This document shows positions 1-64,000 of a stretch of DNA of 64,000 bases, one piece after another. Origin of the DNA: Actinomycetota bacterium (lineage in GTDB: Bacteria > Actinomycetota > Thermoleophilia > Solirubrobacterales > 70-9); the NCBI GenBank assembly GCA_018268675.1, contig JAFDWB010000084.1:248001-312000 (forward strand), given 5' to 3'. The notes under the pieces are model-generated. The model did not search any database and had not been told where the DNA came from. It saw only the letters and a list, made by a program, of their open reading frames with translations. The stretch's first letter is position 1; every line of letters begins with the position of its first letter. Both the position numbers and the translations under genes were made by a program.

Positions 1-428
1 CTGGAGACGCCGAGGAGGATGCTCTCCGACCCGGCGCCGTCGGCACCCACGGCCAGGGTCGAACGGACCCCGACGAAGCCGAGGCCGGCGCCGAGCTCGA
101 CGCTCGGCAGCTCGCGCCAGGAGACCGGGCCGAACGGCGGCCGGGACGGAGGGATCTCCGCGGCGGGCGCCGCCGGCGCGGCGACCACCAGGAGGCGCGC
201 CGGCGTGGCTCCGATGTTCAGGAACTCGTAGGGCGCGCGGGGTGGCAGGAAGAGGACGGCCGAGGCACTGAAAGGCAGGGGGATCGGGCCGGAGGTCTCG
301 GCGCCGGTCCCTTCCAGGACGAAGATCACCCGCTCGCCCGCGCTCTGATCGCCGACCACCTCGCCCGGGGCGACCTCGAGCTCGCTCAGCGGTACCGCCG
401 CCGCGGTGCTTCCCACTGCCAGATCCAT
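1..428 (-). CDS. cupin-like protein, 3' end cut by the window edge
   Basis: The reverse strand opens with ATG at 428 and stays open to base 1, giving at least 142 residues. The pattern is cupin-like: APGEVVGDQSAGERVIFVLEG, a hydrophobic strand ending in a PPRAPYEF turn, then LLVVAAP and the start of a second similar repeat. Such small beta-barrel proteins bind metals or ligands, but no clear metal-binding His/Glu set is visible in the part present, so a ligand-binding or structural role is as likely as catalysis. It is divergent from the Rieske dioxygenase operon, with a 143-bp gap that contains the paired dyad motif at 463-498, so the two may be co-regulated. Function is unknown and the stop codon is outside the window. 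Confidence 0.6.
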   Translation of the reverse strand, partial: MDLAVGSTAAAVPLSELEVAPGEVVGDQSAGERVIFVLEGTGAETSGPIPLPFSASAVLFLPPRAPYEFLNIGATPARLLVVAAPAAPAAEIPPSRPPFGPVSWRELPSVELGAGLGFVGVRSTLAVGADGAGSESILLGVS

Positions 429-462
429 CCTTCCAGCCTAGCCGGGGCGTTCCGCGGTGTAT

Positions 463-498
463 GGCGGAAAACCCGCTGCGCCGCCGCGGGATTACCGC
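463..498. promoter_or_regulatory. paired GCGGG-4N-CCGC dyads upstream of the dioxygenase operon
   Basis: On the minus strand 476-463 reads GCGGGTTTTCCGCC and on the plus strand 486-498 reads GCGGGATTACCGC. The 4-nt centres are about 23 bp apart, roughly two helical turns. The pair lies 74 bp upstream of the dioxygenase alpha ATG and 35 bp upstream of the divergent cupin ATG. The same motif recurs before the other operons of this island (4241-4273, 7816-7849, 15679-15692, 16428-16458). I infer operators for the LuxR-type output domain encoded at 4316-6541. This has not been demonstrated. Confidence 0.55.
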
Positions 499-571
499 AT
501 CTCGACCGCTGATCGGCGGGCGTACTGTTGTAAGGGCAAGATCGAGCCGAAGCCGTACGGAGGAGGGCCAG

Positions 572-1888
572 ATGTCCGTTGAGTCGACCCATGATTACGA
601 GGCGCTCGTCCGGCCGGAGGAGGGCGAGGTCAGCCGCCGTATCTTCGCCGATCCGGAGGTCCACGCCGAGGAGCTCGAGCGGATCTTCGCCCGCTCCTGG
701 CTCTTCGTCGCCCATGCCTCGGAGATCCCGTCCGCGGGCGACTACGTGACCCGTCTCTCCGGCACCGACCCGGTCGTCGTCACCCGCACCGAGGACGACC
801 AGATCCGCGTCTTCCACAACTCCTGCCGCCACCGCGGCATGCAGGTCTGCCGGGTCGACCGCGGCAACACCGCCCACTTCCGCTGCCCCTACCACGGCTG
901 GACCTACAAGAACGACGGCCGGCTGATCGGCGTGCCCGCCCACAAATACGCCTACGGCGAGCTCGACCGCTCGCGGCTCGGCCTGCTCGAACCCCCTCAC
1001 GTGCGGGTGCTGCACGGGCTCGTCTTCGTCAACTGGGATCCCGACGCGCCCTCGCTCGAGGACTACCTCGGCGACATGCTCTGGTATCTGGAGATCCTCT
1101 TCGCCCGCACCGAGCAGGGCATCGAGGTGGTCGGCTCGCCGCAGCGCTCGCTGACGGCGATGAACTGGAAGCTCGGCGCCGACAACTTCTCCGGCGACGG
1201 CTACCACGTGGCGATGACCCACCGCCACGCGCTCGAGCTGGAGCTCTTCGGCGGCGGCACGATGTTGGGCCACACGATCGTCTGCGAGGGCGGCCACACG
1301 GTCCGCTTCCAGAACTTCCCTCCCCAGATCCCGCTGCCGCACCACCTCGCCCTGCCCGACGAGGTGATGGAGTCGATGCGCCGCACCCTCGACCCGGATC
1401 AGCTCGACGCGATCGACGCGATCACCGTGATGCACGGCAACGTCTTCCCCAACTTCTCCTTCGTCGATGCGATCTTCACCACCACCGGCGACCCCGACAT
1501 CCCGCCCGTCTCCTTCCAGAACATCCGCCTCTGGCAGCCGGCGTCGGCCGACGAGACCGAGCTCTGGTCCTGGGTGACGATGGCGAAGGAGACTCCGGAT
1601 TGGTGGCGGGACGCCAGCCTCGAGACCTTCGTCCGCAGCCACGGCATCGCCGGCACCTTCGACCAGGACGACATCGAGGTGTGGACCAACATCACCGCCG
1701 CCAACCGCGGCCCGATCGCCCGGCGCCAGACCTTCAACTACGAGATCGGCCTGCGCAACCCGCGGCCCGACCCCGACTGGATCGGCCCTGGGACCGCCTA
1801 CGCGGCCGACTACAACGAGGCCAACCAGCGCGCCTTCTACAGCACCTGGCGCGGCTACATGCAGAGCCGCACTGGAGTGAAGGCGTGA
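572..1888 (+). CDS. Rieske non-heme iron ring-hydroxylating dioxygenase, alpha subunit
   Basis: Catalytic large subunit (438 aa) that inserts both atoms of O2 into an aromatic ring to give a cis-dihydrodiol. The Rieske [2Fe-2S] ligands are C85-x-H87 and C105-x2-H108. The mononuclear-iron facial triad is D209-x2-H212-x4-H217 (bridging Asp plus two His), with a later DQDD segment in the place of the third ligand. Length matches NahAc/BphA relatives. The open frame extends back to 461, but ATG 572 follows a strong GGAGGAGG ribosome site and begins the alignable protein, so I use it. The stop overlaps the beta-subunit start (GTGA). No ferredoxin or reductase gene is in the window, so electrons must come from elsewhere. 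The substrate is not predictable from sequence alone. Confidence 0.93.
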   Translation: MSVESTHDYEALVRPEEGEVSRRIFADPEVHAEELERIFARSWLFVAHASEIPSAGDYVTRLSGTDPVVVTRTEDDQIRVFHNSCRHRGMQVCRVDRGNTAHFRCPYHGWTYKNDGRLIGVPAHKYAYGELDRSRLGLLEPPHVRVLHGLVFVNWDPDAPSLEDYLGDMLWYLEILFARTEQGIEVVGSPQRSLTAMNWKLGADNFSGDGYHVAMTHRHALELELFGGGTMLGHTIVCEGGHTVRFQNFPPQIPLPHHLALPDEVMESMRRTLDPDQLDAIDAITVMHGNVFPNFSFVDAIFTTTGDPDIPPVSFQNIRLWQPASADETELWSWVTMAKETPDWWRDASLETFVRSHGIAGTFDQDDIEVWTNITAANRGPIARRQTFNYEIGLRNPRPDPDWIGPGTAYAADYNEANQRAFYSTWRGYMQSRTGVKA

Positions 1889-2412
1889 GCGCCGAGGCCA
1901 CCGGCCAGGCCGTCGACCCGGCGCTCCACCTGGAGCTCAGCGCCTTCCTCTTCCGCGAGGCCAGGCTGCTCGACGAAGGTCGCTTCGAGGACTGGCTGGC
2001 CCTGCTCGCCGAGGACATCGCCTACGAGATGCCGCTGACCTTGACCCGCGAGCGCAGCGAGTCCGAGCGCGTGCACGACCCGCGGATGGGCTATTTCTCC
2101 GAGAACATCCACTCGCTGCGGACCCGCGTGGCGCGCCTGCGCACCGACTACGCCTGGGCCGAGGACCCGCCCACCCGGACCCGCCACCTGCTCTCGAACC
2201 TCGAGGCGCGCGAGCTCGAGGACGGTCGCTACGAGGTGCGCTCGGCCTTCGTCGTCTACGCCAGCCGCGGCAACCAGACCGGCTGGGACCAGTTCGTCGG
2301 CGGCCGCCGGGACACGATCGAGCGGGTCGAGGAGGGGCTGCTGCTGACCCGCCGGCTGCTCCTGCTGGACCAGGCAATGCTCGGCGCCAACAGCATCAGC
2401 ATCTTCCTATGA
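1885..2412 (+). CDS. aromatic-ring-hydroxylating dioxygenase, beta subunit
   Basis: Small structural subunit (175 aa) with the NTF2-like fold of NahAd/BphA2-type proteins: N-terminal helix with FLFREARLLDEGRFEDWLAL, the ED-I-Y-x-MP strand, the RTRHLLSN strand, and the typical GR-R-D-x-I-E-R and LLLLDQAML-NSISIFL C-terminus. It packs with the alpha subunit, usually as alpha3beta3, and influences substrate range. The GTG at 1885 overlaps the alpha stop by 4 bp, which fits translational coupling. Its own stop overlaps the next ORF by ATGA. Confidence 0.92.
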   Translation: MSAEATGQAVDPALHLELSAFLFREARLLDEGRFEDWLALLAEDIAYEMPLTLTRERSESERVHDPRMGYFSENIHSLRTRVARLRTDYAWAEDPPTRTRHLLSNLEARELEDGRYEVRSAFVVYASRGNQTGWDQFVGGRRDTIERVEEGLLLTRRLLLLDQAMLGANSISIFL

Positions 2413-2651
2413 GCGGCGAGGAGATCACCGCCGCCTCGGAGTGGATCGAGATCGGAAACGAGTTCGCCGCCGTCCAGGTGCGCAAGGTCCTGACCCGCAA
2501 CGGTGCCCGCCTCGAGGTGCGCTCGCCGAAGCGCGAGCTGAGCGTGCTGCTCGACGCCACCGTGCTCGACGGCCTCACCTGGCAGACGGCGGAGTCGCTG
2601 TCGCTGATGATGAAGGAGCCGCTCGAGCCGCTGCGACCCGATTCCGACTGA
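2409..2651 (+). CDS. small conserved dioxygenase-operon protein (80 aa), function unknown
   Basis: The 80-residue frame starts at an ATGA overlap with the beta subunit, so it is translationally coupled to the dioxygenase. It is a compact alpha/beta protein: a strand with WIEIGNEFAAVQVRKV, then NGARLEVRSPKRELSVLLDATVLDGL and a helix ending LEPL. It has no cysteines, so it is not a ferredoxin. I recall small proteins of this size next to actinobacterial Rieske oxygenases annotated loosely as dihydrodiol dehydrogenase, but it is far too short for that enzyme and has no nucleotide-binding motif. An assembly or regulatory partner of the oxygenase is one guess. Confidence 0.7.
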   Translation: MSGEEITAASEWIEIGNEFAAVQVRKVLTRNGARLEVRSPKRELSVLLDATVLDGLTWQTAESLSLMMKEPLEPLRPDSD

Positions 2652-2714
2652 GCCGGGCGTGGTCGGCCTCCGGCGGTGAGCCGGGCGTGGTCGGCCTCCG
2701 GCGGCCCCGGCTCA
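2649..2714. terminator. 28-bp tandem duplication forming a bidirectional hairpin between convergent genes
   Basis: A 28-bp unit starting TGAGCCGGGCGTGG is repeated exactly at 2649-2676 and 2677-2704. The first copy begins at the stop codon of the 80-aa gene. TGAGCCGGG (2677-2685) pairs with CCCGGCTCA (2706-2714), a 9-bp stem that includes the stop codon of the convergent aldehyde dehydrogenase. Because the unit is duplicated, either copy can supply the left arm. There is no T-run on either strand. A transcription-termination role is inferred. Confidence 0.5.
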
Positions 2715-4238
2715 GCGGGCGATCGCGGCGTACTGAAGGTCGAGGTACTCCTCGATCCCCTCGCCGCCGCCCTCGCGCCCGTAGCCCGATGCCTTGACGC
2801 CGCCGAACGGCGCGGCCGGGTTGGAGACGAGGCCGCGATTCACCCCCACCATCCCGGTCTGCAGCTTCTCGAGGGTGCCGAGCGCGCGATCGAGGTCGCG
2901 GGTGTAGAGGTAGGCGACGAGGCCGTACTCGGTGCGGTTGGCGGCCACGATCGCCTCCTCCGGGTCGTCGAACCCGAGGACCGGCGCGACCGGGCCGAAG
3001 ATCTCCTCGTCGAGCAGGCGCGCCGACGGGGGAACCTCATCCAGCACCGTCGGGGCGAAGAAATGCCCGGGCCCGTCGATCGCGCCGCCCCCGGTCAGCA
3101 CCTCGGCGCCGAGCCCGACGGCATCGTCAACCAGCTCCGCCACCTTGGCGCGCTGGGTCGCATCGATCAGCGGGCCGACCTCGACCCCCTCCTCGTAGCC
3201 GGGGCCGACGCGCATCGCCCGGATCTTCGCCGTGAGCTTCTCGCCGAACTCGGCGCGCACCGAGTTCGCCACGTGGAAGCGGTTGGCCGCCGTGCAGGCC
3301 TCGCCGCCGTTGCGCATCTTCGCCAGCACCGCGCCTTCGACCGCAGCGTCGACGTCGGCATCGGCGAAGACGATGAACGGCGCGTTGCCGCCGAGCTCCA
3401 TCGAGAGCCGGAGCAGCTGCTCGGAAGCCTGGCCGGCCAGCACCCGGCCGACCTCGGTCGAACCGGTGAAGGAGAGCTTGCGCGCCCGGCCGTCGCGGAT
3501 CAGCGGCTCCATCACCGCCCCCGATTCGGAGGTGACGACGACGTTCAGGACGCCCGCCGGGAGGCCCGCGCGCTCGAGCACGTCGGCCAGCGCCAGCATC
3601 GAGAGCGGCGTCTGCGAGGCGGGCTTGACGACCATCGTGCAGCCGGCGGCGATCGCCGGGCCGATCTTGCGGGCGCCCATCGCCAGGGGGAAGTTCCACG
3701 GCGTGATTAGCAGGCAGGGGCCGACCGGACGACGCGAGACCAGGAGGCGCGAGCCGCCGTCCGGGGCGAGCGCGTAATCGCCGCCGATCCGTACCGCCTC
3801 CTCGGAGAACCAGAGCAGGAAATCGGCGGCGTAGGAGACCTCGCCGAGCGACTCCGCCAGCGGCTTACCCATCTCCAGGGTCATCAGGCGGGCGAGCTCC
3901 TCGCGGCGGGCGACGACCTCCTCGTAGGCGCGGCGCAGGATCTCGCCCCGCCGGCGCGGTGCCCAGCGGGCCCACTCCGCCTGCGCCTCCGCCGCCGCCG
4001 CGAGCGCCGCGACGCCGTCGCCAGGGGGAGCGTCGGCGACGCGGCAGAGCTCGCGGCCGGTGGCGGGATCTTCGACGCCGAGCTCGCGGCCCCCGGCGGC
4101 CGCCCGCCACTCGCCACCGATCAGGAGCAGCTTCGGGACCGCCGCGACCGCCGCCTCGATGGCGGCGACGCTCGACCGAGACCCGCGCAGAGAGCTGCTC
4201 ACCCCGGCAGCATCGGGTGCCGGGCGACCTGCCGACAT
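2712..4238 (-). CDS. NAD(P)-dependent aldehyde dehydrogenase (succinate-semialdehyde dehydrogenase-like)
   Basis: An ALDH-superfamily enzyme of 508 aa oxidising an aldehyde to its acid with NAD(P). Visible motifs are ITPWNFP (N182 oxyanion residue), the cofactor loop SFTGSTEVG, the general base in MELGGNAPF (E281), the nucleophile in GGEACTAANR (C315) and the late EEIFGPVAPV and PFGGVKASGYGREGG motifs. It is GabD-like, but the role could equally be removal of the aromatic aldehyde produced by the nearby aldolase, as NahF does in naphthalene degradation. The frame extends to 4460, but ATG 4238 has a GGGAAG site at proper spacing. Residues 1-35 are a low-complexity extension not usual in the family. 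It is divergent from the sensor kinase gene across a 77-bp promoter region. Confidence 0.9.
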   Translation of the reverse strand: MSAGRPAPDAAGVSSSLRGSRSSVAAIEAAVAAVPKLLLIGGEWRAAAGGRELGVEDPATGRELCRVADAPPGDGVAALAAAAEAQAEWARWAPRRRGEILRRAYEEVVARREELARLMTLEMGKPLAESLGEVSYAADFLLWFSEEAVRIGGDYALAPDGGSRLLVSRRPVGPCLLITPWNFPLAMGARKIGPAIAAGCTMVVKPASQTPLSMLALADVLERAGLPAGVLNVVVTSESGAVMEPLIRDGRARKLSFTGSTEVGRVLAGQASEQLLRLSMELGGNAPFIVFADADVDAAVEGAVLAKMRNGGEACTAANRFHVANSVRAEFGEKLTAKIRAMRVGPGYEEGVEVGPLIDATQRAKVAELVDDAVGLGAEVLTGGGAIDGPGHFFAPTVLDEVPPSARLLDEEIFGPVAPVLGFDDPEEAIVAANRTEYGLVAYLYTRDLDRALGTLEKLQTGMVGVNRGLVSNPAAPFGGVKASGYGREGGGEGIEEYLDLQYAAIAR

Positions 4239-4240
4239 CA

Positions 4241-4273
4241 GGACTTCCCGCTCCCGGGGCCGGGATTTCCCGC
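4241..4273. promoter_or_regulatory. paired dyads in the ALDH / sensor-kinase divergent promoter
   Basis: CCGGGATTTCCCGC (4260-4273) is a good match to the island motif GCGGG-4N-CCCGC. A degenerate copy with an intact right half, GGACTTCCCGC, lies at 4241-4251. Centres are 22 bp apart. The site lies 22 bp upstream of the ALDH start and 42 bp upstream of the kinase start, so it could serve both, including autoregulation of the kinase/regulator. Confidence 0.5.
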
Positions 4274-4315
4274 TCGCGTCGGGCCTCGGACCCTCCGTAC
4301 AATTTCGGAGGGTCG

Positions 4316-6541
4316 ATGACTTCCTACCCGCACACGGGGCTGGACGAGATGATCGAGCAGCGCTACCGCAGCCTGATCTCCCTTGCCAGCGGCCTGACCA
4401 CGGTGTCGGATTGGACGCAACTCGCCTTCTGCCTCTCCCACGCGCTCGGCACCGAGTCACCGGTGCGGATCTGGGCGATGCTCCCGGACGGGCCGCAGGA
4501 GATCGTCCGCTATCCGGGCGACCAGGTCCTGCCCCTGCGCGAGGCGCGGACGCTGCGCCAGGCGGGCGGCCGCGAGGAGCCGCTGGCGACCGACGACGGC
4601 TTCCTGCTGATGCCGTTGCGCTCGGTCGGCAGCGCCGTCGCGATCGCCGAAATCCCGCTCGACGAGGATCTCGACACCGAGCTCGCCCGTCATGCGGCGC
4701 CGCTCGTGGCCTCGCGGGCGGTCGCCCTGCTGGCCAGCGGCTCGGCCGGGCTGGTGCTCGCCCCGAGCTCCGACGAGGAGGACCTGGCGGGGACGATCTC
4801 GACCTTCGCCGAGCAAGCCCGGCGGCTGCTCGACCACGACCGCCTCAGCGCCTACCTGGTGACCGAGGACGGCAAGGCGGTCGAGCGCTTCGCCGTCGCC
4901 ACCTCCCCCACCCTCCCCGGCGAGGGGGTGATCCTCCCGTTCGCCGAATTCGGCCTCCGCCACATCCTGCTGACCAACCGGGCGCTGGTCTCGGAGGACC
5001 TCGGCCAGGACCCACGGATCGTCGGCCGCGAGGACCGGGTGATCGCCCAGGCCGGCTTCCACGGCCTCCTGAGCGTGCCGCTGCGCCTCAACGGCCGCCC
5101 CTTCGGGGTGCTCAACTTCGTCAGCCGCACCTCCGGCTTCTACCGTGAGGAAGACGCCCCGATCGCCCAGCAGATCGCCGACCAGGCAAGTGTCTTCTTC
5201 GATCACATGCGGCGGCAACGGAGTGCCCGCGCCTGGGCCCGTCACGCGGTCGTGGAGCGCGAGCGCGAGCGGCTGGCCAGGGAACTGCACGACACGCTCA
5301 CCCGGGCTTTGCCGGACATCGCCCGGGGGGCACATGGGCTCGCCGCGGACCTCGAGGGCGAGGACGCACGGAGCGCCGAGGACATCGCCGAACAGGCCGA
5401 GACGGCCCTGCGCGAGACCCGGCGCGCGCTCGCCGACCTGCTGCCGCCGGCGCTTGAGTCGCAGAACCTCGAGGAGACGATCAAGGTCGAGCTCTCGCTG
5501 CTGCGCGAGAACGCCGGGGTGGCGGCCGAGCTCGAGCTGACCGGCGACACGGACGCCCTGCCGCTGGGGGTGAGACGGGCGATCTACCGGATCGTCCAGG
5601 AGGCGCTCAGCAACATCCGCCTCCACTCGGGGGCCAGCCGGGTCGACCTCAGCCTGCAGGTCGACGACGACCTGAAGCTGACGATCCACGACGACGGCAA
5701 GGGCCTCGAGCCGAGGAAGCCAGGCGCCGGCCTCGGCCTCCGCTTCATGACCGAGCGGGCGCGGGCGCTCGGCGGGATCCTGGCGATCGAGGGCGCGCCC
5801 GGCGAAGGGACCACACTGACCCTCGAACTGACCGACGTCCGCCAGTTGGCCGAAAGCCCGAGCATCGACGCCGGACGGCCGCTGCACGCCGAGGGTGGAG
5901 TGAGCCGGCGGATCTTCCTGATCGAGAGCCACCCGCTACTGCTCGCAGGGCTTACCCAGATCTTCGAGGAGCAGTCGGACATGCGGGTGGTCGGCAAGAG
6001 CAGGCGGGGGCGCGAGGCCCACCGCCATGTCTCGCGCCTGCGCCCCGACATCGTCCTGCTCGATGCCGACCGCAACGGCGCCGAGATCACCTCGCTGACC
6101 CGCGAGCTGAAGCTCGCCTCGCCGACCAGCGAGATCCTCGTCCTCTCCGACTATCACCAAGGCGACACCGAAGCGCTGCTCGACGCGGGCGCCGGCGACG
6201 TCATCGACAAGGACCTGCCGCGGGCCGAGTTCATCGAGCGGATCCGCGCCACCGGCCGCCCCGGCGGCGACGAGCCGGGCGTCGAGGTGCAGACGAGCAA
6301 GGTCCTGCCCGGGCTCACCCTCTCCTCGCGCGAGCGCGCCGTCCTCGGCCTGGTTGCCGCCGGCCAGACCAACGCCGAGATCGGCAAATCGCTCTTCCTG
6401 GCGACGAAGACGATCGAGCGCCACGTCGCCACCGTGATCGAGAAGCTCGGCGCGACCAACCGCGCCCACGCCGCCGCCCTCGCGGTCACCCACCGCCTGG
6501 TCCGCCTCGACGAGCCGATCGGCACTGACAAACCCCAATAG
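4316..6541 (+). CDS. single-chain two-component system: GAF, histidine kinase, receiver and LuxR-type DNA-binding domain
   Basis: A 741-aa cytosolic protein with no membrane segments. An N-terminal GAF-like region (about 20-145) and a second GAF domain (about 155-295) precede a HisKA_3 dimerisation domain with phospho-acceptor H325 in RERLARELHDT. The HATPase domain follows (N433 of the N-box, DDGKG and AGLGLR G-boxes, about 415-505), then a receiver (about 530-645: acidic E537, phospho-acceptor D583, K632) and a LuxR-type helix-turn-helix (about 665-730, LSSRERAVLGLVAAGQTNAEIGKS split by the wing). It thus looks like a NarX-like kinase and a NarL-like regulator fused into one chain. ATG 4316 follows GGAGG; the longer frame back to 3959 has no support. 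It is the obvious candidate regulator of the surrounding catabolic genes, sensing a small molecule through GAF. Confidence 0.9.
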   Translation: MTSYPHTGLDEMIEQRYRSLISLASGLTTVSDWTQLAFCLSHALGTESPVRIWAMLPDGPQEIVRYPGDQVLPLREARTLRQAGGREEPLATDDGFLLMPLRSVGSAVAIAEIPLDEDLDTELARHAAPLVASRAVALLASGSAGLVLAPSSDEEDLAGTISTFAEQARRLLDHDRLSAYLVTEDGKAVERFAVATSPTLPGEGVILPFAEFGLRHILLTNRALVSEDLGQDPRIVGREDRVIAQAGFHGLLSVPLRLNGRPFGVLNFVSRTSGFYREEDAPIAQQIADQASVFFDHMRRQRSARAWARHAVVERERERLARELHDTLTRALPDIARGAHGLAADLEGEDARSAEDIAEQAETALRETRRALADLLPPALESQNLEETIKVELSLLRENAGVAAELELTGDTDALPLGVRRAIYRIVQEALSNIRLHSGASRVDLSLQVDDDLKLTIHDDGKGLEPRKPGAGLGLRFMTERARALGGILAIEGAPGEGTTLTLELTDVRQLAESPSIDAGRPLHAEGGVSRRIFLIESHPLLLAGLTQIFEEQSDMRVVGKSRRGREAHRHVSRLRPDIVLLDADRNGAEITSLTRELKLASPTSEILVLSDYHQGDTEALLDAGAGDVIDKDLPRAEFIERIRATGRPGGDEPGVEVQTSKVLPGLTLSSRERAVLGLVAAGQTNAEIGKSLFLATKTIERHVATVIEKLGATNRAHAAALAVTHRLVRLDEPIGTDKPQ

Positions 6542-6550
6542 GCGACGAGC

Positions 6551-7378
6551 TCAGCCGGCCGCCAGACGGGCGCGAACGTACGCGGGATCGGCGACCTCAC
6601 GGCCGGCGGCCGCAGCCAGCTCAACCGCGCGGTGGACGAATTGGGCGTTCGAATCGGCGAGCACGCCCTTCGACCAGAAGACGTTGTCCTCGAAGCCGAC
6701 CCGGAGGTTGCCGCCGAGCGCCAGGGCCGCCAGGCTGAGAGGCAGTTGGGAGGAGCCGATCCCGATCGCCTGCCAGGCCGAGCCGGCGGGCAGCATCGCC
6801 CGCAGGGCAGGGAGCAGCGCCGGGTCGCCGGGCATCCCGCCGCGCACCCCCATCACGAAGCTGAACTGCAGCGGTTCGGAGATCAGGCCCTCGCGGACGA
6901 GGTCGAGGCAGAGGCGGACGTGGCCGAAGTCGTAGACCTCGAGCTCGGGCCGGATCCCCCGCTCCTTCATCCGCTCGGCGAGCTCGTGGACGAACTCGGG
7001 CGGGTTGTGGAAAGTGGCGCCGGCGAAAGTCATCGAGGCCGGGTTCAAGGTCGCCATCGGCACCGAGTAGAGGTCGTTGTCGACGACAGCGACCCGGTCG
7101 GCCACCGGGACGCTGAGGCCAACCCCGGTCGACGCCTGGACGACGATGTCGCAGCGCTGCTCGATCTCGCCGACGATCGCCGCGTAGACCGCCGGATCGG
7201 CGGTCGGCTCGCCGCGCTCGTCGCGGGCGTGGATGTGGGCGACCGCGGCCCCGGCCTCGGCCGCCTCGGCGACCGCGACGGCGATCTCCCGCGGGGTCAG
7301 CGGGACGCCCGGATGCTGCTCGCGGGTCGTCAGCGGGCCGGTCGGGGCGACGGTGACGATTACCGGCGCGGCGCTCAA
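6551..7378 (-). CDS. BKACE family beta-keto acid cleavage enzyme (DUF849)
   Basis: A 275-aa TIM-barrel protein of the family of 3-keto-5-aminohexanoate cleavage enzyme. These Zn enzymes condense a beta-keto acid with acetyl-CoA to give acetoacetate and a new CoA ester. The zinc ligands H48 and H50 (AHIHARD), the N-terminal APTG motif and the catalytic E230 in VGFEDN are all present. The start is TTG at 7378, overlapping the RidA stop (TTGA), so translation is coupled. BKACE members act on many beta-keto acids, so the actual substrate is unknown. In this setting it may process a keto acid from ring fission. Confidence 0.88.
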   Translation of the reverse strand: MSAAPVIVTVAPTGPLTTREQHPGVPLTPREIAVAVAEAAEAGAAVAHIHARDERGEPTADPAVYAAIVGEIEQRCDIVVQASTGVGLSVPVADRVAVVDNDLYSVPMATLNPASMTFAGATFHNPPEFVHELAERMKERGIRPELEVYDFGHVRLCLDLVREGLISEPLQFSFVMGVRGGMPGDPALLPALRAMLPAGSAWQAIGIGSSQLPLSLAALALGGNLRVGFEDNVFWSKGVLADSNAQFVHRAVELAAAAGREVADPAYVRARLAAG

Positions 7379-7779
7379 GTGCCGCGCCCGGTTCCGACCA
7401 CGGCGATCGCATCGATCTCGACCAGCAGGTCCGGGAGCATCAGGCCGGAGACCTCGAGCAGGGTACTTACCGGGTAGGGCGCCGTCAGATAACGGGCCCG
7501 AACCGGCGCCAGCTCGGCGTAGAAGTCTATCTCGGTGACGTAGGTGGTGATCTTGACGACGTCGTCGAAGCCGGCCCCGGCGGCGGCCAAGGCGCGGCCG
7601 ATGTTCTCCATCACCTGCTCGGTCTGGGCGGCGACGTCGCCGACCCCGACCACCTCGCCGGCCTCGTCGAGGGCGATCGTGCCGCCGATGAAGACGAGCT
7701 CACCGGGCGGCGTCGTGGTGACCAGGGAGTAGGGGCCGAGCGGGGCGGCGAGGCCGGCGGGTTCGGGCGCGCGCTTCAT
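7375..7779 (-). CDS. RidA / YjgF / UK114 family protein
   Basis: 134 aa, the usual size for RidA-type imine/enamine deaminases. It has the GPYS-V start, LVFIGGTIALD, QTEQVMENIGRALAAAGAGFDDVVKITTYVT (over two motifs) and the C-terminal EIDAIAVV. The conserved Arg of the active site (usually in R-A/P-A-R/V) is at VRARYL. ATG 7779 is used; the frame could start 36 bp earlier without support. It is the first gene of a two-gene operon with BKACE and is preceded by the dyad pair at 7816-7849. RidA-like members in catabolic clusters often hydrolyse reactive enamines, hinting that a nitrogenous intermediate occurs in this pathway. Confidence 0.88.
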   Translation of the reverse strand: MKRAPEPAGLAAPLGPYSLVTTTPPGELVFIGGTIALDEAGEVVGVGDVAAQTEQVMENIGRALAAAGAGFDDVVKITTYVTEIDFYAELAPVRARYLTAPYPVSTLLEVSGLMLPDLLVEIDAIAVVGTGRGT

Positions 7780-7815
7780 ACGTGCAGTCGACCACCCGCC
7801 GCACACCGGGGCCAT

Positions 7816-7849
7816 CGGGGCAGCCCGCGCTCGGCGCGGGTTTTCCCGC
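7816..7849. promoter_or_regulatory. paired dyads upstream of the RidA-BKACE operon
   Basis: GCGGGTTTTCCCGC at 7836-7849 is a perfect inverted repeat around TTTT and is the best copy of the island motif. A weaker copy, CGGGGCAGCCCGC (7816-7828), lies with its centre 21 bp away. The strong copy starts 57 bp upstream of the RidA ATG on the minus strand. The overlapping CCCGCGC-TCG-GCGCGGG-TTTT also looks like a plus-strand terminator, but no plus-strand gene ends here, which favours an operator reading. Confidence 0.55.
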
Positions 7850-7855
7850 CACTTC

Positions 7856-8821
7856 TCAGATCGACTTCAACGCCTCGATCGGCGTGATCTCCTCGACTCC
7901 GCCGGAGCGCGAGGCGGCGAGGTAGGCCGCGTAGGCGATCGCCAGGTCCTGCTCGACGCTGCCGATCGACTTGTAGACGACCCGGCGACCATCCGAGCCG
8001 GGGGGCCGGCAGAGAAAATCACCGAGCGCGACGGCCGAGTCGGGGTCGAAGCCAGCCTCGCGGGCGGCGAGCAGGTCACCGGACTCCTCAAGGGCATCGG
8101 GGGTGTCGACGATCACCGTCCCGGCCTCGGCGATCACCTGCCCGTCGAGCTCACGCTGGCCGGGCAAGGTCGAGCTGACCGAGCTGACATAACGGACCGA
8201 GGCGGGCAGGTCGGCGGCGGCGAGCGCCACGGCCCCCCGCGTCTGGGTTGCGCAGAGCGCCATCCGGGCGCCCGCGAGCGCCGCCGCCGCCGAGGGCGCC
8301 GCGGTCAGCTCGAATCCCAACTCGGCCCTGAGCTGATCGGCATAGCGTTCGCGGCTGGCCGCGGTCGGGCTGAAGACCCGCACCGACTCGATCGCGCAGA
8401 CCGAGGCCAGCGCCCGCAGTCCGTCCTGGGCCTGCAGGCCCGAACCGATCACCCCGACCTGGAGCGGTGCCTCGCCCCACTGGTGGGCCGCGGCGGCCGC
8501 GGCGGCGGCACTCGTCCGCACCACGGTCAGGTGGTTGGCATCGAGCAGGGCCAGCGGCTCGCCGCTGCCGAGGCGGTAGAGCGCGCAGAGGTAACGTACG
8601 CCGACCCCGGGGACGAGGGCGAACGCCTTGAACCCGAGGACGTCGAGGGCCGGCAGCGTGCCGCTCATCACCCGCAACCAGCCGTCGCCAAACTTCGCCG
8701 TGGAGCGCTCCGCGACCCCGTCCTCGGCACCTCCCCCGGCGATCCCCTCGCGGACCACCTCGACGGCGTCCGGGAAACGGACCAGACCACGGACGTCGGC
8801 GTCGCGGATCAGCAGGGTCAT
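7856..8821 (-). CDS. ornithine cyclodeaminase / mu-crystallin family protein
   Basis: 321-aa NAD(P)-binding protein. The Rossmann motif is VGVIGSGLQAQDGLRAL, preceded by the family segment LLDANHLTVVRTSAAAA and followed by RVFSP and the C-terminal KSIGSVEQDLAIA. Family members include ornithine cyclodeaminase, alanine dehydrogenase and ketimine reductases, so the most cautious call is an imine/amino-acid oxidoreductase of unknown substrate. ATG 8821 overlaps the stop of the upstream aldolase gene by ATGA. It is the last gene of the long minus-strand operon that begins with hydantoinase A. Confidence 0.85.
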   Translation of the reverse strand: MTLLIRDADVRGLVRFPDAVEVVREGIAGGGAEDGVAERSTAKFGDGWLRVMSGTLPALDVLGFKAFALVPGVGVRYLCALYRLGSGEPLALLDANHLTVVRTSAAAAAAAAHQWGEAPLQVGVIGSGLQAQDGLRALASVCAIESVRVFSPTAASRERYADQLRAELGFELTAAPSAAAALAGARMALCATQTRGAVALAAADLPASVRYVSSVSSTLPGQRELDGQVIAEAGTVIVDTPDALEESGDLLAAREAGFDPDSAVALGDFLCRPPGSDGRRVVYKSIGSVEQDLAIAYAAYLAASRSGGVEEITPIEALKSI

Positions 8822-9837
8822 GCCGGATTGCGGCCGACCAGAAAGGCCTCGTCGGGATCTTCGGTCACCGGCAGACCGGAGGCGACCGCGGCGGCGCGCA
8901 GTGTCGCCATCTGGCGATCGTTGATGCGGTGGTGGGGGCTGCGGATCGGACCGCCGTTGAAGCCATGCAGCCAGCCCTGGTACTTCCAGACCAGGCGGTG
9001 GACGAGGTTGGTCCCGCGGATCGCCTCGCCGATCACCTCCGCATCGGCCTGGCGGATCGGGTGGAGGCGCCAGTAGATCTCCATCGCCTCCTCGTACCGC
9101 CCCGCCTCGAGCAGGCCGTAGTAACGAGGAACCTCGCCCGCCATCGCCTCGTAGTTCGAGGTTCCCATCCACTGCATGCCGTAGTTGCGCTGCCAGACCG
9201 GGGCGTTGGCCTCGATCGGGTCGGTGACGACCAGGCGCTCGCGGTAGCGCTCGAAGATCTGCGCGATGCCGGCGACCCCGGGGGTGCCGATCTCGGTCTT
9301 CACGGCCATGATGCTCGGCACCTCGTCGATCAGCCGGCCGATCAGGTCGGGCGAGAAGTCGCTCGGGTGGAGGCGACGGAAGTTCCAGAGGAACATCGCG
9401 AAGACGATCGCGCCGAGGCCCGAGCTCTCCGCGAGCGTCCTGGTGTACTCGAAGACCTCGTTCTCGCTGGTCGGGTAGAAGGTGAGCGGATAGGAGACCA
9501 GCAACCCGTCGACGCCGGCCGCCGCCGAGTACCGTGCGAGCTCGATGTTGTCGGCGAGGGTCGCCAGCGAGGCGTGGGCGATCGTCTGCAGCTCGCCATT
9601 CGCCTCGTCGACGACGATGTCGGTCAGCTGCTTCAGCTCCTCGAAGGTCGTCCCGCACTCGCTGACGATCAGCACCCCGGTCATCCCGAGCTTCTTCTCC
9701 AACGCCACGTCGGCGCGGATCGCCTGCTCGTTCAGGCCCCGCAGGTCGGCGGTGAAGGTGGGCAGCAGACATCCGCAGTGTCCGCGCAGGTTCTCGAGCG
9801 CCCATTCGCGCGCCCCATCCGCTCCGTAGTCAGGCAT
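8818..9837 (-). CDS. DapA / N-acetylneuraminate lyase superfamily aldolase, possibly hydratase-aldolase
   Basis: 339-aa TIM-barrel aldolase. The Schiff-base lysine is K180 in IMAVKTEIGTPG, and the substrate loop is SECGTTFEELKQL in place of the usual GTTGE. The Tyr found in the FYNVP motif of DapA is missing (FAMFLWNF), so it is not a dihydrodipicolinate synthase. The hydratase-aldolases of aromatic upper pathways (NahE, PhdJ) belong to this superfamily. Beside a dihydrodiol dehydrogenase and an extradiol dioxygenase, that role is a reasonable inference: splitting a benzylidene-pyruvate into pyruvate and an aldehyde. ATG 9837 follows GGTGG and overlaps the SDR gene by 8 bp. Confidence 0.82.
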   Translation of the reverse strand: MPDYGADGAREWALENLRGHCGCLLPTFTADLRGLNEQAIRADVALEKKLGMTGVLIVSECGTTFEELKQLTDIVVDEANGELQTIAHASLATLADNIELARYSAAAGVDGLLVSYPLTFYPTSENEVFEYTRTLAESSGLGAIVFAMFLWNFRRLHPSDFSPDLIGRLIDEVPSIMAVKTEIGTPGVAGIAQIFERYRERLVVTDPIEANAPVWQRNYGMQWMGTSNYEAMAGEVPRYYGLLEAGRYEEAMEIYWRLHPIRQADAEVIGEAIRGTNLVHRLVWKYQGWLHGFNGGPIRSPHHRINDRQMATLRAAAVASGLPVTEDPDEAFLVGRNPA

Positions 9838-10684
9838 TGCCGCCACCGTCCTCTCCGCGTCGTTCGTAGGTCAGCCCGCGCACCCCAAGGCCGCCGTCGC
9901 TGGCGATCACTTCGCCGGTCACCGCCGGGGCGCGATCGCCGGCGAGCAACAGATAGAGCGCCGCATGATCCTCCGGCTCCGCCGCCAATCGCAGCGGCGT
10001 GACCGCTTCGAGCCGCGATTCCGAGTCGGCACGATCACCGAACTGGAGGGTGCGGCCGGCGAGCCCGGCCAACGCGTCGGCGACCCGGAGGCCGGTGATC
10101 GTGCCTCCTGGGGCGACGCCGTTGACCCGCACGTCCGGGGCCATCTCATGAGCGAGCTGGCGCACCACCCCGACGACGGCGTGCTTTGACGCGGTGTAGA
10201 TGACGCCGCCCCCGGACCCGGCGTGGAACCCGGCATTGGAGACGGTGAAGACCATCGAGCCGCGCCGCTCGCGTAGCTGCGGCGCCGCTGCCCGCGCGGC
10301 GAGGAGGTAGCCCAGCACATTCACCTCGAGGATCTCGGCGAAACCGGCCCGCAAGGTCGGCGCATCCATGTCCTCCAGGGCGACCGATCCGTCGAACACC
10401 CCGGCGTTGCCGACCAGCACGTCGAGGCCGCCGAAACAGTCGATCGCGGCCGCCACGGCCTCGTCGTGAGCGCCCGGATCGCGGACGTCGCCGACCACCG
10501 AGACCACTGCGTCCGGGTACAGGCCGGAGAGCTCGGACAGCGATCCGGGCGAGCGGTCGAAGGCGACGACGCGGGCGCCTTCGGACAAGAACAGGCCGGC
10601 GACCGCACGACCGATCCCGGACCCGGCACCGGTGACGAGCACGACACGGTCGTGAAGCTGGCGCTCGGGCAAGCTAGACCCCAC
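9830..10684 (-). CDS. short-chain dehydrogenase, BphB-type cis-dihydrodiol dehydrogenase
   Basis: 284 aa SDR. Cofactor motif TGAGSGIG, aspartate after strand 2 (AFDRS) for NAD preference, NAG at 93-95 and catalytic S149, Y163 and K167. From memory it resembles cis-2,3-dihydrobiphenyl-2,3-diol dehydrogenase through the stretch VFTVSNAGFHAGSGGG, YTASKHAVVGVVRQ, VRVNGVAPGG and the C-terminal DGGLGVRG, well beyond generic SDR identity. It would rearomatise the cis-dihydrodiol from the Rieske enzyme to a catechol. The GTG start at 10684 overlaps the extradiol dioxygenase gene by 11 bp. Confidence 0.88.
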   Translation of the reverse strand: MGSSLPERQLHDRVVLVTGAGSGIGRAVAGLFLSEGARVVAFDRSPGSLSELSGLYPDAVVSVVGDVRDPGAHDEAVAAAIDCFGGLDVLVGNAGVFDGSVALEDMDAPTLRAGFAEILEVNVLGYLLAARAAAPQLRERRGSMVFTVSNAGFHAGSGGGVIYTASKHAVVGVVRQLAHEMAPDVRVNGVAPGGTITGLRVADALAGLAGRTLQFGDRADSESRLEAVTPLRLAAEPEDHAALYLLLAGDRAPAVTGEVIASDGGLGVRGLTYERRGEDGGGNA

Positions 10685-11591
10685 CGGCGACGCGCGCGTC
10701 TCGGCACCGACTGGCGGTCAGCATCGCCGGCGGGATGCTCTCGCGCCAGACGTCGAATTCCATCTTGGACCCGATCCTAGGGGGCGCGGCGGGGTCGATC
10801 TCGGCCATGTCGGTGTTGACCTCGACCCGGTTGCCCTCGGGGTCCTTCAGGTAGATGAAGACATTGTTGCCGTTCACGTGGCGACCGATCGAACAGTCGA
10901 GGACGATCCCCATCCCGGCCGCCAGATCGGCGACCCGAACGAGGTCCTCGACCGCCGGGACTGCGAAGCAGAAGTGGTTCAGCCCCGGAACGTCGCCGTC
11001 GTCGCTGGCGAAGAAGGCGACGTCGTGGTGGCGGTGCCCGGCACGGAGGAAGGCGTTGAACCAGTTCGAGCCGTCGGGCCGGATCGACTCCGACAGCCGC
11101 AGGCCGAGCACCCCGATCAGGAACTCGGCGGTGACCTGGACGTCGCCGCAGTTGAGCGTGATGTGCTCGAGCGGCACCGGCCCGGCGCCTTGGTGATGGG
11201 GGGCGGGGATCGACGCGGTCGGCCGGAAGGCCTGCCGGTCGGACTCGAGGACGAGCTCGACCGCGTGACCGGAGGGCAGCGCGAAGGCGATCCCCGCCTC
11301 GATCCCGGGCTCGCTCCCGGCCGCCAGGTTCGACGCGTCGACGCCGGCCGCCGCCAGGCGCTTCCCTGCCTCCACCAACGCCGCGGCGTCGCGGACCGCG
11401 AAGGCGAAGTGGTCCACCCCCGGCTCACCGGCCTCGAGGGAGAGGTCGAAGCCGCCCTTCGTGCCACCCGACAGGTAGAGCGTCTCGCCCCGCCGCTCGA
11501 CCTCCACGACGCCGAACAGGCCGCCGTAGAAGTCGAGCATGCGCGCGCTGTCGGAGACGCCGAGCGCGACGTGGCTGAGTCGGGTGATCAC
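10674..11591 (-). CDS. type I extradiol (catechol 2,3-) dioxygenase, two VOC domains
   Basis: 305 aa with an N-terminal non-metal VOC repeat (1-115) and a C-terminal catalytic repeat. The 2-His-1-carboxylate iron ligands are H143 (LEHITLN), H206 (GLNHFCFAV) and E257 (NRVEVNTD), as in BphC/NahC. The enzyme cleaves a catechol next to the hydroxyls. GTG 11591 overlaps the hydantoinase B stop (GTGA). Its position directly before the dihydrodiol dehydrogenase supports a shared pathway. No separate ring-cleavage-product hydrolase is seen, which argues for an aldolase route rather than a biphenyl-type hydrolase route. Confidence 0.92.
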   Translation of the reverse strand: MITRLSHVALGVSDSARMLDFYGGLFGVVEVERRGETLYLSGGTKGGFDLSLEAGEPGVDHFAFAVRDAAALVEAGKRLAAAGVDASNLAAGSEPGIEAGIAFALPSGHAVELVLESDRQAFRPTASIPAPHHQGAGPVPLEHITLNCGDVQVTAEFLIGVLGLRLSESIRPDGSNWFNAFLRAGHRHHDVAFFASDDGDVPGLNHFCFAVPAVEDLVRVADLAAGMGIVLDCSIGRHVNGNNVFIYLKDPEGNRVEVNTDMAEIDPAAPPRIGSKMEFDVWRESIPPAMLTASRCRDARVAGGV

Positions 11592-13465
11592 GAGGCGTAG
11601 AGCTCCTCGGGCCGCCTGAACAGCTGCTCGCCGCCCGGGTGGACCTCACCGGGCCCAAGGCCCCGGGCGCGGTCGTCCTTGGCCCGCAGAGCCGCCCGCA
11701 GCGCCTCGGTCGCGGCCTCGTCGACCGCGTAGTCGAGCGAGTCGGCGTCGCGACACTCGATCGCCACGCCGTAGACGTCGCGCGCCTTCTCCAGCGACAG
11801 CAGCTCTTCGATCACGTCGTCGAGCACCGACTCGACCTTGCGATCCCAGGGCAGCCCGTAGCCGCCGCCACCGTTGGAGGAGAAGTGGAGCCGATCGCCG
11901 GCTTTGAGGATCGCCTTGCTGGCGAACATCCCCAGATTCTTCTCCTTCGGCGTGTCGATGTTGAGGACGACCCGGTTCGGACCGCCGTTGGTGCCGCCGG
12001 CGAGGCCGAACGGACCGACCCGCTCGCGGTCACCGAGGACGACCAGCTCGGTGTCGCCCCAGGCGGTGAAGCTGCGCGAGATCCCGAAGCCGCCGCGGAA
12101 CTCGCCGTCGCCGCAGGAATCGATCACCGCCTCCGCCTCGTCGTAGTACATCGGGTACCAGCGCTCGAGCACCTCGTTCGGCTGGTTCGAGGCCCCTCCG
12201 ATGAAGATCATCATGTAGAAGGAGTTGCCGTCGGCGTAGGTGCGGGCGCCCTGCCCGCCCTCGAGCCACATGTAGGAGACGAACGGCTGGCCGGTGGTCG
12301 GGTGGACGCCGCCGGTGCAGAAGTTCTGCAGGTTGACGGTCGCGGCGTGGACGCGGCGCGGTTCGACGTGCTGCAGCGCCTGGCCCCAGCAGGCCATCGT
12401 GATCGCGTCGACCTTCTCGTAGGCGCCTGAGCAGTAGCCGGTCACCGGGGTCGGTTCTTCGACATCGACGCAGGTCCCCTTCTTGGAGACGATGTTGATC
12501 GAGCGGACGACACCATGGTTGAGCGGCGCCAGCTCCGGGAAGCAGTGCATCGTCCCGTCGTAGGTGGCGGAGAGGAGCGCCGGACGGGCAAAGCCCCAGG
12601 AAGCGATCGGGGCCGGTCCGGAGTCGCTCCAGTCGATCGTCACCTGGTCGCCCTCGATCGTCATCTTGGCGTGGACCCGGATCATCGGTTCGCCCTCGCG
12701 GCCGAGGTCACGGTCGCCGAAGTCCTCGAACTCGTACTCGCCGTCCGCGAGTTTCGAGACCCAGGCACGGAACAGCCGCTCGGAGTGGTCCATGGTGTCC
12801 TCGAAGCCGTCCTTGACGACCTCGGCGCCGAACTTCTCGACGTAGCCGAGCAGCCGCCGTTCGACCAGCTTGCCCGCCTCGTACTGGGCGAAGATCTCCG
12901 CCACCCGCTCCTTCGGCACCCGGATGTTCATCCCGACCAGGTCCCAGATCGCCTGCACCGGCTCGTCGTTCTCGTAGAGCTTCAGGGGCGGCATGCGCAG
13001 ACCCTCGGCGTAGCATTCGGTCGCGTGCGGGTTGAACGTCCCGTGCATCGGCCCACCGACGTCCGGCCAATGACAGAGGGCGATGCCGAAGGCGAAGAGC
13101 TCGCCGTCGTGGAAGATCGGCCGCATGATCTTGACGTCGTTCTGGTGCGTGCCGCCGGTGTAGGGGTCGTTGAAGATGTAGACGTCGCCGGGCTTGAACT
13201 CGGGGACGGTCTTGACCAGATGCTGCACCGAGGACTCGAAGGTCCCCATGTGTGGGGCCTGGTCGCGCTGGCCGTGCGAGATCAGTCGCCCGTCAGGGGT
13301 GAGGACCGAGACCGAGTAGTCATGGCCCTCGGTGATCGTCGGAGCGTAGGAGACCCGCTCGATCAGTGCGCTCGCCTCGTTGCACATCGAGCGGAATGCG
13401 TTGCGCAGGACGGCGAACGTGATCGGGTCGTTACGGGTGGCGGTGTCGGTTTGTGCCGTGCTCAT
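11588..13465 (-). CDS. hydantoinase B / oxoprolinase family subunit
   Basis: 625 aa, full length for the HyuB family, with the N-terminal SALIERVSYAPTITEGHDYSV segment (split), QAPHMGTFESSV, FNDPYTGGTHQNDV, HWPDVGG and the C-terminal GGGYGLP. Partners with the HyuA-type subunit encoded just upstream. Such pairs make ATP-dependent hydantoinases, 5-oxoprolinases and acetone/acetophenone carboxylases. Sequence alone does not tell which. It probably acts on a ketone or cyclic amide intermediate of the island pathway. The start ATG is 13465, 35 bp after the HyuA stop. Confidence 0.9.
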   Translation of the reverse strand: MSTAQTDTATRNDPITFAVLRNAFRSMCNEASALIERVSYAPTITEGHDYSVSVLTPDGRLISHGQRDQAPHMGTFESSVQHLVKTVPEFKPGDVYIFNDPYTGGTHQNDVKIMRPIFHDGELFAFGIALCHWPDVGGPMHGTFNPHATECYAEGLRMPPLKLYENDEPVQAIWDLVGMNIRVPKERVAEIFAQYEAGKLVERRLLGYVEKFGAEVVKDGFEDTMDHSERLFRAWVSKLADGEYEFEDFGDRDLGREGEPMIRVHAKMTIEGDQVTIDWSDSGPAPIASWGFARPALLSATYDGTMHCFPELAPLNHGVVRSINIVSKKGTCVDVEEPTPVTGYCSGAYEKVDAITMACWGQALQHVEPRRVHAATVNLQNFCTGGVHPTTGQPFVSYMWLEGGQGARTYADGNSFYMMIFIGGASNQPNEVLERWYPMYYDEAEAVIDSCGDGEFRGGFGISRSFTAWGDTELVVLGDRERVGPFGLAGGTNGGPNRVVLNIDTPKEKNLGMFASKAILKAGDRLHFSSNGGGGYGLPWDRKVESVLDDVIEELLSLEKARDVYGVAIECRDADSLDYAVDEAATEALRAALRAKDDRARGLGPGEVHPGGEQLFRRPEELYAS

Positions 13466-13500
13466 GTCCTAGTGACCTTTCTGTTTAAGTCAGTTCGTGG

Positions 13501-15561
13501 TCAGTTCGCCGGTTTGACGGTGATGACGAGGTTCAGGTACTCGTCGACGGTCGCGGTCGCACCCGGCGGCACGAGGACCGTCGTCTCGTCGTGGTCGATC
13601 ACCGCCGGCCCGTTCACCTCCGCTCCACTTCGGAGTTTGGCCCGGGCGTAGATCGAGGTCGACTGGTGATCGCCGACCTCCGCGAAGTAGACGTCGCGGC
13701 TGCCGACCAGCGCCTCGGCGGCATCCCCGGTCTCCTCCGGGACGCGGACGTCGGCAGGGTCGGTGATGCCGATCGCGGCGACCCGGGCGTTGACGATCTC
13801 GACCTGCGAGACGCCCTCCTCGAGCCGATAGCCGAACTCCCGCTCGTACTGGTCGTTGTAGCGGGCGACGATCGTCTGCAGATCCTCCGCGGAGGCGGGC
13901 ACCGCGTCGAGGGTCAGGTTCAGGTACGGGGTCTGCCCGTAGTAGCGGACGTCGATCGACAACTCGAGCGTGCGGCGCTCCTCGGGGACCTTCTCGGCCT
14001 CCAGGACCTGGTCGGCTTCCTCGAGCAATTGCGCGTACTTGACGCCGAGGTCGTCGAGGTCGACCTCGCGGGCCTGGGTCAGGACCGGGCGGACGAAGTC
14101 GTGGCGGAGGTCGACGGAGAGGATGCCGACCGCCGAGGTCAGGCCCGCCGCGAGCGGGACGACCACCGACTTCATCTGCAGCTCGCGGGCGATCTCGACC
14201 GCGTGCAGCGGCCCGGCGCCGCCACCGGCGACGAGTGCGTAGTCGCGCGGGTCGTAGCCCCGCTCGACCGAGATCAGGCGGGCCGCCGTGATCATGCTGT
14301 CGTTGGCGATCCGGATGATCCCGTCGGCCGCCTCGGGGGTCGAGAGCCCGAGCTGCTCGCCGATCTTGGCGATCGCCTGCTCGGCCAGGTCGACGTCGAT
14401 CTTAACGTCGCCGCCGAGGTAGGTCTCGGGATTGAGCCGGCCGAGGTAGAGCTGGGCGTCGGTGACGGTCGGCTCCTCGTTGCCCTTGCCGAGGCAGGCC
14501 GGGCCGGGATCGGCGCCAGCGCTCTGCGGCCCGGTCCGCAACGAGCCGCCCTCGTCGACCCAGGCGATCGTGCCGCCGCCGGCGCCGATCGCGACCAGGT
14601 CGATCGCCGGGAAGAGGATCGGGATGTTCCAGTCGACCCGCCACTCGGACGCGATCGAGGGGACGCCTTTCTCGACCAGCGAGAGGTCGGCGCTGGTGCC
14701 GCCCATGTCGAAGGTGATGACGTTCTCGAAGCCGGCCAGTTCACCGACCCGCTTGCCGCCGATCACTCCACCGGCGGGACCCGAGTGGCAGATCCGCGCC
14801 GGCACCTCGCGCGCCGCCCGGGCGCTCATGATCCCGCCGCCGGAGTGGGTGACGAAGACCTCGCCCGGGTAACCCCAGTCGCGCAGGGCGGCGCCCAGGC
14901 CGTCCAGGTAGCGACCGATCACCGGCGCCAGGTAGGCGTTGGCGGCGACCGTCGAGGTGCGCTCGAACTCGCGCAGCTCGGGTAGCACCTCGGCCGAGGT
15001 ACAGACGAAGACATCCTCGCCGAGCTCCTCTTCGAGGATCTCCTTGGTGCGCCGCTCATGGTCTTCGTTGACGAAGGAGTTGAGGTAGGCGACGGCGACC
15101 GACTCGATCTCACGGGCGCGGAACTTGCGGGCCGCGACCCGGACGTCGTCCTCGTTCAGAGGGGTCATCACCTTCCCGAGGTAATCGACTCGCTCGCCGA
15201 CCTCGAGGATGTGGCGCCGCGGGACCAGGGCCGGCGACGGGTCCCAGTTGGAGTTGAAAAGGTCGGGGCGGTTGGCGCGGCCGGCGCCCAGCACGTCGCG
15301 CATTCCCCTGGTGGTGACCAGCCCGGCCTTGGCGCCGCGGCGCTGGATGATCGCGTTGGTGGCGATCGTCGAGCCGTGCTTGAAGGCACCGACGTCGGCG
15401 GCGGCGATACCGGCCTTGTCGAGCGCGTTCATCACGCCCTCGATGAACCGCGGCGGGGTCGAGGGCACCTTTACGGTCTGGATCTGGCGTTCCTCGGCGT
15501 CGTAGGCCACCAGGTCGGTGAAGGTGCCACCGATGTCGACTGAAACGGTCAGATTGCGCAA
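13501..15561 (-). CDS. hydantoinase A / oxoprolinase family ATP-binding subunit
   Basis: 686 aa with the ASKHA-type phosphate motif VDIGGTFTDLVAYD at the N-terminus, KHGSTIATNAIIQRRGAKAGL, the second phosphate loop TFDMGGTSADLSL and AGGGAGPLHA, which is the complete HyuA architecture. It would activate the substrate by phosphorylation for hydrolysis or carboxylation by the partner HyuB. The start is TTG (15561) with GAGGAAGGAA upstream. It is the first gene of a six-gene minus-strand operon (HyuA, HyuB, extradiol dioxygenase, SDR, aldolase, cyclodeaminase-like). A dyad copy lies 118 bp upstream. Confidence 0.9.
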   Translation of the reverse strand: MRNLTVSVDIGGTFTDLVAYDAEERQIQTVKVPSTPPRFIEGVMNALDKAGIAAADVGAFKHGSTIATNAIIQRRGAKAGLVTTRGMRDVLGAGRANRPDLFNSNWDPSPALVPRRHILEVGERVDYLGKVMTPLNEDDVRVAARKFRAREIESVAVAYLNSFVNEDHERRTKEILEEELGEDVFVCTSAEVLPELREFERTSTVAANAYLAPVIGRYLDGLGAALRDWGYPGEVFVTHSGGGIMSARAAREVPARICHSGPAGGVIGGKRVGELAGFENVITFDMGGTSADLSLVEKGVPSIASEWRVDWNIPILFPAIDLVAIGAGGGTIAWVDEGGSLRTGPQSAGADPGPACLGKGNEEPTVTDAQLYLGRLNPETYLGGDVKIDVDLAEQAIAKIGEQLGLSTPEAADGIIRIANDSMITAARLISVERGYDPRDYALVAGGGAGPLHAVEIARELQMKSVVVPLAAGLTSAVGILSVDLRHDFVRPVLTQAREVDLDDLGVKYAQLLEEADQVLEAEKVPEERRTLELSIDVRYYGQTPYLNLTLDAVPASAEDLQTIVARYNDQYEREFGYRLEEGVSQVEIVNARVAAIGITDPADVRVPEETGDAAEALVGSRDVYFAEVGDHQSTSIYARAKLRSGAEVNGPAVIDHDETTVLVPPGATATVDEYLNLVITVKPAN

Positions 15562-15678
15562 CTGAGTTCCTTCCTCGAAAGTTCGTCGGACCTGGCGTCA
15601 GGCCCCTGAAGCCCACTGTCGAGTCCAATACCAGCGGCGCCGCGGGCCTCCGGCATCGGTGTAATGACGGTCGTTGGC

Positions 15679-15692
15679 ACGGGTTTTCCCGC
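15679..15692. promoter_or_regulatory. island dyad upstream of the hydantoinase-extradiol operon
   Basis: ACGGGTTTTCCCGC matches GCGGG-4N-CCCGC with one outer mismatch. It lies 118 bp upstream of the HyuA start. A clear second copy at 22 bp spacing is not visible here, unlike at the other sites. Confidence 0.45.
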
Positions 15693-15705
15693 ATCCACCG
15701 TGAGC

Positions 15706-15733
15706 CGCCGGGCGGGCCGCACGCCGCCCGGCG
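15706..15733 (-). terminator. GC-rich hairpin after the superoxide dismutase gene
   Basis: CGCCGGGCGG (15706-15715) pairs with CCGCCCGGCG (15724-15733), a perfect 10-bp stem with an 8-nt loop, 21 bp past the sod stop. It has no T-run. The hairpin could end sod transcription and shield the HyuA promoter. Confidence 0.45.
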
Positions 15734-15754
15734 CTCCCTTTCGGCGCGTCTGCG

Positions 15755-16360
15755 CTACGCCGCCGCGGCGAGGCGTCGGCCGACCACATCCCAATCGACC
15801 ACGTTCCACCACGCCTGGAGATAGTCGGGGCGACGGTTTTGGTAGCGCAGGTAGTAGGCGTGCTCCCAGACGTCGTTGCCGAGCAGCGGCGTCTGGCCGA
15901 GCTCCAGCGGGCTGTCCTGATTGGCGGTGCTGGTCACGGTCAGCTCGCCGCCGTCGAGGACCAGCCAGGCCCAACCGGAGCCGAAGCGGGCGACTCCTGC
16001 TGCCTCGAAGCATTCCTTGAAGCTCTCGAAGGATCCGAAGACAGACTCGATCCGGCTGCCGATCTCGCCGCGCGGCTCGCCGCCGCCGTCGGGGCTCATC
16101 GACTCCCAGAAAAGGGTGTGGTTGAGATGGCCACCGGCGTTGTTGCGGACCGCCCCCTGCTTCTCGTCCGGCAAGGCGGAGAGGCTGACGATGACCTCCT
16201 CCACGTTCGCCCCCGCCAGATCGGTGTCGGCGAGGGCGGCGTTGGCTTTGTCGACGTAGGCCTGGTGGTGCTTGTCGTGGTGGAGGTGCATCGTCTGCTC
16301 GTCGATGTGCGGCTCGAGCGCGTCGTAGGGATAGGGCAACGGCGGCACGGTGAAAGACAT
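15755..16360 (-). CDS. superoxide dismutase, Fe/Mn family
   Basis: 201 aa, full length. Metal ligands are H27 in HLHHDKHH, H81 in HLNHTLFW, and the late Asp and His of the family (VVDWDVV region and [10 protein letters not shown]). It removes superoxide, which uncoupled Rieske and flavin oxygenases release. It carries an island-type dyad pair 68 bp upstream, suggesting it belongs to the same regulon. No leader peptide is visible, so it is cytosolic. Whether it uses Fe or Mn cannot be read with confidence. Confidence 0.95.
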
Positions 16361-16427
16361 GGATCGACTCCCTTGCTGGACGTTTCATGGTCGGGTCGAA
16401 GATCGCGCAGGGAAGTGATCGCGGCTG

Positions 16428-16458
16428 GCGGAAAGCCCGCGACGACCGGCGGGGATTC
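16428..16458. promoter_or_regulatory. dyad pair upstream of superoxide dismutase
   Basis: GCGGAAAGCCCGC (16428-16440) is the island motif on the minus strand (GCGGGCTTTCCGC). A half-conserved second copy with GCGGG-GATT starts at 16449. Four-base centres are 22 bp apart. The first copy begins 68 bp upstream of the sod ATG. Confidence 0.4.
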
Positions 16459-16525
16459 ACTCGCCGTGGCAGCCTCGCCGCAGTTACTTTCGGCAGACCA
16501 GAGGTCTGGACGCCCCCTCGAAAAT

Positions 16526-16555
16526 GCATAAGCAATCGATATCGATTGCTTATGC
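16526..16555. promoter_or_regulatory. 30-bp perfect AT-rich palindrome, probable operator
   Basis: Bases 16526-16540 read GCATAAGCAATCGAT and 16541-16555 are their exact reverse complement. An AT-rich 30-bp perfect palindrome is striking in DNA this rich in GC. It ends 14 bp before the ATG of the small winged-helix-like gene, and its right arm contains a TATGCT hexamer that could be a -10 box. This fits an operator for autoregulation by that protein. Confidence 0.65.
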
Positions 16556-16569
16556 TACGGTCCAATTCG

Positions 16570-16887
16570 ATGGAAAATGCGGAGGAGATCGCGGCAGCAC
16601 TTCGCCAGATCGCCGGCGGGTTCGGTCGACTCGCCGCAGCGATCAGCGGCGACGCGCCGCCCACCAACCAACGGATGCTCGACCTGATGCGCGAGTGGGG
16701 CGACCGTGGACTCAGTCGCGAGGAGGCAAGCAGCCTCTTTCGTCGCCATGGCTTCTCCCCGCAGACCGCGGGCGGCTGGTCGAGAGGCGGGTGGATCGAG
16801 CTGCGAGACGATGATCGCCGGCACCTGGCCGAGCGCTCTCGCCGCTGGATGGCCGAGCAGGACACAGAAGCCGCGGGCGATGGCTGA
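16570..16887 (+). CDS. small winged-helix-like regulator candidate (105 aa)
   Basis: The protein begins with an amphipathic helix (ENAEEIAAALRQIAGGFGRL) and continues with MLDLMREWGDRGLSREEASSLFRRHGFSP, a wing-like WSRGGWIEL and a charged tail, the order of a winged helix. I do not recognise a named family. ATG 16570 is chosen because earlier starts (16387, 16552) would place the 30-bp palindrome inside the gene. No clear ribosome site is present, so the message may be leaderless. The stop overlaps the thioesterase start by 8 bp, so the two are an operon. Confidence 0.6.
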   Translation: MENAEEIAAALRQIAGGFGRLAAAISGDAPPTNQRMLDLMREWGDRGLSREEASSLFRRHGFSPQTAGGWSRGGWIELRDDDRRHLAERSRRWMAEQDTEAAGDG

Positions 16888-17302
16888 TCCGTTCACAGTC
16901 GAGGTCGTTGCTCGCAGCTACGAGATCGACTCGAACCGCCATGTCGCGGGAGTCGTGCTCCTCCAGTACGCACAGCACGCGCGCTGGGAGTGCATGAGCC
17001 AGGCGGGCATCAGCGCGAGCGCCTGCGCCCAGGTCGGGCTGGCGCCGGGGAGCCTGGAAGAGCGGATCGCCTTTCGGCGCGAGCTGCTGGCCGGCGAAGC
17101 CGTTGAGATCTCCTGCGAGTTCCGCTGGTCGACCGGCAAATCCTTCACGGTCGCGCAAGAGCTACGTCACTCCGACGGCGGGCTGATCGCCGAGGTCGAG
17201 AACGTCGGCGGCCTGATGGACCTCGAGCAACGGCGCCTCGTCAGCGATCCGGGGGGACGTTTCGCCGAGATCGCCTCCTCCCCTGCCCTGCTGGGGCTCT
17301 GA
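16880..17302 (+). CDS. hotdog-fold acyl-CoA thioesterase (4HBT type)
   Basis: 140 aa, normal for the 4-hydroxybenzoyl-CoA thioesterase group. It has the YEIDSNRHVAGVVLLQYAQHARW signature (split by the turn) with the catalytic Asp and the His three residues on, followed by a long helix and RRELLAGEAVEISCEF. It likely hydrolyses an acyl-CoA ester. ATG 16880 overlaps the preceding gene by 8 bp and was preferred to a start at 16706, which lies in the other gene. Confidence 0.8.
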   Translation: MADPFTVEVVARSYEIDSNRHVAGVVLLQYAQHARWECMSQAGISASACAQVGLAPGSLEERIAFRRELLAGEAVEISCEFRWSTGKSFTVAQELRHSDGGLIAEVENVGGLMDLEQRRLVSDPGGRFAEIASSPALLGL

Positions 17303-17318
17303 CCACCATCATCACCTG

Positions 17319-17970
17319 ATGACCTCCGACCGGCAAGAGGCGTCGGAGCAGATCGCCTCCGTTGTCCTAGCCGCCGGCGCCGGGCGGCGCTTCGGTGGCC
17401 GCAAGCAGTCTGGCGACGCTGCGTGGCCGGCCGCTGCTCGAGCACGCGCTGACGGCAGCCGTGGAAGGCCCAGCCGATGCGATCGTCGTCGTGCTCGGCG
17501 CCGACGCCGAGGAGATCGAGCGCGGAGTCGAGCTCGGCGACGCGACGGTGGTCCGCTGCGCCAACTGGGAATGCGGCCCGGGCGCCTCGCTCCGTGCTGG
17601 CTTGGCGGCGCTCGATCCCGACATCACGGCGGCGCTGGTGACACTCGGCGACGAGCCCTTCCTGCCGCCGGCGGCGGCATGGAGGCTGCTCGCCGCGCGC
17701 CGCCACGGGATCACCGCGCTACGCGCGACCTACTCCGGCCGCCCCGGCCATCCGGTCCTGATCGAGCGGTCGCTCTTCGCGACGCTGGCCGCCACCCCCG
17801 ATGCGCGGCCTATGGCACTGTTGGGCGAGGCCGGAATGGAGAGCGTGGAGTGCGGTGACCTCGGCGATCCAGGTGACGTCGACACTCCGGAGCAACTGAG
17901 GTGGCTGGAGGATCTCCGCGTAACGGAACAGCCGCCACGAAACTCCGCTGCGGGGACTAGCTCGTCGTGA
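17319..17970 (+). pseudogene. MobA/MocA-like nucleotidyltransferase broken by a one-base insertion
   Basis: The first frame (from ATG 17319) encodes VVLAAGAGRRFGGRKQ, the NTP-transferase signature of molybdenum cofactor cytidylyl/guanylyltransferases. The homology then continues in the next frame with LATLRGRPLLEHALTAAVEG through the GDEPF magnesium motif to 17970. Removing one T at about 17409 (CAG-T-CTG) joins both parts into one continuous protein of about 217 aa. So either this is a recent pseudogene or the assembly has an indel. The gene follows the thioesterase by 16 bp. If intact it would transfer a nucleotide to molybdopterin or a sugar-phosphate-like acceptor. Confidence 0.8.
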
Positions 17971-18043
17971 TCAGTCAAACATTGGGTCCCGGTAGCGAGG
18001 AGCCCGCCCTCAGATCTTGACGCCGTAGATACGGCTCTTAACT

Positions 18044-18271
18044 TCAGTCGATCCCGACGAACAGCTCTGCCGGCGGGACCTCAAGCCCTTCCGCGATCTT
18101 GAAGATCGTCGGGAGCGTGGGCATCCGGTCTCCAGACTCGATGCGGGCGACAGCCGTCTGATGGAGCCCGGAGCTCCAGCCGAGCTGCTCCTGGGTCAGC
18201 CCCTTGCGCTCACGGATGCGAGCGACGTTCGCAGCGAAGATTGCTCGCGAGGAGTCCAGGGGCGCGGCCAT
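18044..18271 (-). CDS. XRE-family helix-turn-helix regulator (75 aa)
   Basis: A Cro/CI-type domain fills the protein: FAANVARIRERKGLTQEQLG, then the recognition helix HQTAVARIESGDRMPTLPT and KIAEGLEVPPAELF. Size and lack of any other domain fit an element-encoded repressor. It is divergent from the small gene at 18371 across 99 bp, so it may control that promoter and the element genes downstream. Confidence 0.88.
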   Translation of the reverse strand: MAAPLDSSRAIFAANVARIRERKGLTQEQLGWSSGLHQTAVARIESGDRMPTLPTIFKIAEGLEVPPAELFVGID

Positions 18272-18370
18272 CGCCGGACATTCGCCCGCGATGCGCTTCC
18301 ACTACCTGCCAATACGTCATAAAGTTGCTAGCTTCCTGATCGCTTGGGAGATCTGGAGCGAGGGGGCGTC

Positions 18371-18595
18371 ATGGACAGTGAGCAGCGACGACGGCGGGCC
18401 GAAGATCATCCGATGCGCGAGGGGATCCTCGATGCGCTCGACGGAGGGGCGGAACTGACGACCCGCGATCTGCTCCGGGAGATCCCCGGCATCGTGTCGG
18501 ATGGAGCGGCGCTGGGACAGGTCGGCTACCACTGCGAGGTGCTCGACCGAGCCGGCCTTATCGAGCGGATCGGCGGCGTCTGGGGGCGCCGCTGA
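18371..18595 (+). CDS. small winged-helix protein (74 aa)
   Basis: The sequence MREGILDALDGGAELTTRDLL, then GAALGQVGYHCEVLDRAGLIERIGGVW, reads as an ArsR/MarR-like winged helix: helix, recognition helix with YHCEVL, and a short wing. ATG 18371 has a GAGGGGG site. The start at 18344 lacks one. It may be an excision/transfer regulator of the element or a partner of the XRE protein. No specific family is recognised. Confidence 0.6.
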   Translation: MDSEQRRRRAEDHPMREGILDALDGGAELTTRDLLREIPGIVSDGAALGQVGYHCEVLDRAGLIERIGGVWGRR

Positions 18596-19307
18596 GCGGC
18601 GAGACCAGGTTCGCCGACCATGGGCTTCGCGGCGATCCGATCCCTCGAACTGGGCGCTGATTTCTCCTTGCTGTCGATTGTCGGATTCGTCACACAAGGG
18701 GGGCCACTTTCCCGGCTTCTCCCTCTGTAAAGGAAATGGAACCTTTACGACATCGGCGACTCGGGGGGCCACTTCGCGTCCTCGCGGCCCTTTCAGGCCG
18801 AAACGCGATGACCGAGACGACGCATCGACACCCCGATCCGGACAGGCCGGTACCCGACCCGCACAACTGCCTAGGCGCGTCTGTAGCCATCCCCGCCGCG
18901 CCGAGGTACCACCTCCCCATGCTCCTTCGCGCCGACCCCGACCTTGCCGATCGCCCCGACCCCGAACGGCAAGGTCGGGGTGCCGACTTTCGGCGGCCGG
19001 ACGCCGATTCCCGGCCATCGTCCCGCGCCCGACTCTCTATACCCCCGGCAGCAATGCCAATGACGACGGATCGCTCTCCATCCTCGTTCTCTCGCCACAC
19101 GGCTCGCACCGCACCGCCCTCGCTGCCCGCTATCGCCTCCGCGCTGGCTACACATCGCTGCTCCCTCGACCTCGGCGCCGGCGACACCGCGACTTCCTAC
19201 CGCCGCGCAATCTGCGCCCCGGCACCCCACCGACATCATCATGCGGCGAACAGCGCCGCGCCCACGGACATGCCGCCGACCACGCGCCCGCAGAAGGGGA
19301 CGGCACG
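18596..19307. other. 712-bp gap inside the element, no convincing gene but structured
   Basis: Frames here are GC-biased shadows rich in Arg, Pro and His. I see no reliable start and no family. The gap holds a 12-bp direct repeat GGGGGGCCACTT at 18698-18709 and 18763-18774. Between the copies is a 7-bp inverted repeat, GTAAAGG (18727-18733) with CCTTTAC (18742-18748), and further on there is the long hairpin at 18935-18981. In front of a replication-relaxation gene, an origin (oriV/oriT-like) or control region is a plausible reading. Confidence 0.4.
18935..18981. repeat. 15-bp perfect inverted repeat, origin or terminator candidate
   Basis: ACCCCGACCTTGCCG (18935-18949) is followed by a 17-nt loop and its exact reverse complement (18967-18981). 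It lies 326 bp upstream of the replication-relaxation gene. It has no adjoining T-run. Confidence 0.55.
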
Positions 19308-20936
19308 GTGAGCGGGGCGAAGGCGGCGGCGAGGCGCGACCCTGCGCCCTCGCGCGCGAAGGCGCCGACGCTGTCGGACCTCGACCTGCGCATCCTCTCG
19401 CTGCTCTCCCGGCACCGGGTCGTGACCCAGAACCAGCTCGCCGCGGTCACACCGCAGACGCCGATCCGCACCCTCCGGTACCGCTGCTCCCGGCTCGCCG
19501 GTCAAGGACTGCTCGGCCGCACCCGTCCGTACCGCGAACGCGGCTCGGCGCCGAACCACCTCTGGCCAACCCGAAAGGGGGAGGCCCTCGCCTGCGGCGG
19601 GCCGCCGCCGCGCGGCGGCGAGCGCCGCGAGCCCAACCCGCTCTTCCTCGCCCACACCGCCGGCCTCACCGAGGTCTGGGTGGCGCTGGTGACGACCCTG
19701 CCGGATGGCGCTCGGCTCGTGCGGTTCGGGCGCGAGGCCGACGCCCGCGAGCCGTTCGCCGTCGCGGCGACCCGCAGGGAGCGGGCGATCGCCCCCGACG
19801 CCCTGGTCGAGATCACCGACTCCGACGGCCGGGCGCTCCTCGCCTTCGTCGAGCTCGACATGGGGACGATGTCGCACCGACGCCTCGGGCAGAAGGCTTC
19901 GGGCTACGGCGACTACGCGAAGGCCGAGGCGTGGAGGGACCGCCATCCGTTCTGCCCTGCCCTCCTCTTCATCACCACGACCGAGCCCCGCGCCCGCTCC
20001 TTCCTCGCGGCGATGCGTAAGGAGGCGGGAAAGGACTCGCTGCTCCTCACCTGCGCCTGCGATCTGGCGCGGCACCTCGACCGCATCGCCGCCGGACCCC
20101 GCTGGCTGCACGACCCCGAGAAGAACCACGCCGTCGACCTGCTCGCCGTCCTACGGGAGGCCCGTAGACCCTTCGATGAGGATGAGGAGCGAGAGGAGGC
20201 GGAGCACCAGAAGGAAGAGGTGGAACGGGAGCGGTTGACGTCGGATCCCGACGCTCTGCGCCACCACCTGCGCCGCTGGTGGGGGAGCGAGCCACGGCTC
20301 GGCGACCTGGACGAGGCGGTCGCCGGTGCGCTCGCGATCACGCTCGGGCGCACCGACCCTCCGGCGGATGCCGAGCGGCGAGCCCTGCTCGCCCTCGGCA
20401 CGATGCTCGGAGACCCGCTCCGGCCGCTGCCGCCGGAGGAGGAGCCGACCGCGAGACAACGGCGCGCCTTCGCCGACCTCGTCGACCACCACAGGGACGA
20501 GCAGCTCCGCCGGATCGCAGAGCTGGCGCTGCACCACGGCGACGGGCCGGCTCTCCGTGGGTCGCGGCGGCGGGTCTCCGGTGGCGGCCTCCTGTCCTCT
20601 TCCGAAGTGTCCTGGCTCGACGCGAAGGTCGCGGACGACGAGCGCTCCCGCGAGGAGCAGGAGCGCCTCGCAACCTCCTACCTCGCCTGGCGCGAGCGGG
20701 AGGCGAGGCGGCTGGCGAAGGCCCAGGGGATCGTCGCCCGCCTCGGCACCCGATCGGAGGACTTCTTCGGCGAGGTCGACCGGCGCTCGCTGCGGCTCTG
20801 TCGGGCCTGCGGGGAGATCGCCTACCCCGACCCCGCCCGGGCGCGGGAGGAGCGCAGGCGGCCCGATGTCGCCCACCGCTGTCACTTCTGCGGCGGCGCG
20901 GCCCTGGCCGGGATAGACGGCGAGCCGCGGCCTTGA
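19308..20936 (+). CDS. replication-relaxation family protein
   Basis: 542 aa. The N-terminal winged helix (about 20-90: LSDLDLRILSLLSRHRVVTQNQLA, then TLRYRCSRLAGQGLLGR) and the following alpha/beta domain with LAHTAGLTEVWVAL and the EITDSDGRALLAFVELDMGTM strand are typical of Replic_Relax proteins, which accompany plasmid and ICE replication or mobilisation genes. A long charged coiled-coil middle (DEDEEREEAEHQKEEVERE) and a C-terminal zinc ribbon (CRACG near 503 and CHFCGG near 528) follow. GTG 19308 has AAGGGGA upstream; the frame open from 18501 is not credible as coding. It probably acts at the element's origin or relaxosome. Confidence 0.78.
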   Translation: MSGAKAAARRDPAPSRAKAPTLSDLDLRILSLLSRHRVVTQNQLAAVTPQTPIRTLRYRCSRLAGQGLLGRTRPYRERGSAPNHLWPTRKGEALACGGPPPRGGERREPNPLFLAHTAGLTEVWVALVTTLPDGARLVRFGREADAREPFAVAATRRERAIAPDALVEITDSDGRALLAFVELDMGTMSHRRLGQKASGYGDYAKAEAWRDRHPFCPALLFITTTEPRARSFLAAMRKEAGKDSLLLTCACDLARHLDRIAAGPRWLHDPEKNHAVDLLAVLREARRPFDEDEEREEAEHQKEEVERERLTSDPDALRHHLRRWWGSEPRLGDLDEAVAGALAITLGRTDPPADAERRALLALGTMLGDPLRPLPPEEEPTARQRRAFADLVDHHRDEQLRRIAELALHHGDGPALRGSRRRVSGGGLLSSSEVSWLDAKVADDERSREEQERLATSYLAWREREARRLAKAQGIVARLGTRSEDFFGEVDRRSLRLCRACGEIAYPDPARAREERRRPDVAHRCHFCGGAALAGIDGEPRP

Positions 20937-21164
20937 TCTCCATGAGCGGCGGGCCAAGGTCGCGCCGGGCCGGCCAGGAGGCCTTGAGATCCTCGGCTCC
21001 CCGAGCTAGACGTATCGATGCGGCCGCGCGAACCCGGGCGCCGGGCGTGCGGCGACGGAACGTACGACAAGGAGGCGGAGATGGCGAAGAGGGCGGCCTG
21101 CATCCCGAGGTCGAGGCATTCGCAGCCTGGTTCTGCGACTGGTGGTTGCGACGCGGGAGGGGAG

Positions 21165-22719
<1,555 letters not shown>

Positions 22720-22769
22720 GAGTGGGACTCGGACGGGCCGAGGGGGCCCGGGAGGGAAAAGCTAGCGGA

Positions 22770-23306
22770 TCAGGGGATGGGAGCGGGTTCGGGGGCGCGG
22801 TCGGGGTGGGCCAGCTCGGGGACGGCGGTGGGGGCTTTGGCGAGGGCGACCTCTTCGAGGAGGGAGCGGAGGGCGGCGATGCGGTCGGGACCGAAGGCGT
22901 CCGCCCAGTCCTGTTCGAGCTGGGCGAAGAGGGCGAAGCCGATGCGCTGGGCCTCCTGGCCCTTCGGGGTGAGGCGGATGAGCTTGGCGCGCTTGTCGGT
23001 GGGGTCGGGGTAACGCTCCAGGTAGCCGAGGCGGGCGAGGTCGTCGACGATCTCCCCCAGCGACTGCTTGGTGAGGCCGGCGAGGGCGGCGAGGTCGGTG
23101 AGGCGCATGCCGTCGCCGTGGACGAAGCGGAAGACGCAGCCGTGGGTCGGGCGCACGTCGGTGATCCCCGCCTCCTCCAACAGCTTGCGGAAGTCGACGA
23201 ACATCGCGTCGACGGCGAGGTCGAGGAGCGCGGGGAGGGTGACGCGGGAGACGTCGCCGCCGACGCGGACGAGGTCCTGCGCGGGACGGACTTTCTTGGG
23301 TTCCAT
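22770..23306 (-). CDS. MarR-family transcriptional regulator
   Basis: 178 aa. The winged helix is visible as LTDLAALAGLTKQSLGEIVDDLARLGYLERYPDPTDKRAKLIRLT (recognition helix and wing), flanked by helices that would dimerise. ATG 23306 is used; an upstream TTG at 23321 is possible. It is divergent from the MFS exporter at 23475, and two similar operator-like dyads lie between, so it most likely represses the exporter and itself. The Pro/Ala-rich tail after residue 155 is unusual. Confidence 0.9.
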   Translation of the reverse strand: MEPKKVRPAQDLVRVGGDVSRVTLPALLDLAVDAMFVDFRKLLEEAGITDVRPTHGCVFRFVHGDGMRLTDLAALAGLTKQSLGEIVDDLARLGYLERYPDPTDKRAKLIRLTPKGQEAQRIGFALFAQLEQDWADAFGPDRIAALRSLLEEVALAKAPTAVPELAHPDRAPEPAPIP

Positions 23307-23380
23307 TGCGGTGCGGTCCAATTCGGGGGTCGGGGTGCGTCGTCTTTGAGAAGCGAGCCTGACAAATTTAACAACAGGTA

Positions 23381-23429
23381 GTCAGGGAACCTGATAAGGT
23401 CGCCGCACGACTTGGTCAGGGAGTCTGAC
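23381..23429. promoter_or_regulatory. two operator-like dyads between MarR and MFS genes
   Basis: GTCAGGGAACCTGAT (23381-23395) and GTCAGGGAGTCTGAC (23415-23429) share the pattern GTCAGGGANNCTGAY, each followed by AAGG. The second is a near-perfect dyad. Starts are 34 bp apart. CTGACAAA at 23359-23366 is a half-site. Their place in the divergent gap supports binding of the MarR protein. Confidence 0.6.
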
Positions 23430-23474
23430 AAGGCTTCCTTACGAATTGTAACCGACGCGAAGGAGTTGGCGGAA

Positions 23475-25067
23475 ATGGCCGCGACCCAGCCCAACAGGAA
23501 GTGGTGGACGCTCGGCGCGGTCTGCGTCGCCACCTTCATGCTCTTGCTCGACATCACCGTCGTGAATACCGCGCTGCCGAAGATTCAGCAGGACCTCGGG
23601 GGCAGCTTCTCCGATCTCCAGTGGGTGATCGACGCCTACGCGCTCTCGCTCGCGGCGCTCGTGCTGACCGCGGGATCGCTCGCCGACCGGCTCGGTCGCC
23701 GCCGGGTCTTCGTCGCGGGGCTGGCGATCTTCTCCGCCGCCTCGCTGCTCTGCGCGCTCGCCCCCGACCCGACCTTCCTCAACCTCGCCCGCGGCCTGCA
23801 GGGGATCGGCGGGGCGATCATGTTCGCCGTCAGCCTCGCGCTGGTGGCCCAGGAGTTCCCCAGCGGCCCCGAGCGGGGCATGGCGATGGGCATCTACGGC
23901 GCCTCGATCGGCGTCTCCGTCGCCGTCGGCCCGCTGATCGGCGGCGTCCTCACCGACGGCCTCGGCTGGCAATCGGTCTTCCTCGTCAACGTGCCGGTCG
24001 GGATCGCGACGATCGCGATCACCTATTGGAAGCTGCGCGAGTCGCGTGACCCGAACGCCTCGCGGATCGACTGGGGCGGCGTCGTCACCTTCTCCGGCGC
24101 GCTGCTGGTGCTGGTCCTGGCGCTGGTGCGCGGCAACGACGCGGGCTGGGGCAGCCCGACGATCGTCTCGCTGCTGGCCGGCGCGGCGGTGCTGATGGCG
24201 GCGTTCATCGCGATCGAGCGCCGCGTCGCCGAGCCGATGCTCCCCCTCGGCCTCTTCCGGCGGCGCGCCTTCACCGGGGTCCAGCTCGCCGCCTTCGCCG
24301 TCTCGGCCTCGATGTTCTCGCTGTTCCTCTACCTGACCCTCTACCTGCAGAACTTTCTCGGCTACTCGGCGATCGACGCCGGCCTGCGCTACCTGCCGAT
24401 CACGGTGGGCGCCTTCGTCCTCGCGCCGATCTCGGGGATGGCGCTGGCCAAGATCCACGCGCGCTACCTGATGGCCGGCGGCCTCGGGCTGACCGGCGCG
24501 GGCCTGCTGCTGATGGGCGGGCTGACGATGAGCTCGGGCTGGACCGCGCTGCTGGCCGGCTTCATCGTCGCCGGGGTCGGGATCGGGCTGCTGAACCCGG
24601 TGATCGCCGACGTCGCCCTGAGCGTCGTCCCGAAAGAGAAGAGCGGCATGGCGGCCGGGATCAACGACACCTTCCGCCAGGTGGGCGTCGCGGTCGGCAC
24701 CGCGGCGTGGGGAGCGATCTTCCTCGGCACCGGCGCGACGAAGGTGGAGTCGCTGGCGGGCGGGGCGGTCAGCCACGACCAGGCCCGGGGACTGGTGGAA
24801 GCGACCTCCTCGGGGGCGCTGCCGCAGGCGCTCCGCGCGGTCCCGGCGAACGCGCGCGACGCGGTGCGGAGCGCGGCCGAACAGGGCTTCCTCCACGGGC
24901 TGAACGAGATCCTCCTGCTCGGCGGCGTCCTCTGCCTGGTCGGGACCGGCTTCGCCCTCTGGCTGGTGCGCGAGCGGGACATCGACCGCGGCGGCGCCCT
25001 CGAGGCGGTCGAGACGGCCGAGGCCGACGCCCCGCTCGACGCCGAGCCCGTCCCGGCCCGCGGCTGA
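23475..25067 (+). CDS. DHA2-family (EmrB/QacA) MFS drug exporter, 14 TM
   Basis: 530 aa. The DHA2 signature LLDITVVNTALP lies in TM1, the A-motif GSLADRLGRRR between TM2 and TM3, and motif C-like GASIGVSVAVGPLIGG in TM5. About 14 hydrophobic segments and a charged C-tail are seen. It should export a hydrophobic or cationic compound by proton antiport. ATG 23475 has AAGGAG at 9 bp and is preferred to a start at 23412 that would overlap the operators. Confidence 0.92.
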   Translation: MAATQPNRKWWTLGAVCVATFMLLLDITVVNTALPKIQQDLGGSFSDLQWVIDAYALSLAALVLTAGSLADRLGRRRVFVAGLAIFSAASLLCALAPDPTFLNLARGLQGIGGAIMFAVSLALVAQEFPSGPERGMAMGIYGASIGVSVAVGPLIGGVLTDGLGWQSVFLVNVPVGIATIAITYWKLRESRDPNASRIDWGGVVTFSGALLVLVLALVRGNDAGWGSPTIVSLLAGAAVLMAAFIAIERRVAEPMLPLGLFRRRAFTGVQLAAFAVSASMFSLFLYLTLYLQNFLGYSAIDAGLRYLPITVGAFVLAPISGMALAKIHARYLMAGGLGLTGAGLLLMGGLTMSSGWTALLAGFIVAGVGIGLLNPVIADVALSVVPKEKSGMAAGINDTFRQVGVAVGTAAWGAIFLGTGATKVESLAGGAVSHDQARGLVEATSSGALPQALRAVPANARDAVRSAAEQGFLHGLNEILLLGGVLCLVGTGFALWLVRERDIDRGGALEAVETAEADAPLDAEPVPARG

Positions 25068-25082
25068 CCCCGGGCCCCGCGT

Positions 25083-25126
25083 GCTTCCGAGCTTTTCGGC
25101 CACATATGGCGGGAAAGCTCGGAAGC
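25083..25126. terminator. long hairpin after the MFS gene
   Basis: GCTTCCGAGCTTT (25083-25095) pairs exactly with AAAGCTCGGAAGC (25114-25126), 13 bp with an 18-nt loop, 15 bp past the MFS stop. No T-run follows. It probably ends the transcript or protects its 3' end. Confidence 0.55.
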
Positions 25127-25166
25127 TGACCGCGGCCCCGGGCTCCGCCGGGCTAGGCTGCGGCGC

Positions 25167-26018
25167 ATGCGACTGGTCACCTACGACGCGGGGGACGGCG
25201 GGCGGGCCGGGATGCTCGTCGACGGGCGCGTGGTCGACGCCTGGGCGGCGCTCGGCGAGCCGCACCGGGGGAGCCTTCGCGAGCTGATCGCGCACGGGCG
25301 GATCGACGACCTGCGGGCGCGGATCGGCGACACCGGCGCACCCTCCCACCCGCTCTCCGCGGTCCGCCTCCTGCCGCCGATCCCTGACCCGGAGAAGATC
25401 GTCTGCATCGGCCTGAACTACGCCAAACATGCGGCGGAGGGCCGGCAGGAGATTCCGGAGAGCCCGACGATCTTCGGCAAGTACCGCAACGCGCTCGTCG
25501 CCGACGGTGCGACGGTGCGCCTCCCCGACGCGAGCCGCAAAGTCGACTACGAGGCCGAGGTCGCCTTCGTCGTGGGACGGCGGGCCGCCTCCGTCGCCGA
25601 GGCCGACGCGCTCGACTTCGTCGCCGGCTACACCCTCTTCAACGACCTCTCCGCCCGCGACCTCCAGTTCGCCACCCCGCAGTGGATGGCGGGCAAGGTC
25701 TTCGACGGCTCGGCGCCCTGCGGTCCGGCCCTGGTGACCCCGGACGAGGCCGGGCCCGCCGACGCGATCGAGATCGAACTGACCCTGAACGGCGAGCGCA
25801 TGCAGGGCGACTCGACCGCCGACCTGATCTTCGGCATCGCCCGGCTGGTCTCCCACCTCTCCGGGCTGATGACGCTCGAGCCCGGCGACATCGTCGCCAC
25901 CGGCACCCCGGCCGGCGTCGGCGGCGCCCGCGAACCGCGCGTCTGGCTCGGCGACGGCGACGAGCTGGTGGTCAGCTCGCCGACCCTTGGCCGGCTGACG
26001 ACGAAGATCGCCCGGTAG
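25167..26018 (+). CDS. fumarylacetoacetate hydrolase (FAH) family protein
   Basis: 283 aa. The N-terminal small domain is followed by the FAH catalytic domain, starting IVCIGLNYAKHAAE. The metal carboxylates E129 and E131 (DYEAEVAFVVG) and D160 (FNDLSARDLQ), the GKVFDGSAPCGP loop and GDIVATGTPAGVG are all present. Members hydrolyse C-C bonds of diketo acids or decarboxylate oxaloacetate or aromatic meta-cleavage products. The gene is not linked to the aromatic island, so substrate remains open. Confidence 0.9.
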   Translation: MRLVTYDAGDGGRAGMLVDGRVVDAWAALGEPHRGSLRELIAHGRIDDLRARIGDTGAPSHPLSAVRLLPPIPDPEKIVCIGLNYAKHAAEGRQEIPESPTIFGKYRNALVADGATVRLPDASRKVDYEAEVAFVVGRRAASVAEADALDFVAGYTLFNDLSARDLQFATPQWMAGKVFDGSAPCGPALVTPDEAGPADAIEIELTLNGERMQGDSTADLIFGIARLVSHLSGLMTLEPGDIVATGTPAGVGGAREPRVWLGDGDELVVSSPTLGRLTTKIAR

Positions 26019-26101
26019 CCAGCCGGGCGGGACGGGGCGCTCGGGGGCAGGCCGGCCGGCGCGCCTGGCCTGCGCCGGCATAGGGGAGCCCCGGCCTTGC
26101 G

Positions 26102-26138
26102 GTGTTGGTCATGCGCGCATCGCCTGCATAACCAACAC
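26102..26138. repeat. hairpin 1 of a double hairpin
   Basis: GTGTTGGTCATGC (26102-26114) and GCATAACCAACAC (26126-26138) are inverted with one mismatch, an 11-nt loop between. It lies in the convergent gap after the FAH gene. Confidence 0.55.
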
Positions 26139-26152
26139 GTCGACGAGGACCT

Positions 26153-26205
26153 CCGGTGAGTTCGCACTTATCTACAACTGTTGTGGCCAACTGCGAACTC
26201 ACCGG
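26153..26205. repeat. hairpin 2 with a nested dyad in its loop
   Basis: CCGGTGAGTTCGCA (26153-26166) pairs exactly with TGCGAACTCACCGG (26192-26205). The 25-nt loop itself contains ACAACTGTTGT, a small dyad. It lies between convergent genes and may be a two-way terminator, but the nested form is unusual. Confidence 0.6.
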
Positions 26206-26246
26206 CGTGGCGGGCGGCAGCCGGCACGGGCCGCGAGGCCCGCGGG

Positions 26247-27551
26247 TCAGCGCGAGCGCGGGAGGAGCTCGTCGCGCACCGCGGGGAGCGTTGCGGAGAG
26301 GGGCTTGTGGGGGCCCGTCCTGTGGGCCTGGGTGCCGAACGCGCTGCCGCTCGCGCCGCGGCGGGTCAGGGAGCTGACGATTGGGCTCGAGCTCGACCAT
26401 TCGACCTTGAAGGGCGTGTAGTTGACGAGCTGCGCCCAGGTTTCGCTGCCGAGCTGGCCGTCCGGGGTCAGGCCGTGAGCTTCCTGGAAAGCGCGCACGG
26501 CGCGGCGGGTCGCGGCTTCGAAGATGCCGTTCACTTCGACTTCGTCGCCCGCCGTGATCAGGTGCTCCTGCGCCCAGACGACGAGGTCGCCTTTCGAGCC
26601 GGTCCGCAGCAACGGGTATTCGACCGCCGGGGTGAAGGTCGGCAGCTTCTGCCACCCCTGTCGCGCCCCGAGCGCCTGCCACTCGGGCACGCTCGTCTCC
26701 TGCCAGTCCCACCAGCTCGGCACCGTGCCGTAGCTCGCCGAGTACCGACGGAAGAGGCGCAGCGCTTCCCGGCTCGGCCCGCTGTAGGTCTGTCCGACCG
26801 GGAACACGGGCCGCCCCCACACCCGGTTGTAGAGGTAGGTGTGGGCGAAGACTTCGCCGACCGAGGTGCCGATGTCCTTCCAGTACATCTGCGGCTGGTT
26901 GACGGTCGCGCCGCCCGGCCCGAGGAACACCGAGTACGGGAACGCCGGGTGGTAGTCGACATAAGGGAAGCCGGCGAGCGAGAGCGGGAAGCCCGCGCCG
27001 GCCATCGCGCGGAAGGTCCGCAGGTAGAGGTCCGCGGAGGCGTATTTGCCTTCGTACTGGGCCTCGGCGTCGATCGCCAGGCAGTCGGCGCCCGCTCGGA
27101 CCGCGGCGGCGGCGACCCGCGCTTCCGCCTCCGGCGCTTCGCCGTAGACGAATTGCCAGGCGCAGACCTTGAGCCCGCCGTGATGGAGCTGGGCGACCAG
27201 CGAGCCGTTGAACTGGGCCCAGCGGGTCGTCCCGTCACCCTCCTTGACGTAGACGGTGCCGATGTGGTGGCGATGGGCGGTGGCGATGATCGCCGGGATG
27301 CTGCCGCCCTGGGACTGGTCGACGTACCAGATCCACATCCCCTGACGGGCGAACGGCGAGTGCCTCCCGACGCCCGAGTTTTCGAACATCCCGGCGCCGC
27401 CGGTTTCCGCCGCCGCCGAGGCCGGGAGCGCGAGCAGGGCGACGAGGACGAGCGCACCGAGAGCCCGACGGGCGCGCGCGCACGGGCCGACCCGGCCCAC
27501 GCGGGGCCGACGGACGGGGTTGTCGGGGTACCTCACTGTTCCACGGAACAC
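26247..27551 (-). CDS. secreted glycosidase-like TIM-barrel protein with peptidoglycan-binding domain
   Basis: 434 aa. Arg-rich start, then signal-peptide core ALGALVLVALLALPASAAAE. Residues about 65-290 resemble GH25/DUF1906-type barrels (GMWIWYVDQSQGG, GLKVCAWQFVYG, ADCLAIDAEAQYEGK with the strand-end acids, and SWWDWQETSVPEW). Residues about 315-375 are a PG_binding_1 domain (LLRTGSKGDLVVWAQEHL, NGIFEAATRRAVRAFQEAHGL, DGQLGSETW). The protein likely acts on or binds the cell wall. GTG 27551 gives a long Arg-rich N-terminus. GTG 27536 would instead leave the 14-bp palindrome just upstream. Confidence 0.75.
   Translation of the reverse strand: MFRGTVRYPDNPVRRPRVGRVGPCARARRALGALVLVALLALPASAAAETGGAGMFENSGVGRHSPFARQGMWIWYVDQSQGGSIPAIIATAHRHHIGTVYVKEGDGTTRWAQFNGSLVAQLHHGGLKVCAWQFVYGEAPEAEARVAAAAVRAGADCLAIDAEAQYEGKYASADLYLRTFRAMAGAGFPLSLAGFPYVDYHPAFPYSVFLGPGGATVNQPQMYWKDIGTSVGEVFAHTYLYNRVWGRPVFPVGQTYSGPSREALRLFRRYSASYGTVPSWWDWQETSVPEWQALGARQGWQKLPTFTPAVEYPLLRTGSKGDLVVWAQEHLITAGDEVEVNGIFEAATRRAVRAFQEAHGLTPDGQLGSETWAQLVNYTPFKVEWSSSSPIVSSLTRRGASGSAFGTQAHRTGPHKPLSATLPAVRDELLPRSR
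27537..27550. promoter_or_regulatory. TGTTCC-AC-GGAACA dyad between divergent cell-wall genes
   Basis: Six-base perfect arms around a 2-bp centre lie in the 45-60-bp gap between the secreted glycosidase-like gene and the polysaccharide deacetylase gene. A related but looser ACTGTTCC...GGAAAA lies at about 28822-28844 before the CFA synthase. It could be a shared operator. Confidence 0.35.
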
Positions 27552-27596
27552 ACTCGAAGCTGCCTAAGATCCCACCTTCCTACCCGGGAAAGTCCA

Positions 27597-28793
27597 GTGC
27601 ACCACCTCCGGCCGAATCGCAAGATCCCGTGCGCCCTCGGCGCGCTCCTCCTCACCGCGGCGGCGCTGCTCGCGATCGCGCCGGGCGCCGGCGCGGCGCG
27701 GGCGCCGCTGATCACCGGCGCCTCGGTCGTCCAGAAGGGGCAGGACCTGATCCTCACCGTGACCACCGCGAAGCCCGAGCCGCTCGCGCAGCTCCAGCCG
27801 CGGCCCGACACCCGGCGCGCCTCGGCGGCGTACCTCTGCTTCGGCTTCGCGGCGGCGAAGAGCGGCGCGGAGACGCGCCTCTGCCTCGGCGGCCCGAAGG
27901 CCCGCACCCGCGCCGGCCTGGTCACCGTCGACGCCGCCGAAAGGCCGCTGACCCGGGCGAGCGTCGCGGCCACGCTGCGGCGCCCGAACCCGGAGAAGCT
28001 CGTCCTCTCGGTGCGCGCCGGACCGACCCACCCGACCGGCCTTCTCCCCGGCCGCTATCGCTGGCGCGTCCTCGCCGCGAGCGGCGCCTGCGCGGTCCGC
28101 CGCGACTGCGCCGCCACCTACCCGCCGACCGGCGCGAGCGCCTTCCGCCTCCGCCCCGTGCGCGCCGTCGGCTGTACCGGCGGAAGCGCCGAACTGGTCA
28201 CCGAAGCGGCAACCGAACGGAAGGTCGTCGCCCTCACCTTCGACGACGGGCCCAGCGAATACACCGCGGGCTTCCTCAAGGTCCTGCGGGAAAAGGACGT
28301 GCCCGCGACCTTCTTCGAGATCGGCCAGGAGATGCTCGGCCGCGAAGCGACGATGCGTCAGATCCTCGCCGAAGGCGACGAGATCGGCGACCACACGATG
28401 AACCACGTCGAATACCCCGGCTACGGGCAGATCGCCGGCGCGGCGGAACGGATCAAGCAGTACACCGGCTTCACCCCCTGCCTCTTCCGGCCGCCCGGCG
28501 GCGCCTTGAACGCGAGCGTCATCGCCACCGCCGGCTCGCTCGGGATGAAGACGATCACCTGGAACGTCGACCCGCGCGACTGGTCGCTGCCCGGCACCGC
28601 CGCGATCTACTCGAACATCGTCGCCAACGCGAAACCGGGGGCGATCATCCTGATGCACGACGGCGGCGGTCCCCGCAACGAGACCCTCGCGGCACTCCCC
28701 CAGATCATCGACACCCTGCGCGCAAGGGGATACGGCTTCGAGACCGTCACCGAACTCCTCGGCGACCAGATGATCTACCACCCCTACGGCTGA
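27597..28793 (+). CDS. secreted polysaccharide deacetylase (NodB domain)
   Basis: 398 aa. Signal sequence ALGALLLTAAALLAIAPGAGAARA, then an N-terminal domain of about 170 residues with Cys pairs (unknown). The NodB deacetylase domain is at about 205-395: VVALTFDDGPSEYT (catalytic Asp pair), HTMNH metal histidines, RPPGG, TWNVDPRDW and ILMHDGGG. It removes acetyl groups from peptidoglycan or another wall glycan. GTG 27597 is the start that exposes the signal peptide; the frame is open for over 1.4 kb upstream but only as a shadow of the opposite gene. Confidence 0.9.
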   Translation: MHHLRPNRKIPCALGALLLTAAALLAIAPGAGAARAPLITGASVVQKGQDLILTVTTAKPEPLAQLQPRPDTRRASAAYLCFGFAAAKSGAETRLCLGGPKARTRAGLVTVDAAERPLTRASVAATLRRPNPEKLVLSVRAGPTHPTGLLPGRYRWRVLAASGACAVRRDCAATYPPTGASAFRLRPVRAVGCTGGSAELVTEAATERKVVALTFDDGPSEYTAGFLKVLREKDVPATFFEIGQEMLGREATMRQILAEGDEIGDHTMNHVEYPGYGQIAGAAERIKQYTGFTPCLFRPPGGALNASVIATAGSLGMKTITWNVDPRDWSLPGTAAIYSNIVANAKPGAIILMHDGGGPRNETLAALPQIIDTLRARGYGFETVTELLGDQMIYHPYG

Positions 28794-28922
28794 CGCCTCG
28801 ACCCCCGGTCGGGGGGAAAAACACTGTTCCGGTCGCGACGGAAAACGTAGGCTTTGTGACATGAACCGGACTCGTCCCAAAGCCGCCGTCGACCGTGGCA
28901 AAGGGGCCGAGGTGCGGCGGTG

Positions 28923-30107
28923 ATGGACGCGGCGGCGCGGGCCGCCGTCGGCGCCGTCCTCTCCCGCACCAGGGGCGGCGAGATCGAGGTGGTCGAGGGC
29001 GGCAGAAGCCGCGTCTACGGCGAGCCGAGCGACCTCCACGCCACCGTCCGCATCAACGACCCGGCCGCCTGGCGCGGACCGCTGCACGGCTCGGTCGGCC
29101 TCGGCGAGGGTTACGTCGAGGGCCACTGGGAGACCGACGACCTCGTCGCGCTGATCCAGATCGCCGCCCGCAGCCTCACCAACCAACACCGCGGGGTCAG
29201 CGCCGCCGTCGCCAAGACCCGCGGCGCCCTGCACCGCCTCCGCGGCCTCGTCCCCGAGAACACCCGCGGCGGCGCCCGCGCCAACATCAGCGCCCACTAC
29301 GACCTCGGCAACGACCTCTTCGCCTCCTTCCTCGACCCGACGATGATGTACTCGTGCGCCTACTTCCCGCGCGAGGGCGCCGACCTCGAGGAGGCGCAGC
29401 TGGCGAAGCTCGACCGCATCTGCGAGCGCCTGCGGCTCGGCCCCGACACCCACCTGCTGGAGATCGGCACCGGCTGGGGCGGGATGGCGATCCACGCCGC
29501 GCGCACCACCGGCTGCCGGGTGACGACGACGACGATCTCCCGCGCCCAGCACGAGCTGGCGAGCGCGCGGGTGCGGGCGGCGGGGCTCGAGGACCGGATC
29601 ACGATCCTGCTCCAGGACTACCGCGACCTCGACGGCACCTACGACCGGCTGGTCAGCGTGGAGATGATCGAGGCGGTCGGCTGGCAGTACTTCGACGAGT
29701 ACTTCCGCACCTGCGACCGGCTGCTCGCCGACGACGGGCTCTTCCTGCTGCAGGCGATCACGGTCGACGACCGGCTCTACGAGATGGAGAAGGCCTCACG
29801 GAGCTTCGCCAACACTCACGTCTTTCCCGGCGGCTGTCTGCCGTCACTGCAACGGATCAGCGACGCGATCGGGACCGTCACGCAGATGCGCGAGATCTGG
29901 CTCGAGGACATCACCGCCCACTACCCGCCCACCCTGGCCGACTGGCGCGAGCGCTTCTTCGCCGCCTGGGAGCGGCTGCGGGCGCAGGGCTACGACGAGC
30001 GCTTCCGCCGCCTCTGGGACTACTACCTGAGCAGCTCCGAGGCGGGTTTCCGCGAGCGCCGCATCGGCGACGTCCAGGTGCTGTTCGCCAAACCGTCGTT
30101 CCGCTGA
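28923..30107 (+). CDS. cyclopropane-fatty-acyl-phospholipid synthase family methyltransferase
   Basis: 394 aa, normal for CFA synthases. An N-terminal lipid-binding region (LGEGYVEGHWETDDL) precedes the SAM domain with LLEIGTGWGG, TTTISRAQHELA, VSVEMIEAVG and the typical HVFPGGCLPS. It methylenates unsaturated acyl chains of membrane phospholipids using SAM. ATG 28923 is the second codon of a GTG-ATG pair; GTG 28920 is possible. The upstream gap holds a CCCCC-GGTC-GGGGG stem (28802-28815). Confidence 0.92.
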   Translation: MDAAARAAVGAVLSRTRGGEIEVVEGGRSRVYGEPSDLHATVRINDPAAWRGPLHGSVGLGEGYVEGHWETDDLVALIQIAARSLTNQHRGVSAAVAKTRGALHRLRGLVPENTRGGARANISAHYDLGNDLFASFLDPTMMYSCAYFPREGADLEEAQLAKLDRICERLRLGPDTHLLEIGTGWGGMAIHAARTTGCRVTTTTISRAQHELASARVRAAGLEDRITILLQDYRDLDGTYDRLVSVEMIEAVGWQYFDEYFRTCDRLLADDGLFLLQAITVDDRLYEMEKASRSFANTHVFPGGCLPSLQRISDAIGTVTQMREIWLEDITAHYPPTLADWRERFFAAWERLRAQGYDERFRRLWDYYLSSSEAGFRERRIGDVQVLFAKPSFR

Positions 30108-30157
30108 GCCCGGCCCGGTAGGTTCGGCGTGCCCGTCACCAGCAGAGGAGGAGCAGC

Positions 30158-30904
30158 GTGATCGTCGAGAGGACCGAGAACCCGCAGTGGCTGTCGAACG
30201 CCTACCTGGTCGCCGACCCGGAGCGCGGCACCGGCGTGTTGATCGACGGCAACGAAGACGTCGACCCCCTGATCGACCGCGCCGAGGCCGACGGCATCAC
30301 GATCACGCACTTCCTCGTCACCCACCCGCACCCCGACCACGTCGCCGGGATCGCGGCGGCGCGCGAGCGGCTCGGCGGGCCTCCCCTGGTCGCCCACGCG
30401 GAGACCGCGGCGGAGCTCGACGAGGACGTCGCGGTGATCATGGGCGACGGGGACAAGCTCGACGCGAACGGGATCGAGATCGAGGCGATCTACACCCCCG
30501 GCCACGCGCCCGGCCACCTCGCCTTCCTGATCGACGGCACCGACGTCTTCACCGCCGACGTCCTCTTCAAGGGCACGGTGGGCGGCTGCGCGTCGCCAGG
30601 GGCGGCTGGCTTCGAGGCTCTCAAAGGCTCGGTGATGCGCCTCATGGAGCTGCCCCCGGAGACCCGCGTCCACCCCGGCCACAAGGAGCCGACGACGATC
30701 GGCGAGCAGTGGTCCGACAACCCGTTCGTCCGCATCTGGCGGGGGCTCGACGCGACCGGCGAGGAGCAGGTGACGGTCTGGGACCGGCCGGCGACGCTGA
30801 AGCTCTGGGCGCCCGACTACGACGGCGGCAACAAGGCCTGGATCGTCTTCGGCGACTCCGGCGAAGAGACGATCGTCGGCGGCTCCCAGGTCGTCCGCGG
30901 ATGA
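30158..30904 (+). CDS. MBL-fold metallo-hydrolase (glyoxalase II-like)
   Basis: 248 aa. The metal motif T-H56-P-H58-P-D60-H61, the later HAPGHLAF and HPGHKEPT histidines and an Asp in VFTADVLF give the usual dinuclear site. Length and motif spacing suit hydroxyacylglutathione-hydrolase-like or related thioester hydrolases. GTG start with GGAGGAG at 8 bp. It follows the CFA gene by 50 bp in the same direction and may share its transcript. Confidence 0.9.
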   Translation: MIVERTENPQWLSNAYLVADPERGTGVLIDGNEDVDPLIDRAEADGITITHFLVTHPHPDHVAGIAAARERLGGPPLVAHAETAAELDEDVAVIMGDGDKLDANGIEIEAIYTPGHAPGHLAFLIDGTDVFTADVLFKGTVGGCASPGAAGFEALKGSVMRLMELPPETRVHPGHKEPTTIGEQWSDNPFVRIWRGLDATGEEQVTVWDRPATLKLWAPDYDGGNKAWIVFGDSGEETIVGGSQVVRG

Positions 30905-30982
30905 GCCAACCTTTAGCCCTCTAGTACGAATCTGGACGGATATCCATTGCCGGTTGGACCGAGGTTGTCCACTATTCGGTAA

Positions 30983-32530
30983 GTGGAATCTGTCCAGGAA
31001 TTCTTCTTCAACTGGTATCCGGTTTTCGGCGTCGTCTTCATGGCGATGCTGCTGTTCATCTTCCTGCGCCTGATGCGCTCGACGGTCGGCTCGACCAAGC
31101 CGGAAACGGTGAAGGCGTCGCGTGGCCGGCCGGTCGCCTGGGACGAGGTGCAGGGCGTCGACGCGGCCAAGGACGAGCTGATGGACGTGGCCGAGTGGCT
31201 GCGCGAACCGGATCGCTTCGGCGCGCTCGGCGCGAAGGCGCCGCGCGGCGTCCTCCTCTACGGCCCGCCCGGGACCGGCAAGACGATGCTCGCCCGCGCG
31301 GTCGCCGCCCAGGCCGGAGTTGACTTCTTCGCCGCCTCGGGCTCGAGCTTCGTCGAGATGTTCGTCGGCCGCGGCGCCGCCCGCATCCGCCGGCTCTTCA
31401 AGGAGGCGCGCAAGTCGGGGCGCGCGGTGATCTTCATCGACGAGCTCGACGCGGTCGGCGGCCACCGCTCCGGCGGGGGTGGCGACGGCGGGACCAGCGA
31501 GCGCGAGCAGGCGCTGAACCAGCTGCTGGTCGAGCTCGACGGCTTCGAGAAGGAGAGCGGCACGGTGATCGTCCTCGCCGCCTCCAACAACGTCGACAAG
31601 CTCGACAAGGCGCTGCTGCGGCCGGGGCGCTTCGACCGCCAGGTGCTGGTGGCGCCGCCCGACCGCGACGGCCGCGAGGCGATCCTCCGCGCCCACGCCG
31701 AAGGCAAGCCGCTCGCCACCGACCTCGACCTCGCCGACGTCGCCCGCAAGACGACCGGGATGACCGGCGCCCAGCTCGCCAACGCGCTGAACGAGGCGGC
31801 GATCATCGCCGGGCGCGCGGGCCACGCCGAGATCCACCGCGGCGAAGTCGACGAGGCGCTCCTGCGCCAGTCGGTCGGCGCCCAGCAGGCGCGCCGGCTG
31901 AGCCTCAAGGCGCGCCGCATCGTCGCCTACCACGAGGCGGGCCACGCGCTCTGTCGCAAGTTGCTCGGCCTCGACCCGCCGGAGATCCTCTCGATCGTGC
32001 CGCGCGGTCCGGCGCTCGGCTTCGTCGCCCACTCGCCGCAGGAAGACAGCTACCTGAAGTCCCGCGACGAACTGGTCGACGAGGTGGTGACGCTGCTCGG
32101 CGGGCGCGCGGCCGAGGAAGAGGTGTTCGGCGAGTCCTACTCGGGGGCGGTCGACGACCTGGCGCGGGTGCACCGCGTCTGCAAGCAGATGGTCGGCGAG
32201 TTCGGGATGGGGGTCGAGCTCGACCGCGACGGCCCGCCGCCGATCGCGATGCCGACCGGGGACTACGCGCTCTCCGACTCGACCCGGCGCGACGTCGACC
32301 TCGCCTCGATGACCCTCGCCCGCGAGGCCCATCGGCGCGCCCGCGCCCTCCTCGCGGCCAACCGCCAATGCCTCGACGACCTCGCCGAGACCGCGCTCGA
32401 GCGCGAGACCCTCTCCCGCGAGGAGCTCGACGAGGTCTTCGCCCGCCACCCGCTCCGCGGCCTGGTCGCCCAGCGAGGCTCCTCCGCGGCGATGGTCGCC
32501 GTGTCGCGCGCCCCGCGCACCGATCCGTAG
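30983..32530 (+). CDS. FtsH-like AAA+ zinc protease with a single N-terminal TM helix
   Basis: 515 aa, clearly shorter than usual FtsH (610-680). There is one membrane helix (about 8-31) instead of two flanking a periplasmic domain. AAA module: Walker A GPPGTGKT (94-101), Walker B VIFIDELDA, pore-loop MFVGRGAARIR and the SRH region with RPGRFDRQ. M41 protease motif HEAGH at 317-321. Without the periplasmic domain it probably sits in the membrane with another topology or degrades soluble substrates. GTG 30983 is used. It is probably additional to a normal FtsH elsewhere in the genome, which the window cannot show. Confidence 0.88.
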   Translation: MESVQEFFFNWYPVFGVVFMAMLLFIFLRLMRSTVGSTKPETVKASRGRPVAWDEVQGVDAAKDELMDVAEWLREPDRFGALGAKAPRGVLLYGPPGTGKTMLARAVAAQAGVDFFAASGSSFVEMFVGRGAARIRRLFKEARKSGRAVIFIDELDAVGGHRSGGGGDGGTSEREQALNQLLVELDGFEKESGTVIVLAASNNVDKLDKALLRPGRFDRQVLVAPPDRDGREAILRAHAEGKPLATDLDLADVARKTTGMTGAQLANALNEAAIIAGRAGHAEIHRGEVDEALLRQSVGAQQARRLSLKARRIVAYHEAGHALCRKLLGLDPPEILSIVPRGPALGFVAHSPQEDSYLKSRDELVDEVVTLLGGRAAEEEVFGESYSGAVDDLARVHRVCKQMVGEFGMGVELDRDGPPPIAMPTGDYALSDSTRRDVDLASMTLAREAHRRARALLAANRQCLDDLAETALERETLSREELDEVFARHPLRGLVAQRGSSAAMVAVSRAPRTDP

Positions 32531-32554
32531 CACTCCGCGCGTCAACATAGGGGC

Positions 32555-32851
32555 GTGGCGGGAGTGGAGCCGAGGTGGTGGTCGATGCGGGCGGCGCAGA
32601 ATCTGAAGCCCGCCACCTACCGGTGTCCTTTCTGTGGGAAGCACCTCGCCTCGATGTCGGAGCACGTGTTGATCGCGCCGGAGGACGACCGCTCGAAGCG
32701 CCGCCACGCGCACATGGAGTGCGTGCAGCAGGCACGGGCGGCGGGGAGGCTGCCGACGCGGGACGAGTGGCTCGCGGCCGAGCGCGGGCCGCGACCGTCG
32801 CTCGGCGCACGCTTGCGCGCGCGTCTCGGGGGTAGGAAGCTCGACACATGA
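32555..32851 (+). CDS. small zinc-ribbon-like protein (98 aa), unknown function
   Basis: One CxxC (CPFCGKHL at about 24-31) followed by SEHVLIAPEDD, HAHMEC and a basic C-terminus. The Cys pair plus His/Cys of HMEC could form a zinc site. I recognise no named family. GTG start. The stop overlaps the next gene (ATGA), so it is cotranslated with a secreted protein, and it follows the FtsH-like gene by 24 bp. Confidence 0.65.
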   Translation: MAGVEPRWWSMRAAQNLKPATYRCPFCGKHLASMSEHVLIAPEDDRSKRRHAHMECVQQARAAGRLPTRDEWLAAERGPRPSLGARLRARLGGRKLDT

Positions 32852-33291
32852 CACGACTCCGCCTGCTCCTCCCACTCGCCCTTGTCCTCTGCGCCCTCGC
32901 CGCCGCGCTCGCCGCCTCGGCCGGCGCCGCCGCCAACCCGGTCCTCGGATCGAAGGCCTTCGCGGCGCCCTACGGCAAAGGCTTCGGCACCGCCGAACCC
33001 ACCGAAATCTTCAACGGCGGCGACCCCAGCGGCCTGGTCACCAAGATCAAGTGGACCGGCTGGGGCAACCCGAGCGCGATCGGCTACGGCCTCAACCCGA
33101 TCTTCAAACCGCACGGCGGCTACTACCCCAAGCCGGCCCGGATCGAGCTCCGCGCCACGAAGCTCGGCCACTGCGGGTCCACCGCCGCCTACACCCGGCT
33201 CGAAGCCCGCGTCCCGAAGCGCCCCGGCGGCAAGCTCGGCAAGTGGTTTTCCTGGGCGGGGGCGAAGACGTTGTGCAAGGCGGGGTTCTAG
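32848..33291 (+). CDS. secreted protein of unknown function (147 aa)
   Basis: Signal peptide of about 28 residues (LLLPLALVLCALAAALAASAGA), then a small beta-rich mature part with GKGFGTAEPTEIFNGGDPSG, KIKWTGWGN and ARIELRATKLGHCGS. Two Cys could form a disulfide. The pattern KIKWTGWG...A-G-G resembles small exported proteins of unknown role in actinobacteria. Coupled to the zinc-ribbon gene. Confidence 0.7.
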   Translation: MTRLRLLLPLALVLCALAAALAASAGAAANPVLGSKAFAAPYGKGFGTAEPTEIFNGGDPSGLVTKIKWTGWGNPSAIGYGLNPIFKPHGGYYPKPARIELRATKLGHCGSTAAYTRLEARVPKRPGGKLGKWFSWAGAKTLCKAGF

Positions 33292-33325
33292 TTCGAGTTC
33301 GAGGCCGGGGCGGCCGTCCGAGGTG

Positions 33326-33383
33326 GTCACGGGCGCCTCATGGGGGTCCTGGCAGGCTGTGACCCCCATGAGGCGCCCGTGAC
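33326..33383. repeat. hairpin H1, 23-bp perfect stem
   Basis: Arms 33326-33348 and 33361-33383 are exact reverse complements. The left arm begins GTCACGGGCGCCTCATGG. The loop is 12 nt. Confidence 0.8.
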
Positions 33384-33403
33384 GTGAGGGGTGCGTGGGG
33401 AAG

Positions 33404-33454
33404 AGGGCACGGGATCGTGACGAAGATGCCGGGGACGTCACACTTCCGTGCCCT
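33404..33454. repeat. hairpin H2
   Basis: AGGGCACGG (33404-33412) pairs with CCGTGCCCT (33446-33454). Inside it GTGAC (33417-33421) pairs with GTCAC (33437-33441). Confidence 0.5.
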
Positions 33455-33483
33455 TTCAAGGCCGAGATCGAGGCCCCGGAGCT

Positions 33484-33529
33484 CGCTGCAGCGACAGGTG
33501 TCGTCCCGGCGACACCTGTCGCTGCAGCG
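33484..33529. repeat. hairpin H3, 20-bp perfect stem
   Basis: CGCTGCAGCGACAGGTGTCG (33484-33503) is repeated inverted at 33510-33529 with a 6-nt loop TCCCGG. It is the most stable-looking structure in the window. Confidence 0.8.
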
Positions 33530-33569
33530 CGTATCGGACGCCTGAAGAAGGCGGGAGGAAGGGTGACGG

Positions 33570-33660
33570 ACCTCCCTTTCCCCGGCCGACCCCCGTCAGC
33601 TGTTCTTTTTGCCGGACTGGTCGGCATAAGGAACAGCTGGAGGGAGAGACGTCCTGGAGG
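33570..33660. repeat. dispersed hairpin repeat, copy A
   Basis: Begins ACCTCCCTTTCCCC and ends CGTCCTGGAGG. The central stem is CAGCTGTTC (33597-33605) with GAACAGCTG (33631-33639) and an inner TGCCG/CGGCA. It aligns over about 90 bp with copy B at 58935-59024, including flanks outside the stem. Confidence 0.7.
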
Positions 33661-33681
33661 CGACGGCGAGGTACCACTTCG

Positions 33682-33708
33682 GTGACGGTCCCGTGGCGCT
33701 CCCGTCAC
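33682..33708. repeat. hairpin H5
   Basis: GTGACGG (33682-33688) pairs with CCGTCAC (33702-33708), loop 13 nt. Confidence 0.4.
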
Positions 33709-33742
33709 ACCCTCGCGACCCTTCCCCTCTCCCCGCACCCTC

Positions 33743-33792
33743 GGCCGTCTCGGCCACTGCCACAGCCTGCCCGGGCCGTGGACGAGACGGCC
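33743..33792. repeat. hairpin H6
   Basis: GGCCGTCTC (33743-33751) pairs with GAGACGGCC (33784-33792). An inner CCAC/GTGG extends the stem with a bulge. Confidence 0.5.
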
Positions 33793-33825
33793 GCGTCCCT
33801 TGACCTTCGGGCGCCAGCTTCCCCC

Positions 33826-34212
33826 CTACCGCGCCGCGATCACCCGGTCCGCCCAGCGCCGCGCGCGAGTTGGGACGAGGCGACCGAGTGGGCCGCGGTG
33901 GTCGGCGACCCAGCGGTAGGCGTGTTCGGTCGCCCGGGGCGTGCGGGCGAGGAGCGCGGCGGGGCGCCGACCGCGCGGTAGGAGGGCGAGCGCCGGGGCG
34001 AGGGCGGCGCCGGCGCTGGTGCGGACGCCGGTGTCGTCGACCAGGTGCCAGGAGGCGTTCCGCTGCTCGGGCGTGAGGTCGGCGAGGAGACGATCGGCCT
34101 CCGGCGTCCCGAGCGGCAGCAGGCGCAGCGCCCCGCGACGGTCGCCCCGCAGGAGCACCGCGAGGCACCAGCGGCAGAGGCCGCATTCGTCGTCGTAGAT
34201 GACCGTCGCCAC
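33826..34212 (-). CDS. DCC-family thiol-disulfide oxidoreductase-like protein (DUF393)
   Basis: 128 aa. The YDDECGLC motif near the N-terminus (C10-x2-C13) is the DCC signature, a thioredoxin-like CxxC in a small fold. The region LLPLGTPEADRLLADLTPEQ and the C-terminal Arg-rich segment match family layout. Redox partner and role are not known. The GTG start at 34212 is used. It is divergent from the MFS exporter and lies 98 bp away. Confidence 0.85.
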   Translation of the reverse strand: MATVIYDDECGLCRWCLAVLLRGDRRGALRLLPLGTPEADRLLADLTPEQRNASWHLVDDTGVRTSAGAALAPALALLPRGRRPAALLARTPRATEHAYRWVADHRGPLGRLVPTRARRWADRVIAAR

Positions 34213-34255
34213 CCGCCGAGCGTAGCCGTCTGGAGATTCATACTTGCGCTAGTTA

Positions 34256-34293
34256 TTAGTCGCTGCTAAGTTCATCTTAGTCGCCGCTACTAA
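34256..34293. promoter_or_regulatory. two TTAGTCGCYGCTA operator-like dyads before the MFS gene
   Basis: TTAGTCGCTGCTAA (34256-34269) and TTAGTCGCCGCTACTAA (34277-34293) are similar dyads with starts 21 bp apart, just upstream of the exporter ATG at 34310. The TetR-type gene downstream of the exporter is the natural binder. Confidence 0.6.
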
Positions 34294-34309
34294 CTACGAA
34301 GGGATCGGC

Positions 34310-35776
34310 ATGGAAATGGAAGAGAGAGGGCGGATCTGGACCTTGATCCTGGTCTCCGTGGGCCTCTTCATGGTGGTTCTCGACAACCTGGTCGTGAACG
34401 TCGCGCTGCCCAGCATCCACAACGACTTCGGCGCCTCGGTGCAGGCGCTCGAGTGGACCGTCAACGCCTACGTGCTCGCCTACGGGGTGCTGCTGCTGAC
34501 CGGCGCCGCGCTCGGCGACCGCTTCGGCCGCAGGCGGATGTTCGTCACCGGCATCTCCCTCTTCACCGCCGCCTCGGCGGGCGCGGCGCTCGCGCCGAGC
34601 GCCGACCTCCTGATCGCGGCGCGCGCCCTCCAGGGCGTCGGCGCGGCGATCGTCACGCCGCTCACCCTGACCCTCCTCGCGGGCGCCTTCCCGCCCGAAA
34701 AACGGGGCCTCGCGCTCGGCGTCTGGTCGGGCATCAGCGGCATCGCGGTGGCGATCGGGCCGCTCGTCGGCGGCGCCGTGATCGAGCTCGCCGACTGGCA
34801 CTGGATCTTCTGGATCAACGTCCCGATCGGCCTCCTCCTCGCCCCGATCGCCGCCCGCCGGCTGGACGAGAGCTACGGCCCGAAGGCCCCGCTCGACCTC
34901 CCCGGCCTCGGCCTCGCCTCGACCGGCCTCTTCGGCCTGGTCTACGGCCTGGTCCGCGCCCAGACGATCGGCTGGACCTCCCCCGAGGTGCTGATCAGCC
35001 TCGCCGCCGGCCTCGCGCTGATCGCCGCCTTCGTCCGCCAGGAGCTGCGCGCCGAGGCGCCGATGCTGCCGATGCAGTTCTTCGCCAAGCGCAGCTTCGC
35101 GGTCACCAACGTGGTCTCGATGTCGATGTACTTCGGCATGTTCGGCTCGATCTTCTTCCTCAGCCAGTTCATGCAGAACGTGCTCGGCAACTCGCCGCTC
35201 CAGGCGGGGCTCAAGCTCCTGGTCTGGACCGGGGCGACGATGGTGGTCGCGCCGATCGCGGGCGTGCTCTCCGAACGGCTCGGCCCGCGGCCGTTCATGG
35301 TCGCCGGCATCTCGCTGCAGGGCGCGGCGCTCGCCTGGCTCGCGCTCACCGCCTCGACCACGGTCAGCTACGTGACGATGATCCCCGCCTTCGTCGCCGC
35401 CGGCGCCGGCATGGCGCTGGTCTTCGCCCCCTCGGCGAGCGCGATCCTCAACTCGGTCCGCGTCGACCAGGCGGGCCAGGCGTCCGGCGCCACCAACGCG
35501 ATCCGCGAGCTCGGCGGCACCTTCGGCATCGCCGTCCTCGCCACCGTGTTCAGCGGCGCCGGCGGCTACACCTCGCCGCAGGCGTTCGTCGACGGCATGG
35601 TCCCGGCGCTCTGGGTCGGGGTCGCGGTGCTCGCCTTCGGCGCCCTGGTCGCCGCCGCGCTGCCCTTCGGCGGCAAGGCGACCGCGGGCGAGGTGGAGGA
35701 ATTCGCGGCGGCCGAGGAGGAGCGCCACGAGGTCCGCGGCGCCGGCCCCTCGCATCCCCTCCCCGCGGCGAACTAA
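34310..35776 (+). CDS. DHA2-family MFS exporter, 14 TM
   Basis: 488 aa. TM1 has LDNLVVNVALPSI (a DHA2 signature with Asn for Thr), the A-motif GAALGDRFGRRR and the motif C region SGIAVAIGPLVGG. It is followed 10 bp later by a TetR-type regulator gene, the normal arrangement for an inducible efflux pump. ATG 34310 follows GAAGGGA. Substrate is unknown. Confidence 0.92.
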   Translation: MEMEERGRIWTLILVSVGLFMVVLDNLVVNVALPSIHNDFGASVQALEWTVNAYVLAYGVLLLTGAALGDRFGRRRMFVTGISLFTAASAGAALAPSADLLIAARALQGVGAAIVTPLTLTLLAGAFPPEKRGLALGVWSGISGIAVAIGPLVGGAVIELADWHWIFWINVPIGLLLAPIAARRLDESYGPKAPLDLPGLGLASTGLFGLVYGLVRAQTIGWTSPEVLISLAAGLALIAAFVRQELRAEAPMLPMQFFAKRSFAVTNVVSMSMYFGMFGSIFFLSQFMQNVLGNSPLQAGLKLLVWTGATMVVAPIAGVLSERLGPRPFMVAGISLQGAALAWLALTASTTVSYVTMIPAFVAAGAGMALVFAPSASAILNSVRVDQAGQASGATNAIRELGGTFGIAVLATVFSGAGGYTSPQAFVDGMVPALWVGVAVLAFGALVAAALPFGGKATAGEVEEFAAAEEERHEVRGAGPSHPLPAAN

Positions 35777-35786
35777 GATCGAAGCG

Positions 35787-36398
35787 GTGGCGGCGAGTAC
35801 CAAAACGGAGCCTCGCAGGCGCGTCCCGGCAGCCGAGCGCCGGGACGCGCTGATCGAGGCCGCCGTCCACCACTTCGCCCATGGTGGCCTGCAGGGGACG
35901 AAAGTCGCCTCGATCGCCGCCGACGTCGGCGTCGCCCAGCCCTACGTCTTCAGCCTCTTCCCGACCAAGCGCGACCTCTTCCTCGCCGCGGTCGGCCGCT
36001 GCTTCGGCAAGATCGACGCGTTCTTCGAGGCCGCCGCCGCGGAGTACGACCGCAACGGCCCGGCCGAGCCCGACGAAGACAAGCTGAAGGCGATCGGCCG
36101 CTCCTACATGGGCGCGATCGGCGACAACCCGGACCTGCTCCTGCTCCAGCTCCAGGCCTACGCGGCCTGCGGCGACGATGCCGAGATCCAGACCTTCGTC
36201 CGGGTCGAGTACGCGCGCCTGGTCGGGCTGATCCGCGACATCTCCGGGGTCGACGACGACGAACGCCTCGACGGCTTCTTCCAGGCCGGCATGTGGTGCA
36301 ACGTCGCCGCCGCGCTGGGCATCGAGGACTTCTCGGTCGGCTCAGGCTGGGTGCAGGAGTCGCTCGCCGGGGTCGACGACCAGCCCGCGGGCGCGTAG
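35787..36398 (+). CDS. TetR-family transcriptional regulator
   Basis: 203 aa. The HTH (about 17-63) shows RRDALIEAAVHHFAHGGLQGT, IAADVGVAQPYVFSLFPTKRDLFLA. The C-terminal ligand domain follows. Start is GTG. It forms an operon with the upstream exporter and probably represses it through the dyads at 34256-34293. Its 3' end overlaps the convergent SsuD-like gene by 57 bp. Confidence 0.92.
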   Translation: MAASTKTEPRRRVPAAERRDALIEAAVHHFAHGGLQGTKVASIAADVGVAQPYVFSLFPTKRDLFLAAVGRCFGKIDAFFEAAAAEYDRNGPAEPDEDKLKAIGRSYMGAIGDNPDLLLLQLQAYAACGDDAEIQTFVRVEYARLVGLIRDISGVDDDERLDGFFQAGMWCNVAAALGIEDFSVGSGWVQESLAGVDDQPAGA

Positions 36399-37478
36399 CA
36401 CCGGCAGCAGCCCCTCGCCGACCCGGTAGGCCTCCTCCAGGTGGGGGTAGCCGGAGAAGATGAACTCCTCGATGCCGAGGTCGTGGTACTCGGCGACGCG
36501 GTCGGCGACTTCCTCGTGGGAGCCGACGAGCGCGGTGCCGGCGCCGCCGCGCACGAGGCCGATCCCGGCCCAGAGGTTCGGCGCCACCTCGAGGTGGTCG
36601 GTGCGGCCGCCGTGCAGCGCGGTCATCCGCCGCTGGCCCTCCGATTCGGAGACCCGCTGGATCGACTGGGCGGCGGCGATCTGCTCCGCGGAGAGCCCGG
36701 CGAGCATCCGGTCGGCGACCGCCCAGGCCTCCTCGGCGGTGTCGCGGGCGATCACGTGGAGGCGGATGCCGAAGCCGAGCTCCCGCCCCTCGCGGTCGGC
36801 CGCCTCGCGCGCCGCGTCGAGCTTCGCCGCCACCGCCGCGGGCGGCTCGCCCCAGGTGAGGAAGACGTCGGCCCGCCGGGCCGCGACCGCGAGGGCCGCG
36901 GCGGAGCTGCCGTCCAGGTAGACCGTCGGCCAGGCGGGCGGGTCGAGCAGCCGGGCACCCTCGATCTCGTACCACTCGCCGGAGAAGTCGACCTCCTCGC
37001 CGCTCCACAGCTCCCGCACGATCGCCAGGAACTCGTCGGCGCGCGCGTAGCGGGAGTCCTTGCCGATGGTGTCGCCGTAGCGGCGCTGCTCGATCGCGTC
37101 ACCGCCGACCACCACGTTCAGCAGCAGCCGGCCGCCCGAGACCCGCTGGTAGGTCGCCGCCGCCTGGGCCGCCAGGGTCGGCGACTGGAGGCCGGGACGG
37201 AAGGCGACCAGGAACTTGAAGGTGCGGGTGAGCTGGGTCAGCGCCGCGGTGATCACCCAGGCCTCCTCGCACCAGGAGCTGGTCGGGGTGAGCGCCGCCT
37301 CGAAGCCGAGCGCCTCGGCGGCGCGCGCCACCTGCGCCATGTAGTCGATGTCGCCCTTGCGCGCGGTCGTCGACGCCGCGTCGATCCGCGCCCCGTGCGC
37401 GCCGACCGCGTTGCCGAGGCTGAGGTCGGTGCGAGAGTCGCCGTTGGTCGGCAGGAACCAGTGCAGTCGGACCGCCAT
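36342..37478 (-). CDS. FMNH2-dependent alkanesulfonate monooxygenase-like (SsuD type), copy 1
   Basis: 378 aa luciferase-like TIM barrel. RLHWFLPTNGD start, DIDYMAQVARAAEALGFEAALTPT, KFLVAFRPGLQSPTLAAQ, GRLLLNVVVGGD, the NLWAGIGLVRGGAGTALVGS strand and EEFIFSGYPHLEE match SsuD. It would split a sulfonate C-S bond with O2 and FMNH2, releasing sulfite and an aldehyde. It is the last gene of the operon that starts at 46646, 9 bp after the SfnB-like gene. A paralogue lies at 49908-51080. Confidence 0.9.
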   Translation of the reverse strand: MAVRLHWFLPTNGDSRTDLSLGNAVGAHGARIDAASTTARKGDIDYMAQVARAAEALGFEAALTPTSSWCEEAWVITAALTQLTRTFKFLVAFRPGLQSPTLAAQAAATYQRVSGGRLLLNVVVGGDAIEQRRYGDTIGKDSRYARADEFLAIVRELWSGEEVDFSGEWYEIEGARLLDPPAWPTVYLDGSSAAALAVAARRADVFLTWGEPPAAVAAKLDAAREAADREGRELGFGIRLHVIARDTAEEAWAVADRMLAGLSAEQIAAAQSIQRVSESEGQRRMTALHGGRTDHLEVAPNLWAGIGLVRGGAGTALVGSHEEVADRVAEYHDLGIEEFIFSGYPHLEEAYRVGEGLLPVLRARGLVVDPGERLLHPA

Positions 37479-37487
37479 CGTCGCCTC

Positions 37488-38717
37488 TCAGAAGAACCAG
37501 TTGGGCGGCAGCGGCGTGCCGTTCAGAGCGCCGTCGCCGATCGCCTGGGACTTGTGCAGGAGCGGGTTGTGGGTGGAGAGGGTGCGGACGTTGCGCCAGT
37601 GGCGGTCGAGGTTGCGCTCCCGCTTGGTCGCCGAGGCGCCGCCGAGGTCGAAGACGCGCGCCGTCGCCGCCAGCGCGATCTGGTCGACGACCACCTTGGC
37701 CTGGGCGGCCTCGAGCGCCGCGCGGTCGGCGAGGTCGGGGTCCGGCTCGCCGTCGACCACCGAGTCGGCCTCGGCGTCCTGGGCCTCCGCCGCCCGCAGC
37801 ACGGTGGCCTCGGCCGCGTAGGCGGCGCTGACGATCTCCCCCACCACCTCCTGCAGCAGCGGGTCGTCGGCCGGCCGCGCGGCGGCGTGCGCGAAGGGGC
37901 GCCCCTCGCGGCTCCGGACGAGGGCGATCGCGTCGTCGGCCGCGTTGCGGGTCGCGCCCGCGATCACCGCGGTGATGTAGAGCTGCAGGACGCCGAAGCG
38001 CCGCACCGGACCGTCCGCCGGCAGCGGGCGCTCGACCAGCACCTCACCGGGCTCCACCGCGACTTGCTCGAGCCGCGTCGTCCCGGTGCCGGTGAGGCTC
38101 TGGCCGAGCCCGTCCCAGTCATCCTCGAGGACGACCCCTTCCCGATCCGCGGGGACGACCACGCTGACCAGCCTCTCGTCGTCGTCGAGCGCGATGTAGA
38201 GGAGCGCGTCGGCGTAGAGGCTGCCGGTCGAGTAGTACTTGACCCCGTTCAGGCGCAGGACGCCCGCGGCGTCGCGGCGCAGCGTGGTCCCGAACTTTTC
38301 CGCCCCGACCTGGTGGCTGCCGAGCTCGGTCGCGGCGCCGGCGACGAAGGTCCCGGCGGCGGCCTCGCGCAGCCAGTGCTCGCGCTGCCCGGGATCGGTC
38401 GAGCGCAGCATCTGCTCGACGAAGGCGAAGTGCGAGCGCAGGATGTGGGCGACGTTGGAGTCGACCGCGGCGAGCGCCATCACCAGCCGGAACGTCTCCC
38501 GCAGGGAGGTCCCGGCGCCGCCGTGGTCCCGCGGCACCCGCAGCGCCCCGAAGCGGGCGGCGCGCAGCAGGTCGATCTGGGCGTAGGGGGCGATCCGGTC
38601 GCGCTCGCGCACGGCGGACCCGGCGCCGATCTCCTCCAGCAGCGCCGCCAGCTGCGGCGAGCCTGGCGCGAGGAGGACGGCGGGGTCGGTGCGGTCGAGG
38701 GTGGGCGAGATGCTCAT
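37488..38717 (-). CDS. acyl-CoA-dehydrogenase-fold flavin monooxygenase, SfnB/DszC-like
   Basis: 409 aa. Dehydrogenase fold with LRVPRDHGGAGTSL, GAATELGSHQ, LNGVKYYSTGSLYADALLYIA and the C-terminal RNVRTLSTHNPLLHKSQAIGD motif that marks the SfnB/DszC group rather than true acyl-CoA dehydrogenases. These use reduced flavin to oxidise organic sulfur. ATG 38717 overlaps the upstream monooxygenase by ATGA. A role in sulfone or thioether breakdown upstream of SsuD is inferred. Confidence 0.88.
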   Translation of the reverse strand: MSISPTLDRTDPAVLLAPGSPQLAALLEEIGAGSAVRERDRIAPYAQIDLLRAARFGALRVPRDHGGAGTSLRETFRLVMALAAVDSNVAHILRSHFAFVEQMLRSTDPGQREHWLREAAAGTFVAGAATELGSHQVGAEKFGTTLRRDAAGVLRLNGVKYYSTGSLYADALLYIALDDDERLVSVVVPADREGVVLEDDWDGLGQSLTGTGTTRLEQVAVEPGEVLVERPLPADGPVRRFGVLQLYITAVIAGATRNAADDAIALVRSREGRPFAHAAARPADDPLLQEVVGEIVSAAYAAEATVLRAAEAQDAEADSVVDGEPDPDLADRAALEAAQAKVVVDQIALAATARVFDLGGASATKRERNLDRHWRNVRTLSTHNPLLHKSQAIGDGALNGTPLPPNWFF

Positions 38718-40090
38718 GCGGGGGCTCCCGCGGGGTGGCGGCGGTGGCGTGCCGCCCGGTGGGTGTCGGGCAGGCGCGAGCCGCGCCCGAAGAACTTGTC
38801 GCGCAGCGTCCCCTCCTCGTAGGTGGTGCGGTAGCGACCGCGCCGCTGCAGCTCGGGGACGACCAGGTCGACGAAGTCGACGTAGCTCTGCTGGGTGACG
38901 ACGTGGTTGAGGTTGATCCCGTCGGCGCCGGTGGTGTCGATCCAGTCTTCGATCTGGTCGGCGACCGCGGCCGGGTCGCCGGTCGCGCTGGGGCCGTCGG
39001 CGCCGAAGCCGAGCCCCTCGACGAAGTCGCGGACGGTCCAGCGGCCGTCGCCGAAGATCTCGTTGGTCGACTGCATCGCCTCGTTGGGCACGTGGCGCAG
39101 CGGCTCGTCGAGGTCGTAGGGCTCCAGGTCGTACCCGAGCCAGCCGGACCAGAGGACGAGCGTCCCCTCCGGGTCGATCAGGGCGCGGTAGCGCTCACGC
39201 TTCTCCTCCGCCTCCGCCGCGCTCGGCGCGACGACCACGGAGAAGCTGCTGAAGACGCGGATGTCGTGCGGGTCGCGGCCGGCGTCGACCAGCCGGCCCC
39301 GCAGGTCGTCGACATTCGCGCGGAGGATCTCCGGCCGTGGCGCGCCCATGAAGACCGCCTCGGCGTGCTCGGCGGCGAACCGCTTGCCGCGGTTGGACTG
39401 CCCCGCCTGGTAGAGCAGCGGCGTGCGCTGCGGCGAGGGCTCGGAGAGGTGGATGCCGGGGACCTTGAAGTAGGTACCGTCGTGCTCGATCGGGTGGACC
39501 TTCTCCGGGTCGGCGTAGAGGTTCCGCGCCGGGTCGGCGACGACCGCGTCGTCCTCCCACGACCCCTCCCACAGCTTGTAGAGCACCTCCATGTACTCGT
39601 CGGCGATGTCGTAGCGGTTGTCGTGGCGGACCTGCGCGTCGAGGCCTATGTTGCGGGCGCCGCTCTCCAGGTAGGAGGTGACGATGTTCCAGCCGACCCG
39701 CCCCTTGGTCAGGTGGTCGAGCGTCGACATCCGGCGGGCGAACGTGTAGGGGTGCTCGAAGGAGGTCGAGGCGGTGATCCCGAAGCCGAGGTGCTCGGTG
39801 ACCGCGGCCATCGCCGGCACGACCAGCGCCGGGTCGTTCACCGGCACCTGGGCGCCGCCCCGCAGGGCGCCGTCGGGGGAGCCGCCGAAGACGTCGTAGA
39901 CGCCGAGCACGTCGGCGATGAAGATCCCGTCCATCAACCCGCGCTCGCAGGTGCGCGCGAGGTCCGTCCAGTAGGCGAGGTCCTTGTACTCGGAGGCGCG
40001 GCTCTCCGGGTCGCGCCAGGTGCCCGCCACCAGGTGGGTCGGGCAGTTCATGTCGAAGGCGTTGACGCGGATCTGGCGCGGCGCGGTCAT
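38714..40090 (-). CDS. NtaA/SnaA/DszA-family FMN-dependent monooxygenase, copy 1
   Basis: 458 aa. Starts RVNAFDMNCPTHLVAGTWRDP and carries the family stretch SFEHPYTFARRMSTLDHLTKGRVGWNIVTS (in pieces), NRYDIADEYMEVLYKLWEGSW, HDGTYFKVPGIH and LYQAGQSNRGKRFAAEHAEAVF. These class C flavin monooxygenases need FMNH2 from a partner reductase, which in this island is encoded at 47399-48457. Substrates in the family are sulfones (DszA), nitrilotriacetate or EDTA. Linked SfnB/SsuD genes favour an organosulfur compound. Confidence 0.9.
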   Translation of the reverse strand: MTAPRQIRVNAFDMNCPTHLVAGTWRDPESRASEYKDLAYWTDLARTCERGLMDGIFIADVLGVYDVFGGSPDGALRGGAQVPVNDPALVVPAMAAVTEHLGFGITASTSFEHPYTFARRMSTLDHLTKGRVGWNIVTSYLESGARNIGLDAQVRHDNRYDIADEYMEVLYKLWEGSWEDDAVVADPARNLYADPEKVHPIEHDGTYFKVPGIHLSEPSPQRTPLLYQAGQSNRGKRFAAEHAEAVFMGAPRPEILRANVDDLRGRLVDAGRDPHDIRVFSSFSVVVAPSAAEAEEKRERYRALIDPEGTLVLWSGWLGYDLEPYDLDEPLRHVPNEAMQSTNEIFGDGRWTVRDFVEGLGFGADGPSATGDPAAVADQIEDWIDTTGADGINLNHVVTQQSYVDFVDLVVPELQRRGRYRTTYEEGTLRDKFFGRGSRLPDTHRAARHRRHPAGAPA

Positions 40091-41781
40091 GCCGGCACCG
40101 CCTTCCGCTCGGGCTCGGCTCGCTCGAGGCGTGGAAGGGCCGCCAGCAGGTTGCGGGTGTACTCGGCCTGGGGCGAGTTGAAGATCTGCTCGGCGGTGCC
40201 CGACTCGACCACGCGTCCGTCCTTCATCACCAGCACCCGGTCGGAGACGTGGTGGATGACGCCGAGGTCGTGCGAGATGAACAGGTAGGCGACGTTCAAC
40301 TCCGACTGCAGGTCGGCGAGCAGGTCGAGCACCTGCGCCTGGATCGAGACGTCGAGCGCCGAGACCGGCTCGTCGCAGACGATCAGTTCCGGCTGCGGGG
40401 CGAGGGCGCGGGCGATCGCGATCCGCTGGCGCTGGCCGCCGGAGAGCTGCAGCGGCCGGCGGTCGAGCAGGTCGGCGCCGATCCCGACGTGGCCGAGCAG
40501 CTCCTTGACCCGCTTCAGCCGCGCCTGCTTGCCGTCGTGGTCCTCCTCGGCGATCGCGTCGTCGACGATCCGGCGCACCGTCCAGCGCGGGTCGAAGGAG
40601 CTGAGCGGATCCTGGTAGACGACCGATACCCGGCGGCGGCGCTGCCGCCGGTCGCGCTCCTTCAGCGTCGTCCAGGGCTTGCCACGGAGGGTCACGTTGC
40701 CGCTGTCGGGGTCGACCAGGGCGAGGATGATGCGCGCGGTCGTGGTCTTGCCGGAGCCCGACTCGCCGACGATCCCGAGCGTCTCGCCGGGGCGGATCTC
40801 GAGCGAGACGTCGTCGACGGCGGTGCGGGTGCGGCCGTCGGGGCCCCGATATGCCTTGACCAGGTGCTCGGCGGTGATGATCGGCGAGCGGCCGGCGAGG
40901 GCCGGAACCTGCGGGTCGCCCGCCGGGATGTAGGCGCCGGCGACGCGCGGCGCCAGCCGCGTGCCCTTCGAGTGGGCCGCGGGGACGGCGTCGAGGAGGG
41001 CGCGCGTGTAGGGATGCCGGGGCGAGCGGAGGATCCGCTCGACCGGGCCCTGCTCGACGATCTCGCCCAAGCGCATCACCGCGACCTCGTCGGCGAGGCG
41101 GGAGACCACGGCGAGGTCGTGGCTGATCAGGATCAGCCCGCGGCCCCGCTCCTTGGTCCGCTCGAGCAGCGCCAGGATCTGGGCCTGGACGGTGACGTCG
41201 AGCGCCGTGGTCGGCTCGTCGGCGATCAGCAGCGGCGGGTCGAGCGCGATCGCCGCGGCGATCAGCGCCCGCTGGCGCAGGCCGCCGGAGAGCTCGTGCG
41301 GGAGCTGGCGCGCGCGCAGCTCCGGCTCCGGCACGCCGACCTCGGTCAGCAGGTCGATCACCCGCCGGCGCCGCTCGGAGCGCTCGCCCCGGTCGTGGAT
41401 GCGGAGCGGCTCGGCGATCTCCGCGCCGACCTTGCGCAGGGGGTCGAGCGAGACCAGCGCGTCCTGGAGGACGAAGCCGATCTCGGCGCCGCGCACGGCG
41501 CGCCAGCCGCGGTCGGAGAGCCCGAGCAGGGAGCGGCCGTTCAGCTCCAGCCGATCGGCCTCGACCTGCGAGCGGTCCCCGGTCAGCCCGACCAGGGTGC
41601 GGGCGGTGACCGTCTTGCCGGAACCCGACTCGCCGACGATCGCCAGGCAGCGCCCGGGCTCGAGCGAGAAGGAGATGCCATGGACGACCTCCTCGACCTG
41701 GCCACGCGACCCGAAACCGACCCTCAGGTTCTCGACCTGTAGCAGCGGGGCGTCCGTCGGCCTCGACTCGATCTTGCTCAT
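40087..41781 (-). CDS. ABC transporter ATPase with two fused nucleotide-binding domains (DppD-DppF type)
   Basis: 564 aa. Two complete ABC domains: Walker A GESGSGKT at 50-57 and again near 340; signatures LSGGLRQR and LSGGQRQR; Walker B LLIADEPTTALDV and LIVCDEPVSALDV. Both have oligopeptide-type C-terminal extensions (PYTRALLDAVP and EYTRNLLAALP). The fusion powers the peptide-type permeases encoded just upstream. ATG 41781 shares one base with the permease stop. Confidence 0.94.
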   Translation of the reverse strand: MSKIESRPTDAPLLQVENLRVGFGSRGQVEEVVHGISFSLEPGRCLAIVGESGSGKTVTARTLVGLTGDRSQVEADRLELNGRSLLGLSDRGWRAVRGAEIGFVLQDALVSLDPLRKVGAEIAEPLRIHDRGERSERRRRVIDLLTEVGVPEPELRARQLPHELSGGLRQRALIAAAIALDPPLLIADEPTTALDVTVQAQILALLERTKERGRGLILISHDLAVVSRLADEVAVMRLGEIVEQGPVERILRSPRHPYTRALLDAVPAAHSKGTRLAPRVAGAYIPAGDPQVPALAGRSPIITAEHLVKAYRGPDGRTRTAVDDVSLEIRPGETLGIVGESGSGKTTTARIILALVDPDSGNVTLRGKPWTTLKERDRRQRRRRVSVVYQDPLSSFDPRWTVRRIVDDAIAEEDHDGKQARLKRVKELLGHVGIGADLLDRRPLQLSGGQRQRIAIARALAPQPELIVCDEPVSALDVSIQAQVLDLLADLQSELNVAYLFISHDLGVIHHVSDRVLVMKDGRVVESGTAEQIFNSPQAEYTRNLLAALPRLERAEPERKAVPA

Positions 41782-42674
41782 CAGTACGTCTCTCCTTCTA
41801 TGCGTCGTTGCAGGTAGCGGCCGATGCAGCTGGCGGCGAGGGTGGTGGCGACGATCGCCGCCCCGGGGAAGAACTCCAGCCACCAGGCCGTCTGGATGTA
41901 GTCCTTGCCGGCGTCGAGCATCGCCCCCCACTCCGGCGCCGGCGGGGCGACGCCGAGGCCGAGGAAGCTGAGCGCCGAGGCCCAGACGATCGACTGGCCG
42001 ACCCCGAGCGTCGCCAGCACGACCAGCGGCCGGAACGCGTTGGGGAGGATGTTCCTGAACAGCGTCCGCGAGGGCTTGTGGCCCAGCGCTCGCGAGGCGA
42101 TCACGTAATCGGCGCCTTTCACCTGCAGCACCTGCGCGCGGATCATGCGCGCGTACCCGGGCGCCGAGGCGATCCCGACCGCGATGATCTGGGTCGAGAC
42201 GCCGGAGCCGAAGATCGCCACCAGGAAGAGCGCGAACAACAGCAGCGGGAACGAGAACAGCACCTCGAGCAGGCGGCTGATCACCCCGTCGACCCACTTG
42301 CCGCCGAGCCCGGCGGCAACACCGAGGAGAGCCGCGACGCCGAGGCCGACCGCGGTGGCGCCGATGCCGATCAGGATCGACTCGCGGGCGCCGTAGATCA
42401 CCCGCGTGTAGACGCTGCGGCCGGACTGATCGGTGCCGAACGGGAATTCGAGCGATGGCGCCTGCAGGCTGTGCCCGAGGTTCACCTGCAGCGGATCCCC
42501 TTTGGTGAGCAGCGAGGGGGCGATCGCCGCGATCAGGATGAACAGCAGGAACACCGCGGAGAGGACGACGGCCGGCCGCAGGCCGCGGACGCGGGAGAGG
42601 ACCCGGCCGCGAACGGGGGACGGCGCGCCGGGGAGCGGCAGCCCGCCGACGGTCGGGTCGATCGCCGTCGCCAT
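41781..42674 (-). CDS. ABC transporter permease, DppC/OppC type
   Basis: 297 aa. One N-terminal helix, FPFGTDQSGRSVYTRVIYGAR, then five helices with the EAA-like loop (RALGHKPSRTLFRNILPNAFRPL in parts) contacting the ATPase. ATG 42674 overlaps the preceding permease stop by one base. Confidence 0.93.
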   Translation of the reverse strand: MATAIDPTVGGLPLPGAPSPVRGRVLSRVRGLRPAVVLSAVFLLFILIAAIAPSLLTKGDPLQVNLGHSLQAPSLEFPFGTDQSGRSVYTRVIYGARESILIGIGATAVGLGVAALLGVAAGLGGKWVDGVISRLLEVLFSFPLLLFALFLVAIFGSGVSTQIIAVGIASAPGYARMIRAQVLQVKGADYVIASRALGHKPSRTLFRNILPNAFRPLVVLATLGVGQSIVWASALSFLGLGVAPPAPEWGAMLDAGKDYIQTAWWLEFFPGAAIVATTLAASCIGRYLQRRIEGETY

Positions 42675-43675
42675 CACACCACCTCCTTGCGCGTCCGCAG
42701 TCGCGGATCGACGATCACGTAGAGCAGGTCGACCACGAGGTTGACCACGACGTAGATCAGCGCGACCAACATCGTGATGCCCACCACCACCGGGAGGTCC
42801 TGGTTGGAGACGGCGTTCACGAGCACCTGCCCGAGCCCGGGCCGGGCATAGATGACTTCGACCAGGACGGCCCCGGAGATCGTCGCGCCGATCGCCCAGC
42901 CGGTCAGGGTGATCCCCGGCAGCAGCGCGTGTCGGAGCACGTGCCTGCGGCGGACTTCGCCCTCGCTGGCGCCGCGGGCGCGGGCCGAGATCGCGAACGG
43001 CTGCTTCAGCCCGCGCTCGAATTCGTCGCGCGTCACCTGGCCGAGAAAGCCCGCGAGCGGCAGGGCGAGCGTGAGCGCGGGCAGGAACAGCGCGCTCGCC
43101 GAGGTGCCGCCGGTGACCGGGAAGACGCCGAGTTCGAAGGCGAAGACGACGAGCAGCACCAGCCCCAGCCAGTAGGGCGGGACGCCCGCGAAGAACGCCT
43201 CGAAGCCGGCTCCCATCGATGATCGGACCCTCCCCTTGCCGGCGGTGAAGAGGGTGATCGGCACCGATATCAACCACGCCAGCAAGGTCGAGACGAAGAC
43301 CAACACCAGGGTCGGCCCGACCTGTTCCTTGATCAAGGAGGTGACCGGCTGCTTGTACTGATAGGAGGTGCCGAGGTCACCGGTCGCGAGGTTGCCGATG
43401 AACCGTCCGTAGCGCTGCACGATCGGGTCGTTCAGGCCGTACTTCTCTTCCGTTTCTTCGATCACCGCCTGCGGCGGGCGGGCGCCGGCGCCGCCGAGGA
43501 TGGCAAGCGCCTTGTTGCCCGGTGAGAGTTCCTGCATGGCGAAGCAGAGCGTCGCCGCGGCCCAGAGGACGAGGATCGCGCCGAGGGCCTTGTAGACGGC
43601 CGTGCGCCACGGGACGCGGCGCCGGGGGGGCGCCTCCAGCGCCCCCCCATGGGTGATCGATGGCGTCGTGCTCAT
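42674..43675 (-). CDS. ABC transporter permease, DppB/OppB type
   Basis: 333 aa. N-terminal helix and LATGDLGTSYQYKQPVTSLI, the TMD core, the EAA loop ARARGASEGEVRRRHVLRHALLPG (in parts) and ARPGLGQVLVNAV. It forms the pore with the DppC-type partner. It starts 2 bp after the binding-protein stop. Confidence 0.93.
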   Translation of the reverse strand: MSTTPSITHGGALEAPPRRRVPWRTAVYKALGAILVLWAAATLCFAMQELSPGNKALAILGGAGARPPQAVIEETEEKYGLNDPIVQRYGRFIGNLATGDLGTSYQYKQPVTSLIKEQVGPTLVLVFVSTLLAWLISVPITLFTAGKGRVRSSMGAGFEAFFAGVPPYWLGLVLLVVFAFELGVFPVTGGTSASALFLPALTLALPLAGFLGQVTRDEFERGLKQPFAISARARGASEGEVRRRHVLRHALLPGITLTGWAIGATISGAVLVEVIYARPGLGQVLVNAVSNQDLPVVVGITMLVALIYVVVNLVVDLLYVIVDPRLRTRKEVV

Positions 43676-43677
43676 GG

Positions 43678-45381
43678 TCAGCCTTCCAGCCAGGCGTCGC
43701 TGAGGACCGGCTCGCCCTCGGATGGCTCGATCCAGACGCCTTTGAGCTTGTCGCTGATGCCGAGCAGGGTCTGCTCCGGATACATCGGAACCCAGTACGC
43801 GTTTTCGGCGATGATCTGCTGCGCCTTGTCGTAGAGGACTTCCTGCTTGGAGCGGTCCGTCGTCGCGGCCGCCGCAAGCAACACGTGGTCGAGTTCCGGA
43901 TTTTTGACTTTGACCTGATTGGCGAACGGTTCGTTATAGGTCTCTGAGCTGGCGACGATGTACATGCACATCGGCGTCGGGCAGTTCCAGTACGTCGGCT
44001 GGGCGTCGTAGTCGGCGGGAATGTTGGACTGTTCGTTCTCTTCCGCTTCCGGCTCGGGGACCAGCTTCATGTCGAAACCGGCTTCCTTCACGGCGGCCTG
44101 GATGTTCTGGTACAAGGTCAACTCGGCCGGCGGGGTGGTACCGGTATTCGAGTTGTAGATGAATTTCACCGTGAGCTTCTTGCCGTTCTTTTCACGGACG
44201 CCTTCGGCTCCTTCCTTCCAACCCGCTTCGTCGAGCAGCTTCGCCGCTTTCGCGACGCTGTGCGGGTAGAGGTTGGCGTACTTCGGCGTGTAGAACGGGG
44301 TGCCGGAGCTGATCGCGCTGGTCGCCACCGGATAGGAGCCCTGGTAGGCGCTTTCGACCGCCGCCGGGGCGTTGGCCGCATAGCTGAACGCCTGGCGGAC
44401 CTTCAGGTCGTTGAACGGCGGTTCGCTGTTGTCGAGGACGATGTAGTGGCCGATCCCGGCGTGGACGAACTGCTGCACTTCGATGTTCGGGTCGGATTTG
44501 GCCGCGGCGAAGTCCTCTGGCGGGATGCCGAAGATCGCCTGCGCTTCGCCGCTCTGCAGCGCCTGCCAGCGGACCGAGGGATCGGAGATGAATCGCCAGG
44601 TGATGCCGTCGAGATAGGCCGGGCCCTGGTTGTTGGCGTCCGCCGGAGGCGAGTTGTAGTTCGGGTTGCGGACCAGGTCGATCTGCTGGCCTTTCTTCCA
44701 GTCCTTGACGATGAACGGCCCGGTGCCGACCGGCGACACGCAGTTCTGCTTGATCCCGCGCGCCATCGCCTTCGGTGACTCCATGCCGAAGAAGGCCTGG
44801 GCGAGGACGTCGAGGAACGGCGAGTAGGGTCGTTTCAGGTCGACGCGCACCGTGTATTTGTTGAGGACGTCGACGCCCTTGTAGATCGGCAGCAGGTAGA
44901 CGAGGTTCGTCGATGACTGCGTTTCGGGTTTGAGGGTCTGGACGAAGTTCGCCTTGACCGCTTCGGCGTCGAACGGCGTGCCGTCGGTGAAGTTCACGCC
45001 CTTCTTCAGATAGAACGTGTACTGCAGGCCGTCGGGGGAGATCGTCCATTTTTCGGCCAGCCACGGCACCACCGTCCCGTTCGGCTGCATCGAGACGAGC
45101 GAGTCGAGGTACTGCCGCGCGACATAGGTCTGCGGCATGTCGCCGAAGTTGTGCGGGTCGAGGCAGGTCGGTTCCCGATCCGTGGCGTAGACGAGGGTCC
45201 CGCCTTTGACCGGAGTGCCTTCCACCTTCTTGGCGCCGGCGCCGACGCCGACGACCGCCGTCGTGTTGGCGGAGGCCGCGGTGGACTCGCCGCCACCGCA
45301 GGCGCTCAGGCCTACCGTCAGCGCCGCGAGGGCGGCGAACACGGCGAGGGCCATGAGGCGCGATTTCAAGCTCGGTTTCAT
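43678..45381 (-). CDS. extracellular solute-binding lipoprotein, family 5 (peptide/nickel type)
   Basis: 567 aa. Lipobox LSAC with lipidated C28 after a hydrophobic signal. Family features: GGTLVYATDREPTCLDPH, WTISPDGLQYTFYLKKGVNFTDGTPFDAEAVKANF (split), SPVGTGPFIVKDW and the late DEAGWKEG. It binds the imported compound, in this setting an organosulfur compound rather than a peptide by inference. Codon use looks less GC-biased (many TTC/TTG/CTTC runs) than neighbouring genes. Confidence 0.92.
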   Translation of the reverse strand: MKPSLKSRLMALAVFAALAALTVGLSACGGGESTAASANTTAVVGVGAGAKKVEGTPVKGGTLVYATDREPTCLDPHNFGDMPQTYVARQYLDSLVSMQPNGTVVPWLAEKWTISPDGLQYTFYLKKGVNFTDGTPFDAEAVKANFVQTLKPETQSSTNLVYLLPIYKGVDVLNKYTVRVDLKRPYSPFLDVLAQAFFGMESPKAMARGIKQNCVSPVGTGPFIVKDWKKGQQIDLVRNPNYNSPPADANNQGPAYLDGITWRFISDPSVRWQALQSGEAQAIFGIPPEDFAAAKSDPNIEVQQFVHAGIGHYIVLDNSEPPFNDLKVRQAFSYAANAPAAVESAYQGSYPVATSAISSGTPFYTPKYANLYPHSVAKAAKLLDEAGWKEGAEGVREKNGKKLTVKFIYNSNTGTTPPAELTLYQNIQAAVKEAGFDMKLVPEPEAEENEQSNIPADYDAQPTYWNCPTPMCMYIVASSETYNEPFANQVKVKNPELDHVLLAAAATTDRSKQEVLYDKAQQIIAENAYWVPMYPEQTLLGISDKLKGVWIEPSEGEPVLSDAWLEG

Positions 45382-45413
45382 CGTTGGTGGATCTCCTGGG
45401 TCCTAGGGGGCGA

Positions 45414-46646
45414 TCAGTTGACGGGGTTGACGGTCGGTGGGTCGAAGCGGCACGAGAGTGCGGTTTTCTCGCCGCCGAGGAGGGGCAGCGCGAGCACGCA
45501 CGGGAGCGCCAGGAAGGCGATCCCGGTGCCGTCGCCGACCGCCCCGGCGAGGGCGCCACAGAGCAGCGAGCCGCCGCCGAGGCCGACGCTCCAGGCGATC
45601 ACGCTGACCGCCGAGGCTTCCGCCGGTGAGCGGCCGAGGTGCCGCGCCCAATCGGACAGCAGGGCGGTCCCGAGCGGCCAGAGGACGGCGACCACCGATC
45701 CGGTCAGCGCGACCGCCATCGCGGTCAGCGGAATCGAGCCGGCGAAGCCGACGGCGAAGAGGAGGGGCGCCGCGGCGAGGAGTGCGACCCGGATCGGCAC
45801 CACCCGTCCGACCCGGTCGGAGACGTGGCCGACGGCGGGCGAGATCAGCACCTCGCCGAAGGCGGAGAGGACGAAGGCGGCGGCGATCAGGACGACGCCC
45901 GCGCCGAGGTCGGCGAGGCGCAGCGGGCCGATCGTCGAGACCGCGCCGAGCACGGCACCGCAGACGAGGACCACGCCGGCCGGGCGGGCCAGCCCGGCGT
46001 CGAGGTGACGACCGTGCGGCGCGGGGGCGCCCTCGACGCGCTCACCCGGGAGCTCCCCGGCCCGGTGGAGGGCGAAGGCGAGCGCGAATGCTCCGACGCC
46101 GAGCGCGACCAGGGTCGCCTCGATGCCGATCACACCACTGGCCGCGGCGAACCCCGGACCGGCAAGCGACCCGGCGCCCGCCGCCGCCCCGGCCAGGCCG
46201 AGCGCGGCGCCGCGGCGCTCCGGCGCCACCGCAACCTGCATCCGCGCGAGCCCGGCGCACCAGACCAGCGCCGCGCTGGCGCCCTGGACGAGCCGGCAGG
46301 CGACCAGCACCGGGTAGGAGTCGGTCAGGCCGAAGACGATCGCGGCGGCGCCGAGGCCGGCCAGCCCGATCGTCATCACCGGGCCGGGCCCCTGCGCGTT
46401 GACCAGGCGGGCGGCGGGAAGGGCCACCAGCACGGTCCCCGCCGGGTGGGCGGCGAACAGCAGCGCGACTTCGAGATGGCCGAGCGAGAGCAGCTGCCGG
46501 TAGTGCGGCAGGAGCGGCGCGATCACCGCGTAGAAGGTGGCGTCCGCGAACATCGCCGCGGTCACCAGGGCGATCACCGCCCTGGCCCCCCGGGGAGAGA
46601 TCCGGGGGGCCAGTCTTGGGGTGGGGAGGGCGATCTGGGGGGTCAT
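45414..46646 (-). CDS. MFS transporter, 12 TM
   Basis: 410 aa with about 12 hydrophobic segments, ADATFYAVIAPLLPHYRQ in TM1, LVALPAARLVNAQGPG in the A-loop position and GHVSDRVGRVVPIRV in the central loop. It is the first gene of the importer/monooxygenase operon and is preceded by the TAAGTTGACC motif. It may export a desulfurised product or import a substrate. No specific family recognised. Confidence 0.85.
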   Translation of the reverse strand: MTPQIALPTPRLAPRISPRGARAVIALVTAAMFADATFYAVIAPLLPHYRQLLSLGHLEVALLFAAHPAGTVLVALPAARLVNAQGPGPVMTIGLAGLGAAAIVFGLTDSYPVLVACRLVQGASAALVWCAGLARMQVAVAPERRGAALGLAGAAAGAGSLAGPGFAAASGVIGIEATLVALGVGAFALAFALHRAGELPGERVEGAPAPHGRHLDAGLARPAGVVLVCGAVLGAVSTIGPLRLADLGAGVVLIAAAFVLSAFGEVLISPAVGHVSDRVGRVVPIRVALLAAAPLLFAVGFAGSIPLTAMAVALTGSVVAVLWPLGTALLSDWARHLGRSPAEASAVSVIAWSVGLGGGSLLCGALAGAVGDGTGIAFLALPCVLALPLLGGEKTALSCRFDPPTVNPVN

Positions 46647-46663
46647 CGCGGAGCGAAAGTAGA

Positions 46664-46681
46664 TTAAGTTGACCAGCTAAG
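46664..46681. promoter_or_regulatory. TAAGTTGACC motif before the importer operon
   Basis: TTAAGTTGACCAGCTAAG lies 18 bp upstream of the MFS start in the 84-bp gap behind the LuxR gene. The core AAGTTGAYC recurs at both ends of the LysR-linked gap (52486-52609). Confidence 0.45.
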
Positions 46682-46730
46682 ACAAGAAAGGGAGGAAGCT
46701 GTACCTGAATGGGGAAATCAGGGGCGTCGA

Positions 46731-47402
46731 TCAGGCAGCTTCGAGGCCGAGGCCGCGGCCGAGGACCAACTCCGCGCGCCGCGCCGCCTCGGTCCGGTTG
46801 CGCACGCCGAGCTTCCGGTAGAGGGCGGTGGCGCCCTTCTTGATGCTGTCGGGCCCGAGGTGCAGGCGCTCGGCGATCTCGCGGTTGGTGGCACCGGTCG
46901 CCAGCAGCATCAGGATCTCCCGCTCGCGCTCGCTCAGGTCGAGGTCGTCGGTCGGCGGCGCCTCGCGCGGGGCGAGGGGCTCACCGCCGATCACCACGGT
47001 GCGCACGGTGTCGACGAGGTCGGCGGAGGAGACACCCGCGGGCAGGAAGCCGACCGCGCCGAGGGCGGCGGGCGGAGCGCCCGGCGATGTGCGGCAGCGC
47101 GAGATGAGCAGGATCTGGACGCCCGGATGGGCCTCCCGGATCGCCGCCGTGATCGAGCCCGCGAAGGGGCCGGTCTGGGAGATGTCGAGGATCGCCACGT
47201 CGGGCCGGTGCCGGCGGGTCAGCGCCACCGATTCCTCGCTCCCCTCGGCGAGCAGGCACCGTTCGATCCACGGCTGCTCCTCGAGCAGCGCCGCCAGCCC
47301 GATCCGCGAGGGCGCGTGCGCGTCGATCACGATCGCCCGCACCGATGCGTCCGGCAGCGCCTCGGCCGCGATCCGCAACACGGGGTCAGGCGGCACGGTC
47401 AT
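46731..47402 (-). CDS. orphan NarL/LuxR-family response regulator with degenerate receiver
   Basis: 223 aa. The receiver has the acceptor D73 (VAILDIS) and S101, but the invariant Lys (expected near 121, GFLPAG here) is missing and the acidic pocket after strand 1 is reduced (VIDAH). The LuxR HTH (about 152-215) has LSEREREILMLLATGATNREIA and IKKGATALYRKLG. There is no kinase nearby. It overlaps the preceding gene by ATGA and closes the 52471-46731 operon, so it may respond to sulfur or flavin status without phosphorylation. Confidence 0.85.
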   Translation of the reverse strand: MTVPPDPVLRIAAEALPDASVRAIVIDAHAPSRIGLAALLEEQPWIERCLLAEGSEESVALTRRHRPDVAILDISQTGPFAGSITAAIREAHPGVQILLISRCRTSPGAPPAALGAVGFLPAGVSSADLVDTVRTVVIGGEPLAPREAPPTDDLDLSEREREILMLLATGATNREIAERLHLGPDSIKKGATALYRKLGVRNRTEAARRAELVLGRGLGLEAA

Positions 47403-48457
47403 CCTCCTCGATGCTCGAGGTGGTGGGCGAGGCCGATGACGATCTCGTGGTCGCCGGCCGGGTGGATCGCCTCGACCTCGCAGGCGACCGTCGCCAGCGC
47501 CCCGGGCAGGACCGGCACGCCGAGCTCGTGGTCCTCGAAGAAGCGGTCGGAGTGGTGGCGCTGCTCGGCGGCGAGGACGTTGACCGCGAAGCGGCCCGCG
47601 GCGCGGATCGCCGCCAGGGTCTCGGAGGTGCGCGCCAGGCAGGCGAGCAGGAGCGGCGGGTCGAGCGAGACCGAGGAGATCGCGTCGGCGGTCGTGCCGA
47701 CCGGCGCCCCGGCCGGGTCGCGGGCGGTGACGATCGAGACGCCGGTGGCGAAGTCGCCCACCACCTCGCGCATCAGGCGGCCGGCCTCGGTGGCCCGCGC
47801 CGCGGCGGCGGGCGCGGCGGCGCGGCGGCGGGCGACGACGTCGGAGACGGCGAGGATCGCGACCCCGTGGCGGGCGGCGAAGAGATCGAGGTCCTCGCCC
47901 GCGGCCATGCGACCGTCGTCGCGCATCACCTGGCAGAGGACGACGGCGCCGCGCAGGCGCGCCCCGGCGGCGAGGTCGACGGCCGCCTCGATCCGGCCCG
48001 CCCGCTCCAGCACGCCGCCGGGGCGCGCGCGCAGGGGGAAGACGTGGCCGGGCTGGACGAGGTCACCGGGGCCGCTCGCCGGATCGACCGCGACCGCGAT
48101 CGTGCGGGCGCGGTCGGCGGCCGAGATGCCGGTGGTGACACCCTCGCGGGCCTCGATCGAGACCATCGCCGAGTCGCCGAGCGAGGAGCGGTTGCCGCGC
48201 GGGCCGATCTGCTCCAGCCCGAGCCGCTCGCAGCGCTCCGCCGGCAGCGCCAGGCAGACCAGGCCGCGCGCCTCGATCGACATGAAGTTGATCGCCTCGG
48301 CGTCGGCGAACTCGGCGCCGATCAGGAGGTCGCCCTCTCCCCCGCGCTCGCGGTCGTCGCGGAGGAGGACCATGCGGCGGGCGGCGAGCTCGTCGGCCGC
48401 CGCGGCGACCGGGCCCGGCGCGGGCGTGGGGTCGCGGACCAGGCCCGGGTGGCCCAT
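47399..48457 (-). CDS. fusion of a degenerate DHBP-synthase (RibB) domain with a flavin reductase domain
   Basis: 352 aa. Residues 20-212 are RibB-like: LLRDDRERGGEGDLLI, VCLAL with the catalytic-type Cys (C68), EGVTTGISAADR, PGHVFPLRARPGGVL and DDGRMA. The two metal ligands of characterised enzymes are replaced: the first Glu of R-E-N-E-G-D is G39 and the His of G-H-T-E-A is R155. Residues 225-352 are a flavin reductase domain (GDFATGVSIVTARD, TTADAISSVSLDPPLLLACL in parts, FAVNVLAAEQ, GDHEIVIGLAHHLE) with a slightly short middle. The reductase would supply FMNH2 to the nearby monooxygenases. The RibB part is likely inactive as a synthase and may bind flavin precursor or regulate. Start and stop overlap both neighbours. 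Confidence 0.88.
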   Translation of the reverse strand: MGHPGLVRDPTPAPGPVAAAADELAARRMVLLRDDRERGGEGDLLIGAEFADAEAINFMSIEARGLVCLALPAERCERLGLEQIGPRGNRSSLGDSAMVSIEAREGVTTGISAADRARTIAVAVDPASGPGDLVQPGHVFPLRARPGGVLERAGRIEAAVDLAAGARLRGAVVLCQVMRDDGRMAAGEDLDLFAARHGVAILAVSDVVARRRAAAPAAAARATEAGRLMREVVGDFATGVSIVTARDPAGAPVGTTADAISSVSLDPPLLLACLARTSETLAAIRAAGRFAVNVLAAEQRHHSDRFFEDHELGVPVLPGALATVACEVEAIHPAGDHEIVIGLAHHLEHRGG

Positions 48458-49911
48458 CAGGCCGCCTCCCACTCGGAGGCGGTGGCGGCGGCGTGCAGGG
48501 CGGTCGGCTCCGGCAGCGCGGCACGTTCCCCCGCGGCGACGATCTGGCGCGCCACGGCGCCGGAGTGGTCGCGGATCTCGGTGATCCCGATCGCCTCCCA
48601 CTCGACCCCCTTGCGCAGGGCGCCGACCGCGAAGAGGCGCTCCGAGGGGGTGCCGTCGGCGGCGAGCAGGGCGCCGCCCGGGGAGACGTCGAGCCCGAGG
48701 CCGAGCTCGTCGGCGCGCGCCGCGCCCGCCGCGAGGAGGCCGGCCAGGACCGGCGGCGCCTGGCGGCGCAGGTCGGTCCCGGCGCCGCTGCAGTTGATCA
48801 CCCGATCGACCTCGACCTGGCCGAGGTCGTGGGCCCCGGGGGTGCGCAGGAAGACCCGCACGCGGGCGCCGTGCGGCTCCAGCGAGACGATCGAGTTCGC
48901 CTCGACGACGATCCGCCCGGACGCCTGATGCGCCTCGAAGCGGTCGGCGACCGCGGGCGCCATGCGGAACCGGTGGACGTCCCAGAGGCGGTGGTGCTCG
49001 GCGAGGAAACGCCGCCGCTCCTCCAGGTCGAGCGCCTTCCAGAGCGCCGGCGTCACCGGCCGCATCGAGTCGATCACGTCGCGCCAGTCGTCGCCCTGGC
49101 GGGAGACCCGGCAGATCTGGGCGAAGATCGCCGCGACGATCGGCTCGAGGCGGCCGGTCTCGGTCGGGAGGTGGAAGCGACGCAGGTTGGTCAGGGTGCG
49201 GCGGTGGCGGCGCGGCACGAGGCCGTGGCGGGAGACCGCCCGTACCCGCGGCCCGTTCTCCCCCGCGCAGAGGGTCAGCGCGACGTCGACCATCGAGAGG
49301 CCGGTGCCGACGACCAGCACCTGGCGGTCGCGGTGCGCATCCTCGAGCGCCCCCGCCTCCCACGGGTCGGCGACGTAGACGCCGGAGGCCTTCAGCTCGG
49401 CCGGCACCGGGATCGGGTCGCCGGCCTCGAGCGGCCCGAGCGCCAACACCACGCGGTCGGCCTCGATCCGCTCGCCGTCGGCGAGGGTCAGTTCGAGCGG
49501 TGCGGCGGCGGCGCCGTGGTGGGCGACGATCGCCGTCACCTCGCCGCGACGGCGACGCAGCCGGGCGTCCGACTCGCGCTCGGCTCGCACCAGCAGGTCG
49601 CGGATGTAGGCGGCGAAGAGCCCGCGCGGCAGGAACGCTTCCTCGGCCACCGGTTCGCCGCGATCGGCGAGCCACTCGTGGAAGTGCTCGGGGCGGCCGG
49701 CGACCGCGCCCATCCGCACGGCGGGGACGTTCAACAGGTGGAGTGGGTCGGCGGTGCGGTAGGCGACGCCTGCGCCGAAGCTGCCGGTGCGGTCGATCAG
49801 GTCGATCTCGAGGGCGCCCCGCGCACGCGGCTCGCGCAGCAGGTGGATCGCGGCGACCGCCCCGGCCGCCCCGCCGCCGACGATCGCGACGCGCTCGGTC
49901 GGGCCGCTCAC
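48457..49911 (-). CDS. FAD/NAD(P)-binding oxidoreductase (NAD_binding_9-like)
   Basis: 484 aa. Dinucleotide motif VAIVGGGAAGAVAAIHLL, AGVAYRTADPLHLLNVPA, PRGLFAAYIRDLL and a second VLVVGTGLSMVDVALTL, with INCSGAGTDLR at the end. This is the layout of FAD-dependent oxidoreductases often seen with sulfur or hydroxynitrile clusters. It may deliver electrons or oxidise an intermediate of the organosulfur route. GTG 49911 overlaps the upstream SsuD-like gene (GTGA). Confidence 0.85.
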   Translation of the reverse strand: MSGPTERVAIVGGGAAGAVAAIHLLREPRARGALEIDLIDRTGSFGAGVAYRTADPLHLLNVPAVRMGAVAGRPEHFHEWLADRGEPVAEEAFLPRGLFAAYIRDLLVRAERESDARLRRRRGEVTAIVAHHGAAAAPLELTLADGERIEADRVVLALGPLEAGDPIPVPAELKASGVYVADPWEAGALEDAHRDRQVLVVGTGLSMVDVALTLCAGENGPRVRAVSRHGLVPRRHRRTLTNLRRFHLPTETGRLEPIVAAIFAQICRVSRQGDDWRDVIDSMRPVTPALWKALDLEERRRFLAEHHRLWDVHRFRMAPAVADRFEAHQASGRIVVEANSIVSLEPHGARVRVFLRTPGAHDLGQVEVDRVINCSGAGTDLRRQAPPVLAGLLAAGAARADELGLGLDVSPGGALLAADGTPSERLFAVGALRKGVEWEAIGITEIRDHSGAVARQIVAAGERAALPEPTALHAAATASEWEAA

Positions 49912-51080
49912 CGCTCCGCCCCCACCGCGAAGGGGACCGCCGTACCCTCGCGCCCGCCCGCGAACGCGAGCTCGGCCGCCCCCGGCGCCCGCCACAGCCC
50001 GCGCCGCTCGAGCAGCGGCAGGACGCCCTCGCCGACCCAGTAGAGCTCCTCCAGGTGGGGGTAGCCGGAGAGGACGAACTCCTCGATCCCGGCCTCGGCG
50101 TACTCCTCGATCCGCGCGGCGACCTCGGCGTGGGAGCCGACCAGCGCGGTCCCGGCGCCACCGCGGCCGAGCCCCACCCCGGCCCAGAGGTTGGGGTAGA
50201 CCTCGAGCCCGTCGCGGGAGCCGCCGTGCAGGTCGAGCATCCGCCGCTGGCCCTCCGACTCGGACTCCCGCAGGCGCGCCTGGACCTGGGCGATGGTCGC
50301 CGCCGGGACCGAGGCGAGCAGGCGCTCGGCCTCGGCCCAGGCGGCGGCCGCGGTGTCGCGGGAGATCGTGTGGAGGCGGATGCCGAAGCGCACCTCGCGG
50401 CCCCGCTCGGCGGCCGCGGCGGCGACCCGGTCGATCTTCTCGGCGACCGCGGCGGGCGGCTCGCCCCAGGTCAGGTAGACGTCGGCGTGGGCGGCGGCGA
50501 CCTCGATCCCGGCGGGCGAGGAGCCGCCGAAGTAGATCCCCGGCCGCGGGTCGGGGAGGCGGTGGATCCTCGCCCCCTCGACCCGCAGGTGCTCGCCCGC
50601 GTGGTCGACCGTCTCGCCCTCCCAGAGGCGGCCGACGATCGCCAGGAACTCGCCGGTGCGAACGTAGCGCTCCTCCTTGCCGAGGAAGTCGCCGAAGGCG
50701 CGCTGTTCGCCGCCGTCCCCGCCGGTCACCACGTTCAGCAGCAGGCGCCCGCGCGAGTGCCACTGGAAGGTCGCCGCCATCTGCGCGGCGAGGGTCGGGG
50801 AGACGAGGCCGGGGCGGAAGGCGACCAGGAACTTCAGCCGCTCGGAGGTCTCGCAGAGCATCGCGGTCACCACCCAGGCGTCGTCGCACCAGCCGCCGGT
50901 CGGGGTCAGCGCGGCCTCGAAGCCGAGGTCCTCGGCGGCGCTCGCGATCCGCGAGAGATAGGCGATCGAGGGCTCCCGCAGACCACCCGCGATCCCGGCC
51001 GGGGGCGCCTCGCCGGTCTCGATCAGGCCACGACCGTCCCCCTGCGTGGGCAGGAACCAGTGGAAGCGCAGGTCACTCAC
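49908..51080 (-). CDS. FMNH2-dependent alkanesulfonate monooxygenase-like (SsuD type), copy 2
   Basis: 390 aa paralogue of 36342-37478: LRFHWFLPTQGD, FEAALTPTGGW, KFLVAFRPGLVSPTLAAQ, GRLLLNVVTGGDGGEQRAFG, NLWAGVGLGRGGAGTALVGS and FVLSGYPHLEE. The N-terminal insertion and the C-terminal 25 residues differ between the copies, which may mean different substrates. GTG 51080 overlaps the NtaA-type stop by 4 bp. Confidence 0.9.
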   Translation of the reverse strand: MSDLRFHWFLPTQGDGRGLIETGEAPPAGIAGGLREPSIAYLSRIASAAEDLGFEAALTPTGGWCDDAWVVTAMLCETSERLKFLVAFRPGLVSPTLAAQMAATFQWHSRGRLLLNVVTGGDGGEQRAFGDFLGKEERYVRTGEFLAIVGRLWEGETVDHAGEHLRVEGARIHRLPDPRPGIYFGGSSPAGIEVAAAHADVYLTWGEPPAAVAEKIDRVAAAAAERGREVRFGIRLHTISRDTAAAAWAEAERLLASVPAATIAQVQARLRESESEGQRRMLDLHGGSRDGLEVYPNLWAGVGLGRGGAGTALVGSHAEVAARIEEYAEAGIEEFVLSGYPHLEELYWVGEGVLPLLERRGLWRAPGAAELAFAGGREGTAVPFAVGAER

Positions 51081-52471
51081 GCCCCCGCCCCCGCAAGGCT
51101 CCGGCCGAGGTCGCGGTAGGAGGCGCCGGGATGGCGGTCGGGGAGGCGCGGGCCCTCGCCGAAGAGCTTCTCCCGCAGCGTGCCCGGGGGGTACTCGGTG
51201 GGCGCGACGCCGCGCCGCCGCAGCTCCGGCATCAGGTGCTCGACCAGGTCCTCGAAGGTGCCCGGGGTGATCGCGTAGGCGAGGTTGAAGCCGTCGACGT
51301 CGGCGTAGTCGATCCACTCCTGCATGTGGTCGGCGACTTCGGCGGGCGAGCCGACGACGCGCGGGCCGAGCCCGCCGACGACGCCCCAGCGGGCGATGTC
51401 GCGGACGGTCCACTCGCCGCCCTCGGGGTCGGCCTGCTGGAAGGCGGCGACGGCGGAGTGGATCGCGTTCGACTCCACCTCGCCGATCGGGTCGTCGAGG
51501 TCGTAGCGGGAGAGGTCGACGCCCATCCAACCGGAGAAGAGGGTCAGCGCGGCCTCGTCGTCGCCGTAGCGCTCGAGGTCGTCGTGCTTGGCCCACGCCT
51601 TCGCCTTGGTCTCGTCGACGATCGCCGTCAACAGGTTGTAGATGCGGGCGTCGTAGGGGTCGCGGCCGACCTCGCGCATGCGCCGGCGGATGTCGCCGAC
51701 GGTCTCCTTGAGGATCTCCTTGGTCGGCGCGGCGGTGAAGATCGCCTCCGCATGCTCGGCGGCGAACTGGCGGCCGCGGGCCGAGGCGCCCGCCTGGTAG
51801 ATGACCGGGGAGCGCTGAGGCGAGGGCTCGCAGAGGTGGATGCCGGGGACCTTGAAGAACTCGCCCTCGTGCTCGATCCCGTGCACCTTCGCCGGGTCGG
51901 TGAAGATGCCCGCGGCGCGGTCGCGGAGGACGGCGTCGTCCTCCCAGCTGCCCTCCCAGAGCTTGTAACAGACCTCGAGGTACTCGTCGGCGACGTCGTA
52001 GCGGTTGTCGTGGGTGAGCTGGGCCGCCGCGCCGAGGTTGCGGGCGCCGCTGTCGAGGTAGGAGGTGACGACGTTCCAGCCGACCCGGCCGTCGGTGAGA
52101 TGGTCGAGCGTCGACATCCGGCGCGCGAAGGGGTAGGGGTGCTCGAAGGAGATCGAGGCGGTGAGACCGAAGCCGAGGCCCTCGGTGACCGCGGCCATCG
52201 CCGAGATCAGCATCGCCGGGTCGTTGACGGGGACCTGGGTGGCGTGGCGCACGGTCGCGTCGCGGCCGCCGCCATAGACGTCGTAGATGCCGAGCACGTC
52301 GGCGATGAAGAGGCCGTCGAAGCGCCCCCGCTCGAGCAGCTGGGCGAGGTCGGTCCAGTAGGAGAGCTTGCGATAGTCCCAGGCGCGGTCCTCGGGATGG
52401 CGCCAGAGGCCGGGCGACTGGTGGGCCACACAGTTCATGTCGAAGGCGTTGAGGCGGATCGGTCGGGGCAT
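51077..52471 (-). CDS. NtaA/SnaA/DszA-family FMN-dependent monooxygenase, copy 2
   Basis: 464 aa paralogue of 38714-40090, first gene of the second operon. It shares IRLNAFDMNCVAHQSPGLW, SFEHPYPFARRMSTLDHLTDG, NRYDVADEYLEVCYKLWEGSW and FFKVPGIHLCEPSPQRSP. ATG 52471 is chosen because the protein aligns from there; the frame is open to 52555. The upstream 179-bp gap to the LysR gene carries the shared motif twice. Confidence 0.9.
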   Translation of the reverse strand: MPRPIRLNAFDMNCVAHQSPGLWRHPEDRAWDYRKLSYWTDLAQLLERGRFDGLFIADVLGIYDVYGGGRDATVRHATQVPVNDPAMLISAMAAVTEGLGFGLTASISFEHPYPFARRMSTLDHLTDGRVGWNVVTSYLDSGARNLGAAAQLTHDNRYDVADEYLEVCYKLWEGSWEDDAVLRDRAAGIFTDPAKVHGIEHEGEFFKVPGIHLCEPSPQRSPVIYQAGASARGRQFAAEHAEAIFTAAPTKEILKETVGDIRRRMREVGRDPYDARIYNLLTAIVDETKAKAWAKHDDLERYGDDEAALTLFSGWMGVDLSRYDLDDPIGEVESNAIHSAVAAFQQADPEGGEWTVRDIARWGVVGGLGPRVVGSPAEVADHMQEWIDYADVDGFNLAYAITPGTFEDLVEHLMPELRRRGVAPTEYPPGTLREKLFGEGPRLPDRHPGASYRDLGRSLAGAGA

Positions 52472-52485
52472 GGTCCTGCTATTCC

Positions 52486-52609
52486 TTAGTAAGTTGATCG
52501 ACAAAGCACGCTTAGTGCGATGGGGATGATGCAGCCACGCTTCGGGCCCTGTCAAATCGGACTTTCGGGTAGCCCTATAGTCTTTCCTTACCTAGTCGGT
52601 CAACTTTAG
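52486..52609. promoter_or_regulatory. divergent promoter with two TAAGTTGAYC motifs, inverted to each other
   Basis: TTAGTAAGTTGATCGACAAAG begins at 52486 on the plus strand (20-base core AAGTTGATCGACAAAG from 52491). The minus strand reads CTAAAGTTGACCGACTAG over 52609-52592. Both contain GTTGAYCGAC, itself a dyad. The copies face each other about 100 bp apart. A LysR-type site pair for the adjacent regulator is plausible. Confidence 0.55.
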
Positions 52610-52650
52610 TGAAATAGGTTCACAGGTCCGCCCCGGAGGCCGGTCCGCCG

Positions 52651-53562
52651 ATGCGCATCCAACAACTCGAATACGCCACCGCCGTCGCCCGCTTCGGCTC
52701 CTTCCGCCGCGCGGCCGAGGCGCTCCACATCTCCCAGCCGGCGCTGAGCGAGAACGTGCGCCGCCTGGAGCGGGAGCTCGGGGTGGAGATCCTCGACCGG
52801 CGGCGCTCCGGGGCGACGGTAGGCGAGCACGGCCGCGAGCTCCTCCCCCACATGCTGGCCGTGATCGAGGCGGCCGACAGCCTGAAGCGGGCCGCCGACG
52901 AGAGCCGGGCGCTCTCCCGCACGGTCCGGGTCGGCACCGTGACCGCGGCGACGGTGCCGCTGCTGGCGCCGACGATCCATGCCTTCCGCGAGACCCACGC
53001 CTCGACCCAGGTGGAGATCCTGAGCGCCCAGCAGGGGGCGATCCACCGGGCGCTGCTGGAGGGCTCGATGGACCTTGGGCTGGTCAACTACCTGGAGGGC
53101 GACGACATACCGCCGGAGTTCGAGTCGACCGAGCTGCTGCGCGGCCGGCCGGTGGTCTGCCTGCGACCCGACGACGAGCTGGCGAACGGCGGCGCGGTGC
53201 GCACCGCGGACCTCTGGGATCGCCCTCTGATCGCGATGCGCCCGGGCTACGTCATGCACCGCTACGTCACCCGCCTCCTCGACGGCCGCGATCCGACCCC
53301 CTCCTACTCCGCCGACGGTGCCGAGATGGGCAAGCTGATGGTCGCCGCCGGCCTCGGCATCGCCCTCCTCCCCGACTACTCCGTGATCGGCGACCCGCTC
53401 GAGCGCAGCGGCGAGATCACCCACCGCCCCCTGGAGGACGACGGCGCCGGCGTCCTCCTCGTCCTGCAGCGCCGCCGCTCGACCCCGGCCCACAACGCGG
53501 TCTCCGACCTCCACGATTTGTTCGTGGCCGAAGCGGAGCGAGCGCGGGACCGAGGAAGCTGA
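52651..53562 (+). CDS. LysR-family regulator, probable regulator of the organosulfur operons
   Basis: 303 aa. N-terminal HTH (RIQQLEYATAVARFGSFRRAAEALHISQPALSENVRRLERELG in parts), linker helix and type 2 periplasmic-binding-like effector domain from about residue 90 (VRVGTVTAATVPLLAPTI). It is divergent from the second monooxygenase operon, the classic LysR arrangement. CysB/Cbl-like control by sulfur supply is an inference. Confidence 0.9.
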   Translation: MRIQQLEYATAVARFGSFRRAAEALHISQPALSENVRRLERELGVEILDRRRSGATVGEHGRELLPHMLAVIEAADSLKRAADESRALSRTVRVGTVTAATVPLLAPTIHAFRETHASTQVEILSAQQGAIHRALLEGSMDLGLVNYLEGDDIPPEFESTELLRGRPVVCLRPDDELANGGAVRTADLWDRPLIAMRPGYVMHRYVTRLLDGRDPTPSYSADGAEMGKLMVAAGLGIALLPDYSVIGDPLERSGEITHRPLEDDGAGVLLVLQRRRSTPAHNAVSDLHDLFVAEAERARDRGS

Positions 53563-53590
53563 CGCCGGCCGCGCCCTTATCGTCCCCGCG

Positions 53591-54676
53591 GTGACCCGCC
53601 TCACCCTCGTCGACCTCTTCGCCGGCTGCGGGGGGATGACGCGGGGGTTCGAGGACTCGGGGGCGTTCCGGTCGGTGTTCGCGGTCGAGTTCGATCGCGA
53701 CGCGGCGGCGACGTATGCGGTCAATTTCGGCGACCACGTGGCGTGCGGGCCGATCGAGGACGTTGCTGCGTTCCCCGGCGCGGACGTGGTGATCGGGGGG
53801 CCGCCGTGCCAAGGGTTCTCGCCGCTCAACCGGGGGGCGGTGGGGTTCGAGCGCCGGGGGCTATGGCGGGAGTACCTGCGGGCCTTGGAGGCCATCGGGC
53901 CGCGCGCCTTCGTGATGGAGAACGTCCCCGAGCTGCTGCGGAGCGCCGAGTACGCGGAGTTCAGGCGCCGCGCCGAGGCGCTCGGCTTCGAGGTCGAGGG
54001 CGAGATCCTGAACGCCGCCGACTTCGGCGTCCCCCAACGCCGCCGCCGCGCCATCGTCCTCGGCCTCCGCGACCTCGGCGCGCGCCGCGTCCCCTGGCCG
54101 ACGCCGACCCACGCCGACCCGACGCTTGTCCTCGATACGAAGACAAGCGTCGACGGGGTGGGAGGCTGGGTGACGTTTCGTGAGGCGGTCGTCGGGCTTT
54201 CGTTGCAGCCTGACGGGAGGCGGTGGCATCGGCCCAGGCGGCCGCGGCCGGAGAGCGTGCGGCGCTACAAGGCGGTGCCTCGCGACGGCGGGGATCGGTT
54301 CGCGATGCAGCGGAACCTCGACCGGGCCGGCCTCGGGCACCTGGTGCCGCGTTGCTGGCGGGAGAAGCCGACCGGGACGACCGACGTCTTCGGCCGGCTC
54401 TGGTGGGACCGCCCGGCGCTGACGATTCGGACCGAGTTCTACAAGCCCGAGAAAGGGCGCTACCTCCACCCCTCCGCCCACCGCCCGATCACGGTGCGCG
54501 AGGCGGCGCGGCTGATGAGCTTCCCGGACGACTTCGCCCTGCCGGAGGACCAGGCGATGTCGAGCGTCGCCCGCCAGGTCGGCAACGCGGTGCCGCCGCT
54601 GCTCGCCCGCCGCATCGCCGAGTCGCTCGCCGCCTCACTTGCGGCGGGCGATCCCGCCTTGGCCACGGCCGCCTAG
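53591..54676 (+). CDS. DNA (cytosine-5)-methyltransferase
   Basis: 361 aa. Motif I DLFAGCGGMTRGF, motif IV GGPPCQGFSPLNR with nucleophile C73, motif VI ENVPELL, motif VIII GVPQRRRRAIVLG, then a target-recognition region (about 175-270) and motifs IX/X (RPITVREAARLMSFPDDF, QVGNAVPPLLA). GTG 53591. It is paired with a convergent Vsr gene and no restriction endonuclease is nearby, as for Dcm/Vsr pairs. The target sequence is not predictable. Confidence 0.93.
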   Translation: MTRLTLVDLFAGCGGMTRGFEDSGAFRSVFAVEFDRDAAATYAVNFGDHVACGPIEDVAAFPGADVVIGGPPCQGFSPLNRGAVGFERRGLWREYLRALEAIGPRAFVMENVPELLRSAEYAEFRRRAEALGFEVEGEILNAADFGVPQRRRRAIVLGLRDLGARRVPWPTPTHADPTLVLDTKTSVDGVGGWVTFREAVVGLSLQPDGRRWHRPRRPRPESVRRYKAVPRDGGDRFAMQRNLDRAGLGHLVPRCWREKPTGTTDVFGRLWWDRPALTIRTEFYKPEKGRYLHPSAHRPITVREAARLMSFPDDFALPEDQAMSSVARQVGNAVPPLLARRIAESLAASLAAGDPALATAA

Positions 54677-55102
54677 GGACTCGCGCACCGCCGCCTCGAC
54701 CCGGTCGGCGGCGTCGGCGATCCCCTCGTGCTCCCAGACCCGCACCACGGTCCAGCCCGCGACTGCGAGGAGGTCGTTGACGGTGGCGTCGCGCTCCCGG
54801 TTGCGGGCGAGCTTGTCCTGCCAGAAGGCTTCGTTCGCGCGCGGCATCGTGCCGTGCTCGGGACAGGAGTGCCAGAAGCACCCGTCGACGTACACGGCGA
54901 CCTTCGCCGGGCCGAAGACGAGGTCGGCGCGGCTCGGCACGCCTTTCATCGGCCGCCGGTCGACCCGGTAGCGCAGGCCGCGCCGGTGCAGCTCGGAGCG
55001 CAGTTCGAGCTCCGGCGCCGTGTCCCGCCTCCGCACCCGCGACATCCGCTCGCTGACGCCGACCGAGGAGGGCGTCATCGGCGGTCGGGCGCGGCGGGCC
55101 AC
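54635..55102 (-). CDS. very short patch repair (Vsr) endonuclease
   Basis: 155 aa, usual Vsr length. MSRVRRRDTAPELELRSELHRRGLRYRVD (in parts), the active-site Asp in SRADLVF, VYVDGCFWHSCPEHG and FWQDKLARNRERD are present. It nicks next to T in T:G mismatches left by deamination of 5-methylcytosine, so it repairs damage caused by the neighbouring methyltransferase. Its 3' end overlaps that gene by 42 bp. The start is GTG 55102; ATG 55078 is an alternative. Confidence 0.92.
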   Translation of the reverse strand: MARRARPPMTPSSVGVSERMSRVRRRDTAPELELRSELHRRGLRYRVDRRPMKGVPSRADLVFGPAKVAVYVDGCFWHSCPEHGTMPRANEAFWQDKLARNRERDATVNDLLAVAGWTVVRVWEHEGIADAADRVEAAVRESLGGRGQGGIARRK

Positions 55103-55153
55103 GGCCCGACTCTAGTCGCGCCCCGCGCTCACCCGCGCGGCCGCGCCCGGCGC

Positions 55154-56320
55154 TCAGCCTCCGGGGAAGGCGATGACCTGGTCGTTCAGCGGCAGCTCGT
55201 CGCGCCGCGCGCCGACCCCCTTGCGGGCGATCTTCGCCACTTCGCCCGCTTCGACCCCTTCCAGGTTCGTCAGTTCGCCTTCGACCGAGAAGCTCGAGAA
55301 CCGGTACGGCATCCCGTTGGAGGCGAGCGCGTGCGGGCTGTCCATGACGTGGAAGTGAAGGTGCGGGGCGCTCGAGTTGCCGCTGTTGCCGAGCAGCCCG
55401 AGGACCTGGCCGACCGCCACCCTCTGCCCCACCTTGACCCGCACCGACCCCGGCTCGAGGTGTGCGTAGAAGGCGTAGTGGCCGCCGCCGAAGGCGACGA
55501 TGACGTGGTTGCCGCCCGCGCGTTCGGCGGTGATCGCGGGCGGCAACGCGCCCGCCGGCGTGTTGGGGATGTCGTCGACGACCCCCACCACCTTGCCCGC
55601 GGTCGCCGAGAGCACTTCGTCGCCGAAGTACGGGTAGCTGGAGAGCTGGTCGAGCGGGCCCTCGAAGAGGCGGCCGAGCGGGTCGATCTGGACGAAGTCG
55701 ATCGCGAAGCGCTCCGCCACGTGGGGCGCGCCGTTGACCGGCAGCACGGTCCCCCGGTGGGAGGTGAAGGCCGAGCAGCAGCCGTTGGCGACGACCCACC
55801 CGGGGCCGCGCAGCGGCGGCGCGATGACGACAGCTTCGCGGCGCGTCACCTTGACCGGCGCCAGTTCGTAGGCGGTCGCGACGGCGGCCTGCCGCGGCTG
55901 CATCGTCAGCGCGATCCGGTGGGTCAGCCGCGCCGGGACCTTCGCGTCGCGCGCGAGGCTGACGTCCATCACCACGTAGGCGCCCTGGCCCGGTTTCAGC
56001 TTGACCGAGTGGGTCGACTGGCCGTAGGGCTGCATCACCGCTTCGAGCGACGGGCCGGCGAGCTTCTCGACCACCTTGCCGCCGGCCAGCGCCTCGAGGC
56101 TGCGCACGGTGACGGTCGATTCGCTGCGGTTGATCAGCTGCAGCTCGTAGGCGAGTTCGCGGCGCCCGTTGCCGGCGAGGACCGGTTCGGGCGAGGCGAT
56201 CCCGTTGCCGACGACCGGGGTCAGCACTTCGTGCGGTGCCCCGGCCGCACCGGGGACGACCGCCACCAGCAGGGCGGCGAGCGCGGCGAGGAGCCCGATC
56301 GGGAGGGGGCGGCAGGACAA
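55154..56320 (-). CDS. secreted M23-family peptidase-like protein with altered zinc site
   Basis: 388 aa. Signal peptide, an N-terminal beta domain (about 35-160) and an M23/LytM domain (about 180-385) with GNHVIVAFGGGHYAFYAHL, VGQVLGLLGNSGNSSAPHLHFHV. The H-x-H pair (320-324 HLHFH) and H286 are present, but the first ligand motif H-x3-D reads R204-F-A-I-D208, so the His is missing at that position (H200 might substitute). It could be a degraded or non-catalytic cell-wall binder. The TTG start gives the signal peptide. Confidence 0.8.
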   Translation of the reverse strand: MSCRPLPIGLLAALAALLVAVVPGAAGAPHEVLTPVVGNGIASPEPVLAGNGRRELAYELQLINRSESTVTVRSLEALAGGKVVEKLAGPSLEAVMQPYGQSTHSVKLKPGQGAYVVMDVSLARDAKVPARLTHRIALTMQPRQAAVATAYELAPVKVTRREAVVIAPPLRGPGWVVANGCCSAFTSHRGTVLPVNGAPHVAERFAIDFVQIDPLGRLFEGPLDQLSSYPYFGDEVLSATAGKVVGVVDDIPNTPAGALPPAITAERAGGNHVIVAFGGGHYAFYAHLEPGSVRVKVGQRVAVGQVLGLLGNSGNSSAPHLHFHVMDSPHALASNGMPYRFSSFSVEGELTNLEGVEAGEVAKIARKGVGARRDELPLNDQVIAFPGG

Positions 56321-56407
56321 GGGGCGCGCACTTTACGGAGCGACGACCGGCGGCGGCACCCGATCTGGACGGATGGTCGCCGAATTTCGGCGCCCGCCCC
56401 GCCGCCC

Positions 56408-56905
56408 TCAGCCGGGCTTGCCCGCCCCCCCGGCGAGGCGCTCGACCTGGGCGCCGCCGATCTCCCCGGTCAGCTCGAGGAAGGCGACGATCGTCTCCAG
56501 CTCTGCCGCGGTGAAGCGCGCCGCCAGGCGCCGCTGCCACTCGGCGGCGATCGGCCCCCAGATCGACTCGGCGCGGGCGCGGAACTCCGGCGTCACCGCG
56601 ACGCGCACGCGCCGCCGGTCGGCGGGATCGGGGGCGCGGCGGGCGAACCCGGCGCCTTCGAGGCGGTCGAGCGCGCCGGTCACGGCCCCGGTCGTCACCC
56701 CCACCGCGCGCGCCAGCTCGCCCGCGGTGAGCCCGCCCGCGTTCTCGATCGCATTGAGGAAGCGCAGGTCCATCGCCGAGATCCCGAGGCGCCGCGCGGC
56801 CAGCTCTTCGATCGCGCCGTCCTGGGTACCGGCAGCGCGGAACGCCGCGATCAGGCGCGCGACCAGCTCGCTCTTCGACGCTCTCCTGGAGGGTTTGGCG
56901 ACCAT
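56408..56905 (-). CDS. MarR-family transcriptional regulator
   Basis: 165 aa. DLRFLNAIENAGGLTAGELARAVGVTTGAVTGALDRLEGAGFARRAPDPADRRRVRV (HTH and wing, in parts). ATG 56905 is preferred because a perfect dyad lies immediately upstream; a GTG at 56929 would put it inside the gene. Divergent from the VOC protein gene, which it probably regulates. Confidence 0.9.
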   Translation of the reverse strand: MVAKPSRRASKSELVARLIAAFRAAGTQDGAIEELAARRLGISAMDLRFLNAIENAGGLTAGELARAVGVTTGAVTGALDRLEGAGFARRAPDPADRRRVRVAVTPEFRARAESIWGPIAAEWQRRLAARFTAAELETIVAFLELTGEIGGAQVERLAGGAGKPG

Positions 56906-56908
56906 TCT

Positions 56909-56921
56909 CTTAGCTGCTAAG
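56909..56921. promoter_or_regulatory. CTTAGC-T-GCTAAG dyad, MarR operator candidate
   Basis: A perfect 13-bp dyad, with ACTAAGT (56932-56938) a half-site 11 bp on. It lies between the divergent MarR and VOC genes. Confidence 0.55.
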
Positions 56922-56989
56922 ATACTCACGTACTAAGTTACTTGCCGAAGCGTGATCTTACGCCCCGGCGCGAACGGAAGGACAGCGAG

Positions 56990-57379
56990 ATGAGCACCGA
57001 CAGCACCGCGGCCTCGAAGCTCGACTGGCGCCTGGAGCTGATCCAGGTCCCGGTCGCCGACATCGACCGGGCGAAGGCCTTCTACGTCCAGGCGGGCTTC
57101 CTCGCCGAACACGACCACCAGGTGAGCGACGAGCTCCGCTTCGTCCAGCTGACCCCGCCCGGCTCCGCCTGCTCGATCGCGCTGACCAGCGGCGCCCACG
57201 GGATGGCGCCCGGCTCGCTCGAGGGCCTGCAGCTCGTCGTCACCGACGTCGACACGGCGCGCGAGGAGCTGCTCGCCCGCGGGATCGAGGTCGGCGAGGT
57301 CCAGGAGTTCCCCTGGGGGCGCTTCGTCTTCTTCGCCGACCCCGACGGCAACCGCTGGGCGGTCCAGCAGGTCGGCTAG
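56990..57379 (+). CDS. VOC-superfamily (glyoxalase/bleomycin-resistance type) protein
   Basis: 129 aa, one VOC repeat pair: LELIQVPVADIDRAKAFYVQAGF, QLVVTDVDTAREELLARGIEVG and FVFFADPDGNRWAVQQ. ATG 56990 follows GGAAGGA. Could be a glyoxalase, dioxygenase-like or binding protein. The conserved metal positions are only partly kept. Adjacent MarR suggests a response to a small molecule. Confidence 0.85.
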   Translation: MSTDSTAASKLDWRLELIQVPVADIDRAKAFYVQAGFLAEHDHQVSDELRFVQLTPPGSACSIALTSGAHGMAPGSLEGLQLVVTDVDTAREELLARGIEVGEVQEFPWGRFVFFADPDGNRWAVQQVG

Positions 57380-57381
57380 CG

Positions 57382-58125
57382 CTACTTGACGAAGAGCACG
57401 ATCGCGACGATGACGCCGACCGTCACCACGATCCAGCGCAGCGCCTCGTCGGGGACGCGGCGGCCGTAGCGGGCGCCGATCTGGGCGCCGACGGTCGAGC
57501 TGACGGCGAGCAGCGCGGCGGCCTCCCAGGCGACGTGGGCGACGATCACGAAGAGGATCGCGGCGACCCCGTTGGTGATCCCGGCCATCAGGTTCTTCAG
57601 CCCGTTCAGCCGTTGCAGGCGGTCGGCGATGAGGAAGCGCAGCGCGGCGAGCAGGATCACCCCCTGCGCGGCGCCGAAGTAGCCGCCGTAGACGCCGACC
57701 GCGAAGCCGACGGCGAGGAGCGCCAGCTTGCGATGGTGGCTGAGCGAGCCGTGGCTCAGCTTCGGTTTCGGGCGCGCCACCATCAGCGCGCAGGCGAGCA
57801 GGATCAGGATCGGGACGACCGCTTCGAAGACGCCTTCGGGCAGGGTCAGCAGCAGGACGCCGCCGGTGATCGCCCCGAGCACCGACCCGGTGCCGCCGTG
57901 CAAGATCCGCTCGCGCTGCCCCTCGAGCTCGCGCCGATACCCCCAGGCCGCGCTGATGCTGCCGGAGACGAGGCCGACCGTGTTGGAGACGTTGGCCGTG
58001 ACCGGCGCGTACCCCACCGCCAGCAGCACCGGGTAGGTGAGCAGCGAGCCGGAGCCGACGATCGCGTTGATGCCGCCCGCGGTGAAGCCGGCGGCGAGCA
58101 CGGCGAGGGCCTGGAGCAGGTTCAT
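57382..58125 (-). CDS. TauE/SafE-family permease (putative sulfite/organic anion exporter)
   Basis: 247 aa with about 7-8 membrane helices and the two GG-rich half motifs (AAGFTAGGINAIVGSGSLLTYPVLLA in pieces and GFAVGVYGGYFGAAQGVILLAAL). The family exports sulfite or sulfoacetate and related anions. Sulfite from the SsuD-type reactions upstream would be a fitting substrate, though the gene is 5 kb away. It ends 2 bp from the VOC gene (convergent). Confidence 0.88.
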   Translation of the reverse strand: MNLLQALAVLAAGFTAGGINAIVGSGSLLTYPVLLAVGYAPVTANVSNTVGLVSGSISAAWGYRRELEGQRERILHGGTGSVLGAITGGVLLLTLPEGVFEAVVPILILLACALMVARPKPKLSHGSLSHHRKLALLAVGFAVGVYGGYFGAAQGVILLAALRFLIADRLQRLNGLKNLMAGITNGVAAILFVIVAHVAWEAAALLAVSSTVGAQIGARYGRRVPDEALRWIVVTVGVIVAIVLFVK

Positions 58126-58184
58126 CAGCCCGCCAGTCTCCCCGAAGCACGAGAGCGGAGCGCACAGTCCCCCGCGCCCCCGAT

Positions 58185-58233
58185 GTTGATGGGCCGAAAA
58201 CCTCTCTATTTCAGCGGTTTTCGGCCCATCAAC
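58185..58233. terminator. 18-bp perfect hairpin at the end of the unknown 145-aa gene
   Basis: GTTGATGGGCCGAAAACC (58185-58202) pairs exactly with 58216-58233, loop 13 nt. The right arm covers the stop codon of the gene at 58229-58666. No T-run, so a rho-independent terminator is not certain. Confidence 0.55.
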
Positions 58234-58666
58234 CGTGAGGGTCGCCTTCGACCACCTCGGCGACGGCGCCGGTCGCCAGCGCCTTGCGGCCGAGGCGGGT
58301 CGGGGTGTAGTCGAGGCCGTCTGCCGTAGCGTGCACCTGGGGACGGACGAGCGCCGCGTGCTCCAGCGCCTGCATCCCCTCGGCGACGAGCCGCTCCAGG
58401 CGACCGCCGAGGCGCTCGTCCGCGCCGCGGCCCGAGCCCTCCGGCGCCATCGCGCCCGCCAGCCCGGCGATCGTCGCCCCGGCCCCGCCCGACCCGCCGA
58501 CGGTCACTTCCTCCTCCGGGTCCTCCCACTCGGCCCCCGGCCCGAACGCCCTGCCCATCACCTCGGCCGCGAGCATCGGCAGCGGTAGCCGGTCGAGCCG
58601 CTCGATCTCGGCTTCCAACGCGTCCGCCTCCGCGCTCCGGTCGACCCTACCGCCGAACAGCGCCAT
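58229..58666 (-). CDS. protein of unknown function (145 aa)
   Basis: An N-terminal helix with FGGRVDRSAEADALEAEIERLDRLPLPMLAAEVM, a Gly/Ala linker (GGSGGAGATIAGLAGAMAPEG), a central ERLVAEGMQALEHAALV helix and a C-terminal YTPTRLGRKALATGAV that resembles the wing or helix end of a small winged-helix repeat (a T-x-x-G-x-x-A pattern). No family is recognised. No membrane segment or signal. The stop is within the hairpin at 58185-58233. Confidence 0.55.
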   Translation of the reverse strand: MALFGGRVDRSAEADALEAEIERLDRLPLPMLAAEVMGRAFGPGAEWEDPEEEVTVGGSGGAGATIAGLAGAMAPEGSGRGADERLGGRLERLVAEGMQALEHAALVRPQVHATADGLDYTPTRLGRKALATGAVAEVVEGDPHG

Positions 58667-59027
58667 CCCCGCCTTCCTTTCCTTCGTCGAAGCCACCGCC
58701 CGACGGCGGTGCGCGGGCAAGCATAGGTACGAAGGCGGACCGGGCGCGGTTCGGTCATGTCGGCGGCACGAAACGCCGCGCCGCCAGATCACCGCGGTGA
58801 GCGCGGCGACGCGCTGGAATATCTCGGCGAGCCATCCGATCGCCCCCTTCGAGACCCGTAGTGCTGCGCCGCCGCAGTGACGATCGGCGCAAAGGCGAGC
58901 CAGAGGATCTACCTCGCCGCGAGGAACTGGGACGACCTCCCTTCTCTCCAACCCGACCCCCTCCAGCTGTTCCTTATGGCCGATATACCGGCATAAGGAA
59001 CAGCTGGACGGGAAGCGCCTCCTGGGG
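58667..59027. other. 361-bp gap with dispersed repeat copy B, no credible gene
   Basis: The reading frames here are shadows. The right third is the hairpin repeat at 58935-59024, ending four bases before the aminotransferase stop codon. The left part shows nothing I can interpret. Confidence 0.5.
58935..59024. repeat. dispersed hairpin repeat, copy B
   Basis: ACCTCCCTTCTCTCC... to ...CTCCTGGGG, aligned over its length with 33570-33660. The stem CCAGCTGTTCCTTATG (58963-58978) pairs exactly with CATAAGGAACAGCTGG (58992-59007), 16 bp. Confidence 0.7.
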
Positions 59028-60410
59028 TTAGACAGGCTGTCTAGTTGCGACGATGCTTTCGCCGACGATCGTGACGGCGCGGGCGAGCTGCTCGTCGGAG
59101 ATCGTGAAGGGGGGTGCGAGGCAGAGGATGTCGTCGAGGAGGCCGCGGGTGAGGAGGCCGCGGTCGCGGGCCTGGTCGGCGACCTGGCGGCCACGGGTGA
59201 GGTCCTTGGGGAAGCGGGCGCGGGTCTGCTTGTCGGCGACCAGCTCGATCCCGACCATCAGGCCGGCCTGGCGGATCTCGCCGACCTCGGGGAGGTCGGA
59301 CAGGGGCTCGAGGAGGCCGGCGAGGGTCGCCGTCGCCTCCTCGACGCGGTCGAGGATCCCCTCCGCCTCGATCGCGGCGATGTTCGCGAGGCCGACCGCG
59401 CAGGCCACCGGGTGGCCGGAGTGGGTGAAGCCGTGCATGAGGAAGCCGGGCTCGGCGGCGGGGTCGCGCAGCTCGTCCCAGAGCTGGTCGGAGACAAGCA
59501 CGCCGCCGAGCGGGACGTAGCCGCTGCTCACCCCCTTGGCGAAGGTGAGGAGGTCGGGGGTGACCTCCTGGGCGCCGGACGCGAACCAGCTGCCGGTGCG
59601 GCCGAAGCCGGTGATCACCTCGTCGACGATCAGCAGCACCTCGTGGCGGTCGCAGACCTCGCGCACCGCCCGCAGGTACCCCGGCGGCGGCACGATCACT
59701 CCCCCCGAACCGAAGACCGGCTCCACGACCACGGCCGCCACGCGGTCGCCGCCGACCTCGCGGATTCGGCTCTCCAGAGCACTTCCCGTGCACACCGGAC
59801 AGGTCTCCGGGTCGCACGGCACGCCCGCGTCGCAGCGGTAGGTGTAGGGGGCGGAGACCTCGACGATCTGTGGCGCTTCGGGGCCGAAGTCGCCGTGGTA
59901 GGGGTCGAGCCGCGTCGCCGTCGTGGTCACCCCGGCGAGCCCGTGGTAGCCGCGATCGTGGGCGATCACGACCGCCTTCTCGGGGCGCCCGTCGCGGACC
60001 CAGTGGCGGCGGGCGAGCTTGATCGCGGTCTCGTTGGCCTCGCTGCCGCCGGAGACGAAGAAGACGCCGCCGAGCCCGGGCGGGGCGAGGTCGACGATCC
60101 GCTCCGCCAGTTCGATCGCCGGCGGCGAGGACACCCCGCCGAAGGTGGCGACGTAGGCGACCGTCGCCATCTGCCGGCGCGCCGCCTCGACCAGGTCCGC
60201 CCGACCATGCCCGAGGTTCACCGTCCAGAGGCCGGCCGAGCCGTCGAGGATGCGGCGGCCGCGCTCGTCGATCAGCTCGCAGCCCTCGGCGGCGACGATC
60301 ACGAGGGGCGCTGTCGCGGCGAGCCGCGAGTGGTCCGTCAGCGGATGGACCAGATTGGCGAGATCGGTCTCCGCGTAGCTCGAAGAGGTGCTTGGCGTCG
60401 CTTTGCTCAT
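59028..60410 (-). CDS. class III PLP-dependent aminotransferase (omega/beta-alanine type)
   Basis: 460 aa. SGGSEANETAIKLAR, HDRGYHG, IVDEVITGFGRTGS (D263 PLP partner) and FAKGVSSGYVPLGG with PLP lysine K292. An insertion with four Cys (193, 199, 204, 207: CDAGVPCDPETCPVC) is unusual and could bind a metal. Such enzymes use beta-alanine, putrescine, taurine or other omega-amino donors. ATG 60410. It follows its TetR gene; dyads sit in the gap and at its own 3' end. Confidence 0.9.
   Translation of the reverse strand: MSKATPSTSSSYAETDLANLVHPLTDHSRLAATAPLVIVAAEGCELIDERGRRILDGSAGLWTVNLGHGRADLVEAARRQMATVAYVATFGGVSSPPAIELAERIVDLAPPGLGGVFFVSGGSEANETAIKLARRHWVRDGRPEKAVVIAHDRGYHGLAGVTTTATRLDPYHGDFGPEAPQIVEVSAPYTYRCDAGVPCDPETCPVCTGSALESRIREVGGDRVAAVVVEPVFGSGGVIVPPPGYLRAVREVCDRHEVLLIVDEVITGFGRTGSWFASGAQEVTPDLLTFAKGVSSGYVPLGGVLVSDQLWDELRDPAAEPGFLMHGFTHSGHPVACAVGLANIAAIEAEGILDRVEEATATLAGLLEPLSDLPEVGEIRQAGLMVGIELVADKQTRARFPKDLTRGRQVADQARDRGLLTRGLLDDILCLAPPFTISDEQLARAVTIVGESIVATRQPV
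59029..59043. promoter_or_regulatory. perfect TAGACAG-G-CTGTCTA dyad over the aminotransferase stop codon
   Basis: A 15-bp perfect dyad of the same type as the site upstream of this gene (60479-60493), but located at the 3' end and covering two bases of its stop codon. Confidence 0.6.
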
Positions 60411-60430
60411 GGCCCCCGCGCGGGCGATCG

Positions 60431-60493
60431 CGACAGTGCTGTCGGCGGTCGCCCCGCGGCCACGAACGCTATCGAAACTAGACAGTCTGTTCA
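60431..60493. promoter_or_regulatory. TetR-type operators upstream of the aminotransferase
   Basis: TAGACAGTCTGTTCA (60479-60493) and CGACAGTGCTGTCG (60431-60444) share the ACAG...CTGT core. They lie in the gap between the tetR 3' end and the aminotransferase start. Confidence 0.6.
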
Positions 60494-61150
60494 ACTATTG
60501 CCGAGGGCGCCGCGGCCCAGCGGGCTCTCCGGCGCCTCGTCCGGATCGACCCGGCAGATCGAGTACCAGTGGAGCAGCGCCAGCTGGTGCGCGGCCTCGT
60601 CGATCTGCTCCGGCCCGGCGGCGACATCGAAGGAGGAGAGGACCGACTCGATCATCGCGTAGGCGGCCCGCACCCCGAACTCGAGGTCGATGTCCTCGCG
60701 GATCAGCCCGGCCGCGTCGTCGGCAGCGTGGACGGCGAGGATCCAGCCGAGCATCGCGTCGTCGGCGGCCCGGTTCGCCTGGTCCCAGCCGCTGCCGCGC
60801 GAGTTGCGGGCGACCGCGACCAGCGGCCGCAGGTCGGCGTTCTCGACCCGCCAGGCGAGCGCCTCGCGGACCATCTCCTGGATCAGGTCGAAAGAGGTCT
60901 GCCCCGGCCGCGCGTTGGCGCGCAATCGTTGCGCGATCCGCGCGTACCCGGTCATGTAGTCGGCGATGATCGCGGCGAGGATGTCCTGCTTGTCGTCGAA
61001 GTTGTTGTAGATCGTCGCGCGCACCACGCCCGCCGCCTTGGCGATGTCGCCGACCGACACCTCGGCGTAGCCGCGCCGGACGAACAGCTTGCGGCTCGCC
61101 TCGAGGATCTTGGTGCGGGCTTTCGGCTGGCCCCTGCGCGGCCGGGTCAA
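60491..61150 (-). CDS. TetR-family transcriptional regulator
   Basis: 219 aa. HTH region ARTKILEASRKLFVRRGYAEVSVGDIAKAAGVVRATIYNNFDDKQDILAAII (in parts), then a ligand domain. TTG 61150 is the only start that gives a complete HTH. It is directly upstream of the aminotransferase gene, with operator-like dyads between them. Confidence 0.9.
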   Translation of the reverse strand: MTRPRRGQPKARTKILEASRKLFVRRGYAEVSVGDIAKAAGVVRATIYNNFDDKQDILAAIIADYMTGYARIAQRLRANARPGQTSFDLIQEMVREALAWRVENADLRPLVAVARNSRGSGWDQANRAADDAMLGWILAVHAADDAAGLIREDIDLEFGVRAAYAMIESVLSSFDVAAGPEQIDEAAHQLALLHWYSICRVDPDEAPESPLGRGALGNS

Positions 61151-61231
61151 GCCGACCCGCCGTGCTCGCTGTTGCGCTGCCGCGTCACCTGGGCGAGGTT
61201 AGTCGCAATTCAGACGGATTCCGCACATCGC

Positions 61232-62014
61232 TCAGCCGACCTCTTCGGGCAGCTCGTACCAACGCTTGCGCTCGCCGATCCGGGCGCGCATCTTCCAGCC
61301 GCGGCTCTTCGGCGCCTCCTCGAGTCGCCCGCGCAGCCGCTCCAGTCGCGCCGCGACCAGCTCACCCCGCTCGAAGCCGGGCAGTCCCCGGGCGAACTCC
61401 TCCGCCCGCTCGGCCACCATGCCGAGCGTCCGCCAGAGCCCCCAGTCGGCACCGGCGAGATCGGCCAGGTAGGCGACGTCGACGCCGCTCTCGTCCTCGG
61501 CGAGGTCATGGTCGGCGAGGATCGCGCAGATGTCGACCAGGTCCTTCTCGTTGGTCTCCACCACCTGCAGCTTCATCAGCAGCAGGTCGGCCAGGGACAG
61601 GGTCCGGGCGCTGACCTCGAGCCGCGGCCGGAAGTCGATCCGGTGGCAGAGCTGCGCCTGGTCGACGAAAACGTCGAGCTGGCGCCCGTTGACCGGGTCC
61701 CAGAAGAAGAGCCGGCTCGAACCGTGGAGGGCGTTGAACTCGCGGTCGGGCTCGTACCCGAGCGACTCGAGCAGCGCCGCGCTCGCGTCCCGCCCGCCGC
61801 CGAGCGTGACCACGTCGATGTCTTTGTAGACGCGGGCCAGCGGGGGCGTCGCCGCCGCGGGGCAGCGCAGGGCGACGGCGACGCCGCCGGTCAGCCGCAG
61901 GGGGACACCCTGGGCCGCGGCGGCGTCGGCGACCCGCCCTCCCTCGCGGACGGGATCGGCTTGTGGCTGCTCACTCAGGTGGGATCTCCGCCGCCAGCTT
62001 GTCGACGTCGACAC
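61232..62014 (-). CDS. AbiEii/AbiGii-like nucleotidyltransferase
   Basis: About 260 aa. The nucleotidyltransferase core is visible as LTGGVAVALRCP followed by YKDIDVVTLGGGR (Asp-x-Asp) and ARTLSLADLLLMKLQVVETNEKDLVDICAI (in parts), which matches the AbiEii family. There is no AbiEi-type antitoxin gene nearby, so toxin activity is uncertain; family members also act as tRNA or other nucleotidyltransferases. The start is unsure: GTG 62014 lies inside the permease gene (44-bp overlap), and CTG 61978 is the other choice. Confidence 0.65.
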   Translation of the reverse strand: MSTSTSWRRRSHLSEQPQADPVREGGRVADAAAAQGVPLRLTGGVAVALRCPAAATPPLARVYKDIDVVTLGGGRDASAALLESLGYEPDREFNALHGSSRLFFWDPVNGRQLDVFVDQAQLCHRIDFRPRLEVSARTLSLADLLLMKLQVVETNEKDLVDICAILADHDLAEDESGVDVAYLADLAGADWGLWRTLGMVAERAEEFARGLPGFERGELVAARLERLRGRLEEAPKSRGWKMRARIGERKRWYELPEEVG

Positions 62015-63614
62015 CCTGGCGCAGACGGGCGAAACGGGCGATGAAGAAGGTCGCCAACGCGGCCGCGAGGATGATCGCGCAGTCACGGAAGAAGTGACTC
62101 TTTTCGATCCCAAGTTCGGGGTAGTGCATGTAGATGAAGAAGAGGCCGCCGAGCAGGAGGACGGTGAGCCCGCCCGCGAGCGCGACGATCGGCACCCCGG
62201 CCACCCTCCTCGTGGTCGCCGAGGCTTCCCACACCTCCGGCTTGCGGTAGGGCAACAACACCGCGGCGATCCCGATCAGGATCATCGTGATCAGCTGCAG
62301 CACCACCGCCTCATAGAGCACGCTGAGGAACCCGGAGCCGTTGGTGACCGCCCAGTAGAGGACGAGGATGCTGACGATCACGACCAGCCCGATCGCCCAG
62401 TTCGGGGCGTGGGTTTTCGGCGACACCCGGGCGAAGCGCGTGGGCAGCAGGCCGTCGAGCGCCCAGGCGAACACGGTGCGGACCGCGATCGTGATGTTCG
62501 GCAGCACCAACAGTGGATAGGCGACGGCGAAGGTGATGAAGAGCCACCACGCGAGCAGGGTGCTGCCACCCGCGATCGAGGTCAGGAACGTGTAGTAGGG
62601 AGGCGCTGCGAAGGGGTAGGCTTCGCTGCCGCCGAGGGCGTTCACCGCGACGAAGAATTCGTGGCCGAACTTCCAGAAGAAGACGATCGAGAGCAGCACC
62701 GCGATCCCGATGTGGATGAAGGAGGCGGTGCCCATGATCTTCATCTGCGTGGTGTCTTTGGCCCGCCTGATCTCACCCGAGATGTAGATCGAGAGCCAGC
62801 TGTAGATCGAGAGGCCGGCGATCGCGGCGAAGGTCGGCCAGGTGTTGTTGAGGCTGAAGGCGGGAGACGTGTCGATGCCTTCTTTCGCCGCCGCTTTGAT
62901 CAGCGCGTGGTAGGAGTCCGCTTCGCCGGTGATCGGGTTGGCGAACTGGTTGAAGCTGTTGACGAAGCCGCTCTGGGACTTGAACAGCAGGACGACGAAC
63001 ACGGTGAAGAGGCCGAGCATCATGATCACCCAGAGCGAGTTCATGATCCGCGTCGTCCAGCGCCAGCCGCCCGCCAGCAGGGCGGCGGAGATCAGGATCA
63101 CCACGGTGCCGATCCCGAACTGCCAGCCTTCCTTGGTGACCAGATCGTTCCCCGCCGTCACCAGTGAGTTGTGGCCGCTGACCAGCCCCACCGCGGTGAG
63201 CGAGGGGCCGAGCGCGACGGTGACGAAGGCGAAGGCGGTGAAGGCGATCGAGAGGACGACGCCCGAGACCCAGAAGAACGAGGAGATCAGCCCGATCACC
63301 GGGTGGGTGATCCGCCCGACCAACACATAGTCGCCGCCGCTGCGCGGGATCGCCGACGAGAACAGCCCGTAACAGACACACAGGACCAGGGCGACGCCGA
63401 AGGCCATCGCGAAGCCGAGCCAGATCGAGCCGCCGGGGTATACCCCGAGGACGAAGAACACCGAGACCGCGAGCAGGATCGCGGTCGGCTGGCCCGCCAT
63501 GTTGAAGACGAAGGTGGAGAACGGCGAGACTTCTCGCACCAGGCCGGTCGCTTTGCGGGCGAACATGCCCTGCGAGCTTGCGTGGGCCGCACCCTCTGCA
63601 CTCAGGTCACTCAT
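61971..63614 (-). CDS. APC-superfamily amino acid/polyamine permease
   Basis: 547 aa with about 12-14 membrane helices. The first helices carry FVFNMAGQPTAILLAVSVFF, then SSAIPRSGGDYVLVGR (the APC RSGGDYV motif) and ISGEIRRAKDTTQMKIMG. Longer than typical permeases (480-500), with a long central loop. It might import an amine for the aminotransferase. Confidence 0.88.
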   Translation of the reverse strand: MSDLSAEGAAHASSQGMFARKATGLVREVSPFSTFVFNMAGQPTAILLAVSVFFVLGVYPGGSIWLGFAMAFGVALVLCVCYGLFSSAIPRSGGDYVLVGRITHPVIGLISSFFWVSGVVLSIAFTAFAFVTVALGPSLTAVGLVSGHNSLVTAGNDLVTKEGWQFGIGTVVILISAALLAGGWRWTTRIMNSLWVIMMLGLFTVFVVLLFKSQSGFVNSFNQFANPITGEADSYHALIKAAAKEGIDTSPAFSLNNTWPTFAAIAGLSIYSWLSIYISGEIRRAKDTTQMKIMGTASFIHIGIAVLLSIVFFWKFGHEFFVAVNALGGSEAYPFAAPPYYTFLTSIAGGSTLLAWWLFITFAVAYPLLVLPNITIAVRTVFAWALDGLLPTRFARVSPKTHAPNWAIGLVVIVSILVLYWAVTNGSGFLSVLYEAVVLQLITMILIGIAAVLLPYRKPEVWEASATTRRVAGVPIVALAGGLTVLLLGGLFFIYMHYPELGIEKSHFFRDCAIILAAALATFFIARFARLRQGVDVDKLAAEIPPE

Positions 63615-63644
63615 TCACCGCTCCTCTCCGGACAGGAATCCGAT

Positions 63645-64000
63645 TCACCCCGACACCAGGTACTGATTGACGACGCGATCCGGCTCCAGGTGGATGAGGC
63701 AGCCGTCCAGGTGACCACTGCCGTAGTCGGAGCCGGGATTGATGGCGACGGTGCGCCCGATCTTGGTCACGCCCTTGCTCTCGTGGATGTGACCGTGAAG
63801 GCTGAGCAGGGGCTGGGTCTCCTCGATGATCTGGCGCACCGCCTTGCTGCCGGTGGCGATCTCGTGCGGGCGCCCGCCCTTGGTCACGTACCGCAGCTCC
63901 TCGTCCACCTCGAAGGCGGTGTCGAGGCTCGAGTCGTACGGCGGCACGTGGATGTTGAAGATCGCCCGCCCGGGGCTCTCCAGCTGGTCGGTCAGGACCT
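63645..64000 (-). CDS. metallophosphoesterase family protein, 5' part outside the window
   Basis: The minus-strand frame stays open to base 64000, giving the last 118 codons including stop. Motifs AIFNIHVPPYDSS, LLSLHGHIHES and GRTVAINPGSDYGSG are the C-terminal half of calcineurin-like phosphoesterases (GHxH metal site). The N-terminal D-x-H and GD-x2-D parts would lie beyond 64000. Confidence 0.85.
   Translation of the reverse strand, partial: VLTDQLESPGRAIFNIHVPPYDSSLDTAFEVDEELRYVTKGGRPHEIATGSKAVRQIIEETQPLLSLHGHIHESKGVTKIGRTVAINPGSDYGSGHLDGCLIHLEPDRVVNQYLVSG

Follow-up and report, generated by a model that had tools for sequence, protein, structure and literature searches.

A putative modular cluster for benzo-fused heterocycle catabolism, with a conserved ALD-OCD gene pair, in an Actinomycetota genome

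We analyzed a 64,000-nucleotide stretch of DNA from a soil-type Actinomycetota bacterium (the window; contig JAFDWB010000084.1) in which ring-oxidation genes lie together with a conserved gene pair, ALD and OCD. The region may encode the catabolism of a benzo-fused heterocycle in modular form, by a naphthalene-like upper pathway and with an exchangeable ring-opening slot, a reading that we regard as plausible, if slightly short of probable. The best-conserved partner gene in the operon is ALD, and ring-opening genes are swapped between loci.

Operon layout

Eight genes form an operon on the minus strand from 15561 to 6551 in the order HyuA, HyuB, EDO, SDR, ALD, OCD, Rid and BKACE. Neighbors overlap or are separated by gaps of at most 80 bp, on the same strand throughout. 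HyuA (13501–15561; PF01968, 4e-92, with PF05378 and PF19278) is the ATP-binding subunit of a hydantoinase/lactamase-type pair and HyuB (11588–13465; PF02538, 4e-132) its partner subunit. EDO (10674–11591; PF00903) is an extradiol ring-cleavage dioxygenase with a XylE-like VOC fold, and the SDR (9830–10684, starting at 10684 or 10672) is of the BphB/HcaB-like cis-dihydrodiol dehydrogenase type. They are followed by ALD, a DHDPS-superfamily protein and putative hydratase-aldolase (8818–9837; PF00701, 4e-15), OCD, an OCD-family protein and putative NAD(P)H-dependent reductase (7856–8821; PF02423, 2e-24), a Rid-family protein (7375–7779 or 7375–7815; PF01042, 2.5e-27) and a BKACE-family beta-keto acid cleavage enzyme (6551–7378; PF05853, 6e-93). 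A 649-aa ORF at 7856–9805 was rejected as a single OCD fusion; its N-terminus is an out-of-frame reading over ALD, and the real OCD of 321 aa starts at 8821, overlapping the ALD stop. The genome carries two further gene sets related to the operon.

The Pfam matches and the tight spacing on one strand bear out the first-pass annotation in describing RidA, BKACE, an OCD-like protein and HyuA/HyuB as operon partners of the ring-cleavage genes. The families on its gene list hold, but it had missed ALD, and the start of OCD is corrected here.

RHO and ALDH genes lie beside the operon and are not members of it. The genes of RHO, a ring-hydroxylating dioxygenase, lie some 4 kb past the operon end on the plus strand and comprise the alpha subunit (572–1888; PF00355, PF00848), the beta subunit (1885–2412; PF00866, 1e-35; start from a codon model) and an 80-aa protein (2409–2651) that is a possible ferredoxin by position and codon score. 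They adjoin an aldehyde dehydrogenase gene (ALDH) closest to SSADH models (2712–4202, minus strand; PF00171, 4.5e-152). A GAF-HisKA_3-HATPase-REC-LuxR regulator, with all Pfam domains in one frame of a single ORF (4316–6541, plus strand), is convergent with the operon. Elsewhere in the window a FAAH-family gene is found at 25167–26018, otherwise a feature of loci without RHO. A possible further member of the pathway is a molybdenum hydroxylase left of RHO on the same contig (13545–17411 of survey stretch L009). It adjoins a levoglucosan-dehydrogenase-like gene and stays below the cut-off of every NCBIfam model that it matches, these being of the glyceraldehyde, hydroxybenzoyl-CoA, xanthine and CO dehydrogenase types.

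Identity of the gene products

Aligned to XylE, EDO shows the type I extradiol 2-His-1-Glu iron site (H143, H206, E257), and H143, H189, H206 and E257 are kept in 48 of 48 EDO rows. Its best PDB match is XylE itself, catechol 2,3-dioxygenase 1mpy. NCBIfam matches of the other ring-oxidation proteins stay below the curated cut-offs: the SDR scores 309 bits against PRK06200 (cut-off 330), 256 against HcaB and 246 against BphB, RHO alpha 288 bits against HcaE (cut-off 830) and ALDH 527 bits against the SSADH model TIGR01780 (cut-off 646).

The AlphaFold2 model of ALD (pLDDT 93.8) has a fold of the DHDPS/NAL/PhdJ type with a Z of about 31 to DHDPS. PhdJ (6dan) takes rank 7 in Foldseek, though it is absent among the 50 VIA-align matches listed for ALD. 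Lys180 is invariant in 44 of 44 sequences and aligns with the lysine of DHDPS/NAL chains, and ALD has the class I aldolase fold with a Schiff-base lysine that is shared by NahE and PhdJ. By sequence it falls outside the NahE/PhdJ group, PhdJ 6dan matching with E = 0.0012, more weakly than many DHDPS/NAL chains, and no NCBIfam model matched ALD at 1e-10. We propose that ALD is a hydratase-aldolase.

Both Pfam (PF02423, 86.5 bits, cut-off 24) and fold place OCD in the OCD/mu-crystallin superfamily. Its model reaches a Z of 36.7 to the pyrroline-2-carboxylate reductase 6t3e and 32.4 to the ornithine cyclodeaminase 1u7h, with reductases and dehydrogenases ranking above the latter, and none of the NCBIfam matches comes near its cut-off (the best scores 84.9 where 408 is required). 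On these scores and this ranking a strict ornithine cyclodeaminase was rejected; OCD models as an imino- or keto-acid reductase type. Arg39, Lys65 and Arg102 are invariant in 44 of 44 sequences. OCD shares its fold and conserved carboxylate-type residues with the reductases 6t3e, 1omo and 6rqa, with only 23–24% identity in the structural alignment.

HyuA matches the caprolactamase alpha model with 529 bits and acetophenone carboxylase with 327, and HyuB the caprolactamase beta model with 248 bits. With a cut-off of 1000 for each subunit the pair falls outside caprolactamase CapAB. N-methylhydantoinase 7hk5 is the best PDB match of HyuA (491 bits) and also of HyuB. Judged by these scores, the HyuA/HyuB pair resembles lactam hydrolases more closely than it does ketone carboxylases. 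The presence of HyuB is weak evidence, because the genome holds 15 HyuB matches, 13 near full length and 2 partial.

In place of the PARSCVEV of active Rid enzymes the Rid protein has PVSTLLEV, with a serine at the column of the catalytic arginine, which we take to be R105 (E. coli numbering) of Rid1-type deaminases. This arginine is missing also in the other three Rid rows compared. Without it a classical Rid1-type enamine/imine deaminase is not supported.

BKACE belongs to the BKACE superfamily (PF05853, 311.5 bits, cut-off 24.8). Its nearest relative is Kce, the 3-keto-5-aminohexanoate cleavage enzyme of lysine fermentation (best PDB match 2y7d). The window gene differs in scoring below the Kce cut-off (284.7 bits against 382) and in sitting in an oxygen-dependent aromatic operon. 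Passages of the BKACE literature that we consulted gave no usable residue rules.

Conservation and exchange among related loci

The survey clustered 99 sources, namely the window and L026–L123 (L001–L025 were dropped as short stretches or duplicates; L124 was added later and stands outside the counts; L043 and L026 are apparently stretches of one contig). All loci were found through ALD. Clustered ALD is contained in 92 sources; at 90% ALD identity there are 62 clusters, and 51 of these reach a length of 15 kb or more, RHO being present in 26 and absent in 25. Families are single-linkage BLAST clusters and may miss distant homologues; weak tblastn matches to Rid in L061, L064 and L065 are outside the Rid counts.

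Of the 92 ALD loci, 82 contain OCD; in 72 it lies no more than 300 bp from ALD, in 71 of these on the same strand. In the genome of the window all three ALD genes adjoin an OCD gene, from a total of four OCD genes, which is more than chance. ALD pairwise distances, determined for 64 rows by a separate 90% rule, correlate with those of OCD (rho 0.46, n = 56), ALDH (0.59, n = 36) and RHO alpha (0.46, n = 27), the observed rho being reached in 0 of 999 permutations each. No correlation was found between ALD and EDO (rho -0.01). The ALD-OCD(-ALDH) core recurs across phyla, in Actinobacteria, Proteobacteria, Binatia and Acidimicrobiia.

Among the 51 long non-redundant loci EDO occurs in 33 and RHO in 26. 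OCD is kept in 24 of the 26 RHO loci, HyuAB in four, Rid in two and BKACE in one. The genes of the window therefore do not form the one fixed set that had been assumed. The first-pass annotation had named free variation of the accessory genes among relatives as the observation that would speak against it; such variation was found for HyuAB, Rid and BKACE but not for OCD. In the locus nearest to that of the window, from Rhodococcus koreensis (ALD 65%), HyuAB gives way to a PF04199 protein; apart from this and the lack of BKACE it carries the same set, Rid included.

Hydrolases for cyclic amides or C-N bonds, drawn from unrelated families, are encoded in 15 of 26 RHO loci compared with 5 of 25 without RHO. 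Three classes occupy the proposed ring-opening slot in those 15 RHO loci, HyuAB, PF04199/CN_hydrolase and PuuE-like PF01522, never two together (chance of zero overlap 0.02); 11 of 26 are without a recognised ring-opening hydrolase. SDR is found in 22 of 26 RHO loci and in 6 or 7 of 25 others (representatives chosen separately), cupin in 0 of 26 and 8 of 25, and FAAH in 1 of 26 and 11 of 25. These contrasts are not independent observations, because the ALD tree shows only 5 changes in whether RHO is present; in paired tests on the tree power was low and significance out of reach. Five RHO loci carry a TPP decarboxylase, suggesting another pathway branch.

Comparison with known systems

The naphthalene/phenanthrene upper pathway is encoded by NahA-F and PhdJ. 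Its RHO, dihydrodiol dehydrogenase, EDO, DHDPS-fold hydratase-aldolase and ALDH types all occur in the window too, and PhdJ (6dan/6daq) is among the top fold matches of ALD. In contrast to that pathway, ALD forms a separate sequence group with OCD as an added partner, a NahD-type isomerase was not found among the operon genes, and ring-opening and beta-keto acid enzymes are added.

Kynurenate degradation by 7,8-hydroxylation and 8,8a cleavage was described decades ago. Its steps need a RHO-type hydroxylase, a dihydrodiol dehydrogenase, an extradiol dioxygenase, an NADH reductase and an aldehyde dehydrogenase; ALD is not in the textbook route. We know of no sequence for enzymes of this pathway, and a literature search for kynurenate genes found no gene cluster. 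A search for quinoline or chromone with hydratase-aldolase found nothing useful.

A third system is the isoflavone catabolism (ifc) cluster known from Variovorax. According to its description (PMC11069340), extradiol A-ring cleavage of 8-hydroxydaidzein leads to X2 and then to X3, a 2-hydroxy-pyran-4-one on which a cupin acts; the paper states that the gene for the step from X2 to X3 has not been identified. Compared by gene types and taxa, related loci from Variovorax, Bradyrhizobium, Roseomonas, Ralstonia and Trinickia resemble the ifc cluster, having ALD-OCD-ALDH plus varying subsets of VOC EDO, FAD monooxygenase or alpha/beta hydrolase, cupin and FAAH. One Variovorax cluster has two module copies, which would hide the module from single knock-outs. 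Compared with the ifc cluster, the window has RHO and SDR for the FAD monooxygenase and HyuAB for the cupin. Later ifc papers than the 2024 one were not found in our search. Since OCD is also present in clusters resembling such oxygen-heterocycle pathways, its occurrence alone does not point to nitrogen. Nitrogen and keto-acid chemistry within an aromatic route, as first proposed, still gives the best reading.

Proposed pathway and alternatives

In the pathway that we propose, RHO would add O2 to the benzo ring and the SDR would form a catechol from the product. EDO would cleave the ring beside the fusion to yield heterocycle-CH=CH-CO-COOH, from which ALD as a hydratase-aldolase would release pyruvate and a heterocyclic aldehyde. 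ALDH would oxidize the aldehyde to an acid, and loss of CO2 could give a 4-hydroxy-2-pyridone or 4-hydroxy-2-pyrone. OCD may work on the ring-cleavage keto or imino acid, probably by reducing it, either in the ALD step or in one adjacent to it. An exchangeable hydrolase would then open the residual ring; in the window this would be HyuAB, acting on a lactam at the expense of ATP. Such a step would fit a substrate of 4-quinolone type, for example a compound resembling kynurenate, and the beta-keto acid formed would be taken by BKACE. On this reading the compound degraded by the operon is most likely a nitrogen-containing double ring, with HyuAB probably serving a 4-quinolone-type ring.

Monocyclic meta-cleavage offers a different account, in which EDO acts on a substituted catechol, ALD is a 4-hydroxy-2-oxo acid aldolase yielding pyruvate and a short aldehyde (succinic or malonic semialdehyde), the SSADH-like ALDH oxidizes the latter, and HyuAB, Rid, BKACE and OCD serve a nitrogen-bearing side chain. 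XylE as nearest PDB entry of EDO, the SSADH models nearest to ALDH, the phenylpropionate/biphenyl types nearest to SDR and RHO and, in some relatives, an alpha/beta hydrolase of meta-cleavage-hydrolase size all agree with it. The operon, however, is without a meta-cleavage hydrolase or hydratase, ALDH scores below every curated cut-off among the matches listed, and the core recurs in ifc-type clusters where the cleaved ring is fused; we judge this account rather unlikely.

It is improbable that ALD and OCD act on a cyclic imine from the substrate in a side-chain or amino-acid route. The model would be the hydroxyproline pair of DHDPS-family pyrroline-hydroxycarboxylate deaminase and OCD-family pyrroline-2-carboxylate reductase with a semialdehyde dehydrogenase, and DHDPS, OCD and ALDH co-occur in hydroxyproline clusters. 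Profile and model of OCD are indeed closest to pyrroline-2-carboxylate reductase, but a link of the module to aromatic cleavage is evident from the 51 long non-redundant loci, 33 of which carry EDO and 26 RHO, and ALDH scores higher against SSADH (527 bits) than against ketoglutarate-semialdehyde models (327 bits). HyuAB might instead be a ketone carboxylase that starts an aromatic ketone pathway, acetophenone and acetone carboxylases being members of its superfamily and ketone carboxylation giving a beta-keto acid, the substrate type of BKACE. Against this, the lactamase/N-methylhydantoinase scores are clearly higher (HyuA 529 against 327 bits, HyuB 248 against 130) and 22 of 26 RHO loci are without HyuAB; we judge a carboxylase improbable too.

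Implications

Beyond the benzo-fused heterocycle cluster itself, ALD-OCD-ALDH could be a general, so far unnamed module that removes the side chain from extradiol-cleaved benzo-fused 4-oxo heterocycles. It would supply the X2-to-X3 isoflavone step and in the window serve a 4-quinolone such as kynurenate, the lactam being opened by HyuAB, a PF04199/CN hydrolase or a PuuE-like protein. We consider this extension unlikely as it stands. If true, one small module would explain a common step in degrading double rings that contain oxygen or nitrogen (flavonoids, quinolones). A literature search for OCD-family proteins with extradiol dioxygenase, DHDPS or hydratase-aldolase found no relevant paper, and the module would give the OCD family a role in aromatic catabolism that this search did not find described. 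It would also provide candidate genes for the isoflavone step whose gene the ifc paper states to be unidentified, and possibly for the old kynurenate pathway.

Arrangement of the operon and its surroundings

The operon occupies positions 15561 to 6551 on the minus strand of the window (G000:C82:248001-312000, 71% GC, from a 4.2-Mb genome). Its genes follow the order HyuA, HyuB (hydantoinase/lactamase-type pair), extradiol dioxygenase (EDO), cis-dihydrodiol dehydrogenase-type SDR, a DHDPS-superfamily protein (ALD, putative hydratase-aldolase, 8818-9837), an OCD-family protein (OCD, putative reductase, 7856-8821), a Rid-family protein and the beta-keto acid cleavage enzyme BKACE. EDO, ALD, OCD and BKACE each overlap the end of the preceding gene by a few bases, and the largest intergenic gap, between OCD and Rid, is below 80 bp. 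The genes named in the first-pass annotation are correct; ALD, whose frame is hidden within an over-long OCD reading, was left out. Beside the operon we found the genes for ring-hydroxylating dioxygenase (RHO) alpha and beta and a following 80-aa gene on the plus strand, as well as an aldehyde dehydrogenase (ALDH) gene on the minus strand. Facing the operon end, a plus-strand ORF at 4316-6541 encodes a GAF-HisKA_3-HATPase-receiver-LuxR-type DNA-binding protein, uniting sensor kinase and response regulator in one chain.

Just upstream of the operon start, positions 18501-22700 encode a large serine recombinase and a replication-relaxation protein. They are the remnant of a mobile element, which may be relevant to the arrival of the cluster. 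A MobA-like protein at 17395-17970 has nicotine blue oxidoreductase as its top NCBIfam match. Left of RHO, locus L009 of the same genome (13545-19761) carries an SDR and a levoglucosan-dehydrogenase-like protein together with subunits of an XDH-type molybdenum hydroxylase. A second catabolic island lies at 36342-52471 of the window. Besides four clustered luciferase-like proteins (all three scanned match PF00296), it contains a flavin reductase with a fused DHBP synthase domain, transport genes and an acyl-CoA-dehydrogenase-like protein.

Genes that stay with ALD

With ALD as query, relatives were gathered from the order, where 10 of the 232 genomes gave a locus, and, at a stricter cut-off, from the class, where 9 of 399 sampled genomes did. 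From named genomes 80 of 176 ALD loci were retained, and 6 of the 25 plasmid records found were used. Genes were called by a codon model and their proteins clustered. Since every locus was found via ALD, all co-occurrence figures are conditional on ALD. Four MAG contigs bearing ALD clusters (L052, L070, L075, L086) are titled Bifidobacterium breve or Klebsiella pneumoniae, probably wrongly.

OCD is present in the same stretch in 82 of 92 ALD sources, within 300 bp in 72 and on the same strand in 71 of these 72. The ten sources lacking it (L029, L051, L076, L077, L080, L083, L085, L086, L097, L106) include several short stretches. Other partners are ALDH (52), EDO (49), SDR (45) and RHO (38), followed by the rarer HyuB (6), HyuA (5), Rid (4) and BKACE (3). 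When only the long, non-redundant loci containing RHO are counted (26 in all), 24 have OCD, four HyuB, two Rid and one BKACE. The single fixed gene set expected from the first-pass annotation thus holds for OCD and fails for HyuAB, Rid and BKACE, which vary among these loci. Its suggestion of nitrogen or keto-acid chemistry in an unfamiliar pathway was partly right. The families are ordinary, but their combination is unusual and recurrent. Distances between ALD proteins are tracked by those of OCD, ALDH and RHO, but not by those of EDO.

The own genome holds three ALD and four OCD genes, and every ALD adjoins an OCD, for which a rough Poisson estimate gives a chance of about 1.5e-8. The two further clusters lie at G000:C82:168388-169407 and G000:C55:12343-13332; one combines an FAD monooxygenase with an acetoacetyl-CoA-synthetase-like enzyme of the AMP-binding type, and the other contains RHO. 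The C55 ALD match has one internal TGA. HyuB (PF02538) has 15 matches in this genome, 13 of them near full length. A literature search covering few subscription journals returned no description of an ALD-OCD pair in aromatic catabolism.

Features of the encoded proteins

The AlphaFold2 model of ALD (mean pLDDT 93.8) adopts the DHDPS/NAL fold (Z about 31), and Foldseek lists PhdJ in seventh place. No solved family member is close to ALD in sequence (best E 4e-9). Lys180 is invariant (44/44). The OCD model (mean pLDDT 94.2) is nearest to pyrroline-2-carboxylate reductase (Z 36.7); archaeal alanine dehydrogenase follows at 36.2 and iminosuccinate reductase at 36.0, whereas cyclodeaminases score less (1u7h, 32.4). 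Arg39, Lys65 and Arg102 of OCD are invariant, in columns that bind the substrate carboxylate in this family. The iron site of EDO is complete in 48 of 48 rows. HyuA and HyuB are nearer to N-methylhydantoinase and caprolactamase than to carboxylases, and BKACE is nearest to Kce, yet scores under the Kce cut-off. The catalytic arginine is absent from Rid of the window and from all three other Rid proteins of these loci.

Two styles of ALD cluster

We compared the 26 RHO loci with 25 long, non-redundant loci without RHO. The former contain SDR in 22, XDH-type molybdenum hydroxylase in seven, TPP decarboxylase in five, no cupin and a single FAAH, which is that of the window itself (25167-26018) and lies outside the operon. 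The latter contain FAAH in 11, cupin in eight, FAD_binding_3 monooxygenase in six and no molybdenum hydroxylase (Fisher p = 0.0017 for cupin, 0.0008 for FAAH, 0.0098 for molybdenum hydroxylase). On the ALD tree RHO presence changes just five times, so these contrasts may stem from a few ancestral events; independent-pair tests had too few pairs. HyuB presence likewise changes five times.

A cyclic-amide or C-N hydrolase is found in 15 of 26 RHO loci versus 5 of 25 non-RHO loci (p = 0.0095). In the RHO loci these hydrolases comprise HyuAB in four, PF04199, alone or alongside CN_hydrolase, in five, and putatively PuuE allantoinase-like PF01522 proteins in six. The three classes never share an RHO locus (chance about 0.02). 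In the locus closest to the window, from Rhodococcus koreensis, Rid is retained and a PF04199 protein takes the place of HyuAB. In L033 (459-6364), HyuB-HyuA, then enoyl-CoA hydratase and a class-III aminotransferase adjoin ALD-OCD, possibly an alternative handling of nitrogen.

Loci from Variovorax, Bradyrhizobium, Roseomonas, Ralstonia and Trinickia combine ALD-OCD-ALDH with subsets of FAD_binding_3 monooxygenase, VOC dioxygenase, Peptidase_S9-like hydrolase, cupin and FAAH. These loci are similar to the isoflavone catabolism (ifc) cluster of Variovorax in the types of gene present and in the taxa (PMC11069340). On one contig of Variovorax OV700 (L091, L101), a stretch of about 45 kb holds ALD-OCD-ALDH twice, together with two cupin genes. 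According to that report, IfcB converts 8-hydroxydaidzein to X2, which then yields X3, a 2-hydroxy-5-aryl-pyran-4-one, by a step whose gene is stated there as unidentified. X3 is in turn the substrate of two redundant cupins, and the product formulae are C10H10O3 and C10H10O4 (PMC11069340). By arithmetic on the published formulae, we read C10H10O3 as X3 plus water minus CO2. The mechanism proposed below matches the steps reported for isoflavones (PMC11069340).

Proposed pathway and substrate

In the putative pathway RHO and SDR would form a catechol on the benzo ring, which EDO would cut adjoining the ring fusion. The resulting side chain, an unsaturated alpha-keto acid, would be hydrated and cleaved by ALD to pyruvate and an aldehyde, and ALDH would oxidize the latter to an acid of beta-dicarbonyl type that would decarboxylate. 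The upper pathway of naphthalene degradation follows the same logic. Within this mechanism, the reaction of OCD is the weakest link. OCD accompanies ALD in both styles of cluster, so its action is expected close to the ALD step rather than solely at ring nitrogen.

Chromones, other quinolines or a monocyclic compound are possible substrates of the window operon. In the window, however, HyuAB would stand in for the cupin as opener of the O-containing ring, which suits a lactam, and opening of a 4-hydroxy-2-pyridone ring would give a beta-keto acid, the substrate type of BKACE. For these two reasons a kynurenate-like 4-quinolone is the leading candidate substrate class for this operon.

What the first reader, a model, noticed from the sequence alone, without database searches (positions are those of the whole stretch)
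33292..33825. A convergent intergenic gap built from six successive hairpins
Stems of 23, 9+5, 20, 9+5, 7 and 9+ bp follow one another across 467 bp between two converging genes. Two of them are perfect over 20 bp or more. Simple termination would need one. The array could be a structured RNA, a recombination or insertion hot spot (folded single strands, as with attC-like sites), or a barrier element.
Basis: seen in the sequence. Interest (0 to 1): 0.65.

Follow-up and report, generated by a model that had tools for sequence, protein, structure and literature searches.

The report
Mobile six-hairpin repeat between convergent genes
The six hairpins are one copy of a roughly 530-base non-coding DNA repeat found at about 70 places in this actinobacterial genome, mostly just past the ends of genes, which appears to spread without carrying any gene of its own.

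Summary
In detail: perfect 23-bp and 20-bp stems plus four weaker ones lie at 33326-33793, and both strands fold far better than shuffled sequence (z about -8.8). It is not a one-off. The array is one copy of a dispersed, apparently undescribed repeat of about 530 bp. The loop motif of its end hairpins occurs 98 times in this genome (about 72 places), against once for a reversed control. Relatives occur in 6 of 11 other genomes of the genus, only the larger ones. The window site is empty in five sister species with the same convergent gene pair, so this copy was inserted. Of 150 copies none lies in a gene; 58% lie between convergent genes (16% expected), 3% between divergent ones (34% expected), with no orientation preference. 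The end hairpins are conserved across species; the middle is a mosaic. Stems covary between species without excess of G-U over A-C, so the constraint looks like DNA palindromes, not one RNA strand. Best reading: a non-autonomous mobile palindromic repeat that works like PATEs or REP/BIME elements, but no Y1 transposase or TnpB exists in the genus assemblies, and no IS110 or reverse transcriptase in this genome. The mobiliser is unknown.

The parts
33295..33814 (+). Element core (one copy of the dispersed repeat), model positions 3-523
   Evidence: nhmmer with a profile of 17 copies, E 8e-164; repeats
33310..33322 (+). Left-end block GCGGCCGTCCGAG, its first nine bases shared in inverted form with the right end
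   Evidence: alignments of copies
33326..33383 (+). Hairpin 1 (left terminal palindrome), 23-bp perfect stem
33348..33361 (+). Loop motif CCTGGCAGGCTGTG of hairpin 1
   Evidence: 98 matches of the motif in the genome, 1 for the control
33404..33454 (+). Hairpin 2, imperfect; differs between subfamilies
33484..33529 (+). Hairpin 3, 20-bp perfect stem; a different palindrome in other species, absent in some copies
33545..33572 (+). Conserved block between hairpins 3 and 4 (ending GGAGGAAGGGTGACGGACC)
33592..33644 (+). Hairpin 4 (AGCTGTTC...GAACAGCT); optional module that also occurs alone elsewhere
33682..33707 (+). Hairpin 5, 7-bp stem, weak
   Evidence: sequence
33742..33793 (+). Hairpin 6 (right terminal palindrome)
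33761..33774 (-). Loop motif of hairpin 6, inverted copy of the hairpin 1 loop (CCGGGCAGGCTGTG)
33786..33794 (+). Right-end block GACGGCCGC, inverted copy of the left-end block
32848..33291 (+). Left flanking gene, 147 aa hypothetical protein; conserved in sister species
33826..34212 (-). Right flanking gene, 128 aa; conserved in sister species; converges on the element
58916..59026 (+). Partial copy: only the interior module around hairpin 4 (17-bp perfect stem at 58962-59008)
   Evidence: nhmmer E 2.6e-18, model 259-369

Best explanation
The array is one copy of a non-autonomous mobile DNA element, a mosaic palindromic repeat of about 0.5-0.7 kb so far seen in one genus of Solirubrobacterales MAGs. 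Its ends are two large palindromes (hairpins 1 and 6) whose loops and neighbouring blocks are inverted copies of each other; an enzyme supplied in trans most likely recognises them. The middle is cargo in which smaller palindromes are gained, lost and swapped. New copies settle next to gene 3' ends, most often between convergent genes, and are tolerated there. Shown: dispersal, presence here but not in five sister species, conserved ends, mosaic middle, position bias, covarying stems, no coding capacity. Inferred: that the terminal hairpins are the mobilisation signal and that the stems are kept as DNA palindromes. Unknown: the mobilising enzyme and the exact end points.
For: Copies: ten near-complete matches at 88-100% identity and many partial or diverged ones in the own genome; the end-loop motif occurs 98 times (46 + / 52 -), 1 in the control, with 25 correctly inverted pairs 230-560 bp apart, about 72 places. 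Insertion: same gene pair with overlapping ends or at most 64 bp between them, and no element, in five sister species. Mosaic: interiors are deleted, swapped or enlarged between conserved ends. Position: 0 of 150 copies in a gene; convergent 38, tandem 25, divergent 2 of 65 against 10.4, 32.4 and 22.2 expected from intergenic bases (p 9e-15 convergent, 1e-9 divergent). Stems: 96.1% of cells paired, 101 cells changed on both sides against 32.7 in shuffles, 0 of 500; end stems have species-specific versions. G-U against A-C events 30 to 23. Range: 7 of 12 genomes of the genus, all 3.4 Mb or more, the five without it 2.4-2.9 Mb; 49 other genomes of family and order give at most two 25-bp matches that look like chance.
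Against: No mobilising enzyme was identified: no Y1 transposase or TnpB in the genus, no IS110 or reverse transcriptase in this genome; the few DDE genes do not track the element. No target-site duplication could be defined because the outermost bases vary between copies. Some copies lack one end. The closest two of 17 full copies compared are 93.6% identical, so present-day activity is not shown. Loss in five sister species instead of one gain is formally possible.
Confidence: 0.78

Rival explanations
1. A functional bidirectional terminator, insulator or nucleoid/gyrase-binding element that is selected at convergent gene ends (domesticated, BIME-like). It could hold together with a mobile origin.
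For: Strong convergent bias and avoidance of divergent gaps; no orientation preference; stems kept by paired changes.
Against: Five sister species keep the same gene pair without it; five genomes of the genus have none; interior hairpins are dispensable; the same position bias is reported for ordinary REPs (PMC3733652) and can follow from 3'-end targeting or from insertion being tolerated there.
Confidence: 0.25
2. A large structured non-coding RNA, amplified in the genome, that acts as RNA.
For: Both strands fold with z near -8.8; covariation in hairpins 1 and 3; long-range pairing in the consensus fold.
Against: No Rfam family at a curated threshold; strand-symmetric mismatches, 30 G-U to 23 A-C events; hairpin 1 pairs that switched between A-T and G-C or C-G and T-A show almost no wobble intermediates; no orientation preference in tandem gaps; variable interior.
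Confidence: 0.1
3. Relics of an IS200/IS605-type or REP/RAYT system whose transposase has since been lost from all sampled genomes. This is a variant of the best explanation, not its opposite.
For: Near-terminal palindromes and a transposase-free middle, as in PATEs (PMC3119063); REP-like 3'-end distribution.
Against: No Y1 transposase in 12 genomes of the genus, though the family seems to have been amplified separately in several of them, with species-specific ends.
Confidence: 0.3
4. Chance: a G+C-rich intergenic stretch that happens to fold.
For: The genome is G+C-rich.
Against: 0 of 100 shuffles fold as well on either strand; the array recurs genome-wide.
Confidence: 0.01

Closest known systems
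PATEs (palindrome-associated transposable elements) of Haloquadratum walsbyi (PMC3119063)
   Same: Non-coding, near-terminal palindromes, heterogeneous interiors, invaded by smaller mobile repeats, no transposase gene inside, ragged outer ends.
   Different: PATE end palindromes resemble those of IS605-type transposons of haloarchaea, and PATEs lack terminal inverted repeats; here no Y1 transposase was found in the genus, and the end blocks and loops are inverted copies of each other.
REP/BIME/REPIN elements (PMC3733652, PMC2817692, PMC3116915)
   Same: High-copy palindromes, intergenic, mostly between convergent or same-direction genes close to gene 3' ends, mosaic arrays of hairpin modules.
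   Different: REPs are 20-40 bp, tagged GTAG or CGTC in the large superfamilies, and linked to RAYT transposases; this unit is about 530 bp with ordered parts and conserved ends, and no RAYT was found.
ERIC/IRU, Correia/NEMIS and other bacterial MITE-like repeats (PMC2229807)
   Same: Short non-autonomous repeats with inverted termini that fold.
   Different: Smaller (127 bp for ERIC/RU-1) and from other phyla; not directly compared by sequence here. The element has no match in phage or plasmid records.

Membership tests
PATE | Palindromes near both ends | tested here: met
   hairpins 1 and 6 at the ends of the full copies in several species
PATE | Too short to encode a transposase | tested here: met
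   25 end pairs are 230-560 bp apart
PATE | End palindromes related to an IS605-type transposon / Y1 transposase available | tested here: not met
   no PF01797 in 12 genomes of the genus
PATE | No terminal inverted repeats, no target duplication | tested here: inconclusive
   end blocks and loops are inverted copies; end points not defined
REP/BIME with RAYT | Palindromic unit of 20-40 bp | tested here: not met
   unit is about 530 bp with two conserved ends
REP/BIME with RAYT | GTAG or CGTC tag next to the palindrome | not tested
   no systematic scan for tags was made
REP/BIME with RAYT | Intergenic, convergent or same-direction gaps, near 3' ends | tested here: met
   published pattern
REP/BIME with RAYT | RAYT (Y1) transposase gene in the genome | tested here: not met
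MITE | Terminal inverted repeats related to a known transposon, target duplication | tested here: inconclusive
   inverted end blocks present; no parent transposon seen between end motifs; duplication not resolvable
Integron attC | GTTRRRY core sites flanking an imperfect hairpin, next to an integrase | tested here: not met
   no GTTRRRY or RYYYAAC in 33292-33825 (read); integrase not searched
Group II intron (ORF-less) | Match to a curated intron model; reverse transcriptase in the genome | tested here: not met
   no intron model among Rfam matches up to E 1; no RVT_1 in this genome
Known structured RNA | Score above the curated threshold of an Rfam family | tested here: not met

The most novel reading that the evidence does not exclude
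A new class of gene-free mobile DNA whose mobility depends on two large hairpins with mutually complementary loops, moved by an enzyme outside the known Y1/RAYT, IS110, TnpB-associated and retro systems, and whose palindromes are kept perfect by arm-to-arm correction at the DNA level.
Probability: 0.2. Interest if true: 0.75.

Novelty: new variant of a known kind. Interest (0 to 1): 0.5.

Why it matters
It is a high-copy palindromic mobile repeat family in a lineage (Solirubrobacterales MAGs) for which my limited literature searches found none described, and it lacks the transposase normally held responsible for such repeats. It offers about 70 natural replicates per genome to test whether hairpin loops serve as transposition ends, why such repeats avoid promoters and gather at convergent gene ends, and whether long palindromes are corrected arm against arm. 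It also explains part of the fragmentation of these assemblies, since many contigs end inside a copy.

Tried and rejected
Rfam at a permissive threshold: only chance-level matches to single hairpins, mostly microRNA models. IS200/605 or RAYT mobilisation by a resident enzyme: no PF01797 in the genus. Retro-mobility: no reverse transcriptase in this genome. IS110 and TnpB: absent here. Integrase-core (rve) and DDE_Tnp_1 genes are few and do not follow the element. Viral contigs, phages, plasmids: no match. Concerted evolution at shared sites: some gaps are occupied both in this genome and in SZAS-9, but at different distances from the genes and sometimes in opposite orientation, so separate insertions are likelier; not settled. 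An autonomous copy with a gene between the two ends was looked for in the end-motif positions and not seen; copies cut by contig ends could hide one. Papers: no description of such repeats in this group was found.

Full report
What is there. The gap 33292-33825 between the + gene 32848-33291 and the - gene 33826-34212 contains six successive inverted repeats. Two are perfect (23 bp with a 12-nt loop, 20 bp with a 6-nt loop). Both strands fold about 8.8 standard deviations better than shuffled sequence.

It is a repeat family. Searching the window's own assembly (4.2 Mb, 95 contigs) with the gap gives ten near-complete matches at 88-100% identity and many more that are diverged or partial, on both strands, a good number of them cut off at contig ends. 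A 14-base motif from the loops of the two end hairpins, CCKGGCRGGCTGTG, occurs 98 times in the genome and once when the pattern is read backwards; 25 pairs face each other 230-560 bp apart, giving about 72 places (pairs counted by me from the list). Among 61 genomes searched the element occurs in 7 of 12 of the genus, this one included; outside it the only matches are two 25-bp stretches that look like chance. All seven bearers are 3.4 Mb or larger, the five without are 2.9 Mb or smaller. Named members include the MAGs SZAS-9, SZAS-15, RYN_247 and Solirubrobacterales 70-9. Viral contigs, phage and plasmid records have no match.

It was inserted here. In five sister species the same two genes lie side by side, convergent, with overlapping ends or at most 64 bp between them, and without the element. 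One gain in this lineage is simpler than five losses.

Anatomy. Copies that reach both ends carry hairpin 1 on the left and hairpin 6 on the right, and these ends are what is conserved between species, while the middle changes: two copies lack most of it, others lack hairpin 3 or carry an added palindrome GAGTTCGCA...TGCGAACTC. Other copies are cut short at one end. Hairpin 4 also exists as a free-standing repeat in the bearing genomes, including an interior fragment at window 58916-59026. At the place of hairpin 3, other species carry a palindrome of unrelated sequence. The two ends mirror one another: block GCGGCCGTC, loop CCTGGCAGGCTGTG and a G-rich block follow in the same order when the right end is read on the other strand. 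The loop change T to G at the third base is found in both ends in RYN_247. This mirror order fits recognition of both ends by one protein; it would also allow loop-loop pairing, and the data do not separate the two.

DNA or RNA. On 25 copies, 96.1% of stem cells pair, and 101 cells carry changes on both sides against 32.7 +/- 4.2 in shuffles, 0 of 500. Related copies inflate this measure, but sliding the partners by 1-3 columns drops it to 11-23. Hairpin 1 has eight pairs changed on both sides. If the stems were kept as RNA of one strand, G-U should outnumber A-C (its image on the other strand); distinct events are 30 and 23, p 0.41. In 79 copies the A-T/G-C and C-G/T-A switches at pairs 8 and 12 of hairpin 1 show no wobble intermediate. 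I infer that palindromy is kept at the DNA level, by selection for the ends or by one arm templating the other; the data do not choose between these.

Where copies sit. Of 65 with both neighbours in reach, 38 lie between convergent, 25 between same-direction (13 and 12 by orientation) and 2 between divergent genes. From intergenic bases in the same loci 10.4, 32.4 and 22.2 are expected. The element therefore either targets gene 3' ends or survives only there. Published REP repeats show the same preference (PMC3733652).

Mechanism and rivals. I think it most likely (0.78) that this is a non-autonomous mobile palindromic repeat whose end hairpins are the signals for an enzyme acting in trans. 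It works like PATEs, which have near-terminal palindromes, heterogeneous interiors and smaller repeats inserted in them (PMC3119063). It is not filed as a PATE or a REP, because the Y1 transposase that both are tied to is missing from all 12 genomes of the genus. IS110, TnpB and reverse transcriptase are missing from this genome too, and the few DDE genes do not follow the element. The mobiliser may have been lost, may lie in an assembly gap, or may be of another kind. A terminator or barrier effect of individual copies remains possible alongside.

Limits. The genomes are fragmented MAGs and the repeats break the assemblies, so copy numbers are lower bounds. The outer ends vary between copies, so no target duplication could be tested. 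The nearest two of 17 full copies compared differ by 6.4%, so movement today is not shown. The background for gap classes comes partly from loci chosen because they hold a copy. No expression data were available.

Noticed in passing
window 58916-59026: A partial copy of the element: only the interior module with hairpin 4 (perfect 17-bp stem), in a gap between two - strand genes.
   Followed up: partly
window 58185-58233: Another perfect 18-bp stem with a 13-nt loop (GTTGATGGGCCGAAAACC...GGTTTTCGGCCCATCAAC) in a gap between two - strand genes; not matched by the element profile.
   Followed up: no
window 26158-26200; also L036, L043, L044 (inside the element) and the left flank of L038: A separate small palindromic repeat GAGTTCGC...GCGAACTC, found alone in intergenic gaps and inserted inside some copies of the large element.
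   Followed up: partly
L037 2021-2084: In this copy the loop of hairpin 1 is inverted relative to its stem (TCACAGCCTGCCAGGA instead of TCCTGGCAGGCTGTGA), as if the loop had flipped by recombination between the arms.
   Followed up: no
genomes G000, G003, G005-G008, G011 against G001, G002, G004, G009, G010: Element-bearing members of the genus have genomes of 3.4-4.7 Mb, element-free ones 2.4-2.9 Mb; possibly two clades, or a link with genome expansion.
   Followed up: no
L034/L104 and L056/L120: The same intergenic gap holds a copy in this genome and in SZAS-9, but in opposite orientation.
   Followed up: partly
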